NCBI RefSeq assembly: GCF_001269385.1 | Contig: NZ_CXOO01000022.1 | Coordinates: 124,001-188,000 of the forward strand | Length of the DNA: 64,000 nucleotides | Direction: 5' to 3' | Origin: Limnohabitans sp. DM1 | GTDB taxonomy: Bacteria > Pseudomonadota > Gammaproteobacteria > Burkholderiales > Burkholderiaceae_C | Shown: piece after piece, positions 1-64,000 of the stretch | Layout of the letters: each line of letters opens with the position of its first letter | How positions within the stretch are numbered: the stretch's first letter is position 1 | Notes under the pieces: generated by a model | Database searches by the model: none | Told to the model about the DNA's origin: nothing | Seen by the model: only the letters and a program-made list of their open reading frames with translations | Made by a program: the position numbers and the translations under genes

Positions 1-1
1 C

Positions 2-3000
2 ACACTGGACACCACGGCGCCAGCGCCCACGCTGAGCGTCAACGCCATCACCGGCGACGATGCGGTGGGACCGGGCGACGCAGCCCAGGCCACAAGCAAG
101 ATCAGCGGCACGACCACCAATGCCCGCCAGGGTGACCTGATCGAGGTGGTGCTCAATGGTGTGAACTACAGCACCACGGTGGACACCGTGGGCCAGTACA
201 GCCTGGATGTGGCCACCACCGATCTCACGGCAGACCCGGACGCCACTGTGGCCTTGAAGCTGGTGGCCTCTGACCTGGCGGGCAACACCGCCACCGTGCA
301 GGCCAGCCGCAGCTACAGCGTGGATACGTCGGTGCCCACGGTGCAAAGCATCGTGCTGGACAAGAGCAGCCTCAAGGTGGGCGAGACGGCCACCTTGTCC
401 ATCAGCTTCAGCGAAAAGGTCACGAGCTTTGACCTGAGCGACCTGAGCGCCGAGAACGCCGTGCTCAGCGGCCTGAGCAGCAGCGATGGCGGGAAAACCT
501 GGACCGCCACCCTCACCTCGACCGCAGGCATTGAAGACACCAGCAACGTGGTGCGCCTGTTGGCCACCTACACCGATGTGGCAGGCAACACCGGCACCGC
601 AGCGCAAACCGGCAACTACCAGCTTGACACACTGACCCCGACAGCGACCATTAAACTGGCTAACGAAAGCCTCAAGGCCGGTGACAGCACGATCGTGACC
701 ATCACCTTCAATGAAGTGGTCCAAGGCTTTGGAAACGCCGATGTACAGGTCGTCAACGGCAGTCTGGGCACCCTGACCAGCGCCGATGGCGGCAAGACCT
801 GGACGGCCACCTACACGCCCAACATCAACGTCGAATCGACCACCAACGTGGTCACGCTTGCCAACACCTACACCGACGCCATGGGCAACATGGGCAGCGC
901 CGGGGCCAGTGGCAACTACCAGATCGACACGCAGGCGGCCAGCGCGGTCATCACCCTCAAGGACAGCACGGGCGCTGCAGTCAACAGTTTCACTGCGGGC
1001 CAAAGTGCCACAGTGACCATCACGTTCAGCGAGGCCGTCAAGGATTTCAGCAACGCCGATGTCACGGCTCCAGGCGGTGACTTGAGCCCCTTGTCCAGCA
1101 ACGATGGCGGCAAAACCTGGGTGGGCGTGTTCACAGCCACCAGCGGCATTGAACGCGCCACCAACACCCTGAGCGTCAATGGCGGCGCCTACACCGACTT
1201 GGCCGGTAATCTGGGTGGCGTGGCCGCCAGTGCCCATTACGCGGTGGACACACAAGGCCCTAGCGCCACCATCGTGCTCAATAAAACCCGCTTGCTGGCG
1301 GGGGACACGGCGCAAGTGACCATCAGCTTCAGTGAAAAGGTCTCGGGCTTTGACAACAGCGATGTCACGGTTGAAAACGGCACTCTGGGCACACTGTCCA
1401 GCACCGACGGCGGCAGGACCTGGGTGGCCACGTTCACGCCAACGCCCGGCACCGCCGATGCAAGCAATGTGATCAGCCTGGCCAACAGCTATGCCGACCT
1501 GGCAGGCAACCAAGGCGCAGGCACACAAAGCGGCAACTACGCCATCGACCTGAAGGCGCCCACGGCCACCATTGCCCTGAGCGACAGCGCCTTGAAAGCT
1601 GGTGAAACGGCCACAGTCAGCATCACCTTCAGTGAAAAAGTGCTGGACTTCAGCAAAACCGATGTGAGTGCGCCCCATGGCAGCCTGAGCGAGTTCGTGG
1701 CCAGCGCCGACGGCCTGACCTGGACCGCCACCTTCACCCCGCAGGCCAACACCACGGCTGCCAGCAACCTGATCAGCCTGGCGGGCAGCTACACCGACGA
1801 GTCGGGCAACAGCGGCGCGGGCGCTTCGGCCAGCTATGCCATCGACACCCAGGCCCCCGTGTTCACCGTGCGGCTGGATGACAGCAGCAACACCGGCAAT
1901 CTGAGCGACAACCTGAGCAACGACGACACGCCCACCGTGAGCGGAAACGGCACAGCGGGCGACATCATCCAGGTCAGCTTCCCCGGCACGGGTGAGTTCA
2001 TGTCCACCACCGTGGCCGCCAATGGCACCTGGTCGGTCACGCCCACGCAAAGCATTGCCAGCGGAAACGTCACCGTGCAGGCCATCGACAGCGCGGGCAA
2101 CACCAGCCCCGCGCAAACGCTGGCTCTGGTCATCGACAAGAACATCACAGCACCCACCGTGGCCCTGGCCTGCGACACCGGCAGCAGCGGCAGCGACAAA
2201 GTCAGCAGCGTCGGCACACTCAGCGTCAGTGCCGAAAGCGGCACCTTGCTGGAATACAGCACCGACAGCGGGCAGACCTGGTTCACCACCTTCACCGCCG
2301 GGGAAGGCGCCAACACGGTCACCGTGCGGGCCACCGATGGCGCTGGCAATGTGGCGACATCGAACACCTTGAATTTCACGCTCGACAGCCAGATGGCATC
2401 GTTCAGTGTGGCCCTGATTTGTGACAGCGGCGCCAGCAGCGCCGACAAAATCAGCCAGGTTGGGCGCCTGAGCCTCAGTGGCATTGAGGCCGGTGCCACC
2501 GTCGAGTTCAGCACCAACTTTGGCACGTCTGGCACCACCTGGAGCAACACCTTCAGCGCCAGCGAGGGCAACAACAGCATCAAGATTCGCGTGACCGACG
2601 CCGCAGGCAACCAGCGCCTGCAAGATTACGGCTTCACCTTTGACAGCACGTCAGCGACCGCACCTGTGCTGGCCCTGGCCAATGACACAGGTGCCAGCAG
2701 CAACGACCGGACCACGCACGAAAGCCTGATCAACGTCAGCGCCGAGGCCGGTGGCTTGCTGGAATACAGCAGCAACGGCATCGTCTGGGGCCCCACTTTT
2801 GCGGCCACTGAAGGCGTCAACAGTGTGTTTGCGCGCATCACCGACAAAGCGGGCAACGTCAGCCCGGCCGGCAGCCTGACTTTCACCCTCGACACCATTG
2901 CCCCTGTGGCCCCCACCGTGAGCCTGGTGTGTGACACCGGCGTCAGCGGCAGCGACCGCCTGACCGCCAACCCGGGCTTCATGGTCAGCAGCGCCGAAAT

Positions 3001-6000
3001 CAGCGGCGTGGTCGAGTACAGCACCAACGGCAGCAGCTGGAGCACCACCTTCACAGCGGTCGAAGGCAGCAACAGCATCAAGGTGCGGGTCACAGACACG
3101 GCGGGCAATATTGGCGCGGCGACCGATTTCAGCTTCACCCTCGACAGCACCGGCCCCGACACCTCGGCGCTGGCCCTGGTGTGCGACACCGGCAGCAGTG
3201 GCACAGACAAGATCACCAGCAGTGCCGCTTTGAGCATCAGCACCATTGAAAGCGGCCTGGTCTTGCAGTACAGCACCAACGGCGTGCAGTGGGGCACCAC
3301 CTTTGCCGCCGGTGAAGGCAGCAACACCGTCTACACGCGGGCTGTGGATGCAGCAGGCAACGCGGGCACACCCAGCAGCCTGAGCTTCACGCTGGACACG
3401 CAGCTGAGCAAACCCAGCCTGGCCTTGGTGTGCGACAGCGGCAGCCAGGGCGACAACATCAGCTCGCAGGCGACCATTCAGACCTTCAACCTCGATGCCG
3501 ATGCGCGCATCGAATACAGCACCAATGGCACGCTGTGGAACGCCACATTTGCACCCGTGCAGGGCGCCAACACGGTGATGGCACGCGTCACGGACACGGC
3601 AGGCAATGTCAATGTGTCCGAACCTCTGGTCTTCACCTTCGACACCGTGGCGCCCTCACCCAGCATCGCCTTGAGTTGTGACTCGGGCACCAGCGCCAGC
3701 GACTTCTACACCCGCGACAAGAGCATCACGACCACTGGCGTTTTGCCCACCGACATGGTGAGCTACTCCAGTGATGCAGGCCTGACCTGGAGCAACACTT
3801 TCTTTGCGGTCGATGGCCTGAACAAAGTCACCATCCGCGTGCTCGACGGTGCCGGCAATGTGGGCACCAGCAACACCTTGCAGTTCACGCTGGACACGCA
3901 GCTGCTGGAAACGCCCGTCAGCCTGACCTGCGACAGCGGCATCTCTGGCACGGACCGCATCAGCAGTCTTTCCGACATCACCGTGGGCAGCGCAGAAAGT
4001 GGCGCCACGCTCAGCTACCGCGTGAGTCTGGCCGACCAGACCTTGGTGCGCGACTGGGCCAGCTCTTACCTGCCCCCCAGCTCCAATGGCGACTATGTGG
4101 TGGAAGTACGCACCACCGACAAAGCGGGCAACACCAGCGTGAGCGAGCTGGACTTCACCCTCATCAACACGCCGCCTGCCGTGGGCACACTGAGCCTGGT
4201 CACCGACAGCGGGCGCAGCGCCAGCTACACCGCCGACCGCATCACCAATGTGGGCCAGGTGCGCTCCAGCGTCACTTACGGTGTGGGATACACCGTGCTC
4301 TACCAATACAGCACCGATGCAGGCAACAGCTGGAGCGTGCTCAAGCCCACCTTCTCGCCCGTGGCGGACGGCAGCTACCAGGTGCGCCAGATCGTCTCGG
4401 ATGCCGTAGGTAACACGGCCACCACGACCCCACTGGTGTTCACCCTGGACACCACGGCCCCTGCAGCCCCCAATGTGACGCTGGTGTGCGATGCAGGCAC
4501 GCCCGCAGACTTGCTGACCAACGATGGCCGCATTGCCGTATCTGGCACAGAAAACCTGGCCCTGGTGCAGTACAGCACCGACTCGGGCAACACCTGGACC
4601 AACACTTTTGCGGCCCGCGATGGCACCAACGATGTGTGGGTGCGCCAGATGGACTTCACCGGCAACACCAGCGCTGTCAGTGTGCTCAACTTCACGCTCG
4701 ACACCTCGGGTGTTCCCCCCACACTGAACCTGTTTTGTGACTCCGGCAGCAGCACCAGCGACAGCCTCAGCAACGATGTGCGCATATTCGTCGATGACCT
4801 GGAAGCTGGCGGCACTGTTGAATACAACCTGGACAACGCCGGATGGGTCAGCAGCTACACCGCACCGACCGTGGATGGGGTGTACAACCTCAAAATCAGA
4901 GCACGCGACAGCTTTGGCAACGTCAGTCCGGTGGTCTCACGCACCTTCACGCTGGACACGACGCCAGCGACGGTGTCCAACATTTACAGCACGTCCATCC
5001 AGTACACCTCGGGCGCCACCCTGGGCAACACCATCGACATCCTGATGGATGTGAGTGAGCCCGTGCAAGCGGGCTCCTTTGTGGTGGTCAACCTCAACAC
5101 CGGCGCACAGGTCACCCTGACGGCCCAGGCCAATGGCACGCAACTGAGCGGCACCTATGTGGTGGGCGCCGGTGAATCGACCACTGATTTGACGGTGGAC
5201 AGCTTCCAGAACGTGCGCCTGACCGATTTGGCAGGCAACACGACCACCGACGCACAGATACCCGTCGGCACCAACCTGGGTGACAACAACGCCATCACCG
5301 TTCGCTGGGCCCTGAACGGCACGGATGGCGACGACCTGATCAGCGGCATCAGCCGCGGGCTAGCCATTGACGACGATATTTTCGGGAAATTGGGCAGCGA
5401 CACCATCAGTTATGAAGGCGTGACCAATCCTGTCAACGTGAACTTGACGTCCGGGCTGGCCACAGGCACCGATGCAGCCGTCATCAGCGACAAAGTCGAT
5501 GGCTTTGAAAACATCATTGGCGGCACGGGTGCTGACACGCTGGTGGGCACGGACGGCGCCAACGTGTTCGACGCGGGCGCAGGCGCCGACTCGATGGCTC
5601 TGGCGGACGGCAGTGACACGGTCATCAACGGCGCGGGGGCCGACACCATCGACGCCGGTGATGGCATCGACTGGATCGACTACAGCCAAGGCAACACCAC
5701 GGTGGGTGTGTCGGGCACCCTCAATGGTGCGACTGGCGCCAACATCACCGATGGCACAGGTGCCACCGATGTGATCAGCAACCTGGAAAACGTGATCGGC
5801 ACATCGTTTGCTGACACTTTGACAGGGGACTTGAACGCCAACATTGTGATCGGCGGCAATGGCAACGACAACTTCAATGGCGCAGCAGGCAACGACAGCT
5901 TGCAAGGTGACGATGGCGACGACACCCTGACCGGCGGTCTGGGAGACGACACCCTGTATGGCGGCGCAGGCAATGACCGGCTGGACGGCACAGCAGGCGG

Positions 6001-9000
6001 CCTGGACTGGGCCGATTTCAGCCGCGATGGGGGTGCGGTGCAGATCAACCTGTCGGCTACGGTAGCGACCGATTTCAGCGGCGGCACAGACACGATCACC
6101 AACATCCCGAATGTGCTGGGCACCAGCTTCAACGACATGATGCAAGGCGATGCGGGCGCCAACATGTTGTCTGGCGGCGATGGCGCTGACTCCTTGTATG
6201 GCTTTGGCGGCAACGACACCTTGATCGCCGGGCTGGGCGATGACACCTTGCTGGGTTTTGGTGGCGTCAACATGCAAGGCGGTGACGGCTCTGACTGGGC
6301 CAGTTATGGTCACATCACGGTCTCCAGCGGCGTGCAGGTGGACCTGAGCTTGGGACGGGCCACGTTGGCCAGCGGTATCGACACGCTGACAGCCATCGAG
6401 AACATCGTGGGCACCACCTTCAATGACCGCCTGGGCGGCGACGCCAATGCCAACAGCATCATTGGCGGTGGCGGCAACGACACCTTGCTCGCCGGTGGCG
6501 GCAATGACACGATTTTCATGATCGGCCAGGACAGCACGGCCCTTGTGGATGCAGGCACCGGAGACGACGTGCTCACGGTCAGCGGACGGGGCGTTGTGCT
6601 CGCAGGCGATGGCAACGACCTGATCACCTTGCTCGATATCGGCAGCGATTTTTCAGGCACCACGATTCAGGGCGGCAATGGCACAGACACCCTGAGCCTG
6701 TCGTCGGCCTATGGCACGCTGTTTGACCTGTCGCAAGCCAGCACCGTGGCCGGGGCTGCGCGCGAGTTGGGCGCCATCAGTGGCATAGAAGTCATTGACA
6801 TGGGCAGCGGCCTGAACCAGTTGGTCATGGGCTCGGACTCACTGAACATTGACCGCATCACTGGGCTGGTCGGGCAGGCGTCATTGCTGCGCGTGGATGG
6901 CACCAACGGCAAAGCCTATTTGCCTGATGGCTTTGGTGGCATTGACGTGAACAATGACGGCCTGGCCGACACCACCGTGATTGGCGGCAATACGTATCGC
7001 CTGTACAGCAACAGCGTGGCAGGGGGCAACGACACCATTGCCATGCAGCAAGGCATCAGCGTCATCTACACCACGGTACTCACCGACGCGACCGACCCCC
7101 TGTGGATCGGCACCGATGAGGCTGACCGCGTCAACGCCAGAGCGGGCAATGACTCGCTGGACAGCGGAAAAGGCGATGACACCTTGATCGGTGGCTCGGG
7201 CAACGACTCCATGAATGGTGGAACCGGCATCGACTGGGCGGATTACACCGCCAATGCGGGCGACCCCGTCACGGGTGTCACGGTGAACCTGCTGGTGGGC
7301 ACCACCAGCGGTGCAGCGGGCACTGACACACTCTTGAACATTGAAAACGTGGTGGGCAGTGCGGGCGCCGACAGTCTGGTGGGCAACACCACTGCCAACT
7401 GGCTCATGGGCGCTGCGGGCAACGACACCTTGTTTGGCGATGCAGGCGATGACACCCTGACAGGGGGAAGTGGAGCCGATTCGATCTCGGGTGGCACAGG
7501 CAACGATTGGGCAGACTACAGCAGCAGTTCAGGCGCCATCAACGTCACGCTCAGCACCACGGTGGGTGCCAATGCAACAGTCAGCGCAGGCACAGATGGC
7601 CCTGACACGCTCAACGGCATTGAAAACATCGCAGGCGGCTCGGGCTCAGACACGATTTTTGGTGACACGGCCACCAACTTTTTAATAGGCAATGCGGGCA
7701 ACGATGTGTTGAGCGCGGTCAACGGCAACGACACCTTGATCGGGGGTTCGGGCAACGACTCCATGAACGGCGGTGCAGGCGCGGTGCTGTTCTTGCTGGA
7801 AAGCGGTAACGACACCTACAACGGCGGTGATGTGGTCGCAGGCGTCAACGACACGCTGGACATGAGCGCCTACAACGGTCCAGTCAGTGCGATTGGCCGC
7901 TCGGGCACCACTTCGGTGGACTTTTCCCTGATCACCGATGCCTTCAACGGCACCGACTTTGTCACCCAAATGGATGTGCTCAGGTTTGGCAATGGCAACG
8001 TGGTCTACAACCCCTACTCCAACTACCCGACTACCAGCGTCGGCAACAACCTGAACTGGGCCGAAACCGTGATCACCGGCAACGGCAATGACAGCATCTG
8101 GACAGGCTTGGGCTCGGACTCGGTGTTTGCGGGCGCTGGCAACGACACCGTGAACCCGGGGGGCCTGGGCAACAACAGCAACAACCAGGACCGCGACACC
8201 GTCGATGGTGGCGAGGGCAACGACTGGATCTCTTATTTTGGCGCGACAGAGGCGGTGGCCGTCAGTCTCAATGCAGCATCGACCACCTTCCAGGCGGTCA
8301 CGGTGGCGGCTCAATCCAGCTTCAACACCGATTTCATCCGAGGCTTTGAAAACATCCTCACCGGTTCGGGCGCTGACACCATCTGGGGGACGCTGGCCGA
8401 TGAACGCTTCATGACGGGCGCTGGTGCCGACTTTGTCTATGCAGGCAACGGCAACAACTGGATCGACTCGGGCGCAGAAGCGGGCAATGACAGGCTTTTT
8501 GCAGGTCTTGGCAACGACACGGTGTACGCGGGCCTGGGCACCGACCTGGTCAGCATCACCGGCGGCAACAACTTCGTCAGCCTGAGCAGCGGCGGCCTTG
8601 GCGACACCGTGGTCAGCGGTGCTGGCGATGACACCATTTATGGCAGCTATGGCCTCATCGGCAACCACAGCAGCGACACGGTGGCAGTTAACCGCAACGG
8701 CTATGTCAATGCGGGCGATGGCAACAACGTGGTGGTGACAGGCCAGCTCTACATCTACAACGGCGACAGGGTGATCACCGGCTCGGGCAATGACTTCATT
8801 GATGCAGGCAAGAGCGATTCGGCAGATGACACCGTGATCTCGGGTGCTGGCAATGACACCGTTTATCTGGGAGCCTCCTACGGCAATTCCCAGCAAGCCG
8901 ATCTGGGCGATGGCAACGACATCGTTTATGCCCTCGGCGGTGCCGATTCACTGGTCGCTGGTGCAGGCCTCGACACGGTCGATGCAGGCAACGGCAACAA

Positions 9001-10516
9001 CACCATCCTGGGCGGCGCAGGCAACGACTCGATCAGCGCAGGCACCGGCGCAGACAGAGTTGATGCAGGCGCCGATAACGACTGGGTGAATGTGGGCGAC
9101 GGTGCCAACACCGTGGTGGGCGGCACGGGTAACGACACGATCATCACCGGCGTCGGCAACGACCACATTGACGCTGGCACGGACAACGATTGGATCAACG
9201 CAGGCGGCGGCACCAACAGCGTGCTCGCAGGCGACGGCAACGACTACATTCTGGTCAACAGTGCCAGCACCACCAACACCTTGCTCGGTGGCGCAGGCAA
9301 CGACACCATCAACTCATCGGGCAGCAACAACACCCTGGTGGGCGGTGACGGGGACGATCGCATCACGCAAATCGGTCTGTACGCGGGCTCCATCCACGGC
9401 GGCGCGGGCAACGACATCATCTTGAGCACAGGCTCCACGGGCACGGAAACCGTCTGGGGTGGATATGGCGATGACTTCATCGACCTGCGCAACGGTGGCA
9501 CCACAAATGGTGACAGGGTATGGGGAGATGACACCATCAACGACACCATCGCCGGCAACGACACCATTTACCTGTCTGATGCCAGCAGCACCGTCACTGC
9601 GGGCGCGGGCAGCGACTGGGTGCTGTCCGGGCTTGGCAACGACTCCATGCTGCTGGGCACAGGCAATGACACGGCTTATGGCGCAGGTGGTAACGACACC
9701 ATGGACGGCGGTGCAGGCGCCGACTGGCTGGACGCAGGTGGCGGCAACGACTCCATGCAAGGCGGCAGCACCGACGATGGACTTGACACCTTGTACGGCG
9801 GCATGGGCAACGACTTCATCAACGGCGGCGCTGGAGGTGACTGGATGGACGGCGGCGCAGGCGACGACACCCTCATCGGCGGCGAAGGCACCGTCGGCTC
9901 GGTGCTCGGCAATGACACCATCGTGATCAGTGCAGGATCGAACATTGCACGCGGCGAGCTGGGCAGCGATGTGTTCGTGTACGACAACAACTGGATGAAC
10001 GACACCATGGCCGACACGATGGATGGCGGCGCCGGTGTCGACATCATCAAATTTGAAGGAGCCGGTCTCGCATTGGATTTAACCCTCACCGGCACCAACA
10101 ACTGGGTCAACATGGAGCGCATTGACCTGACGGGCAGCGGCAACAACACGCTGCGGCTGGCCCGGGAAGACATTGTGGAACTGAGCGATGTCACGGATGT
10201 CACCAATGCCAACCTGAATTCACGGGCACGGCTGGTGATTGACGGCAACGCCGGGGATGCGCTGGACATGAGTGTGCTCAATGCCACCACCACCAAGCTG
10301 ACAGGCGGCTCGATGAGCTTTGACTTCAACGGCAACGGCGTGCTGGACGCCAGCGAAACCGCCACCGTCAACGCCAACGGCCTGATCACCATGGAATCAC
10401 TGATCAACGGGCAGCAAACCTACAACGTCTACAACGTCTCCAACACGGTGGCCGGCACCACGACCAACTATGGCTTGCTGATCATCGACACGGACATTTT
10501 GCTGACAGGGGTTTAG
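2..10516 (+). CDS. Giant Ig-like/RTX repeat surface or secreted protein, 5' end outside window
   Basis: The frame is open from base 2, so the true start lies upstream; about 3,505 residues are visible. The order is: five Ig-like units of about 97 residues with a DGGKTW motif (about 300-1850); one different Ig-like unit (about 1850-2150); eleven units of about 80-90 residues that open with an L-x-C-D-x-G motif (about 2150-4960); a linker; then a long RTX region of GGxGxD nonapeptides (about 5300-10050). The C-terminus has an EF-hand-like stretch (DFNGNGVLDASE, about 10322) and a segment typical of RTX adhesin tails. RTX repeats bind calcium outside the cell and such proteins leave by type I secretion. 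No T1SS genes follow it here. Adhesin is the likely role; a biofilm or S-layer-like protein is possible. Confidence 0.9.
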   Translation, partial: TLDTTAPAPTLSVNAITGDDAVGPGDAAQATSKISGTTTNARQGDLIEVVLNGVNYSTTVDTVGQYSLDVATTDLTADPDATVALKLVASDLAGNTATVQASRSYSVDTSVPTVQSIVLDKSSLKVGETATLSISFSEKVTSFDLSDLSAENAVLSGLSSSDGGKTWTATLTSTAGIEDTSNVVRLLATYTDVAGNTGTAAQTGNYQLDTLTPTATIKLANESLKAGDSTIVTITFNEVVQGFGNADVQVVNGSLGTLTSADGGKTWTATYTPNINVESTTNVVTLANTYTDAMGNMGSAGASGNYQIDTQAASAVITLKDSTGAAVNSFTAGQSATVTITFSEAVKDFSNADVTAPGGDLSPLSSNDGGKTWVGVFTATSGIERATNTLSVNGGAYTDLAGNLGGVAASAHYAVDTQGPSATIVLNKTRLLAGDTAQVTISFSEKVSGFDNSDVTVENGTLGTLSSTDGGRTWVATFTPTPGTADASNVISLANSYADLAGNQGAGTQSGNYAIDLKAPTATIALSDSALKAGETATVSITFSEKVLDFSKTDVSAPHGSLSEFVASADGLTWTATFTPQANTTAASNLISLAGSYTDESGNSGAGASASYAIDTQAPVFTVRLDDSSNTGNLSDNLSNDDTPTVSGNGTAGDIIQVSFPGTGEFMSTTVAANGTWSVTPTQSIASGNVTVQAIDSAGNTSPAQTLALVIDKNITAPTVALACDTGSSGSDKVSSVGTLSVSAESGTLLEYSTDSGQTWFTTFTAGEGANTVTVRATDGAGNVATSNTLNFTLDSQMASFSVALICDSGASSADKISQVGRLSLSGIEAGATVEFSTNFGTSGTTWSNTFSASEGNNSIKIRVTDAAGNQRLQDYGFTFDSTSATAPVLALANDTGASSNDRTTHESLINVSAEAGGLLEYSSNGIVWGPTFAATEGVNSVFARITDKAGNVSPAGSLTFTLDTIAPVAPTVSLVCDTGVSGSDRLTANPGFMVSSAEISGVVEYSTNGSSWSTTFTAVEGSNSIKVRVTDTAGNIGAATDFSFTLDSTGPDTSALALVCDTGSSGTDKITSSAALSISTIESGLVLQYSTNGVQWGTTFAAGEGSNTVYTRAVDAAGNAGTPSSLSFTLDTQLSKPSLALVCDSGSQGDNISSQATIQTFNLDADARIEYSTNGTLWNATFAPVQGANTVMARVTDTAGNVNVSEPLVFTFDTVAPSPSIALSCDSGTSASDFYTRDKSITTTGVLPTDMVSYSSDAGLTWSNTFFAVDGLNKVTIRVLDGAGNVGTSNTLQFTLDTQLLETPVSLTCDSGISGTDRISSLSDITVGSAESGATLSYRVSLADQTLVRDWASSYLPPSSNGDYVVEVRTTDKAGNTSVSELDFTLINTPPAVGTLSLVTDSGRSASYTADRITNVGQVRSSVTYGVGYTVLYQYSTDAGNSWSVLKPTFSPVADGSYQVRQIVSDAVGNTATTTPLVFTLDTTAPAAPNVTLVCDAGTPADLLTNDGRIAVSGTENLALVQYSTDSGNTWTNTFAARDGTNDVWVRQMDFTGNTSAVSVLNFTLDTSGVPPTLNLFCDSGSSTSDSLSNDVRIFVDDLEAGGTVEYNLDNAGWVSSYTAPTVDGVYNLKIRARDSFGNVSPVVSRTFTLDTTPATVSNIYSTSIQYTSGATLGNTIDILMDVSEPVQAGSFVVVNLNTGAQVTLTAQANGTQLSGTYVVGAGESTTDLTVDSFQNVRLTDLAGNTTTDAQIPVGTNLGDNNAITVRWALNGTDGDDLISGISRGLAIDDDIFGKLGSDTISYEGVTNPVNVNLTSGLATGTDAAVISDKVDGFENIIGGTGADTLVGTDGANVFDAGAGADSMALADGSDTVINGAGADTIDAGDGIDWIDYSQGNTTVGVSGTLNGATGANITDGTGATDVISNLENVIGTSFADTLTGDLNANIVIGGNGNDNFNGAAGNDSLQGDDGDDTLTGGLGDDTLYGGAGNDRLDGTAGGLDWADFSRDGGAVQINLSATVATDFSGGTDTITNIPNVLGTSFNDMMQGDAGANMLSGGDGADSLYGFGGNDTLIAGLGDDTLLGFGGVNMQGGDGSDWASYGHITVSSGVQVDLSLGRATLASGIDTLTAIENIVGTTFNDRLGGDANANSIIGGGGNDTLLAGGGNDTIFMIGQDSTALVDAGTGDDVLTVSGRGVVLAGDGNDLITLLDIGSDFSGTTIQGGNGTDTLSLSSAYGTLFDLSQASTVAGAARELGAISGIEVIDMGSGLNQLVMGSDSLNIDRITGLVGQASLLRVDGTNGKAYLPDGFGGIDVNNDGLADTTVIGGNTYRLYSNSVAGGNDTIAMQQGISVIYTTVLTDATDPLWIGTDEADRVNARAGNDSLDSGKGDDTLIGGSGNDSMNGGTGIDWADYTANAGDPVTGVTVNLLVGTTSGAAGTDTLLNIENVVGSAGADSLVGNTTANWLMGAAGNDTLFGDAGDDTLTGGSGADSISGGTGNDWADYSSSSGAINVTLSTTVGANATVSAGTDGPDTLNGIENIAGGSGSDTIFGDTATNFLIGNAGNDVLSAVNGNDTLIGGSGNDSMNGGAGAVLFLLESGNDTYNGGDVVAGVNDTLDMSAYNGPVSAIGRSGTTSVDFSLITDAFNGTDFVTQMDVLRFGNGNVVYNPYSNYPTTSVGNNLNWAETVITGNGNDSIWTGLGSDSVFAGAGNDTVNPGGLGNNSNNQDRDTVDGGEGNDWISYFGATEAVAVSLNAASTTFQAVTVAAQSSFNTDFIRGFENILTGSGADTIWGTLADERFMTGAGADFVYAGNGNNWIDSGAEAGNDRLFAGLGNDTVYAGLGTDLVSITGGNNFVSLSSGGLGDTVVSGAGDDTIYGSYGLIGNHSSDTVAVNRNGYVNAGDGNNVVVTGQLYIYNGDRVITGSGNDFIDAGKSDSADDTVISGAGNDTVYLGASYGNSQQADLGDGNDIVYALGGADSLVAGAGLDTVDAGNGNNTILGGAGNDSISAGTGADRVDAGADNDWVNVGDGANTVVGGTGNDTIITGVGNDHIDAGTDNDWINAGGGTNSVLAGDGNDYILVNSASTTNTLLGGAGNDTINSSGSNNTLVGGDGDDRITQIGLYAGSIHGGAGNDIILSTGSTGTETVWGGYGDDFIDLRNGGTTNGDRVWGDDTINDTIAGNDTIYLSDASSTVTAGAGSDWVLSGLGNDSMLLGTGNDTAYGAGGNDTMDGGAGADWLDAGGGNDSMQGGSTDDGLDTLYGGMGNDFINGGAGGDWMDGGAGDDTLIGGEGTVGSVLGNDTIVISAGSNIARGELGSDVFVYDNNWMNDTMADTMDGGAGVDIIKFEGAGLALDLTLTGTNNWVNMERIDLTGSGNNTLRLAREDIVELSDVTDVTNANLNSRARLVIDGNAGDALDMSVLNATTTKLTGGSMSFDFNGNGVLDASETATVNANGLITMESLINGQQTYNVYNVSNTVAGTTTNYGLLIIDTDILLTGV

Positions 10517-10543
10517 CCGCCGCCTCGACCAATCCTTGCGCGT

Positions 10544-10646
10544 CATTGCGAGCGAAGCGCGGCAATCCAGCGTTTGCGGTCACTTCAGCGCTCATGCTTT
10601 TTGCAAGCGCCGCAGGTGGATTGCCGCGTCGCTTCGCTCCTCGCGG
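10544..10646. repeat. REP-like inverted repeat, GGATTGCC family
   Basis: The left arm reads cattgcgagcgaagcg followed by cggcaatcca. The right arm, about 45 bases on, is its imperfect reverse complement (ggattgccgcg, then cgcttcgctcctcgcgg). It sits just after the stop of the giant repeat protein and could act as its transcript end. A related copy lies at 63552-63697. A small frame running through it is an artefact of the repeat. Confidence 0.7.
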
Positions 10647-10729
10647 CTAAAAGCGGCTCCTCCCCATGACAGATCACGCAATGGCCATGATGCAGGCGCC
10701 TTGCAATGGCAAGCGTCTGCCTGAACCCC

Positions 10730-11692
10730 TCATGACAGGCGCGTCACGCCAGGCAGCGGGCAGGCATAAATGGCGTTGCGCATGGCGGCAATCGCCTCGT
10801 AGCGCGTGTAGCTGCGCCGCCAGGCCAGCACCACGCGGCGGGTAGGGGGCTTGCCGCCTGCCGGGTCCACGATGGGCAGGTAACGCACACTCGACTCATG
10901 CGGCCCGCCTGCACGCTTGCGCACAGGCTTGAGGTCTGGCACCGACATGCGCGGCACCAGCGTCACGCCCATGCCTGCGGCCACCATGTGCTTGATGGTC
11001 TCGAGTGACGAGCCCTCAAAGGTTTTGCGAATGCCCTCGGTCTGGCTGGCGTAGCGGGCAAACTCGGGGCAGACCTCCAGCACATGGTCGCGAAAGCAGT
11101 GGCCCGTGCCCAGCAGCAGCATGGTTTCGTTCTTTAATTGCTCGGGCGTGATGAAGGCCTCTTTGGCCAGCGGGTGGTTCAGCGGCAGGGCGGCCATGAA
11201 GGTCTCGTCGTACAAAGGCGCCACCGCCAGGCCCGACTCGGGAAAAGGCTCGGCCAGGATGGCGCAGTCGATCTCGCCCGTGCGCAGCATCTCCAGCAGG
11301 CGCACGGTGAAGTTCTCTTGCAACATCAACGGCATCTGCGGCAGGTCGGTGATGATCTGGCGCACCAGATCGGGCAGCAAATACGGCCCGATGGTGTAGA
11401 TCACGCCCAGCCGCATGGTGCCGGCCAGCGGGTCTTTGCCGCGCTTGGCAATCTCCTTGATCTCGGCGGCTTGCTCCAGCACGCTTTGCGCCTGGCGCAC
11501 GATCTCCTCGCCCAGCGGGGTGACCGAGACCTCGCTGGCGCTGCGCTCAAACAGCTTGACCTCCAGCTCCTCTTCGAGCTTCTTGATGGCCAGCGACAGC
11601 GTGGGCTGCGACACAAAGCAGGCCTCGGCGGCTTTGCCAAAGTGCTTTTCGCGGGCCACGGCCACGATGTATTTGAGTTCGGTCAGGGTCAT
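10730..11692 (-). CDS. oxyR: LysR-family peroxide sensor OxyR
   Basis: This 320-residue LysR-type regulator has an N-terminal winged helix-turn-helix (residues about 1-60) and a C-terminal sensor domain. The redox pair typical of OxyR is present: Cys199 in GTGHCFRDH and Cys208, with E. coli-like spacing. In the family, peroxide forms a disulfide between these cysteines and switches the protein to activate catalase, peroxiredoxin and related genes. The start was placed at MTLTELKYIV, where LysR proteins begin; a longer frame upstream overlaps recG. The gene begins 16 bases after the recG stop, so it is probably co-transcribed with recG. Confidence 0.95.
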   Translation of the reverse strand: MTLTELKYIVAVAREKHFGKAAEACFVSQPTLSLAIKKLEEELEVKLFERSASEVSVTPLGEEIVRQAQSVLEQAAEIKEIAKRGKDPLAGTMRLGVIYTIGPYLLPDLVRQIITDLPQMPLMLQENFTVRLLEMLRTGEIDCAILAEPFPESGLAVAPLYDETFMAALPLNHPLAKEAFITPEQLKNETMLLLGTGHCFRDHVLEVCPEFARYASQTEGIRKTFEGSSLETIKHMVAAGMGVTLVPRMSVPDLKPVRKRAGGPHESSVRYLPIVDPAGGKPPTRRVVLAWRRSYTRYEAIAAMRNAIYACPLPGVTRLS

Positions 11693-11708
11693 GTGGGGTA
11701 TTGGAACA

Positions 11709-13778
11709 TCAAGCTTTGAGGTATTCGGATTTTCCGCCCAACCAGCGGCCAATGTGGCGCTCGGCCAGTTGCGGGTGCTGGTCCAGCATCTGCGGCGCCA
11801 GGGCCCGCGCCCAGTCCAGCAAATGGCTGTCGGTCTCCAGATCGGCAAAGCGCAGCAAGGGCGCACCCGACTGGCGTGCGCCTAAAAACTCGCCCGGTCC
11901 GCGAATCTCCAAATCGCGCCGGGCGATCTCGAAACCATCGTTCGTCTCCACCATGGCGCGCAATCGCTCGCGGGCGGTTTCGCTTAGACGTCCGCCCTCG
12001 GGCGTGCCGTACAGCAGCACGCAGGCCGAAGCCGCCGCGCCCCGGCCCACCCGGCCACGCAGCTGGTGCAGCTGACTCAGGCCAAAGCGCTCGGCATGCT
12101 CGATCACCATCAGCGACGCATTGGGCACGTCCACCCCCACCTCGATCACCGTAGTGCTGACCAGCACACCCATCACGCCTGCGGTGAAGAGTTCCATCAC
12201 CGCCTTCTTTTCGGCCACGGGCATGCGCGAATGCAGCAGGCCCACCATCACGCCCGGCAGTGCCTCGCTCAGGTCGGCGTGGGTTTGGGTGGCGTTGGTC
12301 AGGTCCAGGGCTTCGCTTTCTTCAATCAGCGGGCACACCCAATACACCTGCCGCCCCTGCTGAATCTGGGCCCCAATGCGCTCGACCACCTCATGGCGGC
12401 GGTGGTCCGACACCACCCGGGTCACGATGGGCGTGCGCCCGGGCGGCAGCTCGTCGATCACCGACACATCCAGGTCCGCGTAATAGCTCATGGCCAGCGT
12501 GCGCGGAATGGGCGTGGCCGTCATCATCAGCATGTGCGGCTCCATGCCGGGGGCTTGCATCTTGCCGCGCAGGGCCAGGCGTTGGGCCACACCAAAGCGG
12601 TGCTGCTCGTCGATCACGGCCAACGCCAGGTTCTTGAACTTGACGTGCTCCTGAATCACCGCGTGCGTGCCCACCACCAGCGCGGCCTCGCCCGACTCGA
12701 TCAGTGCCAGCATGGCGACGCGCTCTTTCTTCTTCTGGCTGCCAATCAGCCAGGCCACTTTCACGCCCAGCGGCTCCAGCCAGCCCACTAATTTTGCAAA
12801 GTGCTGGGTGGCCAAAATCTCGGTCGGCGCCATCAGCGCGCATTGCCAGCCCGCGTCAATGGCCACCATGGCCGCCAGAGCCGCCACCACCGTCTTGCCC
12901 GCGCCCACATCGCCTTGCAGCAGGCGGTGCATGGGCACGTTGCGGGCCAGGTCTTTTGCAATCTCCCGGCCCACGCGCTGTTGCGCATTCGTCAGACCAA
13001 AAGGCAAGGCCTCCAAAAGCTGCCCATACAGCCCCTTGGACTTGAGTTTCAGCGCCGGGGCGCGCAGCAAATCGCGCTCGCGCTTGGCCGTCAGTTGCGA
13101 CAGCTGCTGCGCCAGCAACTCCTCGCATTTGAGGCGCACCCAGGCCGGGTGGCTGCGGTCTTCCAAAGCGGCCAGCGACACATCGGGCGTGGGGTGGTGC
13201 AAAAACTGCAGCGCATCGCGCAGCGACCAGGCCCCACGCGGGTCCGGCCAGGGCACGCCCGGGGGCAGGGTCTCGCTCAGGTCGGCATGGTTCAGCCCGG
13301 TGATCACGGCGCGGCGCAAATAGGCTTGGGCCAGCCCGGCCACGGTGGAATACACCGGGGTCAGCGCCTCGGCCAGGTTGCCGCCCGCCGCCTTGAAAGT
13401 CGGGTGCATCATGGTCAGCCCCATGAAGCCGCCCTTGACCTCGCCCCGCGCCCGAATGCGGTTGCCCACCGCCAGCGCCTTCTGGTGCGAGGGGTAGAAG
13501 CTGAAAAACCGCATCACACAAGTGTCTGACCCATCGTCCACCGTCACCAGCAACTGGCGGCGCGGGCGCTGCGTGATCTCGCAGGCCGTAACGGTGGCCT
13601 CTATTTGCGCGGTATCACCCTCGCGCACATCGCGCAGCTTCACGATGCGGGTCTCGTCCTCGTAGCGCAGCGGCAGGTGCAGCGCCAGATCAATGTCGCG
13701 TTTGAGCCCAAGCTTGATCAACGCCTTTTGGGGGGCGCTGAGTGTTTTGGCGGGGGTCGTTGCAGACGGAGCAGGCAT
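11709..13778 (-). CDS. recG: ATP-dependent DNA helicase RecG
   Basis: The protein has 689 residues, the normal length for RecG. It has an N-terminal wedge/OB region, then helicase motifs including Walker A (GDVGAGKT), the DEQHRFG box, and a C-terminal helicase domain with QLRGRVGR. RecG remodels stalled forks, regresses forks and processes R-loops and Holliday junctions in the cytoplasm. It is followed at 16 bases by oxyR, an association also known in other proteobacteria. The upstream region of about 300 bases probably carries the promoter. Confidence 0.96.
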   Translation of the reverse strand: MPAPSATTPAKTLSAPQKALIKLGLKRDIDLALHLPLRYEDETRIVKLRDVREGDTAQIEATVTACEITQRPRRQLLVTVDDGSDTCVMRFFSFYPSHQKALAVGNRIRARGEVKGGFMGLTMMHPTFKAAGGNLAEALTPVYSTVAGLAQAYLRRAVITGLNHADLSETLPPGVPWPDPRGAWSLRDALQFLHHPTPDVSLAALEDRSHPAWVRLKCEELLAQQLSQLTAKRERDLLRAPALKLKSKGLYGQLLEALPFGLTNAQQRVGREIAKDLARNVPMHRLLQGDVGAGKTVVAALAAMVAIDAGWQCALMAPTEILATQHFAKLVGWLEPLGVKVAWLIGSQKKKERVAMLALIESGEAALVVGTHAVIQEHVKFKNLALAVIDEQHRFGVAQRLALRGKMQAPGMEPHMLMMTATPIPRTLAMSYYADLDVSVIDELPPGRTPIVTRVVSDHRRHEVVERIGAQIQQGRQVYWVCPLIEESEALDLTNATQTHADLSEALPGVMVGLLHSRMPVAEKKAVMELFTAGVMGVLVSTTVIEVGVDVPNASLMVIEHAERFGLSQLHQLRGRVGRGAAASACVLLYGTPEGGRLSETARERLRAMVETNDGFEIARRDLEIRGPGEFLGARQSGAPLLRFADLETDSHLLDWARALAPQMLDQHPQLAERHIGRWLGGKSEYLKA

Positions 13779-14081
13779 GGCCCGATTGTGCCTTTCGAAT
13801 GCCTACAAAAAAGCCGCCGAATGGTGGCCATGTGATGTCGGCTTGTGAAATGAGTGCTGCCCCATCCCGCTGTGTTTGTGCAGCGGCTACAAACGTCCAA
13901 CACACTCAGTGCGTATACGGGTGATTGTTTTCTTGGTTTTCACTTTTTGATCAAAGCAACCAGCTTTTGGAGATCAAGCCTTGTGGACCTTCAAGGCAAG
14001 CGCTTTTGCCCAGCGCTTGCTCAGGCTCATCACGCAGTTTCAAGGCCCTGCGCATCCCAAGCACACCCTTGAAGCTCCTCG
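13779..14081. other. Intergenic region upstream of recG
   Basis: These 303 bases separate recG from the XRE regulator gene, both on the minus strand. The short frames present show no family resemblance and have no convincing ribosome-binding site. The region probably holds the recG promoter, but I could not assign -35/-10 boxes with confidence. Confidence 0.4.
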
Positions 14082-14486
14082 CTACTTGCTGGAAGCTGCC
14101 AGCGCCAAGGCCTTGACCACTTCCCGTGCTGTCTTGCGTTCATTGAGCGGCAAAGACAGGTAACGGCTGAGCATTTCCCGGTCAGCCATGTTCATGGCAT
14201 CAATCGTGGCATCGCCTTCGTTCGCCTTCAATGGCACGCCTTGCCGACCAAAACGCAGCTCATCGGGGCTGACAGAAAGCCAGTCGGCCAAGACCCTCAA
14301 CTTGTCTTGGGTCGGAATGGCCTTGCCCAACAACCAGTTTCGCGCCGTGTGGGGCGTGACACTTCGCCCCCAAAAACGGAGGTTGAATTCGTTGGCCAAT
14401 ACGGTCGGCGAAGCACGTACACCTGAAGCCTCCAAGGCTCGGCGTAGTCGTTGTGCAAATGCTTCAGTTTCGGTTTGGGTTGCCAT
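14082..14486 (-). CDS. Small XRE/Cro-like transcriptional regulator
   Basis: The 134-residue protein has a helix-turn-helix-like N-terminal half (residues about 8-75, including PHTARNWLLGKAIPTQDKL and a following SVSPDELRFG stretch). Its C-terminal half is helical and unassigned. This layout resembles small repressor-like regulators that are common in Burkholderiales. The start lies just after a moderately AT-rich region with a perfect 6-bp inverted repeat (14545-14559) that could be its own operator. Target genes are unknown. The base composition upstream is lower in GC than the surroundings, which may mean it was acquired. Confidence 0.65.
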   Translation of the reverse strand: MATQTETEAFAQRLRRALEASGVRASPTVLANEFNLRFWGRSVTPHTARNWLLGKAIPTQDKLRVLADWLSVSPDELRFGRQGVPLKANEGDATIDAMNMADREMLSRYLSLPLNERKTAREVVKALALAASSK

Positions 14487-14544
14487 GCCCTGAAATTACA
14501 GTTGTAACCTCACTGAAAATTAATTTTTTATCACAATCTTCACT

Positions 14545-14559
14545 AAAGTCGTTGACTTT
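14545..14559. promoter_or_regulatory. Perfect inverted repeat, possible operator of the XRE gene
   Basis: The sequence AAAGTC-gtt-GACTTT lies about 60 bases upstream of the XRE-type regulator start. Size and position suit an autoregulatory operator. There is no experimental support. Confidence 0.35.
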
Positions 14560-14964
14560 CAACAAGTACGCCAAAATCATTATCTGGTTTTACATTTGAT
14601 TTATACCATTTTGATCGACATGTTTGACCCAAGGTAAACCTTGATTACGATTGCTCAAAAGGCAGTTATTGAACCGAATATTCAAGTAATCTGGGCATTT
14701 GGCTACAAATGAAGCAAATTGCAGGCACGACAATGGCTGCGCAAAACTTCAGCATCGGAGCTGACTGGCATATTCCCCCCTGTGTGCTGGTGTTGGCGTC
14801 GCCACCGATCACAACTTGAAGGCACCGACTGTTTCCAGCTTTCCTTGGAACGGAAACGGGTCATTCCTTGCATATTCTTCGGTCCATTGCAATATTCAAT
14901 GCTCAAAGTGGTTCTATTAATCCGGCACGCTGAAGTTTGAAATTTGTGAAAAAAATATCATTTC

Positions 14965-15041
14965 GTAGATCGGTACTCGCAGAGTCCGACATGATGGGTT
15001 TCTGCACAGGCCCATGTCGTGGTCTTCGACCGCCGACCTAC
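14965..15041. repeat. Dispersed intergenic repeat, GGTCGG family, copy 1
   Basis: The left end reads gtagatcggtactcgcagag, then tccgac. The right end reads gtcgtggtcttcgaccgcc, then gacctac. The two outer ends form an inverted repeat of the type TAGGTCGG/CCGACCTA with conserved inner blocks (GGTCGAAGAC; ACTCGCAGAG). Related copies lie at 39650, 49961 and 62625, all outside genes. Confidence 0.7.
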
Positions 15042-15176
15042 AACATCAATGAGGATTGAAAACTTCACAGGGCCGAATCAATAGGTCGGCGGCAACGGTG
15101 CCAACATGACGCAATCATTGAGCATGCGAGAATCACGCCCTCTTCCACTTCGCACGGGCCTGTCCGGCCCTGAAGC

Positions 15177-16250
15177 ATGACTTCTATTACTGCACCCATC
15201 CCTCGCGAATTCACCCTCAGTGACTTCGACTTCGAACTCCCCCCCGAACTGATTGCCCAACACCCGGCTGCCGAGCGCAGCGGTTCACGCCTGCTGGACG
15301 GCTCATCGTCTGTGCTGGAAGACCGCATCTTTCGCGAACTGCCCGGCCTGCTGAAGGCTGGCGACTTGCTGGTGTTCAACGACACCAAGGTGGTCAAGGC
15401 CCGCATCTTTGGCGAGAAGGCCACGGGCGGCAAGCTGGAACTGTTGATTGAGCGCGTGCTGCCCGGCCATCAGGTGGTCGCCCACATGAAGGTGAGCAAG
15501 AAACCCCTGGTGGGCGGCAAGATGTTCATGATGGGCGGCGCACAGAACGGTGGTTTTGATGCCACCCTGCTGGGCCGTTGGCCGGATGAAAACGGTCAGC
15601 TGTTTCACCTGCAGCTGAGCGACGAGCCCCATGCTTTGATGGAAAAGCACGGCCATGTGCCGCTGCCACCTTACATCACCCACACCGACACCGAAGAAGA
15701 CGCCCAGCGCTATCAGACCGTGTTTGCGCGGGCGCCCGGTGCGGTGGCCGCGCCCACGGCTGCGCTGCACTTTGACGAAGACTTGCTCGCCGCGCTGGAA
15801 GCCCAAGGTGTGCAGCGCGCCAGCGTGACGCTGCATGTGGGCGCAGGCACCTTCCAGCCCGTCAAGACAGAGAACATTGCCGAGCACACCATGCACCGCG
15901 AGTGGTACGAGGTGCCCGAGGCCACACAGAAGGCCATTGCCGAGTGCAAGGCGCGGGGCGGCCAGGTATTGGCGGTGGGCACGACCACGGTGCGCACGCT
16001 GGAGTCGTGGGCCCAATTTGGCCAGGCCAGCGGCGACACGCAGATTTTCATCACGCCGGGGTTTGAGTTCAAAGTGGTGGACAGGCTGATCACCAACTTT
16101 CACCTGCCCAAAAGCACGCTGATGATGCTGGTCAGCGCCTTTGCGGGCTATGAGCACATCATGGGCCTGTACCGGCATGCCATTGCGAACCGATACAGGT
16201 TTTTCAGCTATGGCGATGCCATGCTGCTCAGTCGCGTCCCGCACGAATGA
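15177..16250 (+). CDS. queA: tRNA preQ1(34) S-adenosylmethionine ribosyltransferase-isomerase
   Basis: The product has 357 residues, close to family length. It transfers and isomerises the ribosyl moiety of SAM onto preQ1 at the wobble base of tRNA, giving epoxyqueuosine. Family landmarks are [17 protein letters not shown] near the N-terminus, [21 protein letters not shown] in the middle and [19 protein letters not shown] near the C-terminus. Tgt, the preceding enzyme of queuosine synthesis, is encoded 1.2 kb downstream on the same strand but is separated by an opposing gene. Its 3' end overlaps the convergent hydrolase gene by 23 bases. Confidence 0.96.
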
Positions 16251-16956
16251 GCGCATCGGCAATGGTGGCCGGGTCGGTGAACCAGATCTCGTGGCTGCCC
16301 TGACATTCCACAAAACGGAACAAACCCAGACGCTCTGACAGACGCGGGTGCCAAGGCATGCTGTGCGGCAAGGCGGTGTCTTGCTGGCAATTCACATACG
16401 ACTTGCCAATTTCCATCTCGGCCAGTGACTTGGACAGACTGATCTTGTCGGTGAAGGTTTTGTGGGGGTGAGGGTTGAGCTGCTCATAGGCCGACGTGGC
16501 CAGCGCCAGATCGGCATCGTTGATGAAGCTCTCACGCCAGATGGGAAACGGCAGGGTCAGCGCTCCGTTGTTGGCCGCCGCGATCTGGTCGAACAGGCCC
16601 ACATAAATCGGCGGCACCAGATCGGTCAGCGATTCGCCAGGGTTGGGCACAAAGGCGTTCACATACACCAGGCGTGCGATGCGCTCGGGGGCCAGTTCAG
16701 CCACGCGGGAGATGACCATGCCGCCATAACTGTGCCCGGCCAAGCGGACGTTTTTCAGGTCATGCGCCACCAGATAAGCCAGCAAGGATTGCGCGGCGTC
16801 CTCCAAACCCACGCTGGCCCGGTCATCGCCGGGGCCGTTGCCCTTCAAGGTGGGGCAATGCACCGTGTGACCGTGGCTGCGGATGTATTGCGCCGTGGGC
16901 TCCATCAAATCGCCGTTATGCCAGGCGCCGTGCACCAAAACGTAGGTATCGCTCAT
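16228..16956 (-). CDS. Alpha/beta-fold hydrolase
   Basis: The 242-residue hydrolase lacks a signal peptide. The N-terminus [17 protein letters not shown] carries the HGAW oxyanion region. The nucleophile elbow is GHSYGG. A catalytic histidine is likely in CQGSHEIWF near the C-terminus. This resembles the small esterase/hydroxynitrile-lyase-like group (EstC, salicylate esterase). The substrate cannot be assigned. The start at 16956 is preceded by AGGAA on the minus strand at suitable distance; a longer upstream frame lacks support. The 3' end overlaps queA by 23 bases in convergent orientation. Confidence 0.85.
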
Positions 16957-18639
<1,683 letters not shown>

Positions 18640-18646
18640 GGGATTT

Positions 18647-18688
18647 ATCCTTGCAAATCATGGAATGAAACTCCATAATTGCAAGGAT
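18647..18688 (+). promoter_or_regulatory. Palindromic promoter giving a probable leaderless transcript
   Basis: An inverted repeat (atccttgcaa...atgga / tccat...ttgcaaggat) runs from 18647 to 18688 and ends inside the ATG at 18687. It contains a good sigma-70 promoter: TTGCAA (18651-18656), a 17-base spacer, and CATAAT (18674-18679). Transcription should start near 18686-18687, that is, at the start codon. The palindrome probably serves as operator over the promoter. Confidence 0.6.
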
Positions 18689-19856
18689 GTTTAAACGCCA
18701 TTTGCAACCTTTACTGGGTGAAGAACTCCAGTTTTCACCGGCCGTGGCCTTGCTCGGCCCCCGGCAGGTGGGCAAAACCACGCTGGCACTGGAGGTGGCG
18801 CGCAACATCCCACACGTCTATCTCGACCTCGAATCGGATCGGGATCGCGGCAAGCTGGCCCACCCGGAGTTGTATCTGGAAAGCCACCTGGACAAACTGG
18901 TCATCCTGGACGAGGTGCACCGGGCACCGGGCCTGTTTCCGGTGTTGCGCGGCCTGATTGACCAAGCCCGGCGCTCAGGCCTAGCATTCGGACAGTATTT
19001 GTTGCTCGGCTCGGCCAGCCTGGATGTACTGCATCAGTCAGGCGAAACACTGGCCGGTCGCATCGCTTACCTCGAACTGGGCCCCTTGAATGTCCTGGAA
19101 ACAGGCCAAGGCGCCATGGATGACTTGTGGCTGCGGGGTGGTTTTCCGCAAAGTCTGACCGCCCCCTCAGATGCCCGCAGCCTGCGCTGGCGAGAAAATT
19201 TCATCCGCACCTATCTGGAGCGCGACATTCCGCAATTCGGCCCGCGCATCGCCGCCGAAACATTGCGCCGCTTCTGGACCATGCTGGCCCACCACCAAGG
19301 CGGCCTGCTCAACGTGGCCCAACTGGCGCGCAACCTGGGTGTGGACGTCAAAACCGCGCAAAGCTACATCGACCTCTTGTGTGACTTGCTGCTGGTGCGC
19401 AGGCTCGCCCCCTGGCACACCAACACCGGCAAGCGCTTGGTCAAGGCCCCCAAGGTATATGTACGAGACAGCGGTCTGGTGCATGCGCTGCTGAACATCG
19501 AATCCAAAGAAAGTCTGCTCTCGCACATGGTGGTGGGTGCCAGCTGGGAAGGGTATTGCATTGAAACCCTTCTGGCCTGTGCGCCTGCGGGCGTGACGGG
19601 CTACTTTTACAGAACCAGCGGCGGTGCAGAAATTGATTTGCTGCTGGTTTGGCCAGGTGGAGATCTGTGGGCCATTGAGATCAAACGCAGCAACGCCCCC
19701 AAAGTAGAGCGCGGTTTTCACAGCGCCTGCGATGACTTAAAACCCAGCCAAAAATGGGTGGTCTACCCGGGCCAAGAGACCTACCCACTTGCGGCAGACA
19801 TTCAGGCGATTTCATTGCACGGCCTGTGCGAGAAGCTCGCCCTCAGTCGGTCGTGA
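18687..19856 (+). CDS. AAA-type ATPase with DUF4143 domain
   Basis: The 389-residue protein has an N-terminal P-loop ATPase domain: Walker A GPRQVGKTT near residue 25 and Walker B LVILDEVH near residue 75. A DUF4143-type C-terminal domain contains a PD-(D/E)XK-like signature (EIDLLLVW...AIEIKRS, about residues 318-340). Such proteins are widespread and often mobile between genomes; their cellular role is not settled, though nucleic-acid transactions and toxin-antitoxin-like roles have been suggested. There is no ribosome-binding site, in keeping with a leaderless message from the palindromic promoter. The 3' end overlaps the convergent FIST gene by 14 bases. Confidence 0.88.
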   Translation: MFKRHLQPLLGEELQFSPAVALLGPRQVGKTTLALEVARNIPHVYLDLESDRDRGKLAHPELYLESHLDKLVILDEVHRAPGLFPVLRGLIDQARRSGLAFGQYLLLGSASLDVLHQSGETLAGRIAYLELGPLNVLETGQGAMDDLWLRGGFPQSLTAPSDARSLRWRENFIRTYLERDIPQFGPRIAAETLRRFWTMLAHHQGGLLNVAQLARNLGVDVKTAQSYIDLLCDLLLVRRLAPWHTNTGKRLVKAPKVYVRDSGLVHALLNIESKESLLSHMVVGASWEGYCIETLLACAPAGVTGYFYRTSGGAEIDLLLVWPGGDLWAIEIKRSNAPKVERGFHSACDDLKPSQKWVVYPGQETYPLAADIQAISLHGLCEKLALSRS

Positions 19857-21090
19857 ACACCGTCAACACCCCGGTGTAACCGTACAACTGGTTGCGGGCA
19901 ATTTCTCCAGCCGCAAAAAAGCCCACCAAGGGCACATCGCCCAAGGCATGCCGAATGATCTGCATCTCGGCACTCGGGCCGCCAAAGTGCGGACCGCCGC
20001 GTCCGGTGCAGCTCACATACACCGCGCCCGCAATGCGCTGGCCTGCTTGGGGCAAGGTCGGCACCGGGTCGTCGCTCAGGGCGTTGATCGCTTCAATAGA
20101 CAGCATCTCGGGCTCCAGGGCTTCGCGGATTTCGGCGCACACGCGCACCAGGTCGGCACGGGCGGCTTGCACATCGCGGCGGCAAAACGTCAAGCGCATG
20201 CCCGGCTCCAGGTGTTCGGCAATCGCCACCCCTTGGCGCAAGGGGTCCAGGCCAATGATGTGGCGCACCCGCACGTCGTTGCCCAGATTGCCCGCACGGC
20301 CCACACCGGACTGCCCGGGCGCGCTGAGGCCGACCAGGGTGGAGCGCACCACCGCAATGGCTTTTTGCGGCTCACTCAGGCTGATGTCCAGATCGGCCAA
20401 CATCACATCCAGCGCGGCCTCGCCCGCCAACTTGAGCACCACATGGCCTTCGGCTTCAGTGATCTCGCGCTCGGGGGCCACCGGTTGACAGCCTTGTGTC
20501 ACGCGCGACAGCAAGCCCACATCGGGCGAGAACGCCACGCCACTCAAGCCGCCTTCGAGCACACCGCCGTGGGCTTGTGCCCCTCCCGCGTCTTCGGCCA
20601 TGACCGCAAATTGCACGCTGCGCGTGCGGCTGGCGCTGAGGCCACCAAACAAATAGCTTTGCTGGGTGCGCTCGGCCATTTCTTTGATCAGCTCAGCCAG
20701 GTCGGGCGTGTGCGGGTCGGCATGCACCAAGGCCGCATCGGCCCAGCCCGCAGGCAGCGGCGACACGCCCGAAAAGACCCGGTACTGCTCGGGCGTCAGG
20801 TCGCACAGCATGAGCGCCATCGCGGGTTCGTCAAAGTACTCGGCGTTGTTCACCGCCACACCAATGCCCACTGTGCCCGCCCAATCGCTCACCTGCGGCA
20901 GTTCTTCGCGCAGATGCGCCAAAAGCGCCTGGGCCTGGGTGGCGTAGTGGTCGGTGATGTAGAGCAGCGCCAGCCGGGGCTCGCTGGCGTAATCCGGCTG
21001 GCTCATTTGCGCCCGCAATTGGGCCAGCACCATGCCTGCGGCCATGCGCCATTGGGGGTGGGTGGCATGGCCAAAGGGGAACAGTTTCAT
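19843..21090 (-). CDS. FIST-domain sensory protein
   Basis: The product has 415 residues and the layout of stand-alone FIST N plus FIST C proteins, including YLFGGLSASR in the N-terminal half and VGFFAAGEIA near the C-terminus. FIST domains are predicted to bind small ligands such as amino acids and act in signalling. No membrane segment or output domain is seen. The start ATG overlaps the phaM stop (ATGA), so the two genes are translationally coupled. A link to PHB metabolism is an inference from this arrangement. Confidence 0.85.
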   Translation of the reverse strand: MKLFPFGHATHPQWRMAAGMVLAQLRAQMSQPDYASEPRLALLYITDHYATQAQALLAHLREELPQVSDWAGTVGIGVAVNNAEYFDEPAMALMLCDLTPEQYRVFSGVSPLPAGWADAALVHADPHTPDLAELIKEMAERTQQSYLFGGLSASRTRSVQFAVMAEDAGGAQAHGGVLEGGLSGVAFSPDVGLLSRVTQGCQPVAPEREITEAEGHVVLKLAGEAALDVMLADLDISLSEPQKAIAVVRSTLVGLSAPGQSGVGRAGNLGNDVRVRHIIGLDPLRQGVAIAEHLEPGMRLTFCRRDVQAARADLVRVCAEIREALEPEMLSIEAINALSDDPVPTLPQAGQRIAGAVYVSCTGRGGPHFGGPSAEMQIIRHALGDVPLVGFFAAGEIARNQLYGYTGVLTVFTTD

Positions 21091-21920
21091 GCAGTCAGGG
21101 GCGTGGCAGGGGCTGCTTTGCGTGACGACTTTTTGGCAGAAGTGGCGTTGGCAGCCGATTTGGCGGTGGCGCTGCGTTTGACGGCCTTGGATGCGGCAGT
21201 TTTGACCGGTGCAGTTTTGGCCCCTTGCGCGGGCGCCGCCTTGGCTTTGCCAGAGGCCTTGCGCTCGGGCTTGGCCACGTCCGATTTCATCGCCTCGGCC
21301 GCCACATCTTTCATGGCCGTGCTGGCGATGGCCTGAAACTGCTGGGTCAATGCGTTCCACCACTGCATGGGGTCCACGGCGGGTGCAGCAGCCTGGGCCG
21401 ACGCATCGCCTGGGGAATCGCCCAGCGGCGGCTGACCACTGGTCGAGGCTTGCGTGGCTTGGGGTGCAGGCGCAGCGGCCGTGTCGGGTTGGGACGTCAA
21501 CAGCGGGCTTTGAGATGCCCCTGACGATGGCGACGCCGAGGGTGATGAAGCTGCTTGCGCCGAAGGGCTCTGGGCAGTTGCTGACTCGGTCACAGGCGCT
21601 TTGGCCGTGAACGCCTTGGCCAGGTCGGTCATGCTGACGTTCATGCTTTGCAGCGTGGACAAAGTCATCTTTTGCACTTCCATTGCCTGAATGGAGGCTT
21701 TGAGCGCCGTGGCGTTTTGGTCCAGCCAGAACTGCACGGCCTTGAGTTCCTGGATGCGCTTGTCAATCTCTTCAATGCTCAAGGTGGGCGCCACCCAACT
21801 GGCCATACCAGGCAAGGCACCCGCAACAGGTTGAGCCTTCGCAGCGGATTGTGTGAGGTTTTTCAAAAAATCAAATCCCGGTACAAATGGACCAAAACCG
21901 AATGCATGGGGGTCACTCAT
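21087..21920 (-). CDS. phaM: PhaM-type PHB synthase activator and nucleoid-binding protein
   Basis: The 277-residue protein has the conserved PhaM N-terminus: FGPFVPGFDFLKNL, then SIEEIDKRIQELKAVQFWL and MEVQKMTLSTLQSMNV (residues about 12-95). A Pro/Ser/Ala-rich linker follows, then a short conserved segment PMQWWNALTQQFQAIAS, and a Lys/Ala-rich histone H1-like tail (about 213-277). In Cupriavidus necator, PhaM activates PHB synthase and ties granules to the nucleoid through such a basic tail. PHB synthesis genes are not in the window. It is the first gene of a two-gene unit with the FIST gene. Confidence 0.88.
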   Translation of the reverse strand: MSDPHAFGFGPFVPGFDFLKNLTQSAAKAQPVAGALPGMASWVAPTLSIEEIDKRIQELKAVQFWLDQNATALKASIQAMEVQKMTLSTLQSMNVSMTDLAKAFTAKAPVTESATAQSPSAQAASSPSASPSSGASQSPLLTSQPDTAAAPAPQATQASTSGQPPLGDSPGDASAQAAAPAVDPMQWWNALTQQFQAIASTAMKDVAAEAMKSDVAKPERKASGKAKAAPAQGAKTAPVKTAASKAVKRSATAKSAANATSAKKSSRKAAPATPLTA

Positions 21921-22286
21921 GGGTGCTCCTTGAAGAAATTACGAATTCAATGAATTCATCGAATCCAGCTTACCCCAAAAAGCTTACCCCAATCCCTACA
22001 AACCCCAAGTCAACCAGCGCCCACAGCGCAGACCCATCAGATTCGTATCTGCGCAGGTGCCTGCGCCAAGTCATCTGGCCCTCCATCATAGCCACGGGCA
22101 GAGCCCTGAATTCAACGCTTGAGTGCGTTTGTCCTTGTCTTCGGGGTTAGGCGTGGGTGCGACACAAATGTCCATTCCGTGCACACCCGATCTCACTGAA
22201 CACAGCTGGGCAAAATGACATGCGCATCCAGGCTGAGGCGAATCGGCATCTTGTATTGCCAGGTCATGTCAGCTTGTCAGAACGCA
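21921..22286. other. Intergenic region before phaM, with a palindrome
   Basis: About 366 bases separate phaM from the last gene of the copper locus; both are on the minus strand. A perfect 7-bp-arm palindrome with a 2-base centre (gcgcagg-tg-cctgcgc, 22051-22066) is present. No T-rich tract follows it on either strand, so I do not call it a terminator. No gene is seen. Confidence 0.4.
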
Positions 22287-22814
22287 TCAAGCAGGCGACA
22301 ACCAGCGCTTGAGCATCACAGGCGTTGGTGGCCCAATCACTCTTTGGGTCTGGCCTTTGGCGTCCACCAGAACCACATAAGGCGTGACGTTGGGCCAAGC
22401 CGGATCGACCGCCTGACGGATGGCGGGCTCGAACCCATCAAAAGCGTACATCTGAGTCATGCCCTTGAAGTGCGAGGCATGGCGCAAGGCCTGTGGGCCC
22501 GCTACGTCCATCATGACGGCATTCAGTTCGGGTTTGTCTTTGCGTTGTTGCACGGCCTTGTGCAGCACCGCAAAAGCAGCCGGGCAAGTGCTGCAGTAAG
22601 AGGTGGTGAACAAATAAGCAGCAGGGCGAGGGCCGTGTTGAAGCGCATGCGCCCAGGTTGTTTCGTCGAAAGGCAGCACCGTGCGTTGGGTGGTGGCTTT
22701 GGCGTGGCCTTGGGGATGTGCGTGCGGGTGTGCTTGTGCCCAAACCGCCGAGGCACTCAGGCCCAGGGCAGCGGTACCAATGGCGAGTGCCGTGGATTTA
22801 AAAACGGAGTTCAT
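22287..22814 (-). CDS. Periplasmic thioredoxin-fold protein of the copper locus
   Basis: The 175-residue protein has a signal peptide (MNSVFKSTALAIGTAALGLS, cut after VWAQ), a His-rich segment (HPHAHPQGHAK) and a thioredoxin-like domain with Cys-Ser-Thr-Cys in TSYCSTCPAAF and a cis-Pro region TPYVVLV. A Cys-x-x-Cys thioredoxin fold with nearby histidines suits periplasmic copper delivery or reduction, but this is inferred. The start at 22814 overlaps the end of the Asp-box gene by 17 bases. It is the last gene of the copper-related run. Confidence 0.75.
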   Translation of the reverse strand: MNSVFKSTALAIGTAALGLSASAVWAQAHPHAHPQGHAKATTQRTVLPFDETTWAHALQHGPRPAAYLFTTSYCSTCPAAFAVLHKAVQQRKDKPELNAVMMDVAGPQALRHASHFKGMTQMYAFDGFEPAIRQAVDPAWPNVTPYVVLVDAKGQTQRVIGPPTPVMLKRWLSPA

Positions 22815-24039
22815 GGACTTGCGTCTCCTGTGTGTTGCGCCAGACCACCACCATGCGTGCGCCACTTTGGGCCAAGCGAGGGTGGTCGTTGTAGCCCGTG
22901 GCTTGGCCCAGGGTTTTGAGCGTGAAGTTTTGCCCGCCATCGGTCGACAGCCAGGCTTTGAGAGAGGTCACCGCCCCTTCGCTACTGCGCCAGACCACCG
23001 CCACGTTGGGGCCATCGGCCAGCACATCGGCATGCTCGGCACGCGGATCGGGCAAGACCCGCACGGTCTCGGTCAGCGGTTTGCCTTGGGTATTGAGTCG
23101 GGCATAGCGCACGGCAGCTTGGTCTTGGCCATTTACTTTGCGGATGCCGAACCAGACGGTGTGGTAACCCGTTTGAGTGCCGCCTATGTCCAGCGCCAAA
23201 CCAGGACCATGGTGCGGGCAAGCGTTGATCTGCCAGTTGTCGTGCGTGCTGCGGGTGATGCGGTTGGCTGCTGCACCCACGCTGGCAAAAGCATGGTCGC
23301 GGATACTGCCCTCAAACACATGCCGCCATGTGGCTTGCAACTGCCCTTGCGGGTTGCGGGCCAGGCCAATGCGGCAGCACTCGCACGAGTGGTCGGCCAC
23401 TTTGGTGTCGGGGCCAAAAGTCTGGCCGCCGTCCTTGGACTCGTTGCGGTAAATCGCAGCGCCCGCGTATTTTTGCGCTGAGCCCTTGGGCGGCTGGTCG
23501 CGCTTGTCCACCCACAGCGTGTGCAACACACCTTGCGCGTCAAAGGCCACCGAATCAAAACGGTGGGTGATTTCCTGCCGGTCCTGGTGCACCGTGAAGG
23601 GCGCACTGAAGGTTTGCCCACCATCGCTGCTGCGCAGCATGCGGATGAAGCCCGTGTAGGGCTTGGCCAGTGGCATGGTGTAGCTGATCACCGCCCAGCC
23701 ATTCGGACCAAATGCTATTTTTGGGCGGCTTTCGCCATCGGCCGCAATCGGGTCGGCTCCGGTGTTCAGGATGTGTGCTTCGCTCCACTGCACAGCAGCG
23801 CCCAAAGGCGTGCTTTGCACAAAGAGTTGCGCTTGTGCATTCAAACCCACCACCCACAAACGACCATCGGGCGCGATGGCTGCACCCATGGCCAGTTTAG
23901 GGCGCTGGTGGCGGTGCTGTGAAGTCGCAGCAGGTTTGCTGGATTCTTTGACACCTTCTTGCGCCCCAGCCTGCGGCACCACACACAGCCAAGCCATCAC
24001 CAGGCCCAACACGGCACACCAACGGTTCAATAATTTCAT
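22798..24039 (-). CDS. Exported Asp-box (BNR) beta-propeller protein, sialidase-like fold
   Basis: The 413-residue product has a signal peptide ending near GAQ. Three Asp-box repeats are visible (SSDGGQTF, SKDGGQTF, STDGGQNF), as in sialidase-type propellers. It carries a Cys cluster DHSCECCRIG and several His residues, which could bind metal. A true sialidase is unlikely in this context; a copper-related periplasmic propeller is more plausible. The ATG at 24039 was chosen because the longer frame begins with TTG. It lies between the TonB receptor and the thioredoxin-like gene, all in the same direction. Confidence 0.75.
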   Translation of the reverse strand: MKLLNRWCAVLGLVMAWLCVVPQAGAQEGVKESSKPAATSQHRHQRPKLAMGAAIAPDGRLWVVGLNAQAQLFVQSTPLGAAVQWSEAHILNTGADPIAADGESRPKIAFGPNGWAVISYTMPLAKPYTGFIRMLRSSDGGQTFSAPFTVHQDRQEITHRFDSVAFDAQGVLHTLWVDKRDQPPKGSAQKYAGAAIYRNESKDGGQTFGPDTKVADHSCECCRIGLARNPQGQLQATWRHVFEGSIRDHAFASVGAAANRITRSTHDNWQINACPHHGPGLALDIGGTQTGYHTVWFGIRKVNGQDQAAVRYARLNTQGKPLTETVRVLPDPRAEHADVLADGPNVAVVWRSSEGAVTSLKAWLSTDGGQNFTLKTLGQATGYNDHPRLAQSGARMVVVWRNTQETQVHELRF

Positions 24040-24127
24040 GAGCTTCTCTAACAAAGTGGCGAGATTGAATGAAAGGCTGGCGAAGTCCTGGTTGCTTTTA
24101 ACCCATCATCGCCAGCCAAACTGCACG

Positions 24128-26257
24128 TCAACGTTGACCAAAAGATTTGGTCAAACCCACCATCACGCTGCGCGGCGCACCTGCTGCGTAGGTGTTTTGC
24201 GTGTTGGGGCTGTAAGTGCCAGAGATGTAGCGGCTCGACGCATTGTCCGAGTACAGCTTGTCCAGCAGGTTGCGCACCTGGCCCCAGACTTCCCAGCCAT
24301 CGGTGAGCTTGTGGCTGGCCGTCAGGTTGAGCAGGGTGTGGCCCGCGTAACGCACCGTGTTGGCGTTGTTCATCCAGTAGCTGCCTTGCTTGACCAAGCC
24401 CAAAGCCACGCGCGAAGTCGGTGTGAACTTCCAGCCAACTTGGGCGGTGATGGTGTGGTTGGGTGCCTGTGGCATGTCTTTGCCCGAGTAGTCTTCGATG
24501 GCGCCCACTTTGTCGCTCACGCGGTAGCTCACAAAAGTGTGCTCGGCCCAAGTCGCGCCCACGCGCCAATCCCATTCACGCAACTCTTGGTTCAGGCTCA
24601 GCTCCAGGCCTCGGCTGCGGGTGTTGCCCGCGTTCTTGTTGAAGCTGTTGCCAATCTCCGAGGTGTAAGACACGATGGTGTCCTTGCCGCTGAGTTGGTA
24701 CAAGGCCGAATCGAGGCGAATGCCCGAGGCCAACAAGGCACGCCAGCCCACTTCGACGTTGTCATACGTAGCCGAGTTCAACTCTGGAATGGCGGTTTTG
24801 CCGTACAGCTGACTGACCTCAGGCGGTGTGAAGCCCATGCTCAGGTTGCTGTACAGACTGCTCGTGGGGCTGATGGCGTAAGTCGCGCCCAGCTTGGGGC
24901 TGAACTTGGCAAAGCTGCGCACCTCGTTGGCGGCACCGTAGTTGGCCCCTGGCGTCAGGTTGTTCTTGAAGTCGTAGCGAATTCTGTCATAACGGCCACC
25001 GGCCACCACACGGATTTGCTCGCTGGGGCTGAACTCCAGTTGTGCAAATAGCGCATCGTTGGCAATGCCCGCGCCGTAGTTGCGCACACCGCTGGGGTTG
25101 GCCACGCTGTTCAAGGTGTAGCTGACATAACGACCGGTGGGTACATCGCGCACCACGGCCAAGTTGTCCGACACATAGTCGTTTTGGCTGCGGTCAATGT
25201 AGACGCCTGTGACCAAGCGGGCACGCAGCCAGTCGAGCTTTTGCTCGTGCTTCACGTCCACGCCCAGAGACTCAACGTGGTTGTTGTTCAAGGTGCCCTT
25301 GCAGGTGGCACCCGCGCAACCCGAGATGGTGTAGTTGGGCAACTGACCGTGGTCGTTGTTGCGGGCAAACAGCGTCACCGTGGTCAAGCCACCTTGCGTG
25401 GTTTCGCCTTCCCAAGCCAGGTTGGCACGGGTGGTTTTGTCTTTGCGCCAGGTGAAGGTGTTGATGCTTTTGCCGGGGTTGCCGCGGAAGTCGTTTTCAA
25501 ACAAGCTGCCGGGCGTATCCGAGTCCAGATTGGTGTGCACCAGCGAGGCACGCAACCAGGACTTGTCGCTAAGGTTGTAGTCGCCACGCAGTGTGAAAGA
25601 GTCTTTTTTGCCGCCGCTGTACTGCTGCCAGTTGTGGGTGTCGCGTTGTGAGCTGTAGTGCGAAAACCGCAGACCCAAATCACCCCAGGTGTTGCTCGCA
25701 CCCGAATCCACACGGGTAAAGCCATCGGTGTGGTCGTGGCGAATGCCCACATAGCCTGTGGGTGTGCGTGAAGGACGTTGCGTCAAAAAGTTGACTGCGC
25801 CACCCACCGCGTTGCTGCCGTACAGCGACGAGGCCGCCCCTTTGACCACCTCAACACCGCCCGAGCCGTTCATGTTGTTTTCGTTCAGGGCGTTGTGGTT
25901 GAACACACCCAAGGGACGGATCGGAATGCCGTCTTCCAGGTACTGGTAGACCGCATTGGTGCTGATGGGCTGGCGAATGGCCATGCTGTGCTGCTCATTG
26001 CCCAGATCGTTCCAATGCACGCCGGGAATGCGGTTGATGATCTCGCCCACCGACTTGGGCTTGTCGGCATCCCACTGGGCGCGGCTGACGGCCCCAATGG
26101 ACACGGGGGTTTCGGACAATTTGGTTTCAGAGCGTGAGCCCGACACCACGATGGTGTCCAGCGCAGGCGCGGTTTGGGCCACCGCAGCGGCACTCAAGCT
26201 GGCCAAGAGGCCGAACACAGCCACAGACAAAGGAGAAAGAGAGAGGGAATTTTTCAT
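24128..26257 (-). CDS. TonB-dependent outer-membrane receptor of the copper locus
   Basis: The 709-residue receptor has a signal peptide ending AAAVAQ, a TonB-box-like stretch (DTIVVSGSRS), a plug domain (IINRIPGVHW, GVEVVKGAASSLYGSNAVGG) and a 22-strand-type barrel ending in SFGQR. It imports a ligand across the outer membrane using TonB energy. The ligand is probably copper or a copper complex, because the gene stands among MbnH, MbnP and PCu(A)C genes. The start ATG at 26257 follows a purine-rich stretch; a longer frame upstream overlaps the DUF2946-type gene. Confidence 0.85.
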   Translation of the reverse strand: MKNSLSLSPLSVAVFGLLASLSAAAVAQTAPALDTIVVSGSRSETKLSETPVSIGAVSRAQWDADKPKSVGEIINRIPGVHWNDLGNEQHSMAIRQPISTNAVYQYLEDGIPIRPLGVFNHNALNENNMNGSGGVEVVKGAASSLYGSNAVGGAVNFLTQRPSRTPTGYVGIRHDHTDGFTRVDSGASNTWGDLGLRFSHYSSQRDTHNWQQYSGGKKDSFTLRGDYNLSDKSWLRASLVHTNLDSDTPGSLFENDFRGNPGKSINTFTWRKDKTTRANLAWEGETTQGGLTTVTLFARNNDHGQLPNYTISGCAGATCKGTLNNNHVESLGVDVKHEQKLDWLRARLVTGVYIDRSQNDYVSDNLAVVRDVPTGRYVSYTLNSVANPSGVRNYGAGIANDALFAQLEFSPSEQIRVVAGGRYDRIRYDFKNNLTPGANYGAANEVRSFAKFSPKLGATYAISPTSSLYSNLSMGFTPPEVSQLYGKTAIPELNSATYDNVEVGWRALLASGIRLDSALYQLSGKDTIVSYTSEIGNSFNKNAGNTRSRGLELSLNQELREWDWRVGATWAEHTFVSYRVSDKVGAIEDYSGKDMPQAPNHTITAQVGWKFTPTSRVALGLVKQGSYWMNNANTVRYAGHTLLNLTASHKLTDGWEVWGQVRNLLDKLYSDNASSRYISGTYSPNTQNTYAAGAPRSVMVGLTKSFGQR

Positions 26258-26352
26258 GACAGTTTTCAATCGATCGGTCGCCATCGGCCATTCAGGCCAA
26301 GGGCAACAACAGACACCAAGCACCCAAGGGTGTTCAGCGTGCGGGGCGTGGA

Positions 26353-26721
26353 TCAATTGAAAACAGGCGGCCCGCGAGAAGGCAGTGGCGGCGCGGTGCG
26401 GACCAGCAACAGCGCCTCGGGCAAGGCTTGCACGATGTACGCGCGTGCATCTGGCACATGGGCCAAAGCGGCCACCGTGGGCGGTGGCAGGGCGGGTGTG
26501 GCGTGGGCGCACAGCGGGCAGTCCATGTTGCTGGTCAGCGGTGGGGCTTCACCCTCGCCTTGCACCACCACCTTCATGATGCCCATGGCGGAACACACCA
26601 CGTCCATGGTTTTGGGCTGCAACGTGGCGGCCAACACCGAAACACCCACAAACAGCACGTACCAAATCAGCACGAGGCGACTCAGCGAGTGAAAGAAGGG
26701 GTGTGAACGGTGCATGTCCAT
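26353..26721 (-). CDS. DUF2946-type small membrane protein
   Basis: The 122-residue protein has one N-terminal membrane segment (LVLIWYVLFVGVSVLAATL) and a C-terminal MDCPLCAHA motif, Pro-rich around it. Proteins of this type (DUF2946) accompany copper-uptake genes in many proteobacteria; their biochemical role is unknown. It starts 3 bases after the mbnH stop, so the genes are surely co-transcribed. Two similar small proteins lie further upstream in the same run. ATG codons at 26721 and 26715 are both possible. Confidence 0.7.
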   Translation of the reverse strand: MDMHRSHPFFHSLSRLVLIWYVLFVGVSVLAATLQPKTMDVVCSAMGIMKVVVQGEGEAPPLTSNMDCPLCAHATPALPPPTVAALAHVPDARAYIVQALPEALLLVRTAPPLPSRGPPVFN

Positions 26722-26724
26722 GCC

Positions 26725-27873
26725 TCAGCGACTGGCAGGCCAGGGATTGGCGTGGCGAGGGTTGTGAACAAAGGTGTGGTCGGTCAAGGTGTTCAAGAAA
26801 GCGACCAGGTCGCTGACTTCTTGCTCGCTGACCTCGAAGCCCCCGATCAATGAACTGCGCAAGGGGCTGGGCCCGTTGGTCGTACCACCTGCGCGGCCAG
26901 CCTGCGCGTAGTGGGCACGGATGACTTGGTCGAGCGTGGCGATGGAGCCGTCGTGCATGAAGGGCGCAGTCAGCGCAATGTTGCGCAGGCTGGGCGTGCG
27001 GAACTTGCCCATGTCATCGGCGTCGCCCGTGAACTCGCTGATGCCCGGGTTGTCTGCGGGGTAAGCACCCCGGCCATCCAGGTTGTGCAAGCCCGTGTTA
27101 TGAAAGCCGCGCTCGGCCAATGGCAGCTTGCAGTGGCGGATGTTGTCGGTGAAGGTGAAGCTGCCGTGGCAGTGATAGCACTCCATCTTTTCGCCAAAGA
27201 ACAGGCTTTCTCCGCGCTTGGCCGCTACAGAGATGGCCTTGGGCTGGCCGCCGTATTTGTAGCGGTCATACGGGCTGTCAAACGAGAGCAGGCTGCGCTG
27301 AAAACTGGCCAAGGCTTTGGTCAGCGTACCCAGCGAATACAAAGCCTCGCTGCCTTTTTCGGCTTCGACCGGAAAGGCTTTGGCAAACAAGTCGCGGTAA
27401 CGCGCATCGGCTTGCAGGCGTGCAAACAGTTCTTTCTCTCGCCCTGCCATGCCCATCTCGACCGGGTGCTCGCCAAACAGCGGAATGAGCGCCTGCACCT
27501 CCAAAGCCGTGAGCTTGGGGTTGGCCCATGTCAGCACAGGCAGATAGGCCACATTGGCCAGCGCCATGGCACTGCGTTGACCCGCTTGCCCGGTCACGCC
27601 CTTGGCCACGGCCAGTCCATCGGTGAAGGCTTTGTCCTGGTGGTGGCAGGTGGCGCACGACATGCTGCTGTCAGCCGACAGGCGTTGGTCGTAAAACAGG
27701 TGCCGCCCCAGCTCGACCTTGGCCGCACTCATCGGGTTGTCTGTGGGCACCACGGGGCGCGGCACCCAGGCTGGCAGGTCCCAATGAAAAACGTCTGTGG
27801 AACTGCCCGTGAGCACAGCCCAGCCAGCCAAGGCCAGCAGGCAGGTGCTCAGGGTTTTGCGCAAAGGGTTCAT
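26725..27873 (-). CDS. mbnH: MbnH-family di-heme c-type cytochrome/peroxidase
   Basis: The exported 382-residue protein has two heme c sites, CATCH (Cys73-His77) and CYHCH (Cys232-His236), as in the bacterial di-heme cytochrome c peroxidase/MauG superfamily. Other landmarks are SADSSMSCATCHHQDKAFTD and FRTPSLRNIALTAPFMHDG. MbnH proteins are encoded next to MbnP and are known to convert a Trp of MbnP to kynurenine, which MbnP needs to bind copper. The mbnP gene lies 21 bases upstream here, so this assignment is strong. Confidence 0.9.
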   Translation of the reverse strand: MNPLRKTLSTCLLALAGWAVLTGSSTDVFHWDLPAWVPRPVVPTDNPMSAAKVELGRHLFYDQRLSADSSMSCATCHHQDKAFTDGLAVAKGVTGQAGQRSAMALANVAYLPVLTWANPKLTALEVQALIPLFGEHPVEMGMAGREKELFARLQADARYRDLFAKAFPVEAEKGSEALYSLGTLTKALASFQRSLLSFDSPYDRYKYGGQPKAISVAAKRGESLFFGEKMECYHCHGSFTFTDNIRHCKLPLAERGFHNTGLHNLDGRGAYPADNPGISEFTGDADDMGKFRTPSLRNIALTAPFMHDGSIATLDQVIRAHYAQAGRAGGTTNGPSPLRSSLIGGFEVSEQEVSDLVAFLNTLTDHTFVHNPRHANPWPASR

Positions 27874-27894
27874 GGCCGAGCTCTGGTGTGCAGA

Positions 27895-28779
27895 TCAGCG
27901 CTTGGACAAAAGGCGTTGAGGGCCTGCAGCGGCCACGCCGTCATAGGCCAGGCCCAGCGCCTGCATCACAGGTGGGCAGTCGCCGTCTTTGGGGAAGCTC
28001 ATGCAGCCGGGCGATGTGCCTTTGGCGTTGACGTCCACATTGGCCTGTGCCAGCACCGCGCCCATGTCGGCCACCACGGTGTTTTTGCGCAGGTCAAAGC
28101 CATCGAAACGCACCGTCATGCGGTTGGGGTTTTGGCAAGCGCTGGGGGCCTGGGTTTTGCTCTCGCCCGCGCATGCCGTGCTGCCCAGGTGCACCGAGTA
28201 ACGGGTGACCGGGCCCATGGCGTTGGCTGCTGCGGGTTTGTCTGTGCTGATGCCACTGCTGGCGGTGTCGAACTTGATGAACTTGTAGCCGCCTTGCCAG
28301 TTCCAGAACATGGCTGTGGAGTTGAGCGGCGCAGGGGCGACCGTGGGGTCTTGGTGGTTTTGTGCAAAGGGCACGCCCACGGTGAGTTCCACCCCGGTGT
28401 AATCGCCCGCTGGCACTTGGCCGCGCACGCTGGTGTTGGTGGCTTCTGAGCCATTGCGGCAAGGGCCTGCGCCGTTTTCAAAGTCCAGCAGCGCCACCGA
28501 TTGCTGTTGCCACACGCCGTCTTGCGCGAGTTGCACGGGCACGGTGCTGCCGTCTTGGCGCACCAGCTTGACCTCGCTCACGTACATGCGAAAGTCGCTG
28601 GGCGTGATGGTCGAACGCGTGCTGCCCACGCCTTCGTAACGCTGGCCGCAGGCAAAGGGCTGGCCGTTGATTTGGGCGGCAAATTTCAGCTCAACAGCTT
28701 GGGAAGTGGATGGGCTGGGCAGGGTGTTGCAGGCGCTCAGGGTCAAGGCCACTGCCGTCAGGGTGAAAAGATTTTTCAT
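27895..28779 (-). CDS. mbnP: MbnP-family copper-binding lipoprotein (four-Cys metallo-mystery pair protein)
   Basis: The 294-residue protein has a lipoprotein signal (LTLSAC, Cys17). Further cysteines at about 44, 107, 203, 215, 259 and 268 match the multi-Cys pattern of the family. The conserved FWNWQGGYKFIKFD segment (about residues 158-171) includes Trp residues that are candidates for kynurenine formation by MbnH. The protein is expected at the periplasmic face of a membrane, binding copper. The start is ATG 28779 with GGAG about 8 bases upstream; an earlier ATG at 28803 overlaps the PCu(A)C stop region and lacks this. Confidence 0.9.
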   Translation of the reverse strand: MKNLFTLTAVALTLSACNTLPSPSTSQAVELKFAAQINGQPFACGQRYEGVGSTRSTITPSDFRMYVSEVKLVRQDGSTVPVQLAQDGVWQQQSVALLDFENGAGPCRNGSEATNTSVRGQVPAGDYTGVELTVGVPFAQNHQDPTVAPAPLNSTAMFWNWQGGYKFIKFDTASSGISTDKPAAANAMGPVTRYSVHLGSTACAGESKTQAPSACQNPNRMTVRFDGFDLRKNTVVADMGAVLAQANVDVNAKGTSPGCMSFPKDGDCPPVMQALGLAYDGVAAAGPQRLLSKR

Positions 28780-28799
28780 CGTGTTCTCCAGTTCAAAAA

Positions 28800-29345
28800 T
28801 CAATGCGCGTGCGCAGGTGCACCTGCACGCGGTGTTTGCACCCAGACGTTCACACGCCGGGTGCCTGCTTTTTCAAAGACCAGTTCCAGATCGAAGCGGT
28901 CACCGTCTTGGAGGGGTTTGGCCATGTCCAGCAGCATCAGGTGGTGCGTGCCTGCGCCGCCGTGCCGCAAGGACACTTCGGTTTGCGCGGGCAACTCCAG
29001 CGCAGGCACTCGGCGCATGCGCATGACATTGCCGTCCATCTGCATCTGGTGGATTTCGACCCGCGCGGCCACAGCGGTGCGAGCCGACAGCAGGCGGTCA
29101 GGCGTTTTTCCTTTGTTGCGGATGGATTTGAAATACACCGCGCCTGTGGTGGTACCTGCCATGCTGGGCGTGGCGTAGGGGTGGTCCATGACCACATCGC
29201 CTTGGCGAAAGTCGTGCGCTTGGGCAGAGCCCATGCCCAACAGCGCCAGGGCGACCAGCCCCATGAACAAGCCACCCGTCACAAAGCCCAGGCCAAAGCC
29301 GGTTTTTTGAGCGCTTTGCCAGAACTTGAAAATTACCTGTTGCAT
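28800..29345 (-). CDS. PCu(A)C-type periplasmic copper chaperone, copy 1
   Basis: The 181-residue protein has an N-terminal hydrophobic segment (about 17-43) that is a signal or anchor, then the PCu(A)C fold. The copper motif H-x10-M is present (His99, Met110), followed by a His-Leu-Met triad (His135, Met137) after three extra residues relative to the classical spacing. The family hands Cu(I) to the CuA site of cytochrome oxidase or to other periplasmic targets. The tail is His-rich (APAHAH). It is directly upstream of mbnP (20 bases). Confidence 0.88.
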   Translation of the reverse strand: MQQVIFKFWQSAQKTGFGLGFVTGGLFMGLVALALLGMGSAQAHDFRQGDVVMDHPYATPSMAGTTTGAVYFKSIRNKGKTPDRLLSARTAVAARVEIHQMQMDGNVMRMRRVPALELPAQTEVSLRHGGAGTHHLMLLDMAKPLQDGDRFDLELVFEKAGTRRVNVWVQTPRAGAPAHAH

Positions 29346-29354
29346 GCCTTGCTT

Positions 29355-30029
29355 TCAGGCCGCCATGGCAAAGGGCTGGCCCACCGCCCACACACTGGGC
29401 ACGCGCAGGCGAGGCTGCTTGCGTTCGGGCAGCAAAGTGTTGAGTTCGCGGCACACCGTCTCGAAGGTGGAGTCGACCACGCGGGCCATTTCCTTGAGTG
29501 TGGGCAGTTCTTTGCGCTGCACGGTCAACACACGGCCATCGGCCTGCTTGCCCAACACCGTCAACAAATAGGCCAGGCGCTGCACGATGGGGCCGGTGCG
29601 CAAACGGTGCATGTCGCAGGTCTGGCGTTGCTGCTGCATGAAGCCTTGCGTCATGGTGGTGTAGCGGTCCAGGTCTTGGCTGACCGCATGGGGCAGCGCT
29701 TGCGCGGCCACCAAGGCCACGGCCGTGAAGGCATAAGGCTCGGCGCACAGGGACTCCACGCCGATCAGGTCACCGGCTTGGGCCAGTTGCACCAGAATTT
29801 GGCCGTCTTGGCCCTTGCGCTCCAGCTTGAAAACACCTTGGGTCACGCGCCAAACGGGGCCGACACCGCCTGCGGTCAACAAGCTTTGGCCTCGGCTCAC
29901 ACTGATGGGTTCACCCACCGGAATTTGGTTTAAAAATTGCACACTCTGCTCCAGACTGAATCGGCCAGTGCACCTGCTTGAAAACAGGCACCCGGCAAAC
30001 AGCAGGCGGGCATGTGCCCGACCTGCCAC
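29355..30029 (-). CDS. Crp/Fnr-family transcriptional regulator
   Basis: The 224-residue frame has a cyclic-nucleotide-binding-like domain (QSLLTAGGVGPVWRVTQGVF) and a C-terminal winged helix (LPTLKEMARVVDSTFETVCRE). No Fnr-type Cys cluster for an iron-sulfur centre is evident: the first 20 residues contain two Cys but not in that spacing. It lies inside the copper gene run with gaps of 8-9 bases on both sides, so it probably regulates this locus. The start is uncertain; the first 20-25 residues may not be translated. Confidence 0.8.
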   Translation of the reverse strand: MAGRAHARLLFAGCLFSSRCTGRFSLEQSVQFLNQIPVGEPISVSRGQSLLTAGGVGPVWRVTQGVFKLERKGQDGQILVQLAQAGDLIGVESLCAEPYAFTAVALVAAQALPHAVSQDLDRYTTMTQGFMQQQRQTCDMHRLRTGPIVQRLAYLLTVLGKQADGRVLTVQRKELPTLKEMARVVDSTFETVCRELNTLLPERKQPRLRVPSVWAVGQPFAMAA

Positions 30030-30037
30030 GGCTGACT

Positions 30038-30436
30038 TCAGGCGTGGGCAGGCGGGGCGCGGGAGTGGACCGTCCAGCGGGGGACGGCCTGAGGAATGTG
30101 TGGATCAAACTGCGTCAACAAGGGCGGCGCTTGTGGCAAAGCCTGCCACGACAAGGGGGTGGGCGGCGGCGCCATGCGGTCGCTGGCCAGCACGCACAAA
30201 GCGCAATGGTCGAGCATGGACGCACCCGGCACAGAACCTTCGTCGCTCTGTGTATTGCCCTGTTGGTTAAGCGCCGTCTGTGGTGTGCCCTCGGTGGTGC
30301 ACACCGCCATCCATGGCACGGCGCTGCCCTGGCTCCAGGCCCGCGCACGCGAGACCGTGGGGGCCAAAGCCGCCAGCAGCATCGCGCACATCAGCCACAG
30401 GCTGAGCCTGCGCAGTTGGGCAGAAGTCCAGGTCAT
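30038..30436 (-). CDS. DUF2946-like small exported or membrane protein
   Basis: The 132-residue protein has one N-terminal hydrophobic segment (LSLWLMCAMLLAALAP) and a LDHCALCVLASD motif with Cys-x-x-Cys, followed by a Pro-rich tail. This layout matches the other two DUF2946-type proteins of the locus. It is unique among the three in a central Gln/Asn-rich stretch (LNQQGNTQSDEG). Function is unknown; context suggests copper handling. It ends 8 bases before the Crp-type gene. Confidence 0.65.
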   Translation of the reverse strand: MTWTSAQLRRLSLWLMCAMLLAALAPTVSRARAWSQGSAVPWMAVCTTEGTPQTALNQQGNTQSDEGSVPGASMLDHCALCVLASDRMAPPPTPLSWQALPQAPPLLTQFDPHIPQAVPRWTVHSRAPPAHA

Positions 30437-30467
30437 GGAAGGATCAGTCGAGGGTCAAGCCGTCCGC

Positions 30468-30935
30468 TCAATGCTTGTGCATCTTGCCGTCGCCATGCTT
30501 CATGGCAGGTGCGGCGGCCATGCGGGCAGAGGCCTTGATCTCGATGTTCTGGCGCTTGCCGTCTTGGCCTTCGACCACCAGGGTCACGGGCACGGTGTCA
30601 CCGTCTTTGACCTGACCTTTCAGATCCATCAGCATGACGTGGTAGCCGCCGGGCTTGAGGTCGACCGCTTTGCCAGCGGGCAAGGCCAGGCTGGGCACTG
30701 CACGCATTTTCATGACGCCGCCGTCCATGGCCATTTCGTGCACCTCAACCACACCCGCCACTGGCGACTGGGCCGAGATCAGTTTGGCGTCTTGCGCCGA
30801 CTGCAGCTGCATGAAAGCGCCCGTGGCCTTTTGTTGTGCCACGGTGGCACGCACCCAAGCGTCCTTCACGGTGACTTGGGCTTGGGCAGCAAAGGCCGAC
30901 ATCAGGACGGCAAAAGAGACAACAACGCGTTTCAT
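30468..30935 (-). CDS. PCu(A)C-type periplasmic copper chaperone, copy 2
   Basis: The 155-residue protein has a short signal peptide (cut after AAQAQ). The motif H-x10-M-x21-H-x-M is perfect: His66, Met77, His99, Met101. The tail is rich in Met and His (MKHGDGKMHKH), which could add a second copper site. It is the canonical member of the two chaperones in this run; the other copy has a three-residue insertion before its second His. It lies upstream of the DUF2946-like gene by 31 bases. Confidence 0.92.
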   Translation of the reverse strand: MKRVVVSFAVLMSAFAAQAQVTVKDAWVRATVAQQKATGAFMQLQSAQDAKLISAQSPVAGVVEVHEMAMDGGVMKMRAVPSLALPAGKAVDLKPGGYHVMLMDLKGQVKDGDTVPVTLVVEGQDGKRQNIEIKASARMAAAPAMKHGDGKMHKH

Positions 30936-31066
30936 GGCGAACTCCAGTTAAAAAAGACACGAGGGGAAAGGGTGTGGCGGCGCTTGAAAGCAAGCCCATC
31001 GGATCGCGGGCAGGTGGACTGGACCATGCGGACACGCCGCACTTGGCCGTCAAACAGCTGCCGTGA

Positions 31067-31432
31067 TCAAGAAAATGAGGGGGGAGCGCGGGCCTGCCAA
31101 GGCAGGCCGATGAGCGAGGCCAGCCGGGCCTGCTCTAGGGGACGCAGCGCATAAGACAGCCCGGCATGAACTGGCGCTGAAACAGACACCACCGGGGGCG
31201 CGGCCACCGGCAAACACAAGGGGCAGTGCAGGCCTTGGTGGCTGCTTTGCGCTTCCTCGCCATCGGCATCGAGCTGGAGCAGCTTGACGCTGCCCGCTGT
31301 GGTGCACACCAGTTGCACGCCCTCGGGGTTGACCAGCGGCGAAGCCACGGCCACCCCCACAAACAACGCAAACCACACCAGCACGAGGCGGGTGAGGTGG
31401 GGGGCGTTGCGCAGGGATTGCAGACTGAACAT
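31067..31432 (-). CDS. DUF2946-type small membrane protein, first of the copper run
   Basis: The product has about 121 residues from ATG 31432 (MFSLQSLRNAPHLTRL); a longer start at 31474 would overlap the BLUF gene. It has one membrane segment (LVLVWFALFVGVAVAS) closely like that of the 26353-26721 gene, and a LHCPLCLPV motif. Function is unknown, and copper association comes from context. The BLUF stop lies only 8 bases upstream, so the two are probably on one transcript. No clear ribosome-binding site is seen before this ATG. Confidence 0.65.
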   Translation of the reverse strand: MFSLQSLRNAPHLTRLVLVWFALFVGVAVASPLVNPEGVQLVCTTAGSVKLLQLDADGEEAQSSHQGLHCPLCLPVAAPPVVSVSAPVHAGLSYALRPLEQARLASLIGLPWQARAPPSFS

Positions 31433-31440
31433 AGGAAGAA

Positions 31441-31917
31441 TTATGGCATCGAAGGCTGAGGGCTTTGGGCACACCCGGTCAATGCACCTGTCTCTTCAGA
31501 TGTCTGTATCGACTTTTCGCCTGGTGATTGTTGGCTTGCCCACTGTGCGCAACGATCAACCTCACGGGTCATACCTTGGGCATCCACCGGGAAAAACCCG
31601 GGAATGTCGTATTTATCGAAGTGCGCATAAGAAGAAAAGGCCATGGCCCAATCTGCAAACTGCCGATCAGTGATGGGGCCTCGCCCTAGCAGTTCTACGT
31701 TGTGATGCCGCTCATCACGCAGGAGGCTTTTCCACAATGCATCGATCGAGCCAGAGGGGCCTTCGATGCACTGAACAAAGATTTCCTCGTTGTAGAGCAA
31801 ATGCCCCGTGATGCCCAAGCTCAGGTTGCGCTTGCGGCATTGCACCAGCAAATTGAACAAATGCAAGCTGCCCAATTTGTGGGTGGCTTTTGAGCGATAA
31901 ACCAAGCGTTCCAACAT
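31441..31917 (-). CDS. BLUF-domain blue-light photoreceptor
   Basis: The 158-residue protein is a short BLUF protein: a BLUF domain (about 1-100) plus a roughly 55-residue tail. The flavin-binding signature is complete: Tyr7 (LVYRS), Asn31 (RKRNLSLGITG), Gln49 (FVQCIEG), and Trp90/Met92 (FADWAMAF). The family binds FAD non-covalently and responds to blue light by rearranging the Gln hydrogen-bond network. There is no output domain, so it must act through a partner. It is placed directly upstream of the copper genes on the same strand, which hints at light control of copper uptake, an inference only. Confidence 0.9.
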   Translation of the reverse strand: MLERLVYRSKATHKLGSLHLFNLLVQCRKRNLSLGITGHLLYNEEIFVQCIEGPSGSIDALWKSLLRDERHHNVELLGRGPITDRQFADWAMAFSSYAHFDKYDIPGFFPVDAQGMTREVDRCAQWASQQSPGEKSIQTSEETGALTGCAQSPQPSMP

Positions 31918-32011
31918 ACGGGCTCCAAGACCAACCGGGTATTTTTGTCGACGGTCTTGATGCCTGCCTTACAAAAAGCCATCCTTGAGGGTTTGCCCCC
32001 ACGCCCCGTCA

Positions 32012-32389
32012 TCAGGCCAAATCGCGCAACACCTGCGGCTCGATGGCGGCCCACTCTTCGTCGGTGAACAGGCGCGAACGGGTGTGAAACGCTTTGCCGG
32101 TGTTGCCTTCCAGCGAGAAGGTACCGCCCGAGCCTTCAATCACATCCAGAATCAACTGGGTGTGCTTCCAATACTCGTACTGCGATTTGCTGATGTAAAA
32201 CGGCACGCTGCCCACATGACCCAACAACACGTCATAAGGCCCGATCGTGAGGTCGGTGGGCAAATAACAATTGGCCGCGCTGTTGTCACAACAGCCGCCG
32301 CTTTGGTGAAACATCAGCTCGCCGTATTGGGCTTTGAGTTCATCGATCAAGGCCAGCGCTTCGGGCGTGACCACCACACGTTCAACCAT
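32012..32389 (-). CDS. DUF779 protein, partner of aldehyde dehydrogenase
   Basis: The protein has 125 residues, with the DUF779 signature SGGCCDNSAANCYLP and TQLILDVIEGSGGTFSLEG. DUF779 genes commonly accompany ExaC/AcoD-type aldehyde dehydrogenases, although their function is unknown; the Cys cluster suggests metal binding. The start MVERVVV at 32389 is preceded by AGGAG with 6-base spacing. The longer frame runs back into the aldehyde dehydrogenase. A hairpin with a T-run stands between the two genes (see terminator entry), so expression may be set separately. Confidence 0.85.
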   Translation of the reverse strand: MVERVVVTPEALALIDELKAQYGELMFHQSGGCCDNSAANCYLPTDLTIGPYDVLLGHVGSVPFYISKSQYEYWKHTQLILDVIEGSGGTFSLEGNTGKAFHTRSRLFTDEEWAAIEPQVLRDLA

Positions 32390-32413
32390 GTTCATCTCCT
32401 GACATGCCAAGAC

Positions 32414-32438
32414 AAAAAGGGGCGGATCGCTCCGCCCC
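32414..32438 (-). terminator. Rho-independent terminator between aldehyde dehydrogenase and DUF779 gene
   Basis: On the minus strand, the perfect 8-bp stem GGGGCGGA/TCCGCCCC with a 4-base loop is followed by five T. It follows the aldehyde dehydrogenase stop by about 25 bases and precedes the DUF779 start by about 25. Partial read-through is the likely way the downstream gene is expressed. Confidence 0.75.
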
Positions 32439-32462
32439 TGTGAGGATGACCGATTCAATCGA

Positions 32463-33983
32463 TCAGAAGAAGCCCAGCTTGTTCTCGCTGTAGCTGACCA
32501 AGAGGTTTTTGGTTTGTTGGTAGTGGTCGAGCATGACCTTGTGGGTTTCGCGGCCGATGCCGGACTCTTTGTAGCCACCGAATGCGGCGTGTGCGGGGTA
32601 AGCGTGGTAGCAGTTGGTCCACACACGACCGGCCTTGATGGCGCGGCCCATGCGGTAGGCGACGTTGCCATTGCGGCTCCACACGCCAGCGCCCAAACCG
32701 TACAAGGTGTCGTTGGCGATTTCCAGTGCTTCGGCTTCGTCCTTGAAGGTGGTCACGGCCAACACGGGGCCAAAGATCTCTTCTTGGAAGATGCGCATTT
32801 TGTTGTGGCCTTTGAACAAGGTGGGCTGGACGTAGTAGCCGCCTTCCAAGTCACCACCCAAATGGGCTTGTTCGCCACCGGCCAAGACTTCAGCGCCTTC
32901 TTGCTTGCCCAAGTCCAGGTAAGACAAGATTTTGGTCAGCTGCTCTTTGGACGCTTGTGCGCCCATCATGCTGTCGGTGTCGAGTGGGTTTTGGTGCTGG
33001 ATGGCGGCCACGCGCTTCAAGACACGCTCCATGAACTTTTCGTAGATGCTTTCCTGGATCAAGGCACGCGATGGGCAGGTGCAGACCTCGCCTTGGTTGA
33101 AGGCGAACAGCACCAAACCTTCGATGGCTTTGTCGAGGAAACCATCGTCTTTGTCCATGATGTCGGCAAAGAAAATGTTGGGCGACTTGCCGCCGAGTTC
33201 CAGCGTGGCGGGGATCAGGTTGTTGGCAGCGGCTTGGGCGATCACACGACCTGTGGAGGTCGAACCTGTGAACGCGATCTTGGCGATGCGCTTGCTGGTG
33301 GCCAGTGGCATGCCGGCTTCGCGGCCAAAACCGTTGACGATGTTGAGCACACCAGGAGGCAACAAGTCGGCGATCAACTCAGCCATGATCATGATGGAGA
33401 TGGGGGTGGACTCGGCGGGCTTGAGCACCACACAGTTGCCCGCACCAATGGCGGGGGCCAGTTTCCAGGCCGCCATCAAGATGGGGAAGTTCCAAGGAAT
33501 GATCTGACCGACCACGCCCAGGGGTTCCTGGAAGTGATAAGCCACAGTGTTCTCGTCGATGTTGGACAGTGCGCCTTCTTGCGCACGCAGGCAACCGGCG
33601 AAGTAACGGAAGTGGTCCACCGTCAGTGGGATGTCGGCGTTGAGTGTTTCGCGAATGGCCTTGCCGTTGTCCACGGTTTCGGCGTACGCCAACATTTCCA
33701 GATTGGCTTCAATGCGGTCGGCAATTTTCAGCAAGATGTTGGCGCGGGTGGCGGCATCGGTCTTGCCCCAAGCGTCTGCGGCGGCGTGCGCGGCGTCCAG
33801 CGCCAGCTCGATGTCGGCGGCGTCTGAGCGCGCCGCTTGTGTGTACACCTTGCCGCTGATGGGCGTGATCACATCGAAGTATTGGCCTTCGACCGGGGCC
33901 ACAAATTGGCCGCCAATGAAGTTGTCATAGCGAGCTTTGTATTGAACTTTGGCGCCAGCGGCGCCGGGTGCTGCGTAAATCAT
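32463..33983 (-). CDS. exaC: NAD-dependent aldehyde dehydrogenase, ExaC/AcoD type
   Basis: The 506-residue enzyme oxidises acetaldehyde and similar aldehydes to acids, the step after PQQ-dependent alcohol oxidation. Family landmarks are [18 protein letters not shown], the catalytic Glu region LELGGKSPN, and the catalytic Cys in [12 protein letters not shown]. It has no signal peptide, so it is cytoplasmic. ATG 33983 is preceded by AGGAG (caggagaccctc). A sigma-54 promoter lies about 50-65 bases upstream (34032-34047). The longer open frame upstream would cross that promoter and is not used. Confidence 0.93.
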
Positions 33984-34031
33984 GAGGGTCTCCTGAAAAG
34001 ATGAACGTCTTGTTTGACGTGCAATCCTTTT

Positions 34032-34047
34032 TGCAGCATCCGTGCCA
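34032..34047 (-). promoter_or_regulatory. Sigma-54 promoter of the aldehyde dehydrogenase gene
   Basis: On the minus strand the sequence is TGGCACG-GATG-CTGC, with GG and GC exactly 12 bases apart as sigma-54 requires. Only the first base of the -12 box departs from TTGC. Transcription should start near 34020, giving a leader of about 38 bases. Upstream, at 34132-34150, is a GTGACAC/GCGTCAAAG stretch that could bind the activator. Confidence 0.75.
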
Positions 34048-34216
34048 ACACCAAAATGAATTCCAAACCCATGCTTGTGCATCAGACTGAAGCAACTTTT
34101 CAGGTCAACTTGGTCGCTGGAGGTCAAGCCTTTGTGACACTGCGTCAAAGTGGTACGGCAAATGACTTCATAGGTCTCATGCACGCAGTCCCACTACCGC
34201 CCTACCAACGAACCCA

Positions 34217-34241
34217 TACAAAAAGGCCCCGAAGGGCCTTT
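34217..34241 (-). terminator. Terminator after the TonB receptor gene
   Basis: On the minus strand, AAGGCCC-ttc-GGGGCCTT forms a GC-rich hairpin followed by a T-run (TTTTTG). It starts about 25 bases after the receptor stop at 34265. Confidence 0.75.
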
Positions 34242-34264
34242 GAAAAGATCTGTTTAGCGGTCAC

Positions 34265-36469
34265 TCAGAAGCGGCGCTGCGCCTCCAGCCCCAGCAGCAG
34301 CTTGCGCCCTGCACCCGGCTCAAAGAAACGACCGTTGCCATCGTTCACGATCACCGAGCCCGCATGCTTTTGATCGCTCAGGTTGTCCAACCGCACAAAC
34401 TCCTTGAGTGTCCAGTCCCCCCGCTCTTGCTTGAACTGCACACCCAGGTTGAACAAGGTGTGCGCCGCCGCCGCATCGGTGTTCAGGTCATTGACCATCA
34501 CCCGCCCCACATGCCGCGCCTCCAGCGTCACCCGACTGCCCGCCCAGCCCGTGTCCCAAGCCGCTTGCGCAAACAGCTGCTGCTTGGGCAGGCCCGGGAT
34601 CTGGTTGCCTTGCGGCACTTGCACCTGCGGGGTCGCGTTGGGGCAGCCCGCCGTGGTGCAGGTCAAAAACGCGTCCTGGTAGTTCGCCCGCATCCAGGTG
34701 TAGGCCGTGGTCAGCGTCACGGGGCCTGTGCGCCATTCGCCCGCAAGCTCCAGGCCTTGGCGCAGGGTGCGACCGGCGTTCTGGAACGTGGTGCGCCCGC
34801 CCGTGTTGTTTTGCACCACGATCTCGTCGTCGGTGCGGATGTCAAAGGCCGTTGCGCTCCAGCGCAGCTTTTCTGCGCGACCACGCAGGCCCAGCTCGGC
34901 GCTGGTGCTGCGGGCGGCGTTGAGTTCAGTATTGAAGCCAGAGACGCCACCGCTGCGGTAAGCCACTTCGTTGAGCGTGGGGATTTCATAACCCTTGCCG
35001 ATGCTGGCGAAGGCCTGCACGGATGGGCTCCACTGCCAACGCACACCGACCACGGGCAAGGTGGCTGTGTAGTCCTTGCTGCCACTGTCGTCACGGTTGG
35101 TGCCCACGATGTAACGGTCGGTGGATTCGTATTCGGTGCGGGTCTGGCGCACGCCGCCCATGAGCGTGAGGTCTTGTGTGCGCCACTCGACTTGCAGGTA
35201 CGGGTCCAGCGTTTGGGCGCGGTTGACTTCGTCGCGGCGCAGCTTGCCTTGCACGCCCAGCGCGCTGCCCACGAAGTTCTCGTAGCCTTTGCGCTTGTCA
35301 CTTTGGTGGTCGGATGCCAGGCCCGCGCTGAGCGACAGTCGACCGCCTTGCCAGTCGCGGTCATGCCGCCAGCGGGCGTTCCAGCCCCAGTAGTCGCGGT
35401 CCAGATCGATCACCCCGCCCGAGCTGCCTGCGGGCACTTGCGCGCCCGTGGTGATGGACTGGTACTGCACGACCTGGCGCTGGCCGCCATAGCCCATCAG
35501 CTCCAGCTTATGGCCACCGCCCAACGCTTGCTCAAAGGCCAGGCCCAGCTGGGTCTGCGAGACGGTTTTGCGAGTGTTGAAGCTGAGCGCCCCCGCATTG
35601 GTTTGGTCTGGGTTGGCGTCGAACTCGGCGCGGCTGAGGCCTTGTGGGTCCAGCGCCGAGCTGCTGTGGCGGTTGAACACCAGCACCGTGCGCCCGCCTT
35701 CATGCGGACGCGAGAGTTTCATGTTGGCCGTGCTGCGGTCAGCCGCCGACTGCGGGCGCGTGCCGTCGGTGGCAAAGCCGCTCACGTCCAGCGCATACGA
35801 CCAGCCCGGAGCCTGCGGTGTGCCGGTCTGGCCTGTAATTTGGGTGGAGGCGCGCCACAAGCCGTCAGAGCCTGCCACCACGCCCGTGCGCCACTGCGCG
35901 GGCTGCTGGCCGTCTTCGGTGTAGAGCAACAAAGCACCGCCCGACGATGAACCATAAAGCGCCGCCATGGGGCCACGCACCACTTCGACCCGGTCAGCGC
36001 TGCCCAGCGGGAAGTTCGCGGCCTGGCCTGACCCATCAGGGGCGCTGGCCGGGATGCCGTCCACAAACAGACGCACACCGCGCACGCCAAAGGTAGCGCG
36101 AGCGCCGTAGCCGCGCACCGATATTTGCAGGTCTTGCGCGTAGTTTTGCCGATTGCGGATCACCAAACCCGGCACGCGGCCCAAACCTTCAGACAGGTTG
36201 ATCTGCGCTTGTCCCTCGCGAAGCTCATCGCCCTCGACCACTTCAACCGAGGACGCGCCACGCCAAACCCCACCGCTTGAGCGCTCGGCAGTGACGACCA
36301 CGGGGGACAAGGCCCCAGCGTCGGACAGCTTCGCTGCCTGGGGCGCTGTCTGCGCTTGAGCGCCAGCGGCGCACAACAGGGCGATGGCCCAGGCCACGGG
36401 GGCCAGCTGGGCAGAAGAAGTCCGTTGCGTTGCTCGGCTTGGTGAATAACTCATGTGTACTGCATTCAT
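34265..36469 (-). CDS. TonB-dependent outer-membrane receptor in the PQQ region, copy 1
   Basis: The product has about 734 residues, with a signal peptide ending GAQAQ. A TonB-box-like stretch (SPVVVTAER), a plug domain (LGRVPGLVIRNRQNYAQDLQISVRG divided by the usual spacing, RVEVVRGPMAALYGSSSGG) and a barrel ending in AQRRF are present. The ligand is unknown. Neighbouring lanthanide-type PQQ enzymes allow a guess at a lanthanophore or PQQ, but siderophore uptake is equally possible. Starts at 36469 and 36454 are both plausible, with no strong ribosome-binding site for either. A 26-bp palindrome lies about 40-60 bases upstream. Confidence 0.85.
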   Translation of the reverse strand: MNAVHMSYSPSRATQRTSSAQLAPVAWAIALLCAAGAQAQTAPQAAKLSDAGALSPVVVTAERSSGGVWRGASSVEVVEGDELREGQAQINLSEGLGRVPGLVIRNRQNYAQDLQISVRGYGARATFGVRGVRLFVDGIPASAPDGSGQAANFPLGSADRVEVVRGPMAALYGSSSGGALLLYTEDGQQPAQWRTGVVAGSDGLWRASTQITGQTGTPQAPGWSYALDVSGFATDGTRPQSAADRSTANMKLSRPHEGGRTVLVFNRHSSSALDPQGLSRAEFDANPDQTNAGALSFNTRKTVSQTQLGLAFEQALGGGHKLELMGYGGQRQVVQYQSITTGAQVPAGSSGGVIDLDRDYWGWNARWRHDRDWQGGRLSLSAGLASDHQSDKRKGYENFVGSALGVQGKLRRDEVNRAQTLDPYLQVEWRTQDLTLMGGVRQTRTEYESTDRYIVGTNRDDSGSKDYTATLPVVGVRWQWSPSVQAFASIGKGYEIPTLNEVAYRSGGVSGFNTELNAARSTSAELGLRGRAEKLRWSATAFDIRTDDEIVVQNNTGGRTTFQNAGRTLRQGLELAGEWRTGPVTLTTAYTWMRANYQDAFLTCTTAGCPNATPQVQVPQGNQIPGLPKQQLFAQAAWDTGWAGSRVTLEARHVGRVMVNDLNTDAAAAHTLFNLGVQFKQERGDWTLKEFVRLDNLSDQKHAGSVIVNDGNGRFFEPGAGRKLLLGLEAQRRF

Positions 36470-36505
36470 GATCGTGTGGTGTTCAGTGGGTTGGGTACTC
36501 AATGC

Positions 36506-36531
36506 CACCATTTCGCGGTCTCGAAATGGTG
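36506..36531. promoter_or_regulatory. Perfect 10-bp-arm palindrome upstream of the TonB receptor
   Basis: CACCATTTCG - cggtct - CGAAATGGTG lies 37 bases upstream of the receptor start at 36469. Size and symmetry suit an operator for a dimeric repressor or activator. It does not resemble the Fur box or a riboswitch. It could alternatively form an RNA hairpin in the leader. Confidence 0.5.
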
Positions 36532-36637
36532 TGTTCCAAGCTGGGAGGCCTTGGCCGCCATGGCTTTTGTCCTCTTTTGTGACAGAAAAGACATCGCATG
36601 CCTGTACGCATGAAATATGCCAGCGGACTCTAACGCC

Positions 36638-36982
36638 TCAACGGGGTTGACCCACTTCGATCGGAATCGAGGCGTACCAAGCGGCCAGATTTTCAATTTC
36701 TTTGTCGGTCAACGGCTTGGCCATGACCGCCATGACTTCATTGGCACGTTTGCCACTGCGGTATTGCTTGAGTTGCTCTTCGATGTAGATGGCGGGTTGT
36801 CCGGCCAAGTGCGGCGCGTTGGGCATGGTGGACAAACCCATGGCACCATGACAGGTCACACACATGCCCGCCTTGACCTGTCCGGCTTTGGCATCAGCCG
36901 CCTGGGCCTGAAAAGTCAGACCCGAGCACAGGGCCAGCACCACACCCAGCCCCTGAAACATTCTTGCTTTTGCTGAAAACAT
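36638..36982 (-). CDS. Small periplasmic cytochrome c (c553 type)
   Basis: The 114-residue protein has a signal peptide (cut after FQAQAA). One heme c site (CVTCH) follows early in the mature chain, and a distal Met ligand is likely in VMAVMAKPLTD. The fold resembles class I cytochromes c553/c4-type halves. It may accept electrons from the soluble PQQ sugar dehydrogenase encoded just upstream, but a terminator (37004-37033) stands between them. The start was placed at MFSAKARMFQGLG. Confidence 0.85.
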   Translation of the reverse strand: MFSAKARMFQGLGVVLALCSGLTFQAQAADAKAGQVKAGMCVTCHGAMGLSTMPNAPHLAGQPAIYIEEQLKQYRSGKRANEVMAVMAKPLTDKEIENLAAWYASIPIEVGQPR

Positions 36983-37003
36983 CTTCAACCTTTTCGCTCT
37001 TTG

Positions 37004-37033
37004 AAAAAAAGGCACCCGCAGAGCGCGGGTGCC
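37004..37033 (-). terminator. Terminator after the PQQ sugar dehydrogenase gene
   Basis: On the minus strand, GGCACCCGCG-ctc-TGCGGGTGCC forms a strong hairpin followed by seven T. It lies about 17 bases after the dehydrogenase stop at 37050 and before the cytochrome gene start at 36982. Confidence 0.85.
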
Positions 37034-37049
37034 TTCATCGTTCACGGCA

Positions 37050-38333
37050 TCAGTTGCCGTAGGTCACGCGGTAAATCGCGCCCACAAAGTCGTCAGAGAT
37101 CAGCATGGAGCCATCTTTCATGACGGCCACATCGACCGGACGACCGATGTAGGTGCCGGTTTCAGGGCTCAACCAGCCTTCGGCAAACACCTCGGACTTG
37201 TCGGCAGTGCCATCAGCTTTGAGCGAGACAAAGTTGATGAGCGCACCGCTGGCGGGGCTGCGGTTCCACGAACCATGCGAGGCGACAAAAATGCCACCAC
37301 GGTACTTGGCCGGGAATTGCTTGCCTGTGTAAAAGGTCATGCCCAGCTGCGCTTGGTGCGCTGGGAATTCGATCTGGGGGAACACCGCATTGGCGGGCTC
37401 TTTCATGTCCTTCAGGTCAGGCGCAGCGGCAGAGCCGGCCACTTTGAATTTGCCGTTCCAGTAGGGATAACCGAAATGCTCGCCCTTCTTGGTGGAGCGG
37501 TTCAACTCACCGGGCGGGATGTCGTTGCCCAAACCGTCGGTCTGGTTATCGGTCCACCACAAAGTGCCGTCCTTGGGGTTGAAGTCCTGGCCCACCGAGT
37601 TGCGCATGCCGATGCTGAAGACCTCGCGGCCGCTGCCATCAAAGGGGTCCATGCGCACGATGCCGCCAATGCCCAATTTGTTGAACTCATCCACCTTCTC
37701 GCGCGGCTGCACGTTGAAAGGCTGACCCAGTGTCACATACAGCTTGCCGTCCGGACCCACTCGGCAGGTGCGGGCGCCATGGTTGTAGGACTCGTGCTCG
37801 GTCGGGATCAGCTTGCCCTGTGGGACCACTTCGATCACGGCCACGTCCGGGCCTTCGTAGAAGAATTCAGCGGCCGGGAAGTTCAGCACGCGGTTGTGTT
37901 CAGCCACCACCAGGAAGCCGTCCTTGGTCCAGCACACGCCATTGGGTACCTTGAAATTCAGCGAGGGCGCAAACGACTTCACTTCGTCGGCAACGCCATC
38001 GCTGTTGCGGTCCGTCACGGCCCACACGGTGGTTTTGCGGGTGCCCACAAACAGCATGTTGGTGGAAGGTGCAACGGCCATGTGCCGCGCATCGGGCACC
38101 ACGGCAAACAACTCGATCTTGAAGCCATCGGGCATCTTGATTTTTTTCAGGTTGTTGCGGATCGCGTCGGCATTGCGGCCGGTTTGCGGCACCACCGGGA
38201 TGTTCAGATCGGTCGTGGCGACCTTCATCTGCTTCATCGTGTTGAGATTGTCCTTGCCGGACTGGGCATGCACCCCAGTGGCCAGGGCAGCTGCGAGCAA
38301 AGCAGCACTGAGTCGGGTCATTTTCACGTTCAT
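37050..38333 (-). CDS. Soluble PQQ-dependent sugar (aldose) dehydrogenase-like protein
   Basis: The product has about 427 residues, with a signal peptide cut after GVHAQ. It has the six-bladed propeller fold of soluble glucose/aldose sugar dehydrogenases: MPDGFKIELFAVVPDARHMAV, YNHGARTCRVGPDGKLYVTLG, FSIGMRNSVGQDFNP, IFVASHGSWNRSP and IGRPVDVAVMKDGSMLISDD. It oxidises a sugar or similar substrate in the periplasm with PQQ. Several starts lie close together (ATG 38333, GTG 38327, ATG 38321); a GGAG motif fits the inner ones better. Confidence 0.85.
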   Translation of the reverse strand: MNVKMTRLSAALLAAALATGVHAQSGKDNLNTMKQMKVATTDLNIPVVPQTGRNADAIRNNLKKIKMPDGFKIELFAVVPDARHMAVAPSTNMLFVGTRKTTVWAVTDRNSDGVADEVKSFAPSLNFKVPNGVCWTKDGFLVVAEHNRVLNFPAAEFFYEGPDVAVIEVVPQGKLIPTEHESYNHGARTCRVGPDGKLYVTLGQPFNVQPREKVDEFNKLGIGGIVRMDPFDGSGREVFSIGMRNSVGQDFNPKDGTLWWTDNQTDGLGNDIPPGELNRSTKKGEHFGYPYWNGKFKVAGSAAAPDLKDMKEPANAVFPQIEFPAHQAQLGMTFYTGKQFPAKYRGGIFVASHGSWNRSPASGALINFVSLKADGTADKSEVFAEGWLSPETGTYIGRPVDVAVMKDGSMLISDDFVGAIYRVTYGN

Positions 38334-38668
38334 CTCCAGTTGTTGATCTTTGGAATCGATGGGTTGACGCCATTTGAAAAGCCCGTTTGACCGGGACTTG
38401 GCACGCTCCAATTTAGGTCAAAGATCTCCCCTTAACCTTGGTATAAACCCTTCAAAAACCCGTTTATGGGATGAAAAAAATTTGACCTTTTCAGAAAAAA
38501 ATGTGCGAAATATTTGTCTCATTCGAGACTGACAAGTACTGCGACGCTCAACTTTTCGAGTTTGCTGCCCATCCTGGTTTGCCAGGCAAAGTGACTCAAT
38601 CTTTGGGGTAAAGCTTGAGCTCACCCCATGGGACAGACACCAGCGCGACTGCCGATGAACTCAAGAGT
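38334..38668. other. Promoter region of the sugar dehydrogenase
   Basis: This 335-base AT-rich gap separates two minus-strand genes. It holds an inverted repeat ATAAAC-N13-GTTTAT (38443-38467), which may be an operator. A shorter one (GTCTC/GAGAC) lies near 38517. No gene is seen, and no sigma-54 site could be identified in the direction of the dehydrogenase. Confidence 0.4.
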
Positions 38669-39571
38669 TCAAGGCGCCACCAAGGTCAGCCCCCGGTCGC
38701 GGTACATGGCCAACAGCCTGCCGTCGGCGCGGACTTTTTGCAGCGCACTTTCCAGAGCCTGAGCCAGTTGCTTGTTGCCGGATTTGACGGCCATGCCGAT
38801 GGGCCAACCGTTATCGGCCAAGCCTGGCAAGGTCAACTGGGTCAGGCCAAAGCCTGCAGGTGGCCGCCCCGAAGTGCGCAAAGCGGTTTCGGCTTGGGCA
38901 CGGGTCACGTAAGCGGCGGCGGCTTCACCCTTGATCACGCTGTGTGCGGCTTCGATGCCGGAATTGAACATCTTGACCTGCGAGCGCAAACGCCCACCGC
39001 TGAAACCGATCAAGGTGCTGGCCGCACCGCTGCCACGCTCAGCGGCCAAGGGGAGGTCTTGCAAGTCCATGCCCGACTGGAGAGAGGGCAAACGGTCCAG
39101 GGCGTGAAACACCACCAGCACTTCGCGTGAATAGGGCGCAAAAATCAGGGCCTGGCGGTTGTCCACCATGAGGAATTTGTCCACCGGCACATGCAGCATC
39201 ACATCGGCCGGGCCATAGCCCAGGTAGTGACCACGCCACACCATGTTGCGTAGGTCATCGTTCATTTTTTCACCGGCATCAAAGGGCAACAAACTCAACT
39301 TGAGACCCATTTCGGTGGCCAGGGCCTGCGCCAGCGCCACATCAACACCCTCCATGTCTTGCCCCTTGCCGTCAGAGTAAGGCGCGTTGTCTTTGTACAA
39401 AGCCACTTTAAGGATGCCGCTGGCCCGCACTTTGTCGAGGTCAAACAGCTCCTGCGCTTGCGCCGGCACTGCGACCAGGCCGCCGCCCAGGCAGGCCGCA
39501 GCGGCCCCGGTCAGCCATTGGCGACGCGACAAACCTGTGTCTTCGGGGCTGCGCTGCAAAGGGGTGTTCAT
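38669..39571 (-). CDS. MxaJ/XoxJ-like periplasmic binding protein associated with quinoprotein dehydrogenase
   Basis: The 300-residue protein has a Tat-type signal (SRRQWLTGAAAACLGGG). The mature part is a solute-binding-protein fold: ASGILKVALYKDNAPYSDG, MEGVDVALAQALATEMGLKL, YLGYGPADVMLHVPVDKFL. MxaJ/XoxJ proteins bind or help mature PQQ alcohol dehydrogenases rather than feed a transporter. No permease lies beside it. The ATG at 39571 is preceded by AGGAG. The cytochrome PedF gene is next upstream, with a dispersed repeat copy between the two. Confidence 0.85.
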   Translation of the reverse strand: MNTPLQRSPEDTGLSRRQWLTGAAAACLGGGLVAVPAQAQELFDLDKVRASGILKVALYKDNAPYSDGKGQDMEGVDVALAQALATEMGLKLSLLPFDAGEKMNDDLRNMVWRGHYLGYGPADVMLHVPVDKFLMVDNRQALIFAPYSREVLVVFHALDRLPSLQSGMDLQDLPLAAERGSGAASTLIGFSGGRLRSQVKMFNSGIEAAHSVIKGEAAAAYVTRAQAETALRTSGRPPAGFGLTQLTLPGLADNGWPIGMAVKSGNKQLAQALESALQKVRADGRLLAMYRDRGLTLVAP

Positions 39572-39649
39572 GGTGTCTCCTGAAATTTGTGGATTTGGAA
39601 TAGGGGAATCAAGGTTGCAAGGGATGGGGCGCAGCGCGTCTTGCGTGTT

Positions 39650-39722
39650 GCAGGTCGGCACGTTCCCGACATCGCTGGCATCTGTTCAGGCTGTCTGTCG
39701 GGACTCAAGCCGCCGACCTACA
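39650..39722. repeat. Dispersed intergenic repeat, GGTCGG family, copy 2 (diverged)
   Basis: The left end is gcaggtcggcacg-ttcccgac. The right end is ctgtcgggactcaagccgcc followed by gacctaca. The outer arms match the other copies but the inner blocks have diverged. It lies between pedF and the XoxJ-like gene. Confidence 0.55.
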
Positions 39723-39746
39723 GGCTGACTTCACCGTGCGGATGGA

Positions 39747-40235
39747 TTAATTTTCGCGGCGTGTTTCCAGATAGGTGCGGATGGCCCAGATGGCTTCCTG
39801 GCTCAAAGTCGCTTCAAAGGGGGGCATGTAGACGCGGCCGTCGCGGGTGCGGCCACGGCGCACGGTGGCCACATAAAACTCGTCCATCTCTGCCAGGCAG
39901 GCGCTTTTCTTTTGCGCATCGGCCATGCCCGTGCAATCGGCATCCATTTTGCGCAAGTCAGGGGCAATGCCGCCCGAAATGGCTTCCAGCCCGTGGCAGC
40001 GTGCGCAGTTCTGGTTGTAGGCCGAGGTGCCAATGCGCAAAGCCTCTTTGGCAGCAGGACCTGTGCTGTAAGGGTTGCTGGGCAGCCACTTGCTGCCCAG
40101 TTGGGGCAGGGTTTTGGTGTCCACTGCTTGGGGGGTCACATCGCCATGGGCCCACGCAGAGGCGCCCATCAACGCCATGGCCGCGGCCAAAAAAATGTTT
40201 CGCAAGCAGAAAAGGCGCAAAGAGGTGGTTTTCAT
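39747..40235 (-). CDS. pedF: PedF-type cytochrome c-550 of alcohol oxidation
   Basis: The 162-residue protein has a signal peptide ending ASAWA. The mature N-terminus (HGDVTPQAVDTKTLPQLG) and NQNCARCHGLEAISGGIAPDLR are typical of PedF. The heme c site is CARCH, and a Met ligand is likely in VYMPPF. PedF takes electrons from PQQ ethanol dehydrogenases and passes them to the terminal oxidase. A near-perfect sigma-54 promoter lies 39-54 bases upstream, and the divergent gene encodes a sigma-54 activator. Confidence 0.9.
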   Translation of the reverse strand: MKTTSLRLFCLRNIFLAAAMALMGASAWAHGDVTPQAVDTKTLPQLGSKWLPSNPYSTGPAAKEALRIGTSAYNQNCARCHGLEAISGGIAPDLRKMDADCTGMADAQKKSACLAEMDEFYVATVRRGRTRDGRVYMPPFEATLSQEAIWAIRTYLETRREN

Positions 40236-40273
40236 GAAATGAACTCGTGAAGTTGAAGAGGATGTTCGGACTT

Positions 40274-40289
40274 GGCAAATTGCGTGCCA
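40274..40289 (-). promoter_or_regulatory. Sigma-54 promoter of pedF
   Basis: On the minus strand, TGGCACG-CAAT-TTGC matches the -24/-12 consensus at every fixed base. The start of transcription should be near 40263, about 28 bases before the pedF start codon. The intergenic region (40236-40615) also serves the divergent activator gene. Confidence 0.88.
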
Positions 40290-40347
40290 TGTTTGTACCT
40301 GCCACATCGGCCCCTTGCAGTCACGAATGGCACAACCATTGCGCCAC

Positions 40348-40378
40348 CTGTCACATGCGGTGTTGCAAATGGTGACAG
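40348..40378. promoter_or_regulatory. Inverted repeat, probable activator-binding site for pedF
   Basis: CTGTCAC - N17 - GTGACAG lies about 85-115 bases upstream of the predicted sigma-54 start, the usual distance for an enhancer-binding protein site. GTGACA-type half sites also occur near the sigma-54 promoter of the aldehyde dehydrogenase. Confidence 0.5.
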
Positions 40379-40615
40379 TTTTCACGAATTACCCCTGTTT
40401 CACCCGCGGTTTCATGCGCACTGCCCTTGGCCGAAGTTTTGCATGTGTACGAAAACGATACACTTTGATCCCCGGGAGCTGTCTTGCGTCAAGAAAATGA
40501 AAGCTTCAGGCCCGACCATGGCATTCCGACCGAATCCACTGAGTCGGCCAACCTACAAGAATTAGACGGTATCTACAGCGCCCCCTGGGCGGTGATAGAT
40601 CCCCTAGGAGACACC

Positions 40616-42865
40616 ATGCTCAGCATGCCTGCACGCGCAGCGACCGCGGCCCACGGCCAAGGTCTGTATGCGCTGGACAGCGACCACCACCGCAGCGCGA
40701 TCCTGCAATCGCACGGGCGCAGCCATTCTTTCGGGTTACAGGCCTCGGAAAAACCCGACTTCTCACCGCTGCAAGCCCCGGACATTGCCAACGCCCGTGA
40801 TGAAAACCGCCTGCTGTACCAGCACGCCAGCCCCGTCATGGAAACCCTGTACGAGCAGATTGCCAACACGCACAGCATGGTGCTGCTGACGTCGAGCAAC
40901 GGGCTGATCTTGCACTCGCTGGGCGATGCTGATTTTTTGGAAAAAGCCTCCCGCGTGGCGCTGATGCCTGGCGTGGAATGGTCTGAGCAAAGCAAAGGCA
41001 CCAACGCCATTGGCACCGCCTTGACCGAGGGAAAACCCATGGTCGTGCACGGCAATGACCACTTTTTGCAGGCCAATCAGTTCCTGACTTGCTCGTGCAC
41101 CCCGATTTTTGACCCCTATGGCAAGGTCATGGGCGCATTGGACGTGACGGGCGATCAGCGCAGCTACCACCAACACACCATGGCCCTGGTGCGCATGTCG
41201 GCCCAGATGATCGAGAACAACATGTTTGCCAATGTGTTTCCCGACGCCATGCGCATTCACTTTCATGCTCGGTGTGAATTTCTCAGTACCTTGGTGGAAG
41301 GCATCATCGTCTTCACGCTGGACGGGCGTTTCCTGTCGGCCAACCGCAGCGCCCAGTTCCAGCTGGGTCTGTCGGTCAATGCCATGCAGGCCCACACCTT
41401 CTCCTCGCTGTTCAACCAGCCGATCTCCCAGTTTCATGACCGCCTGCGCCATGCAGCCGGTCAGCCCGTGAACCTGTGCATGCACAACGGCGTGCAGGTG
41501 TTTTGCCAAGCCCGGCTGAAAACCAGCCACTGGTTCAGCAGCATGCAAGAGGCGTTTTCTGCCCAGCCTTCGCCCCCGAGCACCCCAAGCCCACAGACCG
41601 AGGCGTCGCAGCCCCCCGCCCCCAGCCCGGCCACCCGCGCCACCACAGCGGCTGCGGCAGGTCGGGCCAGCCTGTCGAGCCTGCACTACCTGAACACTGG
41701 CGACCCGCAAGTGGCCGCCGTGCTGCACAAGCTGCAGCGCGTGCAGGGCAGCGACATCCCGATCATGATCCTGGGTGAAACGGGTACCGGCAAAGACATC
41801 CTGGCGCAGGCCATCCACAACGACTCGGCGCGTGCGCGGCGGCCCTTTGTGTCGATCAACTGCGCCTCCATTCCTGAAACCCTGATCGAGTCCGAACTCT
41901 TTGGCTACGAAGAAGGCGCGTTCACCGGTGCCAAGCGGCGCGGTGCACCCGGCAAAATCCAGATGGCCCACGGCGGCACGCTCTTTCTGGACGAAATCGG
42001 CGACATGCCCACCCAGCTGCAGGCGCGTTTGCTGCGCGTGCTGCAAGAGCGCCGGGTCACACCGCTGGGCTCGGGCAAGGAATACGAGGTGGACGTGATG
42101 CTCATTTGCGCCACCAATAAAAACCTCAAAACTCTGATCGCCCAGGGCCAGTTCCGCGAAGACCTGTACTACCGCTTGAACGGCCTGGTGGTGCGCCTGC
42201 CCGCCTTGCGCGAACGCTCGGACTTTGAGGTGGTGACCAACAAAATCCTGTTCAACCTGTGCACGCCAGAGCAGCACATCAGCGTGTCGCCCGGCGTCAT
42301 GACGCTGTTCAAGCAATACCGCTGGCCGGGCAACTTCCGCCAGCTGCACAACCTCTTGCGCACCGCCGTGGTCATGGTGGGCCACAGCGGCCAAATTGAG
42401 GTCGAGCACCTGCCCGACGATTTTCTGGACGAAGTGCAGCAGATCACCCGCGCGGGCACACCCGATCCATTGCCTTGCGAGGAGGCTGCATTGGGCATGC
42501 CCCAAGCGACAGGATGCGCCGCGCCGCCCTCGGCCGATGTGCAGGCGCTGCAATCAGCCCACCAGCGCGGCTTTTTCGCGCCAGGCCCGGTGGTCAGCGG
42601 CAGCACGGCTTCGGCGCCCTCAGGCCTTGCAGGCGGTGCCAGCGCAACACCTGTGTGGGTGGCACAAGCCCCTGCCACAGAGGGTCCCGTGGCCGTAACG
42701 CCCACTGGAAACACCGCACGTCTGCAAGACGTGGCCCTGCAAGCCATGACCGATGCGCTGCGCCAATGCCATGGCAATGTGTCAGCGGCAGCCAAGCTGT
42801 TGGGGGTATCGCGCAACACCATTTACCGCAAAAAAGAGCAGTTACCGGCCGACGTCTGGGGTTAA
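40616..42865 (+). CDS. Sigma-54-dependent activator of AcoR type
   Basis: The product has 749 residues from ATG 40616, which has AGGAG at ideal distance; the longer frame would begin with TTG at 40484 and is less likely. Order: GAF-like sensor (about 50-220, with GTNAIGTALTEGKPMVVHG), PAS-like domain (about 225-300), Pro/Ala-rich linker, AAA+ domain with Walker A GETGTGKD and the sigma-54 contact GAFTGAKR, and a Fis-type helix-turn-helix at the end (NVSAAAKLLGVSRNTIYRKK). AcoR-type proteins sense alcohol or aldehyde metabolites. It is divergent from pedF and the natural candidate to drive all sigma-54 promoters of this region. Confidence 0.92.
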   Translation: MLSMPARAATAAHGQGLYALDSDHHRSAILQSHGRSHSFGLQASEKPDFSPLQAPDIANARDENRLLYQHASPVMETLYEQIANTHSMVLLTSSNGLILHSLGDADFLEKASRVALMPGVEWSEQSKGTNAIGTALTEGKPMVVHGNDHFLQANQFLTCSCTPIFDPYGKVMGALDVTGDQRSYHQHTMALVRMSAQMIENNMFANVFPDAMRIHFHARCEFLSTLVEGIIVFTLDGRFLSANRSAQFQLGLSVNAMQAHTFSSLFNQPISQFHDRLRHAAGQPVNLCMHNGVQVFCQARLKTSHWFSSMQEAFSAQPSPPSTPSPQTEASQPPAPSPATRATTAAAAGRASLSSLHYLNTGDPQVAAVLHKLQRVQGSDIPIMILGETGTGKDILAQAIHNDSARARRPFVSINCASIPETLIESELFGYEEGAFTGAKRRGAPGKIQMAHGGTLFLDEIGDMPTQLQARLLRVLQERRVTPLGSGKEYEVDVMLICATNKNLKTLIAQGQFREDLYYRLNGLVVRLPALRERSDFEVVTNKILFNLCTPEQHISVSPGVMTLFKQYRWPGNFRQLHNLLRTAVVMVGHSGQIEVEHLPDDFLDEVQQITRAGTPDPLPCEEAALGMPQATGCAAPPSADVQALQSAHQRGFFAPGPVVSGSTASAPSGLAGGASATPVWVAQAPATEGPVAVTPTGNTARLQDVALQAMTDALRQCHGNVSAAAKLLGVSRNTIYRKKEQLPADVWG

Positions 42866-44074
42866 GGCACACCAGCTTGCCCAAGGGCTGTGGCGCTCGG
42901 CTTGCTCCAGCCAGCTCAACTCCACCTCGCGCCAGGCGCGCAGTTGGTTGAACGCATGCTGCTGGCGCTGCTGAGCTTTCCAGGCACTCTGCGCCTTCGC
43001 CTGCTGAGCAGGCTCTGAAAGTCCGCCCCTGTGCTGACCGTTGGTTGGCAGACCCGCCGCCTTCTGAAGGGAAGGGCTTTCTTGCAGCGATCCAGCCTCC
43101 CAAGCCGCAGGCCAAGGCACATGCTGCACCGCCTCGGCCTCTGACCAGCCCCGCTCCAGGCCCTGCCAGGCGTAGCTCACCAGACTGCACAGGTAGTGCT
43201 GTTGACGCAGCAAAGCCGCCTGCACTTGCCCCGGGCCACGCACCAGGTGCTGCCCCACCAGCCACTGCGGCTGCCATGCGCGCATGCGGGCCAGCGCATG
43301 CAGCCAGCCCTGCACGCTGCCTTGGGCCAACACGGGCAGCACATCGCCATCGACCAGCCCACCGGCCAGCACAATAGCCTCTTGAGCCGACCACAGCACC
43401 AAATCGCTTTCGGTGTGGGCATGGCGCATGTCGTGCACCTGCCAAGACCGCCCCCCGGCCTGCACCAGTTGCCCGTCATGCAACACCTCGGTGGGCAACA
43501 CGATGCGGCTGCCGCGAGAGGCTTGTTCGCCCAAATCGTGCTGCAAGGCCGCCAGGCAATCGGGGCAGCGCTGGCGCATGGCTTGCTGAGTGCCCAATGT
43601 GGCGGCCACAACCACGTCCACGCTCGCACCCATGGGCACAGCCGGTGCAGCTCGGCGCTTTGCGGCTTCGACTTGGGGCACATCGGCCGATGCCTCAGGC
43701 ACCCAGGCCGCATTGGCCAGCACTTGCTCGGCATGCGCATGGGTGTTGATCAGCCGCGTGACCGACGACGCGGGGTGGCGGCATTTCAGGTCTTTTTGCA
43801 AGGCCTGCCCAACGCCATAGGTCGGCCCGGGGTCGATGACTGTCACATCGGCGTTTTGCCCCAGCACCACCGTGGTGGCCGCGTGCGAGCGCCCATCTTC
43901 GGTGACCGCATGCCACTGCCCATGCACCACCGCCACCCCAGGCAACACCGTCTGCCAAGCCAGCTCGGGCGGGTCGGTGCACGGTGCAGCCCCTGTGGGC
44001 CAGGCCAGCAGAGCCAAGCTGCATCCCACGATCCAGCGAAGCTGAGCACAGCGCACGCGCAACACTTGTGTCAA
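42842..44074 (-). CDS. MBL-fold protein of the quinoprotein region (relay-system type 2-like)
   Basis: The product has about 410 residues. The likely start is TTG 44074 or GTG 44065; no ATG fits, and the longest frame runs through the opposing sigma-54 promoter. A signal peptide ends near PTGAAP. The metallo-beta-lactamase fold shows VVLGQNADVTVIDPGPTYG and HAHTESDLVLW, but the metal motif reads NTHAHAEQ rather than HxHxDH. It also has a CPDC pair. Its exact role in PQQ enzyme function is unknown. It overlaps the activator gene's end by 24 bases, convergently. Confidence 0.7.
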   Translation of the reverse strand: MTQVLRVRCAQLRWIVGCSLALLAWPTGAAPCTDPPELAWQTVLPGVAVVHGQWHAVTEDGRSHAATTVVLGQNADVTVIDPGPTYGVGQALQKDLKCRHPASSVTRLINTHAHAEQVLANAAWVPEASADVPQVEAAKRRAAPAVPMGASVDVVVAATLGTQQAMRQRCPDCLAALQHDLGEQASRGSRIVLPTEVLHDGQLVQAGGRSWQVHDMRHAHTESDLVLWSAQEAIVLAGGLVDGDVLPVLAQGSVQGWLHALARMRAWQPQWLVGQHLVRGPGQVQAALLRQQHYLCSLVSYAWQGLERGWSEAEAVQHVPWPAAWEAGSLQESPSLQKAAGLPTNGQHRGGLSEPAQQAKAQSAWKAQQRQQHAFNQLRAWREVELSWLEQAERHSPWASWCALTPDVGR

Positions 44075-44166
44075 GCCCGCCCCCTCACTTGCTCCATATT
44101 GGAACAAGTCCAGGCCCCCGGGTCGCCCGTGTGTCGGCTCTTCGGGTGAAAGTTGTTCAGAATGGG

Positions 44167-44182
44167 TGGCACTTTTGTTGCT
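44167..44182 (+). promoter_or_regulatory. Sigma-54 promoter of the TolQR-like operon
   Basis: The sequence TGGCACT-TTTG-TTGC matches the consensus, with GG and GC 12 bases apart. The start of transcription should be near 44193, about 100 bases before the first gene. Just after it, a GGAGG-preceded two-codon frame (ATG GTT TGA, 44202) is present, which may be chance. Confidence 0.78.
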
Positions 44183-44294
44183 CTGTGACAAAGGAGGGGC
44201 AATGGTTTGAACGACCAGATCGGTGGACACCGGCATGGTCGCACATGCAGCACTTGCCATGCCAGCCCGTTTATTTTTTGGAGTGGACCCCCGC

Positions 44295-45056
44295 ATGAAT
44301 GCTCTTGCCCCTTCGGCCAGTCGATGGCACCAACGCATGTGGGGTGCCCTGCTGGTCAAACGCCTGCCGGTGCTGGGCCGCCCCAGCCTGTCGCTGGAGC
44401 AAGCGCCCCAAGGCCTGTTCCTGCTGTGGCTGGCCTTCATGGGCCTGCTGGTGTTTGGGGCAGCGGTGATGTGGCAACACGGCCTGTGGCACCGCTTGGT
44501 GCAGGCCGACCCCACGGGCCTGACCATCGTCATCGTGCTGCTGTTCATCGGCTGCTCGGTCTGGGCGGGTCTGCGCTGCTGGGCGCTGGGTTTGCAATGG
44601 CAGGCGCTGCAAAGCGGTGGGGCCATGGCCACGGCCGAACAAGCCAGCTGGGCGCACGACTACCTGCAAGCGCGTGGCCATGCGCACACCGACAAAAGCA
44701 TCTTGCTGCAAGTGCTGAGCGACCGGGCGCACGGCCCGCAAGAGATGGCCTGGTGGCTCAACGGCATCCAGCTCAAGCTGGGCTTGCTGGGCAAGGTGAT
44801 CGGTTTTTCGGTGCTGGCCCTGGAGCTGGGCCGCATGGACGGCTTTGACCCGCAGCAATCGGCGCAAATGCTCAAAAGCCTGACCGGCGGGCTGGGCATT
44901 GCTCTGCTGACCACCATCACCGGGCTGGCGGCCAACATTTTGCTGGGCCTGCAACTCATGCGCATTGACCGCTTTGCCGACGGCCTGGTGGCCGAGATTT
45001 TGACGCTGGGCGAGGCGCAGGCCATGCAGCCTGCAGGCACCGGGGCAGCCGAATGA
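44295..45056 (+). CDS. MotA/TolQ/ExbB-like proton-channel protein
   Basis: The 253-residue protein has four probable membrane segments (about 41-60, 75-97, 162-178, 198-221). The last two form the conserved channel region: LLGKVIGFSVLALELG and GGLGIALLTTITGLAANILL, with Thr206, Thr207 and Thr209 in the place of TolQ channel threonines. It should form a pentameric stator around the TolR-like partner and use proton flow. The start is MNALAPS, with GGAG upstream; a longer frame from 44235 is possible. The stop overlaps the next gene by 4 bases. It is not TolQ itself: tolA, tolB and pal are absent. Confidence 0.8.
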   Translation: MNALAPSASRWHQRMWGALLVKRLPVLGRPSLSLEQAPQGLFLLWLAFMGLLVFGAAVMWQHGLWHRLVQADPTGLTIVIVLLFIGCSVWAGLRCWALGLQWQALQSGGAMATAEQASWAHDYLQARGHAHTDKSILLQVLSDRAHGPQEMAWWLNGIQLKLGLLGKVIGFSVLALELGRMDGFDPQQSAQMLKSLTGGLGIALLTTITGLAANILLGLQLMRIDRFADGLVAEILTLGEAQAMQPAGTGAAE

Positions 45057-45664
45057 GCATTGGCCGCAGCACCCGCGACACCGAGACGGACCCGTTTTAC
45101 GACATGTTGTTCAACATGTTGATCGCCTTCGTCTTTTGCTTTGTGATCGCGTTGCTGTCTTTCAACCCGCAGGCCAAAAAAGCGGGTGACGTGCCCGCCA
45201 AGGCCGAGTTCATGATCACCGTGTCCTGGCCCGACGAAAACCCCAACGACCTGGACACCTGGGTGATGGAGCCCGGCGGCAAGCTGCTGTGGTTTCGCCA
45301 GCGCGATGTGGGCATGCTGCACCTGGACCGCGACGACCGGGGCGACAAAAACAATTCGGTGGTGGTCAACGGCAAAACCGTGACCAGCGCCGCCCGGCAA
45401 GAAATCGTCACCCTGCGCGGCCTGGTGGCAGGCGAATACGTGGTCAACGCCCACTATTACGAAAGCCGCAACCAACTGCCCGTGGACGCCACCGTGACCG
45501 TGGTCAAGATCAACCCCCAGGCCGAAATCGTCTTCACCGGCACCCAGCAAATCGGCGCCAAAGGCGAAGAGCGCACCCTGGTGCGCTTTTCGATTGACGA
45601 CAAGGGCCAGGTGCTGGACGTGAGCACGGCCCCCAAACCCATCGTGATGCGCTCGGGCATCTGA
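45053..45664 (+). CDS. TolR/ExbD-like stator protein with DUF2135-like periplasmic domain
   Basis: The 203-residue protein has one N-terminal membrane segment (about 18-38) preceded by Asp17 in DPFYDMLFNMLIAF, the position of the proton-carrying Asp in TolR/ExbD/MotB. The periplasmic part is not the TolR fold and has no OmpA-type peptidoglycan motif. It is a beta-rich domain with DLDTWVMEPGGK and LHLDRDDRGDKN, resembling DUF2135/YfaP-type domains with acidic, possibly metal-binding loops. It is translationally coupled to the upstream channel gene (ATGA overlap). Confidence 0.75.
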   Translation: MSIGRSTRDTETDPFYDMLFNMLIAFVFCFVIALLSFNPQAKKAGDVPAKAEFMITVSWPDENPNDLDTWVMEPGGKLLWFRQRDVGMLHLDRDDRGDKNNSVVVNGKTVTSAARQEIVTLRGLVAGEYVVNAHYYESRNQLPVDATVTVVKINPQAEIVFTGTQQIGAKGEERTLVRFSIDDKGQVLDVSTAPKPIVMRSGI

Positions 45665-45687
45665 ACACCCCTCCCTGAAAAACCCAC

Positions 45688-46212
45688 ATGATCCCTACCA
45701 CCACCACCGAACTGCTCTGGCTGGCCATCGCCTACGCCCTGCTGGCCTTTTTGCTGCTGTGCCTGTGCCTGGCCACCCGTTGGCACTGGCTGCTCAAGGC
45801 GGTCATGGTCATCGTGGTCAGTGGCTTTTTTCTGTTCCACAACCAAGTGCTGCGCGGCATTGCGGGCTGGCCGGCCGACGACGCCTTGCCGCCGCGCTTT
45901 GTGCTGCTGTCGGCCGTGTTTGACGAGCCCAGCCCGGCACGCCACCACCCCGGCGCGATCTACATCTGGGTCAATGAAATCAAAGACCACGAAGCGCTGG
46001 ATCTGCCCCGCGTGCACCGCCTGCCCTACGAAAAAGATTTGCACCGCATCCTGGGCGACGGCATCAAGAAAGCCCGCGACGGCAACACCCAGATCGGCAC
46101 CACCGAGCCGCGCCGCGGCCAAGGCGGCCTGCCTTGGTTGCGCCCGGCCAACGACGACAAGGTGCAAATCAAACTCAGCGACCTGCCCCGTGCGCAGCTG
46201 CCCGAAAAATGA
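45688..46212 (+). CDS. Membrane protein of unknown function, third gene of the TolQR-like operon
   Basis: The 174-residue protein has two close membrane segments (about 8-28 and 32-52) and a soluble C-terminal part of about 120 residues, with GAIYIWVNEIKDHEALDLP and HRLPYEKDLHRILGDGIKKA. I do not recognise the family. It lies 23 bases after the TolR-like gene and overlaps the lipoprotein gene by 4 bases, so all four are one operon. It may link the stator to the lipoprotein, which is an inference from order only. Confidence 0.7.
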   Translation: MIPTTTTELLWLAIAYALLAFLLLCLCLATRWHWLLKAVMVIVVSGFFLFHNQVLRGIAGWPADDALPPRFVLLSAVFDEPSPARHHPGAIYIWVNEIKDHEALDLPRVHRLPYEKDLHRILGDGIKKARDGNTQIGTTEPRRGQGGLPWLRPANDDKVQIKLSDLPRAQLPEK

Positions 46213-46916
46213 ACGCCATGAAAACTCTGTACTTGGGTGCCGCATCACTGCTGGGTGTGCTGGGCCTGTCGGCCTGTTCGCCGGATGCGGGGCCGGTCTG
46301 GTTTCCGCTGCGCTCAGGTGACGTGACCCGCTACGAAGTGCGCTACAACCCCGAATCGGCCCGCGACGACGAAGTCTGGACTTTGCGCACACGCGGCCCT
46401 GTGGACTGGCAAGGCAAAAGCTATATGCAGCGCCACCATTCACAAGGCGTGGCCTACTATTTAGAGGTCAATGAAAAAGGCGTGCGCCGCGTCGCGCACC
46501 AAACCGACATGGACCGCGAACCGCTGGCCGACGAATCGCCCATGTGGGTGCTCAAAGCGCCGTATCAGGTGGACACCGAGTGGACCAACCCCACCGTGCC
46601 CTATTTGCTGATGCGCAAAAACGAATACCCCCGCGAACTCAAATACACCCACAAAACCACCATGACATGGCGCATCGTGTCCGTCAAAGAGGAGGTCAAA
46701 CTGCGCTCAGGCGAGGTGCTCTCGCCCTGCCTGCACGTCAAGGGCGAAGCCTTTTTGAACCTCTACACCGACCCCGTGAACGGCTTCACCGACGTGCCCC
46801 TGACCAGCCACGAGTGGTACTGCCAAGGCCAGGGCCTGGTCAAATTCACCCGCGAAGAAAAAGTGCTGGCGGGTTTTTTGACGGGTGGGGCGTTGACGGC
46901 GGAGCGGGTGCGCTGA
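46209..46916 (+). CDS. Lipoprotein of unknown function, fourth gene of the TolQR-like operon
   Basis: The 235-residue protein has a lipobox (GVLGLSAC). The mature part is beta-rich, without a family I recognise: SGDVTRYEVRYNPESARDDEVW, then GKSYMQRHHSQGVAYYLEV and SHEWYCQGQGLVKFTREEK. It resembles in general shape the periplasmic lipoproteins that measure or bind an envelope component. The ATG overlaps the preceding stop (ATGA). The operon ends here, 35 bases before a convergent gene, with no clear terminator. Confidence 0.75.
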   Translation: MNAMKTLYLGAASLLGVLGLSACSPDAGPVWFPLRSGDVTRYEVRYNPESARDDEVWTLRTRGPVDWQGKSYMQRHHSQGVAYYLEVNEKGVRRVAHQTDMDREPLADESPMWVLKAPYQVDTEWTNPTVPYLLMRKNEYPRELKYTHKTTMTWRIVSVKEEVKLRSGEVLSPCLHVKGEAFLNLYTDPVNGFTDVPLTSHEWYCQGQGLVKFTREEKVLAGFLTGGALTAERVR

Positions 46917-46951
46917 ACCACAACACGCGGGCCTGTTCACTGCGTGCCTGT

Positions 46952-47521
46952 TTACTCAATGCGCATTTTCCGAATCCAACGGGCATCGGGGGCAAAGGGC
47001 TCGCTGTCGTTCGGGCCATAGGGCGGTACATCCAGACGGTCTGGCGGCGCGCTGATCAGGTTCAGGTCGACTGCCTGCGGCAGGCCTTCCAAGCCCGTGG
47101 GCGTCAAATGCCAGCGGTAAATGATGCCGTTCCACAGCTTGGCACCAAAGTCAGCGGGTTTTTTGTACAAAAACAGCAGGTGGTGATCCAGCCACAGCAA
47201 ATTTTGCGCCGACACTGTGGCCGGACTGGCGTAGGGATAAGGCACATGGCAGCTCACTTCTTGCGGGGCGGCCAAGCACTTGAATTCGCGCATGGACAAA
47301 AAGTTGTCCCGCATCACGGCAGGGTCCATGTGCACGCGCACAGTGGCCTGTCCAAGCCCTGCCGGGGTGAACGTCACACGGCCTACGCGGGTGTGTCGCC
47401 CATCGAGGGTTTCTGCCACCAGGAATTTTTCTCCCTGTACAGGAAAGGCCAGGACGGACACCTGCATGCCCACCCCGGCACACACGAGTAATCCCCAGGC
47501 CATGCGGCGCTTGTTGGCCAT
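46952..47521 (-). CDS. Exported protein of unknown function next to a TonB receptor
   Basis: The 189-residue protein has a signal peptide (AWGLLVCAGVGMQVSVLAFP). The mature part has two Cys (FKCLAAPQEVSCHVPYP) likely in a disulfide. No family was recognised. Start ATG 47521 has GGGAG about 10 bases upstream. It lies 100 bases downstream of the TonB receptor gene on the same strand and may be an accessory to it. Confidence 0.65.
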   Translation of the reverse strand: MANKRRMAWGLLVCAGVGMQVSVLAFPVQGEKFLVAETLDGRHTRVGRVTFTPAGLGQATVRVHMDPAVMRDNFLSMREFKCLAAPQEVSCHVPYPYASPATVSAQNLLWLDHHLLFLYKKPADFGAKLWNGIIYRWHLTPTGLEGLPQAVDLNLISAPPDRLDVPPYGPNDSEPFAPDARWIRKMRIE

Positions 47522-47621
47522 GCTTTGGATCTCCCTGTTGACCCGGGCCATCCCGGGGCCGGATTAATTAAGCACAAAGCATGCCAAAAAATCCATCGCC
47601 GGCTTGACCTGACTGCTCTAA

Positions 47622-49817
47622 TCAAAACGCGTAACGCAGCCCCGCCACCACCATGCGGCCCCGACCGGCTTGCAGGCCATTGGCGCGAGAGGCAAAGTAC
47701 TTTTTGTTCGCCAAGTTTTCGCCACTCAGGAAGTAGCTCACTTTCTGGCCCTTGGGCGCATACGAGATGGAGGCGTTGTACAGGGTCAAGGAGGGAATTT
47801 CGCCAAACAAGCCGCAGTCGGCCTGACTGGCACCATCGACGTCTGCGCAATAGCCTTCAGCAGAGGTGCCCCGGTAGTTGTCGGTGTTGGCAAATTGTCG
47901 GCTGATGTAAGTGACCCCCACGCGGGCCTGCAGACCCTGCGGACCTTCGTAAGACAGGTTCATGGCCAATGCGTGCTTGGGGGCGTATGGCAAGCGGTTG
48001 CCGGCCTGGTAAGAGCCGTAGCCATCCTCACCCTCGCCGCCCACCTGGCCGCTGTCCTTGAATTTGGCCGTCATCAAATGGGTGTAGGCCAGGCTGGCAA
48101 AGTAGTGGTTTTTCTGCCCCGTGAGTTCCCCCAGATTGAGCTTGCCGCTGAGTTCAAAGCCGGTGTGCTGCGCCCGACCTTCGTTCCGGAAAATCCCACC
48201 GGACTGCACGACGATGTCGCTGATGTCCATGTTGAACAGCGTGGCCTCCAGGTGGCCGCTCTTGAGCAAGCCCGTGCGCACGCCCAGCTCGGTGGTGGTT
48301 GACAACTCAGGCGTCACCTTTTGCAGTGTGTTGTTGTCAATGTCGCGGTCTGGCCGAGGGGGCGCAAAGCCGCGATGGATGCCGCCAAACACCGTGGTGC
48401 CATTCAGACCGTTCCAGGTCCAGCCCAAACCGGGCAAGGCTTGCAGCTTGCTGGTGGTCAAGCTGCTTTCCAGGGTATCAAAAGCGGCCCCTGTGGCCGA
48501 GCTGTAGAGTTTTTTACGGGAGGTCACATCTTCCAGGCGAAGACCGGGTGTGATGGTCCAATCGCCCGCGATGAAGGTGTTTTGCGCGTAGTAAGAAATG
48601 GCCCTGATTTTGGCTGTCAGGCGTTCGTCTGCGGCATTGACCTCGTTGAAACTGTCTCCGACCAGTTTCTTACGGTCCACATTTTCCGAGTGGTATCGGA
48701 AGCCCAGGATGGTCTGGTTTTTCAAGCCAAATGCGTTGTGCTTGATTTCCAGTTTGGGCTCAATGCCAAAAAATTCGTACTGTCGGGGCCGGATGGCGTA
48801 TTCGCCCCGGCCCATGCCAAACGCGTTGTCGACATCGTCGTACTCAAACTCTCTGGATCGGTGCGATTGGCGGTCTGTTTTGGAATAGTAAAACTGCGTG
48901 CTCAGCTTGGTGTTTTTGTTCAGATCCCATTCGTGAACCAACTGCGCTGTTTGGCGGTCCATGGTGAAGCGTTCCATGGCGTCTTCGGCTTGGTCAAAGC
49001 TGCCCTTGTAGCGCGATGCCGTGTATTCGGCCGCAGTCAAGCCGGTTTCACTGAAGAGGGAGTTTTCCTTGAAGGACGAGAGCTTGCCCGTGATGCGTTG
49101 CTCGTTGTTGATTTTGAACTGCGCTTTGAGGGCCACATCCTGCACATCAAAGTGGTGCTCTGCGCGAATGCCGTCGCCCCGCTTTTTCAGCACATCCAGC
49201 ATCACGCCACCGTTTTCGGTGCCGGTGCCCAAATTGAAATGGGCACCTTGGTACGCTTGCTGCCCGGCAGTGACTTTCACCGAGCCAGTGGCCCCCTGCG
49301 TGGGCACGGGCCGGGTGACAAAGTTGATCATGCCGCCCATGGTTTGCGGGCCGTACAGGATTTGACCTGAGCCCTTCAACACCTCCACGCGCTCAACGCG
49401 CTCCAAAGGCGTGCTGTAGTGCGAGGATGGATCGGCGTAGGGTGCAAAAAACACCGTGGGTGCACCGTCTTCGAGCAGCAAAGTGCGCGAGCTGCGGCGG
49501 GGGTTGAGGCCGCGCATGCCGATGTTCAGGTGCGTGCCCGCCACGTCCTCGGCCACCACATGTAAACCCGGAATTTCACGGATGGTCTCGACGATGGAAA
49601 AGGGTGCGCGCGCCTCGATTTGCGCCTGGGTCAGGACCGAATAAGAGCCGGGCAGGTTTTCAATGCTGCTGGGCAATATGCTGGCGCTTTTGACCACCAC
49701 CACGGACGTGCTGTTGGACGGTGCAGCGTTTTGGGCCGCTGCATACGTGGTGAACACTGACAAAACAGCGGTGGCAACCAAGGTGTGAGGGTGTCGTGTG
49801 CTCATGGGTTTTTTCAT
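47622..49817 (-). CDS. TonB-dependent outer-membrane receptor in the PQQ region, copy 2 (FecA-like)
   Basis: The 731-residue receptor has a signal peptide ending TTYAAAQ, a plug (IREIPGLHVV, NIGMRGLNPRRSSRTLLLEDG, GSGQILYGPQTMGG) and a barrel ending in VAGLRYAF. The plug is FecA-like, but no N-terminal signalling domain for an anti-sigma factor is present. The ligand is unknown: ferric citrate, another chelate, or a lanthanide complex are options. Starts at 49817 and 49805 are equally good. A small exported protein gene follows. Confidence 0.85.
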   Translation of the reverse strand: MKKPMSTRHPHTLVATAVLSVFTTYAAAQNAAPSNSTSVVVVKSASILPSSIENLPGSYSVLTQAQIEARAPFSIVETIREIPGLHVVAEDVAGTHLNIGMRGLNPRRSSRTLLLEDGAPTVFFAPYADPSSHYSTPLERVERVEVLKGSGQILYGPQTMGGMINFVTRPVPTQGATGSVKVTAGQQAYQGAHFNLGTGTENGGVMLDVLKKRGDGIRAEHHFDVQDVALKAQFKINNEQRITGKLSSFKENSLFSETGLTAAEYTASRYKGSFDQAEDAMERFTMDRQTAQLVHEWDLNKNTKLSTQFYYSKTDRQSHRSREFEYDDVDNAFGMGRGEYAIRPRQYEFFGIEPKLEIKHNAFGLKNQTILGFRYHSENVDRKKLVGDSFNEVNAADERLTAKIRAISYYAQNTFIAGDWTITPGLRLEDVTSRKKLYSSATGAAFDTLESSLTTSKLQALPGLGWTWNGLNGTTVFGGIHRGFAPPRPDRDIDNNTLQKVTPELSTTTELGVRTGLLKSGHLEATLFNMDISDIVVQSGGIFRNEGRAQHTGFELSGKLNLGELTGQKNHYFASLAYTHLMTAKFKDSGQVGGEGEDGYGSYQAGNRLPYAPKHALAMNLSYEGPQGLQARVGVTYISRQFANTDNYRGTSAEGYCADVDGASQADCGLFGEIPSLTLYNASISYAPKGQKVSYFLSGENLANKKYFASRANGLQAGRGRMVVAGLRYAF

Positions 49818-49960
49818 GCAATGTGTCTACGAATGCTTCTCTTTGGCTCTGACCCCTTTGAGAGGTTTTGAGCTTATCGCGCCAGCCCCCAGCACACCCG
49901 GGAGTCACGCCCGAGCAGGCCGGGAAATTTTCCCGCAGATGGCATGCAGTTAGAAGTTTC

Positions 49961-50068
49961 GCAGGTCGGTGGTCGAAGACCCCGACCTTGATTCGAATGC
50001 CCGACGGCGCTTGTGCGGGCGGTGGGGGTATGCGGACACACGTTGGACTCTTCGAGTGCCGACCTACA
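49961..50068. repeat. Dispersed intergenic repeat, GGTCGG family, copy 3
   Basis: The left end is gcaggtcggtggtcgaagac followed by cccgacc. The right end is gttggactcttcgagtgcc followed by gacctaca. The interior is about 55 bases and differs from the other copies. It is located between the TonB receptor and response-regulator genes. Confidence 0.7.
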
Positions 50069-50100
50069 GAGCGTGCAAAGTTGGGGTTTGCGGGTGCGGC

Positions 50101-50739
50101 TTACGCATCCAGGTTCACCAGGCCGTTGCGGGCGGCGAGCAGCAACAGCTCCAGTTCGGAATTGACCTCGAGTTTGCGTCGAATGTTGGACAGGTGGTTG
50201 AGCACGGTTTTGCCGCTCAGGTGCAATTGTTCACCCACTTGTACCGGAGCCTGACCGCCCGTGAACAGGCGCAAAATGTCGAATTCACGGGGGGTCAGGT
50301 TGTCCAGCATATCGCTGCCTTCGGCGGCCTGGCAGGCCAGGGCATGGGCCACGTCGGCGGAAAACACCCGCTGGCCCTGCGCAACTTTTCGGATGGCGGC
50401 GATCATCTCCAGGGGTTCGGAATTTTTGGTGATGTAGCCCAGCGCCCCATTTCGCAAAGCCTGGGTCACGTAGCCCACAGCCTGGTGCATGCTGAAGACC
50501 AGCACGCGCAAATGGGGCTGGCGCTCCAGCAGGCGCTTGATGGCCTCCAGGCCGCTGCCTTCGCGCAGTGACAAATCCATGACCACCACGTCAATGGCGG
50601 TGTCGCGCAATGCGGCGCAAGCCTCATCGCCGGTGGCAACATCGGCCACCACGCGCAAGTCGGGCTCGGCGTCGATCAAGCGCCTGTAGCCGGTGCGCAC
50701 CACCGCGTGGTCGTCCACGATCATGACCTGAATGCTCAC
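50101..50739 (-). CDS. NarL/FixJ-family response regulator
   Basis: The 212-residue protein has a receiver domain (phosphoacceptor Asp in VVMDLS, about residue 54; Lys in YITKNS) and a LuxR-type helix-turn-helix (LTPREFDILRLF, GKTVLNHLSNIRRKL). It begins with GTG 50739 and overlaps the kinase stop (GTGA), so they are translationally coupled. In Pseudomonas, similar pairs (ExaDE, PedS/R) control PQQ ethanol oxidation, which fits the surroundings. The target promoters here are not known. Confidence 0.9.
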   Translation of the reverse strand: MSIQVMIVDDHAVVRTGYRRLIDAEPDLRVVADVATGDEACAALRDTAIDVVVMDLSLREGSGLEAIKRLLERQPHLRVLVFSMHQAVGYVTQALRNGALGYITKNSEPLEMIAAIRKVAQGQRVFSADVAHALACQAAEGSDMLDNLTPREFDILRLFTGGQAPVQVGEQLHLSGKTVLNHLSNIRRKLEVNSELELLLLAARNGLVNLDA

Positions 50740-52055
50740 AACGTCTCCTTGTCTTGCACAGGCAGCGTGGCACTCAGCACCACCCCCCCGCCTGGCCGAT
50801 CTGAAATCTGCAATTGGCCGCCCACCATGGCCAGCCGTTCGCGCAAGCCCAGCAGGCCGCCGCCTGGCTGGCGCTGCAAAACCTGGGCCTGGCCTGTGCC
50901 GTTGTCCGACACGGTCAATCCGATGCGCCTGACCGGTTCATCCCCTGGCTCAGTGCTGTGTTCTTGTGCCAGCACGCCCACGGTGACTTCGATGTGCTGG
51001 GCACCGCTGTGGCGCACGCAGTTGGTCAAGGCTTCTTGCAAGCAGCGGTAAAGGGCCAGCCCCACATCGGCCGAGACGGCGGGCAGTGGTCCAATGTGGG
51101 CCTTGATCTGCAAATCGGGCAAGCGGGCCTGCCAAGCTGACACCAGTTCGCGCAGGGCTTCGCGCATGCCGCTGTCTTCCAGGCCATAGGGGCGCAATTG
51201 GGTGAGCATTTGCCGCACATGGCCTGAGATGCGGCGCGATTCGCTGCCGATTTCACGGGCGCAATCGGTCAGTGTGGCCGCCTCGGCATGGTGGGCGTGG
51301 TGCTCGATGTAGGCCGCTGTGGCGCTGATGGCGGTGAGCGATTGGCCAAATTCGTCGTGCAGCTCGGCGGCCAGTTCACGGCGCTCTTTGTCTTGCACTT
51401 CCATCAGCTGGCGTGTGAGGCTGCGCTGGCTTTCGCGGGCACGGCTCAAGCTGTCGGCCAGCTGGTCCACCACCTGGGCAATGGCCGCAAATTCGCGCAA
51501 GGCAAAGCCGGGCAATTCGGCACGCTCTTGGCCAGCGGCCAGTCGCACCAATCCGGCATTGAGTTCTTTGACCGGGGACAGTGCATGGTCCACCGCAAAC
51601 CAGGTCAGGCCCAGACAAATGCCACAAAAAAGCACCAGCATGATCAGCACTTGCACGGAGGTGGAGAATTTTTCCCGGAACTCGCTGTCGGGGTCAGGAC
51701 TGATCCACAGCTCTTGCGTTCCGACACGGATGCGGTGCGCCTGTGCGCCTTCCATGGACAAACCCAGCCAAGGCAGTAATCCGCGAGGCTGGGCTTGCGT
51801 ATCCTGGCTCATGGGCTCGGGCGGGGACATCTCCAGCTTGACATGTCGAAACTGCCCGGGGGTCAGGGCCGCTGCCAGATGGGCGGGGGCGTCGGCATCG
51901 GGCGAAGCCAACAACAACTCGATCAGGTGCAAGGTGGCTTGTTGTTCGGCCAGCGCGTCTTCACGCAGGTCTTTGAGCCACACCAGCCCAAACATGAGCA
52001 ACAAGACCACAAAGGCCAGGGTCAACCGGGCAAGAAGGATGCGGCGTAAATCCAT
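50736..52055 (-). CDS. Membrane-bound sensor histidine kinase, HisKA_3 type
   Basis: The 439-residue kinase has two membrane segments (about 9-27 and 134-154) enclosing a periplasmic sensor of about 105 residues. A HAMP-like linker follows, then a dimerisation domain with the phosphoacceptor His in ELAAELHDEFGQSLTAI and a C-terminal ATPase domain (DNGTGQ, GGGLLGLRERL). It phosphorylates the response regulator encoded next. The stimulus may be an alcohol, lanthanide or redox state, but the sequence does not decide this. Confidence 0.9.
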   Translation of the reverse strand: MDLRRILLARLTLAFVVLLLMFGLVWLKDLREDALAEQQATLHLIELLLASPDADAPAHLAAALTPGQFRHVKLEMSPPEPMSQDTQAQPRGLLPWLGLSMEGAQAHRIRVGTQELWISPDPDSEFREKFSTSVQVLIMLVLFCGICLGLTWFAVDHALSPVKELNAGLVRLAAGQERAELPGFALREFAAIAQVVDQLADSLSRARESQRSLTRQLMEVQDKERRELAAELHDEFGQSLTAISATAAYIEHHAHHAEAATLTDCAREIGSESRRISGHVRQMLTQLRPYGLEDSGMREALRELVSAWQARLPDLQIKAHIGPLPAVSADVGLALYRCLQEALTNCVRHSGAQHIEVTVGVLAQEHSTEPGDEPVRRIGLTVSDNGTGQAQVLQRQPGGGLLGLRERLAMVGGQLQISDRPGGGVVLSATLPVQDKETL

Positions 52056-52145
52056 GGCATGTGTGGGTTCTGGACCTTAGCCGGAAAAAATTTGGCAAGT
52101 TCGGGACACAGGCCACGCCGTGAGTGGCCTGTGTCTTCCGATGAA

Positions 52146-52466
52146 TCAGGGTTTGGTGGCGAGGATGTGTCGCGCCATGGTTTTCAGGTCATCTTGGCTG
52201 ATGCTGCTGTGCCCGGGCATGGGAATGCGGCCCCATTTGCCTTTGGAGCCGTTTTGAATGGATTGCACCAAGGAGGCCACAGCATCTTTGTCGCCCCGGT
52301 ATTTGTCGGCGATGGCCAGAAATGCGGGGCCCACAATTTTTTCGGCCTTGGCATGACATGACAAGCAGCCGCTGTCTTTGAGCAAGGTCTCGCCATCGCT
52401 GGCTTGGGCCAAGCCTGTAGCGCCGATGCCGATGGCCAAGGCCATGAGGTGGAGTGAAGTCTTCAT
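52146..52466 (-). CDS. Small periplasmic cytochrome c (c551/c552 type)
   Basis: The 106-residue protein has a signal peptide cut after GLAQA. The heme site CLSCH is followed by a GPAF motif and the Met ligand in IPMPGH, as in class I cytochromes c551/c552. It is encoded 254 bases downstream of the PQQ alcohol dehydrogenase on the same strand and is a candidate electron acceptor for it. An inverted repeat (52557-52583) lies about 90-120 bases upstream of its start. Confidence 0.88.
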   Translation of the reverse strand: MKTSLHLMALAIGIGATGLAQASDGETLLKDSGCLSCHAKAEKIVGPAFLAIADKYRGDKDAVASLVQSIQNGSKGKWGRIPMPGHSSISQDDLKTMARHILATKP

Positions 52467-52556
52467 GGGGTATCTTGAAATTCGGTCAAAAGTCCGGTGA
52501 AACATCTGGGCCATCCGCACACCACATGTGTTCTGTGGGGGGGCCCTCAACACGTA

Positions 52557-52583
52557 ACTGTCCGCCCACAAGGCACGGACAGT
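52557..52583. promoter_or_regulatory. Inverted repeat upstream of the cytochrome c gene
   Basis: ACTGTCCG - N11 - CGGACAGT lies about 90 bases upstream of the cytochrome c start at 52466. It could be an operator or an RNA hairpin. There is no T-run on either side. Confidence 0.4.
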
Positions 52584-52623
52584 CCAAAATCTTTGCGCAC
52601 AAAAAACGCGCCCATGGCCGCCC

Positions 52624-52650
52624 TGATGACCGACCTTGCCCCGGTCATCA
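52624..52650. terminator. Hairpin after the PQQ alcohol dehydrogenase
   Basis: TGATGACCG - accttgccc - CGGTCATCA is a perfect 9-bp stem about 70-95 bases after the dehydrogenase stop. There is no T-run on the minus strand, so it may protect the mRNA 3' end or act with Rho rather than alone. Confidence 0.45.
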
Positions 52651-52720
52651 AAACCAGGTCAGGTCGATAAACCTCCTCGGCCAGGAGCCCGAGAAGGCAT
52701 TCAGGGCCAGCGCTTGGGGT

Positions 52721-54439
52721 TTACTTCATCATCTTGAAGGTCCAGACGGACCCGCCTTGTTCGAGGAAGTTGACCTTCTTGGCCACTTCACCGCCCCACA
52801 GCGGAACCGCGCCACCCCAGCCAGAGACCACGGACACGAATTGGTCATTGCCTTCTTTCCAGGTGATGGGAGGTGCCACGATGCCAGAGCCGGTCTGGAA
52901 CTGCCACACCACTTTGCCGGTCTTGGCATCCGCGGCCTTCAGGTAGCCTTCAGGCGTGCCCCAGAACACCAGGTCGCCAGCCACCAGCACACCGCCCCAC
53001 AGAGGCGCTTCGTTCTTGACTTCCCACTCGATCTTGCCGGTCTTGGGGTTCACAGCACGCAGCGAGCCGATGTAGTCGTCGTACAAAGGCTTGATGGTGA
53101 AACCAGCGCCCAGGTAAGCCGCGCCTTTTTTGTAGGTGACGGGCTCGTTCCAGATTTCCATGCCCCATTCATTGGAAGGCACATAGAACAATTTGGTCTT
53201 GGGGCTGTAAGCCATGGGCATCTGGTTTTTGCCGCCCAGGAAGCCTGGGGCTGCAAACACCGCTTTGCCTTTTTGGCCATCACCGCCTGGGCCTGTGGGA
53301 TCGCCAGGGCGGTTTTCAGGCACAAAGTTGGGACGACCTGTCTTCAAGTCAATGCCATTGGCCCAGGTGGTTTTGGTGACAAACGGGAAGGCATTTTCCA
53401 ATTTGCCGGTGGTGGCGTCGTTTACATAGAAATAACCGTTGCGGTCGGCTTTGCCGCCCATGAGTTTGCCGTCCATGTCGAACAGCACAAACTCGTTGGT
53501 GCCGTCATAGTCCCAGCCGTCGTTAGGGGTGTTCTGGTAGTGCCACTTGATCTGACCCGATTTCACATCGATGGCCACCGTCGAGGTGGAGTACAGGTTG
53601 TCACCCTTGCGCAGGTGGCTGTTCCAAGGGCCGGGGTTGCCTGTGCCGAAATAGGCCAAGCCGGTTTTGGCGTTGAAAGTGCCACCCATCCAGGTGGAAG
53701 CGCCACCGGTCTTCCAGGTATCACCCGGCCAAGTGGCGTTGGTGGTGCCGGTGATGCCGTTTTCCTTGCCATCTTTGTAGCCCATGTGACCTTCGACCAC
53801 GGGACGGGTCCAGACCATCTTGCCGGTCTTGGGGTCTCGCGCTTCCACACGACCCACCACACCAAATTCACCACCCGACACGCCCGTCAAGAGCAAGCCA
53901 TCGGCAATCAAAGGCGCAGCGGTATAGCTGTAGCCTGCTGAGTAGTCGTCGATCTTCTCGCGCCACACCACTTTGCCGGTGTTTTGGTCGAGTGCCACCA
54001 ACTGGGCGTCCAACGTGCCGAAGATGACCAGGTTGTCAAACAAGGCTGCGCCACGGTTGATCACGTCGCAGCAAGGCATGATGCCTTCGGGCAGGCGGTG
54101 CTCGTACTTCCAGAGCTTTTTGCCGGTCTTGGCATCCAGCGCAAAAATGCGCGAGTAAGAGGCCGTGACGAACATCTTGCCGCCATGGACCAAGGGCTGC
54201 GATTGCTGACCGCGCTGCTTTTCACCACCGAATGACATGGACCACACAGGCACCAGTTTGCTGATGCTTTTGGCGTTGACGTCAGTCAAGGGCGAATAGC
54301 GCTGGCCGTGTGTGCCCAGACCCGAGGACAGAACGTCGTTGGTCGTGGCGGCGTCCTTGGTGATCATGTCATTGGTCACTTGGGCGCCCGCTTGTGCGGC
54401 GGCAATCATGACGAGCAAGCTTAAGAGTTTGAGTTTCAC
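52721..54439 (-). CDS. PQQ-dependent alcohol dehydrogenase with lanthanide-type active site
   Basis: The 572-residue periplasmic quinoprotein has a signal peptide cut after AGAQ. It has the eight-bladed propeller of the MxaF/XoxF/ExaA family, with the vicinal disulfide Cys123-Cys124 (MPCCDVINR). Likely metal ligands are Glu191 and Asn268. The catalytic base Asp310 is followed by Asp312 (WDYDG); the second Asp is the recognised mark of lanthanide-dependent enzymes such as XoxF, ExaF and PedH, while calcium enzymes have Ala or Ser. It oxidises primary alcohols and passes electrons to a cytochrome c. A sigma-54 promoter lies upstream. Confidence 0.93.
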
Positions 54440-54537
54440 AGTGGTGTCTCCTGTTGAAAGAAGGGGTCAGAGCGTTGAAGATAATGAACGACTTGCCAGA
54501 CCATCAGGCTGGACTGGCATCTGTCGTTTTCTACTTT

Positions 54538-54553
54538 GGCAATTACCATGCCA
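54538..54553 (-). promoter_or_regulatory. Sigma-54 promoter of the PQQ alcohol dehydrogenase
   Basis: On the minus strand, TGGCATG-GTAA-TTGC has correct GG/GC spacing and one departure from consensus. The start of transcription should be near 54527, with a leader of about 88 bases. A GCGTCAAA stretch just upstream (near 54575) also occurs upstream of the aldehyde dehydrogenase promoter. Confidence 0.75.
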
Positions 54554-54672
54554 GCAGCAAAGCACTTGGGGGGGCGTCAAATTGTCCGGAATAACCCTTA
54601 GAAATCCTGGGTTTCAATGAACATCTGCCGACCAATGGACAGCCTGGGCACGCCTGAATGTTCAGTTTTGGA

Positions 54673-55656
54673 TCACTTCGAAGTCGCAGCCGGAGCAGTC
54701 TGAAACGAAAACTGTTCAGTCTCATAACGCGGGTACAGCGTGGTCACGTTGCGCGCATACTCGACCCGCAAGGCTGCCCAACGGGCAAAGCGCTCAGGAA
54801 TGGGCAGGCGTAAAACCTCTGACAGGTCCAGCCCTTGCGCGGCGCTGGTCTGCATGCGCGCGTGCAACCACTGCAGCCAGTCCAGGGTCTGGTCCACGCC
54901 ATGGGTGCCGGTGTGCACCGGGCCGTGGCTGGGCACCACCGTCTTGACCTGCCCTTGGGTGATCCACTGGCGCATGACTTGCAAACTGGCCACCCACTTT
55001 GCCAAGTGGGCATGGGGCACGGTGGGCACCCGGTCGGCAAACACCAGCCCCCCGGCAAACAGCACACCGGTGCTGTGGTCAATCAGCACCAAATCATCAT
55101 CGGTGTGGCCTTGCAAGCGCACCCATTCCATGGCGTGACCGCCCCAATCGAAGCGCCCGGGCTGAATGTCTTGGCGCGAGGGCCGAAACTCGGTGCCACG
55201 CATCCAGTCGCCACACAGGCGGTACAGGTTGTCTTCGTAGGCCTTGCCCTCGGCCTGCATGCCTGCTCGGCTGCCAGGCAAAGCGGCGGTGGGCACATCG
55301 CCCCAGGCTTGGTTGCCCAAAAAATAATCGGGGTGCAAATTGAGGCTGACCACCTGCTTGACGGGCTGCACCTTCACGCGGGCAAGTGCCGCCTTTTGCT
55401 GTTCGCCATACAGGCGCGAAGGCCCGGTGTTGAGCACCAGCGTGCCCTCCGCCGTGCTGACAAAGCCGGTGTTGATGATGTTGCAGCCGTTGGCGCGGCT
55501 GAAGTCTTCGACCGCCCCCTCGATCACCCAAGTGTCCGGGGCAATTTGCCGGGGCTGCAATTGGTAATCGAGCCGGGCCGCATCGACCGCCCAGGCCTGA
55601 GCGCTCAGGCAGGCCAACAGCCCCACACAGGCCCGGCGCAGCGTGGCTGTCCTCAT
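54673..55656 (-). CDS. Quinoprotein relay-system MBL-fold metallohydrolase, type 1
   Basis: The 327-residue exported protein (signal cut near AWAVDA) has the MBL fold with VEDFSRANGCNIINTGFVST, VLNTGPSRLYGEQQ, LNLHPDYFLGNQAW and GHTDDDLVLIDHSTG. This pattern is known from MBL proteins that accompany PQQ dehydrogenases and SoxYZ-like carriers; the classical HxHxDH motif is reduced to NLHPDY. Substrate is unknown. It starts within the stop of the SoxYZ-like gene (ATGA) and ends the five-gene Ped-type operon. Confidence 0.82.
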   Translation of the reverse strand: MRTATLRRACVGLLACLSAQAWAVDAARLDYQLQPRQIAPDTWVIEGAVEDFSRANGCNIINTGFVSTAEGTLVLNTGPSRLYGEQQKAALARVKVQPVKQVVSLNLHPDYFLGNQAWGDVPTAALPGSRAGMQAEGKAYEDNLYRLCGDWMRGTEFRPSRQDIQPGRFDWGGHAMEWVRLQGHTDDDLVLIDHSTGVLFAGGLVFADRVPTVPHAHLAKWVASLQVMRQWITQGQVKTVVPSHGPVHTGTHGVDQTLDWLQWLHARMQTSAAQGLDLSEVLRLPIPERFARWAALRVEYARNVTTLYPRYETEQFSFQTAPAATSK

Positions 55657-56453
55657 GCTTTCACCTGCGCCTGGATGCGGTTGCCGTTGTTGTCGCGCCC
55701 GCTCAGCTGCCAAGGCCCGCGCAATGCGTCGCCCAGCTCCAGCGTCAGCAGCGGGTTTTCAGACACCGGTTCGTGCAAAGCCAGCCGCCAGACGGCTTGG
55801 TCTTGCGGGTCGCGCAATTCCAGGTGTTCGATGTGAAAACTCGGGATACCGGCCACCAAGCCCGTGTCCATGGGGTGCATGACGCGCAGGCGCAAGCGGG
55901 TGCCGCCTTCGAGCACGTTGCGAAACACCCGCGCCTGCACCTGGCCCAGTGTGCGGCTCCAGGAGCCGTCGGCCCGTGTGATGCCCGGCACGGTGCAGCC
56001 ACCGCCCGACGCATTCACCCAGGTCTGGCCCACATGCCAGCGCCCATCGCGTGTGCGCACCAAGGCCCGCACGGGTGAGCCTTGCTCCATGCGGAAGCGA
56101 AACGCCAACACCGGCCAACTGTCCAGGGGTTCAAAGTCCAGAATGTGCTGAATCGGGTTGCGGTCAGCCACCAGCCGAATCCGGTCAATCGGCCCGGCTG
56201 AGCGAGCCAGCGCCCGTGCATCGACGAACACCGGCACGTTCATGGCGTCTTCGGCGAACTCGGGGCCTTTGACCACCACCTCGTCGGTGAAGCGCCAAGG
56301 CGCAGTGCCGATGTACTTTTTGATCACCACGGGCCACTGCATGGAGCCCAAGGGATCTCCCCCGGTGGGGTCTGCCGGCTGAGCCCAGGCGGGGGCGGTG
56401 AGCGACGCGCCCAAACCAGCCAGTGCGCGACGGCGCGTCCAAAGTGTGTGCAT
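55653..56453 (-). CDS. SoxYZ-like carrier protein associated with quinoprotein dehydrogenase
   Basis: The 266-residue protein has a signal peptide (RRRALAGLGASLTAPAWAQ). Its N-terminal part resembles SoxY, with a Cys in NASGGGCTVPG in the place of the SoxY C-terminal GGCGG arm, and its C-terminal part resembles SoxZ (VMHPMDTGL, FHIEHLELRD). Fused SoxYZ-like proteins of this sort occur beside PQQ alcohol dehydrogenases, where their cargo is not established. It lies 17 bases after the permease stop and is coupled to the MBL gene. Confidence 0.82.
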   Translation of the reverse strand: MHTLWTRRRALAGLGASLTAPAWAQPADPTGGDPLGSMQWPVVIKKYIGTAPWRFTDEVVVKGPEFAEDAMNVPVFVDARALARSAGPIDRIRLVADRNPIQHILDFEPLDSWPVLAFRFRMEQGSPVRALVRTRDGRWHVGQTWVNASGGGCTVPGITRADGSWSRTLGQVQARVFRNVLEGGTRLRLRVMHPMDTGLVAGIPSFHIEHLELRDPQDQAVWRLALHEPVSENPLLTLELGDALRGPWQLSGRDNNGNRIQAQVKA

Positions 56454-56470
56454 CTCAGCTCCAGGTTTTT

Positions 56471-57322
56471 TCAAGCCGCGCCGCGTTGGCGCATCCAGCC
56501 GCGCTGCGGGTCGTAACCACGCACCGCCAGCGCAAAAAAGAACAGCGTGCCCAGCACGCCCACCAGCCAGCCGGTGGCGTAGGTTTGCCCTTGCAAGGCG
56601 AAACGCATCGTCTCCACCGCTTGTGTGAAAGGGTTGAGCAGCGCCAATTGGTAAAGCCACCCGGCCCCGGCTTCTTCAAATTTCCACAAGGGGTAAAGGG
56701 CCGAGCTGATGAAGAACATCGGAAAAATCACGAAGTTCATGGCACCCGCAAAATTTTCCAGCTGCCGCACATACACCGACAGCACCAAACCCATCGCGGC
56801 CATGAGCACGGCGGCCAGCACCATGGCCGGCAGCGCCAGCAAGGCGTGCAGCGGGGCCACATCGACCCACAACACCCAAGCCACGCCTAAAAAAACCACC
56901 ATTTGCAGCACCGACAAACTGGTGCCCGCCAGCAGCTTGAAGGCCAGCAACCAAGCGCGGTTCAAGGGTGCCGTGAGCAGCAAGCGCATCAGACCCATCT
57001 CGCGGTCGTAGACCAGGGACAGCGAGCTTTGCATGCCGTTGAACAGCGCGATCATGCCCAGCAAGCCCGGCAGCATGTAGACCTTGTATTCGATGTAGGT
57101 CTCATACGGTGGAATGATGGACACCCCGAACACGTTCTGAAAACCCGTGGCAAACACCACAAACCACAGCAGCGGCCGCACCAGAGCCGAGGCCAGGCGT
57201 GCGGGTTGACGCAAGAACTTGTGGATCTCGCGCCCGACCACGGCACGCAAGGCCCGCAGCAAATGCAGGCCTTTGCCGGGTGGGCTTTGCGGGGGCTGCA
57301 CGTTCAAGGTTTGGCTTTGCAT
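56471..57322 (-). CDS. ABC transporter permease of the PQQ alcohol system (PedC-like)
   Basis: The 283-residue ABC-2-type permease has about six membrane segments, including LVRPLLWFVVFATGF, YMLPGLLGMIALFNGMQ and FVIFPMFFISSALYPLW. It belongs with the ATPase encoded at 60781 and the binding protein encoded just upstream, as in Pseudomonas ped clusters, where this transporter is tied to alcohol oxidation but its cargo is unclear. The start overlaps the end of the binding-protein gene by 19 bases. Confidence 0.87.
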   Translation of the reverse strand: MQSQTLNVQPPQSPPGKGLHLLRALRAVVGREIHKFLRQPARLASALVRPLLWFVVFATGFQNVFGVSIIPPYETYIEYKVYMLPGLLGMIALFNGMQSSLSLVYDREMGLMRLLLTAPLNRAWLLAFKLLAGTSLSVLQMVVFLGVAWVLWVDVAPLHALLALPAMVLAAVLMAAMGLVLSVYVRQLENFAGAMNFVIFPMFFISSALYPLWKFEEAGAGWLYQLALLNPFTQAVETMRFALQGQTYATGWLVGVLGTLFFFALAVRGYDPQRGWMRQRGAA

Positions 57323-58569
57323 GGGCTTTCTTTTTCATCGACACCCAGGGTGTCCATCACTTCAACCGGGTGCAAGACGCCCTCCAGCGGCGCTGTCCCC
57401 ACAACACCATCCACATGGCTCAAAAACAGGGGCTGGCGCAACTGGCCATCCCAAGCGCGGTAAGACAGGCGTGGCCCTTTGGCACCGTCCACAAACACCT
57501 GGCCGTTGCGCAACAAGCGGGCTTGTTCGGGCAAGGCGGCTTTGCTGTGATCGCTGACCAGGGCCGCGATGGATTTGACGGCCACCCAGGCTGCCCAGTC
57601 TTGCCCGACCATGGGGCGTTGCGCCTGTCGCGCAAAGCGTCGGTTGACCTGCGGGCCGCCGTTGCGTTCCCACTGGGTGTGCCAGGCCAAGGCCACCAAA
57701 CCGTTGGCCCCCACCACCGGGCGGGGTTGCTGAGTGGCGTAGGGCAGCGTGCGGGCAAACTCGCCATCGGCGTCCATCACCGCCACCACATCGTGGTTGC
57801 GGTCGTTGGTGAGCAAGCGGGTGTTGGCCAGATCGCGCTCTCGCGGATCGCCCGAGAGCTTGAAGGCCTTGGTGTCCACCGTTTTGATGCCATAGCGCTT
57901 GGCCGCCCGTTGCCAGGCCTGGCCTTGCAGCTGGTCGGCGGCTTCGGGGCCTTGCAGCACCAGCGCGTTGCGCCACGAACGCGCCGCCAGATACTGGGCC
58001 AGCGCATCGCTCAACATGGCTTGACTGGGGTAGCTGTGAAACAGCATGGCCGCGCACTGGCTGCCCCGCAGGGCATCGGCAGCGGCGCTGGCGTTGAACA
58101 ACAAGGCACTGCTGCCTGCGGCCTGCACGGCTTGGGCCAACTGGGCTTCGGGCAGATCCAGCACCCAATAGGCCACACGGTCGTTTTTGAGTTGCTGCAA
58201 GACCTTGCCCAGATCCGCAGCGCTGCCCGCCGTGGCTTCGATCACTTTGATCGAGTGCCCGGCCGCACGCAAACCGACTTCGGCATCGCTGGCCCCCAAC
58301 TGCGCCGCTTGCAACAAGCGCCCGGCGGGATGACCCGGGTAACGGCGCTCCAGACGGCGGCTTTGGTAACGGGTGTCGTCGTCCAAAGACACCAAGGCCA
58401 CCGTGTAATTGGCCGCCTGCGCCACGGGTGCTGCGCTCAGGCCCACGGCCAGCAGACTCAGTGCCGTCAACGCCTTTGCAGCCAAAACTGGCTGCAAAAA
58501 ACCTGGGGCAAATCGTGCTTGCTCCTGGTTGGTGCTGGCCCCACTGCGGCCATCGGGGCTGGGCGTCAT
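57304..58569 (-). CDS. ABC substrate-binding protein of the PQQ alcohol dehydrogenase system
   Basis: The 421-residue exported protein is a periplasmic binding protein-like fold (YTVALVSLDDDTRYQSRRLE, KNDRVAYWVLDLPEA, RNALVLQGPEAAD, HDVVAVMDADGEFARTLPYA). Its pattern matches the binding protein that accompanies PQQ alcohol dehydrogenases. The signal peptide is internal (LTALSLLAVGLSAAPVAQAA), preceded by about 33 extra residues, so a later start is possible, though the ATG overlaps the preceding stop (ATGA). The ligand is unknown. Confidence 0.83.
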   Translation of the reverse strand: MTPSPDGRSGASTNQEQARFAPGFLQPVLAAKALTALSLLAVGLSAAPVAQAANYTVALVSLDDDTRYQSRRLERRYPGHPAGRLLQAAQLGASDAEVGLRAAGHSIKVIEATAGSAADLGKVLQQLKNDRVAYWVLDLPEAQLAQAVQAAGSSALLFNASAAADALRGSQCAAMLFHSYPSQAMLSDALAQYLAARSWRNALVLQGPEAADQLQGQAWQRAAKRYGIKTVDTKAFKLSGDPRERDLANTRLLTNDRNHDVVAVMDADGEFARTLPYATQQPRPVVGANGLVALAWHTQWERNGGPQVNRRFARQAQRPMVGQDWAAWVAVKSIAALVSDHSKAALPEQARLLRNGQVFVDGAKGPRLSYRAWDGQLRQPLFLSHVDGVVGTAPLEGVLHPVEVMDTLGVDEKESPCKAKP

Positions 58570-59573
58570 GGGCTCACCAGCGGGGTGTGGGGCACACGGC
58601 CTGCGGCCACGGTGCGGATGGCTTTGCCTGCCTGCGTGTCCACCAAGGTCATGTCATCGGACAAGCCATTGGTCACGTACAGCTGTTTTTCATCCTGGCT
58701 CAAGGCCATGCCCCAAGCCCGCTTGCCCGCCAGCACGGTGCGGCGCACTTTGCGCGTGGCCACATCGACCTCGGCCACATGGTTGGCTTTGCCAAGGCTG
58801 ACCCAGGCGGTCTTGCCGTCTCGCGTCATGACCACGCCCACCGGGGTGATGTCGCTGGCGCGCATGCCCTTGATGTCAAAGGTGATGGTGCCCTTGACGG
58901 TGTGGGTCTTGCCATCGATCACCGACACATTCGAACTCAGCTCATTGCTGACCCATATTTCACGGCCATCCGGCGAGGCGGCAAAGCGCCGTGGGCGATT
59001 GCCCACTTTGATGTCTTTGACGATTTTTTTGCTGCTCAGATCAATCAGGTGAACCAAATTGGCTTCCTCGGAAGTCACATACGCAAATTTGCCATCGCGG
59101 GTGAGCATCACACCCTCGGGCTCGCCCCCGGTTTTGACCTCGAACAGCGGTTTTTTGGTGGCCAGGTCATAGGCTGCGAGCACACTGTCGTCTTCAATCG
59201 AGACATACGCCACCTTGCCATCCGGGCTCAGGTCAAAAATTTCAGGGCTGTCACCCAGTGCCACGGTATCGACCATCTTGCCGCTGGCGCGGTCCACCAC
59301 GCCGAGCTGGTTGCTGTCACCGCAACACACATAAATTTTGGACGGGTCTTTGCTGAACATCATGTGGCGCGGGCGTTTGCACACATCGATCTTGGATTGC
59401 AACTTGCCTGCGGCATCGAACACCAGCACCTGGTTGTCCTTTTCAGAGGACACATAAACGCTTTGAGCTTGGACCCGTCCAGCCCAAGACAGCGCCAGAG
59501 CCACGGCAAAGGTGCAGGCCGTCAAACCTCGTACGAGGGGGGTGCGGGGTGATTTCACGAAAGAGGTCTCCAT
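58566..59573 (-). CDS. YVTN-type beta-propeller protein of the PQQ alcohol system
   Basis: The 335-residue exported protein is a seven-bladed YVTN-type propeller, with blades marked by DNQVLVFDAAGK, IYVCCGDSNQLGVVD, VAYVSIEDDSVLAAYD, FAYVTSEEANLVHLID, IWVSNELSSNVSVID and LYVTNGLSDDMTLVD. It matches the PQQ-dependent catabolism-associated propeller proteins found with the Ped ABC system. It is the first gene of a five-gene operon with overlapping ends, driven by a sigma-54 promoter at 59632-59648. Confidence 0.88.
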   Translation of the reverse strand: METSFVKSPRTPLVRGLTACTFAVALALSWAGRVQAQSVYVSSEKDNQVLVFDAAGKLQSKIDVCKRPRHMMFSKDPSKIYVCCGDSNQLGVVDRASGKMVDTVALGDSPEIFDLSPDGKVAYVSIEDDSVLAAYDLATKKPLFEVKTGGEPEGVMLTRDGKFAYVTSEEANLVHLIDLSSKKIVKDIKVGNRPRRFAASPDGREIWVSNELSSNVSVIDGKTHTVKGTITFDIKGMRASDITPVGVVMTRDGKTAWVSLGKANHVAEVDVATRKVRRTVLAGKRAWGMALSQDEKQLYVTNGLSDDMTLVDTQAGKAIRTVAAGRVPHTPLVSP

Positions 59574-59631
59574 TTTTGAGTTTTATGCAGGTGTTCCGTT
59601 TTGACACACTGCGCGCAAGCCAAACATTATT

Positions 59632-59648
59632 TTGCAAGAGCTGTGCCT
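59632..59648 (-). promoter_or_regulatory. Sigma-54 promoter of the Ped-type ABC operon
   Basis: On the minus strand, AGGCACA-GCTC-TTGC (then AA) has exact GG/GC spacing and only the first -24 base departs from consensus. The start of transcription should be near 59622. An inverted repeat AGCTGTG-N22-CACAGCT (59639-59673) overlaps the -24 box and could be a repressor site. Confidence 0.75.
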
Positions 59649-59761
59649 AAAGGGGTGCAAAAATTTCACAGCTTGGCCCGACTCCGCTGGCTTGCGGATT
59701 TTTGTGTTTTCCACATCACCCGATGGTTCACCTTGGGTTTTTGACCACTCTAGTGCGCTCT

Positions 59762-59777
59762 TGGCGTGTAATTTGCT
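59762..59777 (+). promoter_or_regulatory. Weak sigma-54 promoter candidate for the Bug/ABC ATPase pair
   Basis: On the plus strand, TGGCGTG-TAAT-TTGC has correct spacing, but the -24 box lacks the AC of TGGCAC. The start of transcription would fall at about 59788, beside the ATG at 59789, so the real start codon or promoter may differ. Confidence 0.4.
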
Positions 59778-59788
59778 TAAATTGCTGC

Positions 59789-60784
59789 ATGACACATGGT
59801 TTTTCTGCGCGCCACACCTGGACCCGACGACATTGGCTGCTGAGCGCTGCCGGCATGGCTTGCACCCCTTTGGCCCAAGCCAATACACCGCAATCCTGGC
59901 CACAAAAACCGATTCAACTCATCGTGCCCTGGCCTGCCGGTGGTGGCACCGACCTGAGTCTTCGCATCCTGGCCGAAGAAGCGGGCTATCGCCTGGGCCA
60001 AACCATCGTGGTCATCAATAGGCCCGGAGCAGCGGGCACCATGGTGGCCCCCTTGCTCAAAGCGGCCTTGCCCGATGGTTACACCATTGGCCAATTGCCC
60101 TTGCCGGTGTTGCGGCACGCACTCATGAACAAAGTGCCCTGGGACCCTTTGACCGACTTGAGCCCCATCTTGCAAGTGTCCAGCACCACCTTTGGACTGC
60201 TGGTGCCCACCAGCAGTCCATGGCACAAGGTGCAAGACCTGCTGGACTGGGCCCGCCAGAACCCCACAGCCCTGATGCTGGGCTCTACAGGCATGGGCTC
60301 GACACCACACCTGGCCATGGAAGATCTGCTGGGCGCACAGCAAATCGCCTACACCCACATTCCCTTCAAAGGCACCACTGACCAAATGCTGGCCTTGGCC
60401 AGCGGCAACATCATGGCCGGGGTCAACTCCACAGGTTTTACCCCTTGGGTCGAACAAGGCAAGCTGCGCCTTTTGGCGGTGTTCAGCGACAAGCGCAGCA
60501 ACCGCTGGCCAGCGGTGCCCACCATGAAAGAGTTGGGATTTGCGCAATCGGTCTATCACTCGCCGTGGGGCCTGGTGGCCCCCTCGGGCACCCCGGCGGC
60601 CATTGTCAAAACATTGCATGATGCGTTTCGGGCTGCCATGTTCACACCACGCCATATCAACGAATTGCAACGCTATGACCAAGACGTCGCCTACCTCGAC
60701 AGCCAAAGCTACAAACAGACCCTGCTGCAAATCGCGGCGCGTGAACGCCAGTTGCTGCAACGCATGAAACTGCTGGCCGAATGA
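59789..60784 (+). CDS. Bug/TctC-family tripartite tricarboxylate-type binding protein
   Basis: The 331-residue protein has a Tat-like signal (TRRHWLLSAAGMACTPLAQA) and the Bug fold: QLIVPWPAGGGTDLSLRILAE split by normal spacing, VVINRPGAAGTMVA, GTTDQMLALASGNIMAGV and WGLVAPSGTPAAIV. Bug proteins bind small organic acids or similar solutes. No TctA/TctB permease is nearby. The stop overlaps the start of the ABC ATPase gene by 4 bases, an unexpected pairing. There is no ribosome-binding site before the ATG. Confidence 0.83.
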   Translation: MTHGFSARHTWTRRHWLLSAAGMACTPLAQANTPQSWPQKPIQLIVPWPAGGGTDLSLRILAEEAGYRLGQTIVVINRPGAAGTMVAPLLKAALPDGYTIGQLPLPVLRHALMNKVPWDPLTDLSPILQVSSTTFGLLVPTSSPWHKVQDLLDWARQNPTALMLGSTGMGSTPHLAMEDLLGAQQIAYTHIPFKGTTDQMLALASGNIMAGVNSTGFTPWVEQGKLRLLAVFSDKRSNRWPAVPTMKELGFAQSVYHSPWGLVAPSGTPAAIVKTLHDAFRAAMFTPRHINELQRYDQDVAYLDSQSYKQTLLQIAARERQLLQRMKLLAE

Positions 60785-61548
60785 CCCGTTCGATGGAATC
60801 CCGCATGACCTCCTCCGCCACACCTGCCGCAGCACTGCAAGCCCACAACTTGAGCAAGGCCTACCAAGGCCATGTGGCCCTGCGCGAGCTCAGCGTGAGC
60901 CTCATGCCCGGTGAGCGCGTTGCACTGCTGGGGCCCAACGGCGCGGGCAAATCCACGCTGATGCAGCTGCTGACGGGCTTGTTTGCGCCCGATACCGGCA
61001 GCATCCACATCCTGGGCCACGACATGCGCAGCGCCGCCCCCCGCGCCCTGGCCCACTTGGGGGTGGTGTTCCAGCAACCGGCCCTGGACCTGGACCTGAG
61101 CGTGCAGGCCAATTTGCGCTTTCACACCGACCTGCACGGCATGCCCCGCGCCACGGCCGACGCCCGCATCCATGAAGGGCTGGAGCGCCTGGGCCTGATG
61201 GAACACCTGCACAAGCCCTGCCGCACCCTGTCGGGCGGCAACCGGCGCAAGATCGAACTGGTACGCGCCCTGCTGCACCGCCCTGCCGTGCTGCTGATGG
61301 ACGAAGCCACCGTGGGCCTGGACCCGGCCTCGCGCGTGCAACTGCTGCAAGCAGTGCAAGACCTTCAACGCGAACAAGGCGTGGCCACCCTCTGGGCCAC
61401 CCACCTGGTCGAAGAAGTCGAACACGCCGACCGCGTGATCGTGCTGCACAAAGGCGCCATCCGCCACCAAGGCCGCGTGGCTGACCTGCTGACCGACACC
61501 GGGCAGGCCTCGGTGCAAGAAGCGTTTTTGAGTTTGACGCGGGTCTGA
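60781..61548 (+). CDS. ABC transporter ATPase of the PQQ alcohol system (PedB-like)
   Basis: The 255-residue ATPase has Walker A GPNGAGKS, Q-loop VVFQQPALDLDLSV, signature LSGGNRRK, Walker B VLLMDEATVGLDP and the switch His in WATHLVEE. The QPALDLDL stretch is typical of the ATPase that accompanies PQQ alcohol dehydrogenases. Its permease and binding-protein partners lie on the other strand at 56.5-58.6 kb. It is translationally coupled (ATGA) to the Bug-type gene upstream. The first 8 residues may be skipped in favour of the Met at position 9. Confidence 0.9.
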   Translation: MTRSMESRMTSSATPAAALQAHNLSKAYQGHVALRELSVSLMPGERVALLGPNGAGKSTLMQLLTGLFAPDTGSIHILGHDMRSAAPRALAHLGVVFQQPALDLDLSVQANLRFHTDLHGMPRATADARIHEGLERLGLMEHLHKPCRTLSGGNRRKIELVRALLHRPAVLLMDEATVGLDPASRVQLLQAVQDLQREQGVATLWATHLVEEVEHADRVIVLHKGAIRHQGRVADLLTDTGQASVQEAFLSLTRV

Positions 61549-61937
61549 GAGGCCAAGGCCTGCTGTTTTTTTAAGCCTATTGATCCGGCCCTTTGAAGTC
61601 TGAAGGGTGACTTCAACCTTGCACCTTGTGGGAGCTAGCCCTGTTGGCGATCAGGCGCTTGTGGACCACAGGTTTTTCGCTTGCAGGGCAAGCTCCCACA
61701 GCCTCCTGCCAACGGGCAACACACGGCTCAGGCTTCATCGGGCCCAATCTATACCCTGCAACAGATTCCCTGCTGCGCCCCCATCGCCAGCAGGGCTGAC
61801 TCCTCCAAATCAAGATGTGTTTTTTTGTGGAAGCTTGTCCTACAAGCGATTGACCCCAAACCCACGCGTCATCTGCGTGACGCCTCGTTTCCGGTGAAAC
61901 AGGTAGCCTCTGCTTTTCACCCATCAGGAGACATCCC
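61549..61937. other. Intergenic region with a long hairpin
   Basis: About 390 bases lie between the ATPase and GST genes on the same strand. A long-armed inverted repeat is at 61627-61700. No gene is seen; the frames overlapping it have no family resemblance. The GST promoter should lie in the last 100 bases. Confidence 0.4.
61627..61700. repeat. 17-bp-arm inverted repeat (TGTGGGAGC type)
   Basis: tgtgggagctagccctg at 61627-61643 pairs with cagggcaagctcccaca at 61684-61700 (16 of 17 positions). Related fragments occur near 61818 (gtggaagcttgtcctacaag). It resembles REP elements of the GTGGGAGC type. It may also end the ATPase transcript. Confidence 0.6.
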
Positions 61938-62585
61938 ATGCTCACACTCTGCGGCTTTGCGGCCAGCAACTACTACAACAAAGTCAAATTCGCCTTGCTC
62001 GAAAAAGGCGTGTCTTTCACTGAAGAGTTGGCCTGGGTGGGTCAGACTGATGCGCACAGCAGCCCCTTGGGCAAGGTGCCTTACATCAAGACGCCCGGTG
62101 GCTCGCTGTGCGAATCGGGCGTGATCATGGAATACATCGAGCAGCAGCACCCACAGCAACCGCTGCTGCCTGCTGACCCGTTTGCCGCCGCCAAAGTGCG
62201 TGAGTTGGTGACTTTTCTGGAGCTGCATCTGGAGTTGGTGGCCCGCAACCTGTATCCCCAGGCGTTTTTTGGCGGCAAGGTCAGCGAAAGCACCCTGGAA
62301 AAGACAGGCGCCCAGCTGGAAAAGAACATCGCCGCCTTTGCCAAGCTGGCCCAGTTTTCACCGTTTGTGGCGGGCGATCAGCTGACCCTGGCAGACTGCG
62401 CGGCAGTGGTCCATCTGCCGCTGGTGTCTGGCGCGACCAAGCTGGTGTATGGCCGCGACTTTCTGGCGGATCTGCCGGTGCGCGACTACATCAAGCGCAT
62501 GAACGAGCGGCCCACCATGCAGCAAGTCAACGCCGACCGCAAAGCCAACACCGAGTTGATGCTGACGCGGATGAAGTCAGCCTGA
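61938..62585 (+). CDS. Glutathione S-transferase family protein
   Basis: The 215-residue protein has an N-terminal thioredoxin-like domain (LTLCGFAASNYYNKVKFALL; glutathione-binding VPYIKTPGGSLCESGVIMEY) and an all-helical C-terminal domain (about 85-215, with GDQLTLADCAAVVHLPL). The ATG is preceded by AGGAG. The substrate is unknown; detoxification or thiol chemistry are the general roles. It stands alone between repeats. Confidence 0.92.
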   Translation: MLTLCGFAASNYYNKVKFALLEKGVSFTEELAWVGQTDAHSSPLGKVPYIKTPGGSLCESGVIMEYIEQQHPQQPLLPADPFAAAKVRELVTFLELHLELVARNLYPQAFFGGKVSESTLEKTGAQLEKNIAAFAKLAQFSPFVAGDQLTLADCAAVVHLPLVSGATKLVYGRDFLADLPVRDYIKRMNERPTMQQVNADRKANTELMLTRMKSA

Positions 62586-62624
62586 CATGCGTCCGGCCAC
62601 TGGGGTGGGCGATTAGCGGGCAGA

Positions 62625-62698
62625 CGTCGGACGCTGCGAGTACCGACCTGAAAAAAACAGAAGCGCCCCCGCAGGTCGGTGGTCGAAGACTACGACGT
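62625..62698. repeat. Dispersed intergenic repeat, GGTCGG family, copy 4
   Basis: The element contains cgtcggacgctgcgagtacc followed by gacctg, and gcaggtcggtggtcgaagac followed by tacgac. The two ends appear in the opposite order to copies 1 and 3, as if two half-elements were arranged outward. It lies between the GST and DksA-type genes. Confidence 0.65.
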
Positions 62699-62803
62699 TG
62701 GTGATTTGAGGTGTATCAAGCGGCCAGTGCCTTGCCAGGCCTTGCTTGCTGCTGCTTGATGCACATCAACATCTTTTGCGCCCAGGAGGTTCAGGATAGG
62801 CGC

Positions 62804-63178
62804 ATGAACTCATCTGACACACGCCACCGCGAACGCCTTTTGCGTGAGCGCGCCCTCCTTCTTCAACGCATGGCGCAAGAGCGCGGCGGCCTGGTGTCGC
62901 GTGTCGACATGGCGGCCGAGCACGATGTTCGGGATTTTGAAAACCGTGCACAAGCCATCTCCGAGCGCGATGACGAATTCGCCATGAACGAGCATGAAAC
63001 GGCGGAGCTGGGCGCTTTTGAAGAAGCGCTGGAGCGGCTGGATGCGGGCCTTTACGGTCAATGCAAAGACTGCGGCGAGCAAATTCCCGAAGCACGCCTG
63101 GCGGCCTACCCAGCCGCCTTGCGTTGCATGGCCTGCCAGAACATTTTTGAAAAAACCCATTTAAAAGGCACCTCATGA
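62804..63178 (+). CDS. TraR/DksA-family C4 zinc-finger protein
   Basis: The 124-residue protein has a helical N-terminal half (about 1-80) and a C4 zinc finger, Cys-x2-Cys-x17-Cys-x2-Cys (CKDCGEQIPE...LRCMAC). DksA/TraR proteins enter the RNA polymerase secondary channel. The tip of the coiled coil (VDMAAEHDVRDFENRAQ) has acidic residues, but the DxxDxA motif of DksA is not exact. The start MNSSDTR has an AGGA motif upstream. The stop overlaps the next gene (ATGA). Confidence 0.88.
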   Translation: MNSSDTRHRERLLRERALLLQRMAQERGGLVSRVDMAAEHDVRDFENRAQAISERDDEFAMNEHETAELGAFEEALERLDAGLYGQCKDCGEQIPEARLAAYPAALRCMACQNIFEKTHLKGTS

Positions 63179-63549
63179 GCACTTTCCACGCCATTGTCTG
63201 GATGGACCACCAAGAGGCGCATGTTGTCATGTTTGACCGTGAGCATGTCCAGGCGCAGCGCATTCACTCGCGCAGCCACCACAAGCACCAGGGCAAAGGC
63301 GTTGACGCCGTGGCGTTTTACCAAAGCATTGCCACCGACTTGCTGGGAAGTCATGAAGTGCTGCTGACCGGTCCAGGCTCGGCGCACCAGGACTTTCGCA
63401 CTTGGTGCAGCGCCCATGAACCGGGCACCAGTGGGCGCATCGTGGACAGTATCACCACCGATCACCCCAGTGATGCGCAATTGGCGGCGCTGGCTCGCCA
63501 GTACTTCAAGAAGTTTGATGCCTTGGCGAGCGCCCCCAGCCAGGTTTGA
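63175..63549 (+). CDS. eRF1/Pelota-like small protein ('translational machinery protein')
   Basis: The 124-residue protein resembles a group of bacterial proteins annotated as translational machinery proteins, related to the eRF1 central domain: FHAIVWMDHQEAHVVMFDRE and LLTGPGSAHQDFRTWCSAHEP. In the family, a role on ribosomes is suggested but not established for bacteria. It is translationally coupled to the DksA-type gene, so the pair may act together in stress response. Confidence 0.7.
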   Translation: MSTFHAIVWMDHQEAHVVMFDREHVQAQRIHSRSHHKHQGKGVDAVAFYQSIATDLLGSHEVLLTGPGSAHQDFRTWCSAHEPGTSGRIVDSITTDHPSDAQLAALARQYFKKFDALASAPSQV

Positions 63550-63551
63550 CA

Positions 63552-63697
63552 CTGGATTGCCACACTTCGCTCGCGATGACGAGAGCTTGACCTGTCATGA
63601 CGAGGGCGTTGGCCGCAATGACGAGAGGGTGCAGCAAGATGATGGGAGATGGACGTCATGGTTGGTTCCTCACTGAGTGCGATGCGTGGCAATCCAG
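63552..63697. repeat. MITE-like element with 12-bp perfect inverted ends, GGATTGCC family
   Basis: CTGGATTGCCAC (63552-63563) and GTGGCAATCCAG (63686-63697) are perfect inverted ends. The interior has three tgacgag-type repeats (63578-63632). It belongs to the same family as the element at 10544-10646. It sits directly after the eRF1-like gene and before the VOC gene. Confidence 0.65.
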
Positions 63698-63759
63698 AGG
63701 GTCGCCGCACCCACCACTCCCTGAACTTTGACGGCCATCAGGCTGCTATGCTTGGCCGT

Positions 63760-64000
63760 ATGCGCAGCCTTTTTCATTTTGCTTTTCACGTCACCGACCT
63801 CGACGAGGCGCGTCGCTTTTATGGCGGCGTACTCGGTTGCCAGGAGGGGCGCTCGACCGCCACCTGGGTGGACTTTGATTTCTTTTCGCACCAGATTTCC
63901 CTGCATCTGGGCGAACCCTTCAAGACCAGTCTCACCGGGCATGTGGGCGAGCATTTGGTGCCCATGCCGCATTTCGGTCTGATCTTGCAAAAGGACGATT
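63760..64000 (+). CDS. VOC (glyoxalase/bleomycin-resistance) family protein, 3' end outside window
   Basis: Eighty codons are visible before the window ends. The N-terminus (RSLFHFAFHVTDLDEARRFY) followed by GVLGC and WVDFDFFSHQISLHLG is the first beta-alpha-beta-beta-beta unit of a VOC fold, with metal-binding His candidates in FHVTD and HFGL. The start is ATG 63760; ATG 63748 and an in-frame ATG at 63658 (inside the repeat element) are less likely. The activity cannot be assigned. Confidence 0.85.
   Translation, partial: MRSLFHFAFHVTDLDEARRFYGGVLGCQEGRSTATWVDFDFFSHQISLHLGEPFKTSLTGHVGEHLVPMPHFGLILQKDD

Follow-up and report, generated by a model that had tools for sequence, protein, structure and literature searches.

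A four-gene cassette with a TolQ/TolR-like pair, mostly inside pqq and ped operons, as a candidate proton-driven envelope motor

Motility, nutrient import, envelope integrity and defence are the known jobs of the motor class that includes Tol-Pal, ExbB-ExbD-TonB, MotAB and ZorAB, the last of these from the Zorya defence system. Within Tol-Pal, residue Thr145 of the channel protein TolQ is termed essential in a passage of PMC12905483. A comparable genomic setting is found in Methylorubrum extorquens, where orf6 and orf7, two unknown genes adjoining pqqE, are needed by the organism to grow fully on methanol with La3+ according to a passage of PMC7391723; they share with many of the loci presented here the place beside pqqE. 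The route of PQQ and metal into periplasmic quinoproteins is poorly understood, and a proton-driven motor encoded directly behind pqqE would make this step genetically testable.

The window, i.e. the whole stretch of 64,000 nucleotides of Limnohabitans sp. DM1 (NZ_CXOO01000022.1) analysed in this study, contains four open reading frames, A to D, on the plus strand between 44295 and 46916 (Table 1). Genes A and B as well as C and D overlap by four bases, B and C are separated by 23 bases, and a longer GTG frame of gene A begins at 44223. The earlier note had described the four genes as an operon without a named counterpart. The reading frames lay where it had placed them, all four genes occurred in the same order in 77 of 80 loci, and no library scanned gave a name to a four-gene set of this channel type. 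As these 80 loci represent the nearest among 506 relatives, this uniformity is overstated. Genes in the loci were called by codon usage, for which two loci (L065 and L101) were too short. Counts given below for aligned proteins refer to loci; the sets of 99 A and 101 B proteins include cases in which one genome is represented twice (e.g. L016 and L027).

Table 1 Features of the four-gene cassette and of the genes around it in the window
Feature	Position	Strand	Description
Gene A	44295..45056	+	TolQ/ExbB-like channel protein, 253 aa from ATG
Gene B	45053..45664	+	TolR/ExbD-like, one membrane helix and DUF2135-type beta-sandwich, 203 aa
Gene C	45688..46212	+	Membrane protein, N-terminal hydrophobic segments, predicted periplasmic part, C-terminal LPEK, 174 aa
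Gene D	46209..46916	+	Predicted outer-membrane lipoprotein, YmcC/LolA-like barrel, 235 aa
Sigma-54-type site TGGCAC-N5-TTGCT	44167..44182	+	128 bases upstream of the ATG of A
Codon of A Lys167	44793..44795	+	Position equivalent to TolQ Thr145
Codon of B Asp17	45101..45103	+	Predicted proton-carrying residue
Cytochrome c-550 PedF	39747..40385	-	TIGR04494, 208.8 bits, over cut-off
Sigma-54-dependent activator gene	40484..42865	+	GAF, PAS, AAA+, Fis-type HTH (Pfam)
Metallo-beta-lactamase-fold protein	42842..44080	-	Related to quinoprotein relay hydrolases, divergent from A; TIGR04559/TIGR04558, below cut-off
PQQ-dependent alcohol dehydrogenase	52721..54439	-	D-Y-D motif (residues 310-312); TIGR03075, 728 bits, over cut-off
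PedC permease, ABC substrate-binding protein, beta-propeller of PQQ alcohol dehydrogenase system	56471..59573	-	TIGR03861, TIGR03866 over cut-off; TIGR03863 just below

The cassette resembles Tol-Pal in its channel helices, which display G-x-x-G-x-V-x-G and the TM3 Thr pattern, in an Asp-bearing single-helix partner and in an outer-membrane lipoprotein partner, and the energetics are likely the same. As a single sequence, protein A matched Pfam MotA_ExbB with an E value of 0.003 and 17.7 bits, under the gathering cut-off of 22.9. The channel helices (residues 157-243) aligned with the TolQ/ExbB of the genome itself in hhalign (E 1.7e-5, probability 78.8). The two pore threonines of TolQ were not both kept: the Thr178 position was retained in 98 of 99 A proteins, whereas the Thr145 position, residue 167 in A, was Lys in 90, Thr in 8 and Asn in 1, in contrast to Thr in all five aligned TolQ/ExbB-type proteins of the same genome. 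Further differences from Tol-Pal are the DUF2135-type periplasmic domain of B, the predicted barrel of D and the partners. TonB, TolA, TolB and Pal were all missing from the 17 proteins scanned that flank the cassette in the window, which bears out the reading that no TonB, TolA or Pal partner is encoded. A separate TolQ over the cut-off was present elsewhere in the genome; in each of the 31 cassette genomes the tolQ model gave 2 to 8 matches with one over the cut-off, indicating that other motors of the TolQ type are present.

With ExbB-ExbD-TonB the cassette shares the channel type and the operon order of a channel protein followed by an Asp-helix protein. It differs in having four colinear genes located mostly in pqq and ped operons, and B had no match to the ExbD family in Pfam at E<=1 and no match to any family in NCBIfam at E<=0.1. 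Protein A shows four hydrophobic regions instead of the three expected of TolQ, a number that recalls the MotA-type topology. Its similarity to ZorA was weak (E 0.061); this was the sole pointer to a role in defence, which was rejected. B lacked a ZorB match at E<=1, the PQQ context sets the cassette apart from ZorAB and MotAB, and the Pfam scan of B revealed no peptidoglycan-binding family, a difference from both MotAB and ZorAB. In sequence searches against solved structures, A matched a designed protein, B and C had no match, and the best E value for D was 0.68.

Protein B contains a single hydrophobic helix (residues 14-37) bearing Asp17, and its residues D66, D68, R93, D94, D95 and E117 were invariant in 101 of 101 proteins. 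The periplasmic domain is homologous to DUF2135, as had been suspected: hhalign yielded a probability of 97.2 and an E value of 4.5e-11, compared to 0.52 for a reversed-profile control, and BLASTP found three of four DUF2135 sequences with a best E value of 1e-5. The Pfam gathering score was not reached (12.7 bits vs 22). Common to both are the motifs W-x-x-x...D-x-D-x-W-V-x-x-P, R-D...G and P-G-x-Y. The four DUF2135 (YfaP-type) proteins compared lie in long open frames of 1034-1084 aa, whereas the domain of B is preceded by a helix of the TolR type. The predicted fold of this domain is also TerD-like. TerD is cytoplasmic, and a true relationship was rejected because a sequence-profile match was absent (probability 1, E 0.05; the unrelated profile of D scored 4); no TerD was among the best 50 Foldseek matches listed. 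A PHROG match to B (3.8e-4) had no named function.

The proton-carrying role of Asp17 proposed in the earlier note is compatible with an Asp in 97 of the 101 aligned B proteins, but not with the Val at this position in four versions from family f88 (L147, L148, L149 and L153). In the same four loci, position 167 of A was Thr, no D was seen, and gene A was divergent from a histidine kinase gene. Taken together, the Val, the Thr and the missing D suggest that f88 cassettes may lack the ordinary kind of proton drive. All ten f88 genomes contained pqqE, though not adjacent to the cassette.

Proteins C and D fit their earlier description as a membrane protein with two segments and a lipoprotein. 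The N-terminal hydrophobic peaks of C overlap and are compatible with two segments; C had no Pfam family over the cut-off and no NCBIfam match. Among 98 C proteins the C-terminal motif was LPEK in 86, LPGK in 4 and MPEK in 2. The N-terminus of D is lipobox-like (LSAC-S), a pattern found in 70 of 82 D proteins, with some of the misses being wrong starts. The fold of D was predicted to be a barrel in common with YmcC/LolA-like lipoproteins, a kind that includes RseB and LmcA. The membrane topology of the cassette proteins is likewise predicted. D also gave a PHROG match (1e-3) without a named function.

A sigma-54 promoter had been read upstream of A. The site at 44167 scored 19.0 of 19.5, a value that the upstream region did not reach in any of 100 shuffles; sites with scores of 18-19 were also present in L016 and L022-L027. 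No strong site was detected in Hydrogenophaga-type loci, where A comes after pqqE, and the strong site is thus a feature of Limnohabitans-type loci and a few others. As a universal trait it was rejected: a loose threshold was passed by 72 of 99 upstream regions with 53.6 expected from shuffling, so that only individual strong sites count.

The cassette sits mostly inside pqq and ped operons. Across 77 loci, the gene immediately upstream of A on the same strand was pqqE 32 times, that of the PedC permease 16 times and pqqB 5 times; these families were confirmed on examples. PQQ or ped markers were located within 10 kb of the cassette in 48 of 50 loci with full flanks vs none of 20 tolQ control loci; with short flanks, a marker was present in 22 of 28 loci. 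The four genes thus recur together and beside PQQ dehydrogenases, and the link to quinoproteins is stronger than the earlier note guessed, reaching into the pqqBCDE and ped ABC operons. The tie holds for most loci but not for a minority away from PQQ genes. Four of 78 gene-called loci (L057 and L066 from Comamonas, L061 and L062 from Polynucleobacter) had no ped/PQQ marker or pqq gene in the stretch, and no ped/PQQ marker was found in L020 and the f88 loci.

Co-occurrence was also evident among genomes. Within the family, where 31 of 32 matches were retained (G789, E 5.6e-6, was left out), PedF was over the cut-off in 28 of 31 genomes with the cassette vs 26 of 169 others. A PQQ dehydrogenase over the cut-off was present in 31 of 31 cassette genomes and pqqE in 24 of 31, suggesting that the cassette tracks the enzymes more than the synthesis. 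The enzymes may also be held by cassette-free genomes, as 24 of 26 PedF-positive ones had a PQQ dehydrogenase over the cut-off. Across the phylum, B had a strong match in 14 genomes, of which 13 contained pqqE (among them the 10 of 10 from family f88), compared to 58 of 384 others. These 14 are the 19 matches minus G399, G487, G448, G366 and G439 (E 2e-27 to 7e-4), none of the five with pqqE over the cut-off; including them, pqqE was present in 13 of 19.

Our tentative reading, held at somewhat below even confidence, is that A to D form a proton-driven inner-membrane motor that acts on D and helps to load PQQ or metal into periplasmic quinoproteins. A and B would assemble into an A5B2 motor, with protons carried by the Asp17 of B, which perhaps faces Lys167 of A. 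B and C may contact D across the periplasm, and the invariant acidic residues of B may bind metal. The task would be the loading or retaining of PQQ and/or Ca2+/Ln3+ at the quinoproteins, not the export of new PQQ. A Lys facing Asp17 could neutralise the Asp, which would speak against a motor, and the Val found at this position in the four f88 loci also counts against it. A wider claim is doubtful, namely that the cassette represents a new lineage among the envelope motors driven by protons, recognisable by Lys where the pore has its essential Thr and by a DUF2135/TerD-like periplasmic domain that binds metal, and devoted to supplying periplasmic quinoproteins with PQQ and the accompanying Ca2+/Ln3+. 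A proton-driven motor behind pqqE would add cofactor maturation to the jobs of the motor class. Present views of how protons drive such motors are put to the test both by the Lys that replaces Thr and by the distant family in which the Asp is lost.

The predicted barrel of D, of the YmcC/LolA/RseB/LmcA kind, and the distance of some cassettes from PQQ genes would also suit a Tol-Pal-like mover of lipids or lipoproteins that guards the outer membrane while alcohols are oxidised and is linked to PQQ purely through regulation. We consider this unlikely, given that TolQ was over the cut-off in 31 of 31 genomes and that the link to pqqE persists at the genome level without adjacency (10 of 10 f88 genomes). 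In the window, two TonB-dependent receptor genes flank the cassette. A, B and C could drive such receptors (PqqU-like and others) without TonB for the uptake of PQQ or a metal chelate, with energetics akin to ExbBD. This is quite unlikely: Pfam and NCBIfam recognised no TonB-type family in C or D, a receptor gene occurred in 26 of 78 loci but in none of the 32 with A next to pqqE (stretches up to 20 kb), and the genomes have their other tolQ-model matches.

In 37 of 77 loci A stands directly behind pqqE or pqqB, which invites a further explanation, in which the machine would carry new PQQ out of the cytoplasm into the periplasm at the expense of the proton gradient. On this exit route, a passage of PMC7391723 goes no further than to suggest an ABC exporter. 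Export is nevertheless disfavoured, and we regard it as very unlikely, because 7 of the 31 cassette genomes lack pqqE while all possess PQQ dehydrogenases. We know of no TolQ/TolR-type motor that transports solutes across the inner membrane. Signalling, in which a histidine kinase and response regulator encoded nearby would learn of the metal status or the proton-motive force through the channel, is highly improbable: such genes lie close to several beta-proteobacterial cassettes, and a kinase gene is divergent from A in the four f88 loci, yet they occurred in just 4 of 32 pqqE-adjacent loci, and Pfam and NCBIfam recognised no sensor domain in A to D.

A D-x-D motif was present in 30 of 30 PQQ dehydrogenases from cassette genomes vs 24 of 29 from cassette-free ones; with the motif not specific, the cassette was rejected as a marker of lanthanide enzymes. 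Within the loci, the window included, 54 of 56 PQQ dehydrogenases carried the motif, and we take the D-Y-D of the alcohol dehydrogenase at 52721..54439 to be lanthanide-type.

The four ORFs of the cassette had been placed correctly by the earlier note. They encode a TolQ/ExbB-like channel protein (A), a TolR/ExbD-like protein (B), a membrane protein (C) and a lipoprotein-like protein (D), with overlaps of 4 bases between A and B and between C and D. Searches against Pfam gave a weak match of A to MotA_ExbB (E 0.003, below cut-off), a very weak match of B to DUF2135 (E 0.14), a single sub-cut-off match for C and none for D, and NCBIfam provided a family name for none of the four proteins.

Location of the cassette genes and the upstream site in the window
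Feature	Position	Strand	Remark
Gene A	44295-45056	+	ORF
Gene B	45053-45664	+	ORF
Gene C	45688-46212	+	ORF
Gene D	46209-46916	+	ORF
Sigma-54-type site	44167-44182		128 bases upstream of A

With B as query, 1561 proteins reached E<=0.001, and the 120 best of these were examined; a genome scan confirmed 506 relatives. B was identical (100%) in Limnohabitans sp. WS1 and 96% identical in Limnohabitans sp. Bal53. Gene order was assessed in the loci of the best 80 of the 506 relatives. All four genes were present in 77 of these 80 loci and colinear in every one of the 77; left out were a locus whose sequence begins inside A and in which no D was seen (L041), one with a matched A but no called start (L080) and one whose sequence stops inside C (L100). 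At the Variovorax locus L074 D is divided between two ORFs (L074:11106-11797), through either decay or a sequencing error.

The gene preceding A was callable in 77 of the best 80 loci. It was pqqE in 32 of them, on the same strand and at a gap of 0-141 bases, the PedC permease gene in 16 (gap of at most 15 bases in 14 of these), pqqB in five and, in the arrangement found in the window, a divergent metallo-hydrolase gene in ten. NCBIfam confirmed PqqB, C, D and E as neighbours in locus L040, PqqE in L018 and PqqB in L087. Five markers were scored, namely PedF, PQQ dehydrogenase, PedC, the substrate-binding protein and the propeller. Among the 50 loci with full flanks, 48 had at least one of these within 10 kb of the cassette. 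The 20 tolQ control loci, which originate in 20 of the 31 cassette genomes and one of which spans only 11 kb, had none. Cassette locus L020 lacked all five. A marker or a pqq gene was detected in 74 of the 78 gene-called loci among the best 80, the other four belonging to Comamonas (L057, L066) and Polynucleobacter (L061, L062). The gene directly 3' of D on the same strand at locus L155 (6548-8590) encodes a NosR-type protein, scoring below the model cut-off, and is followed by a PQQ dehydrogenase gene; at the Comamonas locus L160 an NnrS gene precedes A.

B was matched in 32 of 200 family genomes, once weakly, and in 19 of 398 phylum genomes, 14 times strongly. PedF exceeded the cut-off in 28/31 cassette genomes versus 26/169 others of the family (Fisher 4e-16), and pqqE was present in 13/14 phylum genomes with a strong B match versus 58/384 others (8e-10), both p-values being too small because the genomes share kinship. 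PQQ dehydrogenase was over cut-off in all 31 cassette genomes and pqqE likewise in 24, the remaining seven having retained the cassette without it.

Ten of the 14 strong-match phylum genomes belong to one distant family, f88; all ten possess pqqE, which by coordinates adjoins the cassette in none. At the f88 loci L147, L148, L149 and L153 a histidine kinase and a response regulator adjoin A, B and C, and the five-marker survey found no ped/PQQ marker. At these four loci position 17 of B, the predicted proton-carrying Asp, is Val, with Lys four residues further on, and position 167 of A is Thr where Lys stands elsewhere; these residues possibly reflect a changed charge pairing. Behind A-B-C, L148:6749-8931 holds a metallophosphoesterase and a protein kinase fused to a universal stress domain, and similar-looking genes occur at L153. 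Other distant relatives, A-B-C or B only, lie at L151 (B 9703-10266) and L150 (B 9732-10334) amid phage-like-looking genes, including DUF1353 and a long beta-helix protein that bears a carbohydrate-binding module. B of the window matched PHROG 1735 at E 3.8e-4.

By analogy to TolQR and ExbBD, A and B probably form the proton-driven part, perhaps with the exception of f88. C probably serves as an adaptor, and D as a partner in the outer membrane, where it would bind a lipid or small ligand. Given the operon partners of the cassette, the PQQ system is the likely client of this machine. That the seven genomes without pqqE retain the cassette argues against a role in exporting freshly synthesised PQQ and favours a function at the enzyme or within the periplasm. 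The permease gene preceding A in 16 loci is related to that of PedA1A2BC, which, according to one study, Pseudomonas putida requires for growth at low La3+ (PMC6839425). Together with the operon partners, this requirement leads us to assign the machine to the step at which quinoproteins are loaded with their cofactor or metal, a broad assignment whose probability we put somewhat short of even; any exact step within that process would be more doubtful still. According to another report, orf6 and orf7, uncharacterised genes beside pqqE in M. extorquens, influence growth with La3+ (PMC7391723); they are possible relatives of the cassette genes. Judged by title or abstract opening, no paper among the matches listed, a scope mostly outside of which subscription papers fall, describes such a four-gene cassette, and the words TolQ, ExbD and proton channel are absent from the main text of a 2026 paper on the Pseudomonas ped cluster (PMC12997753).

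Genes of TonB-dependent receptors flank the cassette in the window (34265-36511 and 47622-49817), the former PqqU-like at 619 bits, below the cut-off of 1200. Just 3' of D, the opposite strand encodes a 199-aa protein (46952-47551) without Pfam or NCBIfam family, a relative of which adjoins D in 11 called loci. In 17 loci the gene directly behind D falls into a single cluster, with a TctC relative (L072) as its example, and a TctC-type binding-protein gene lies within the ped cluster of the window (59840-60784). The window starts with an open frame of 3483 aa (65-10516).
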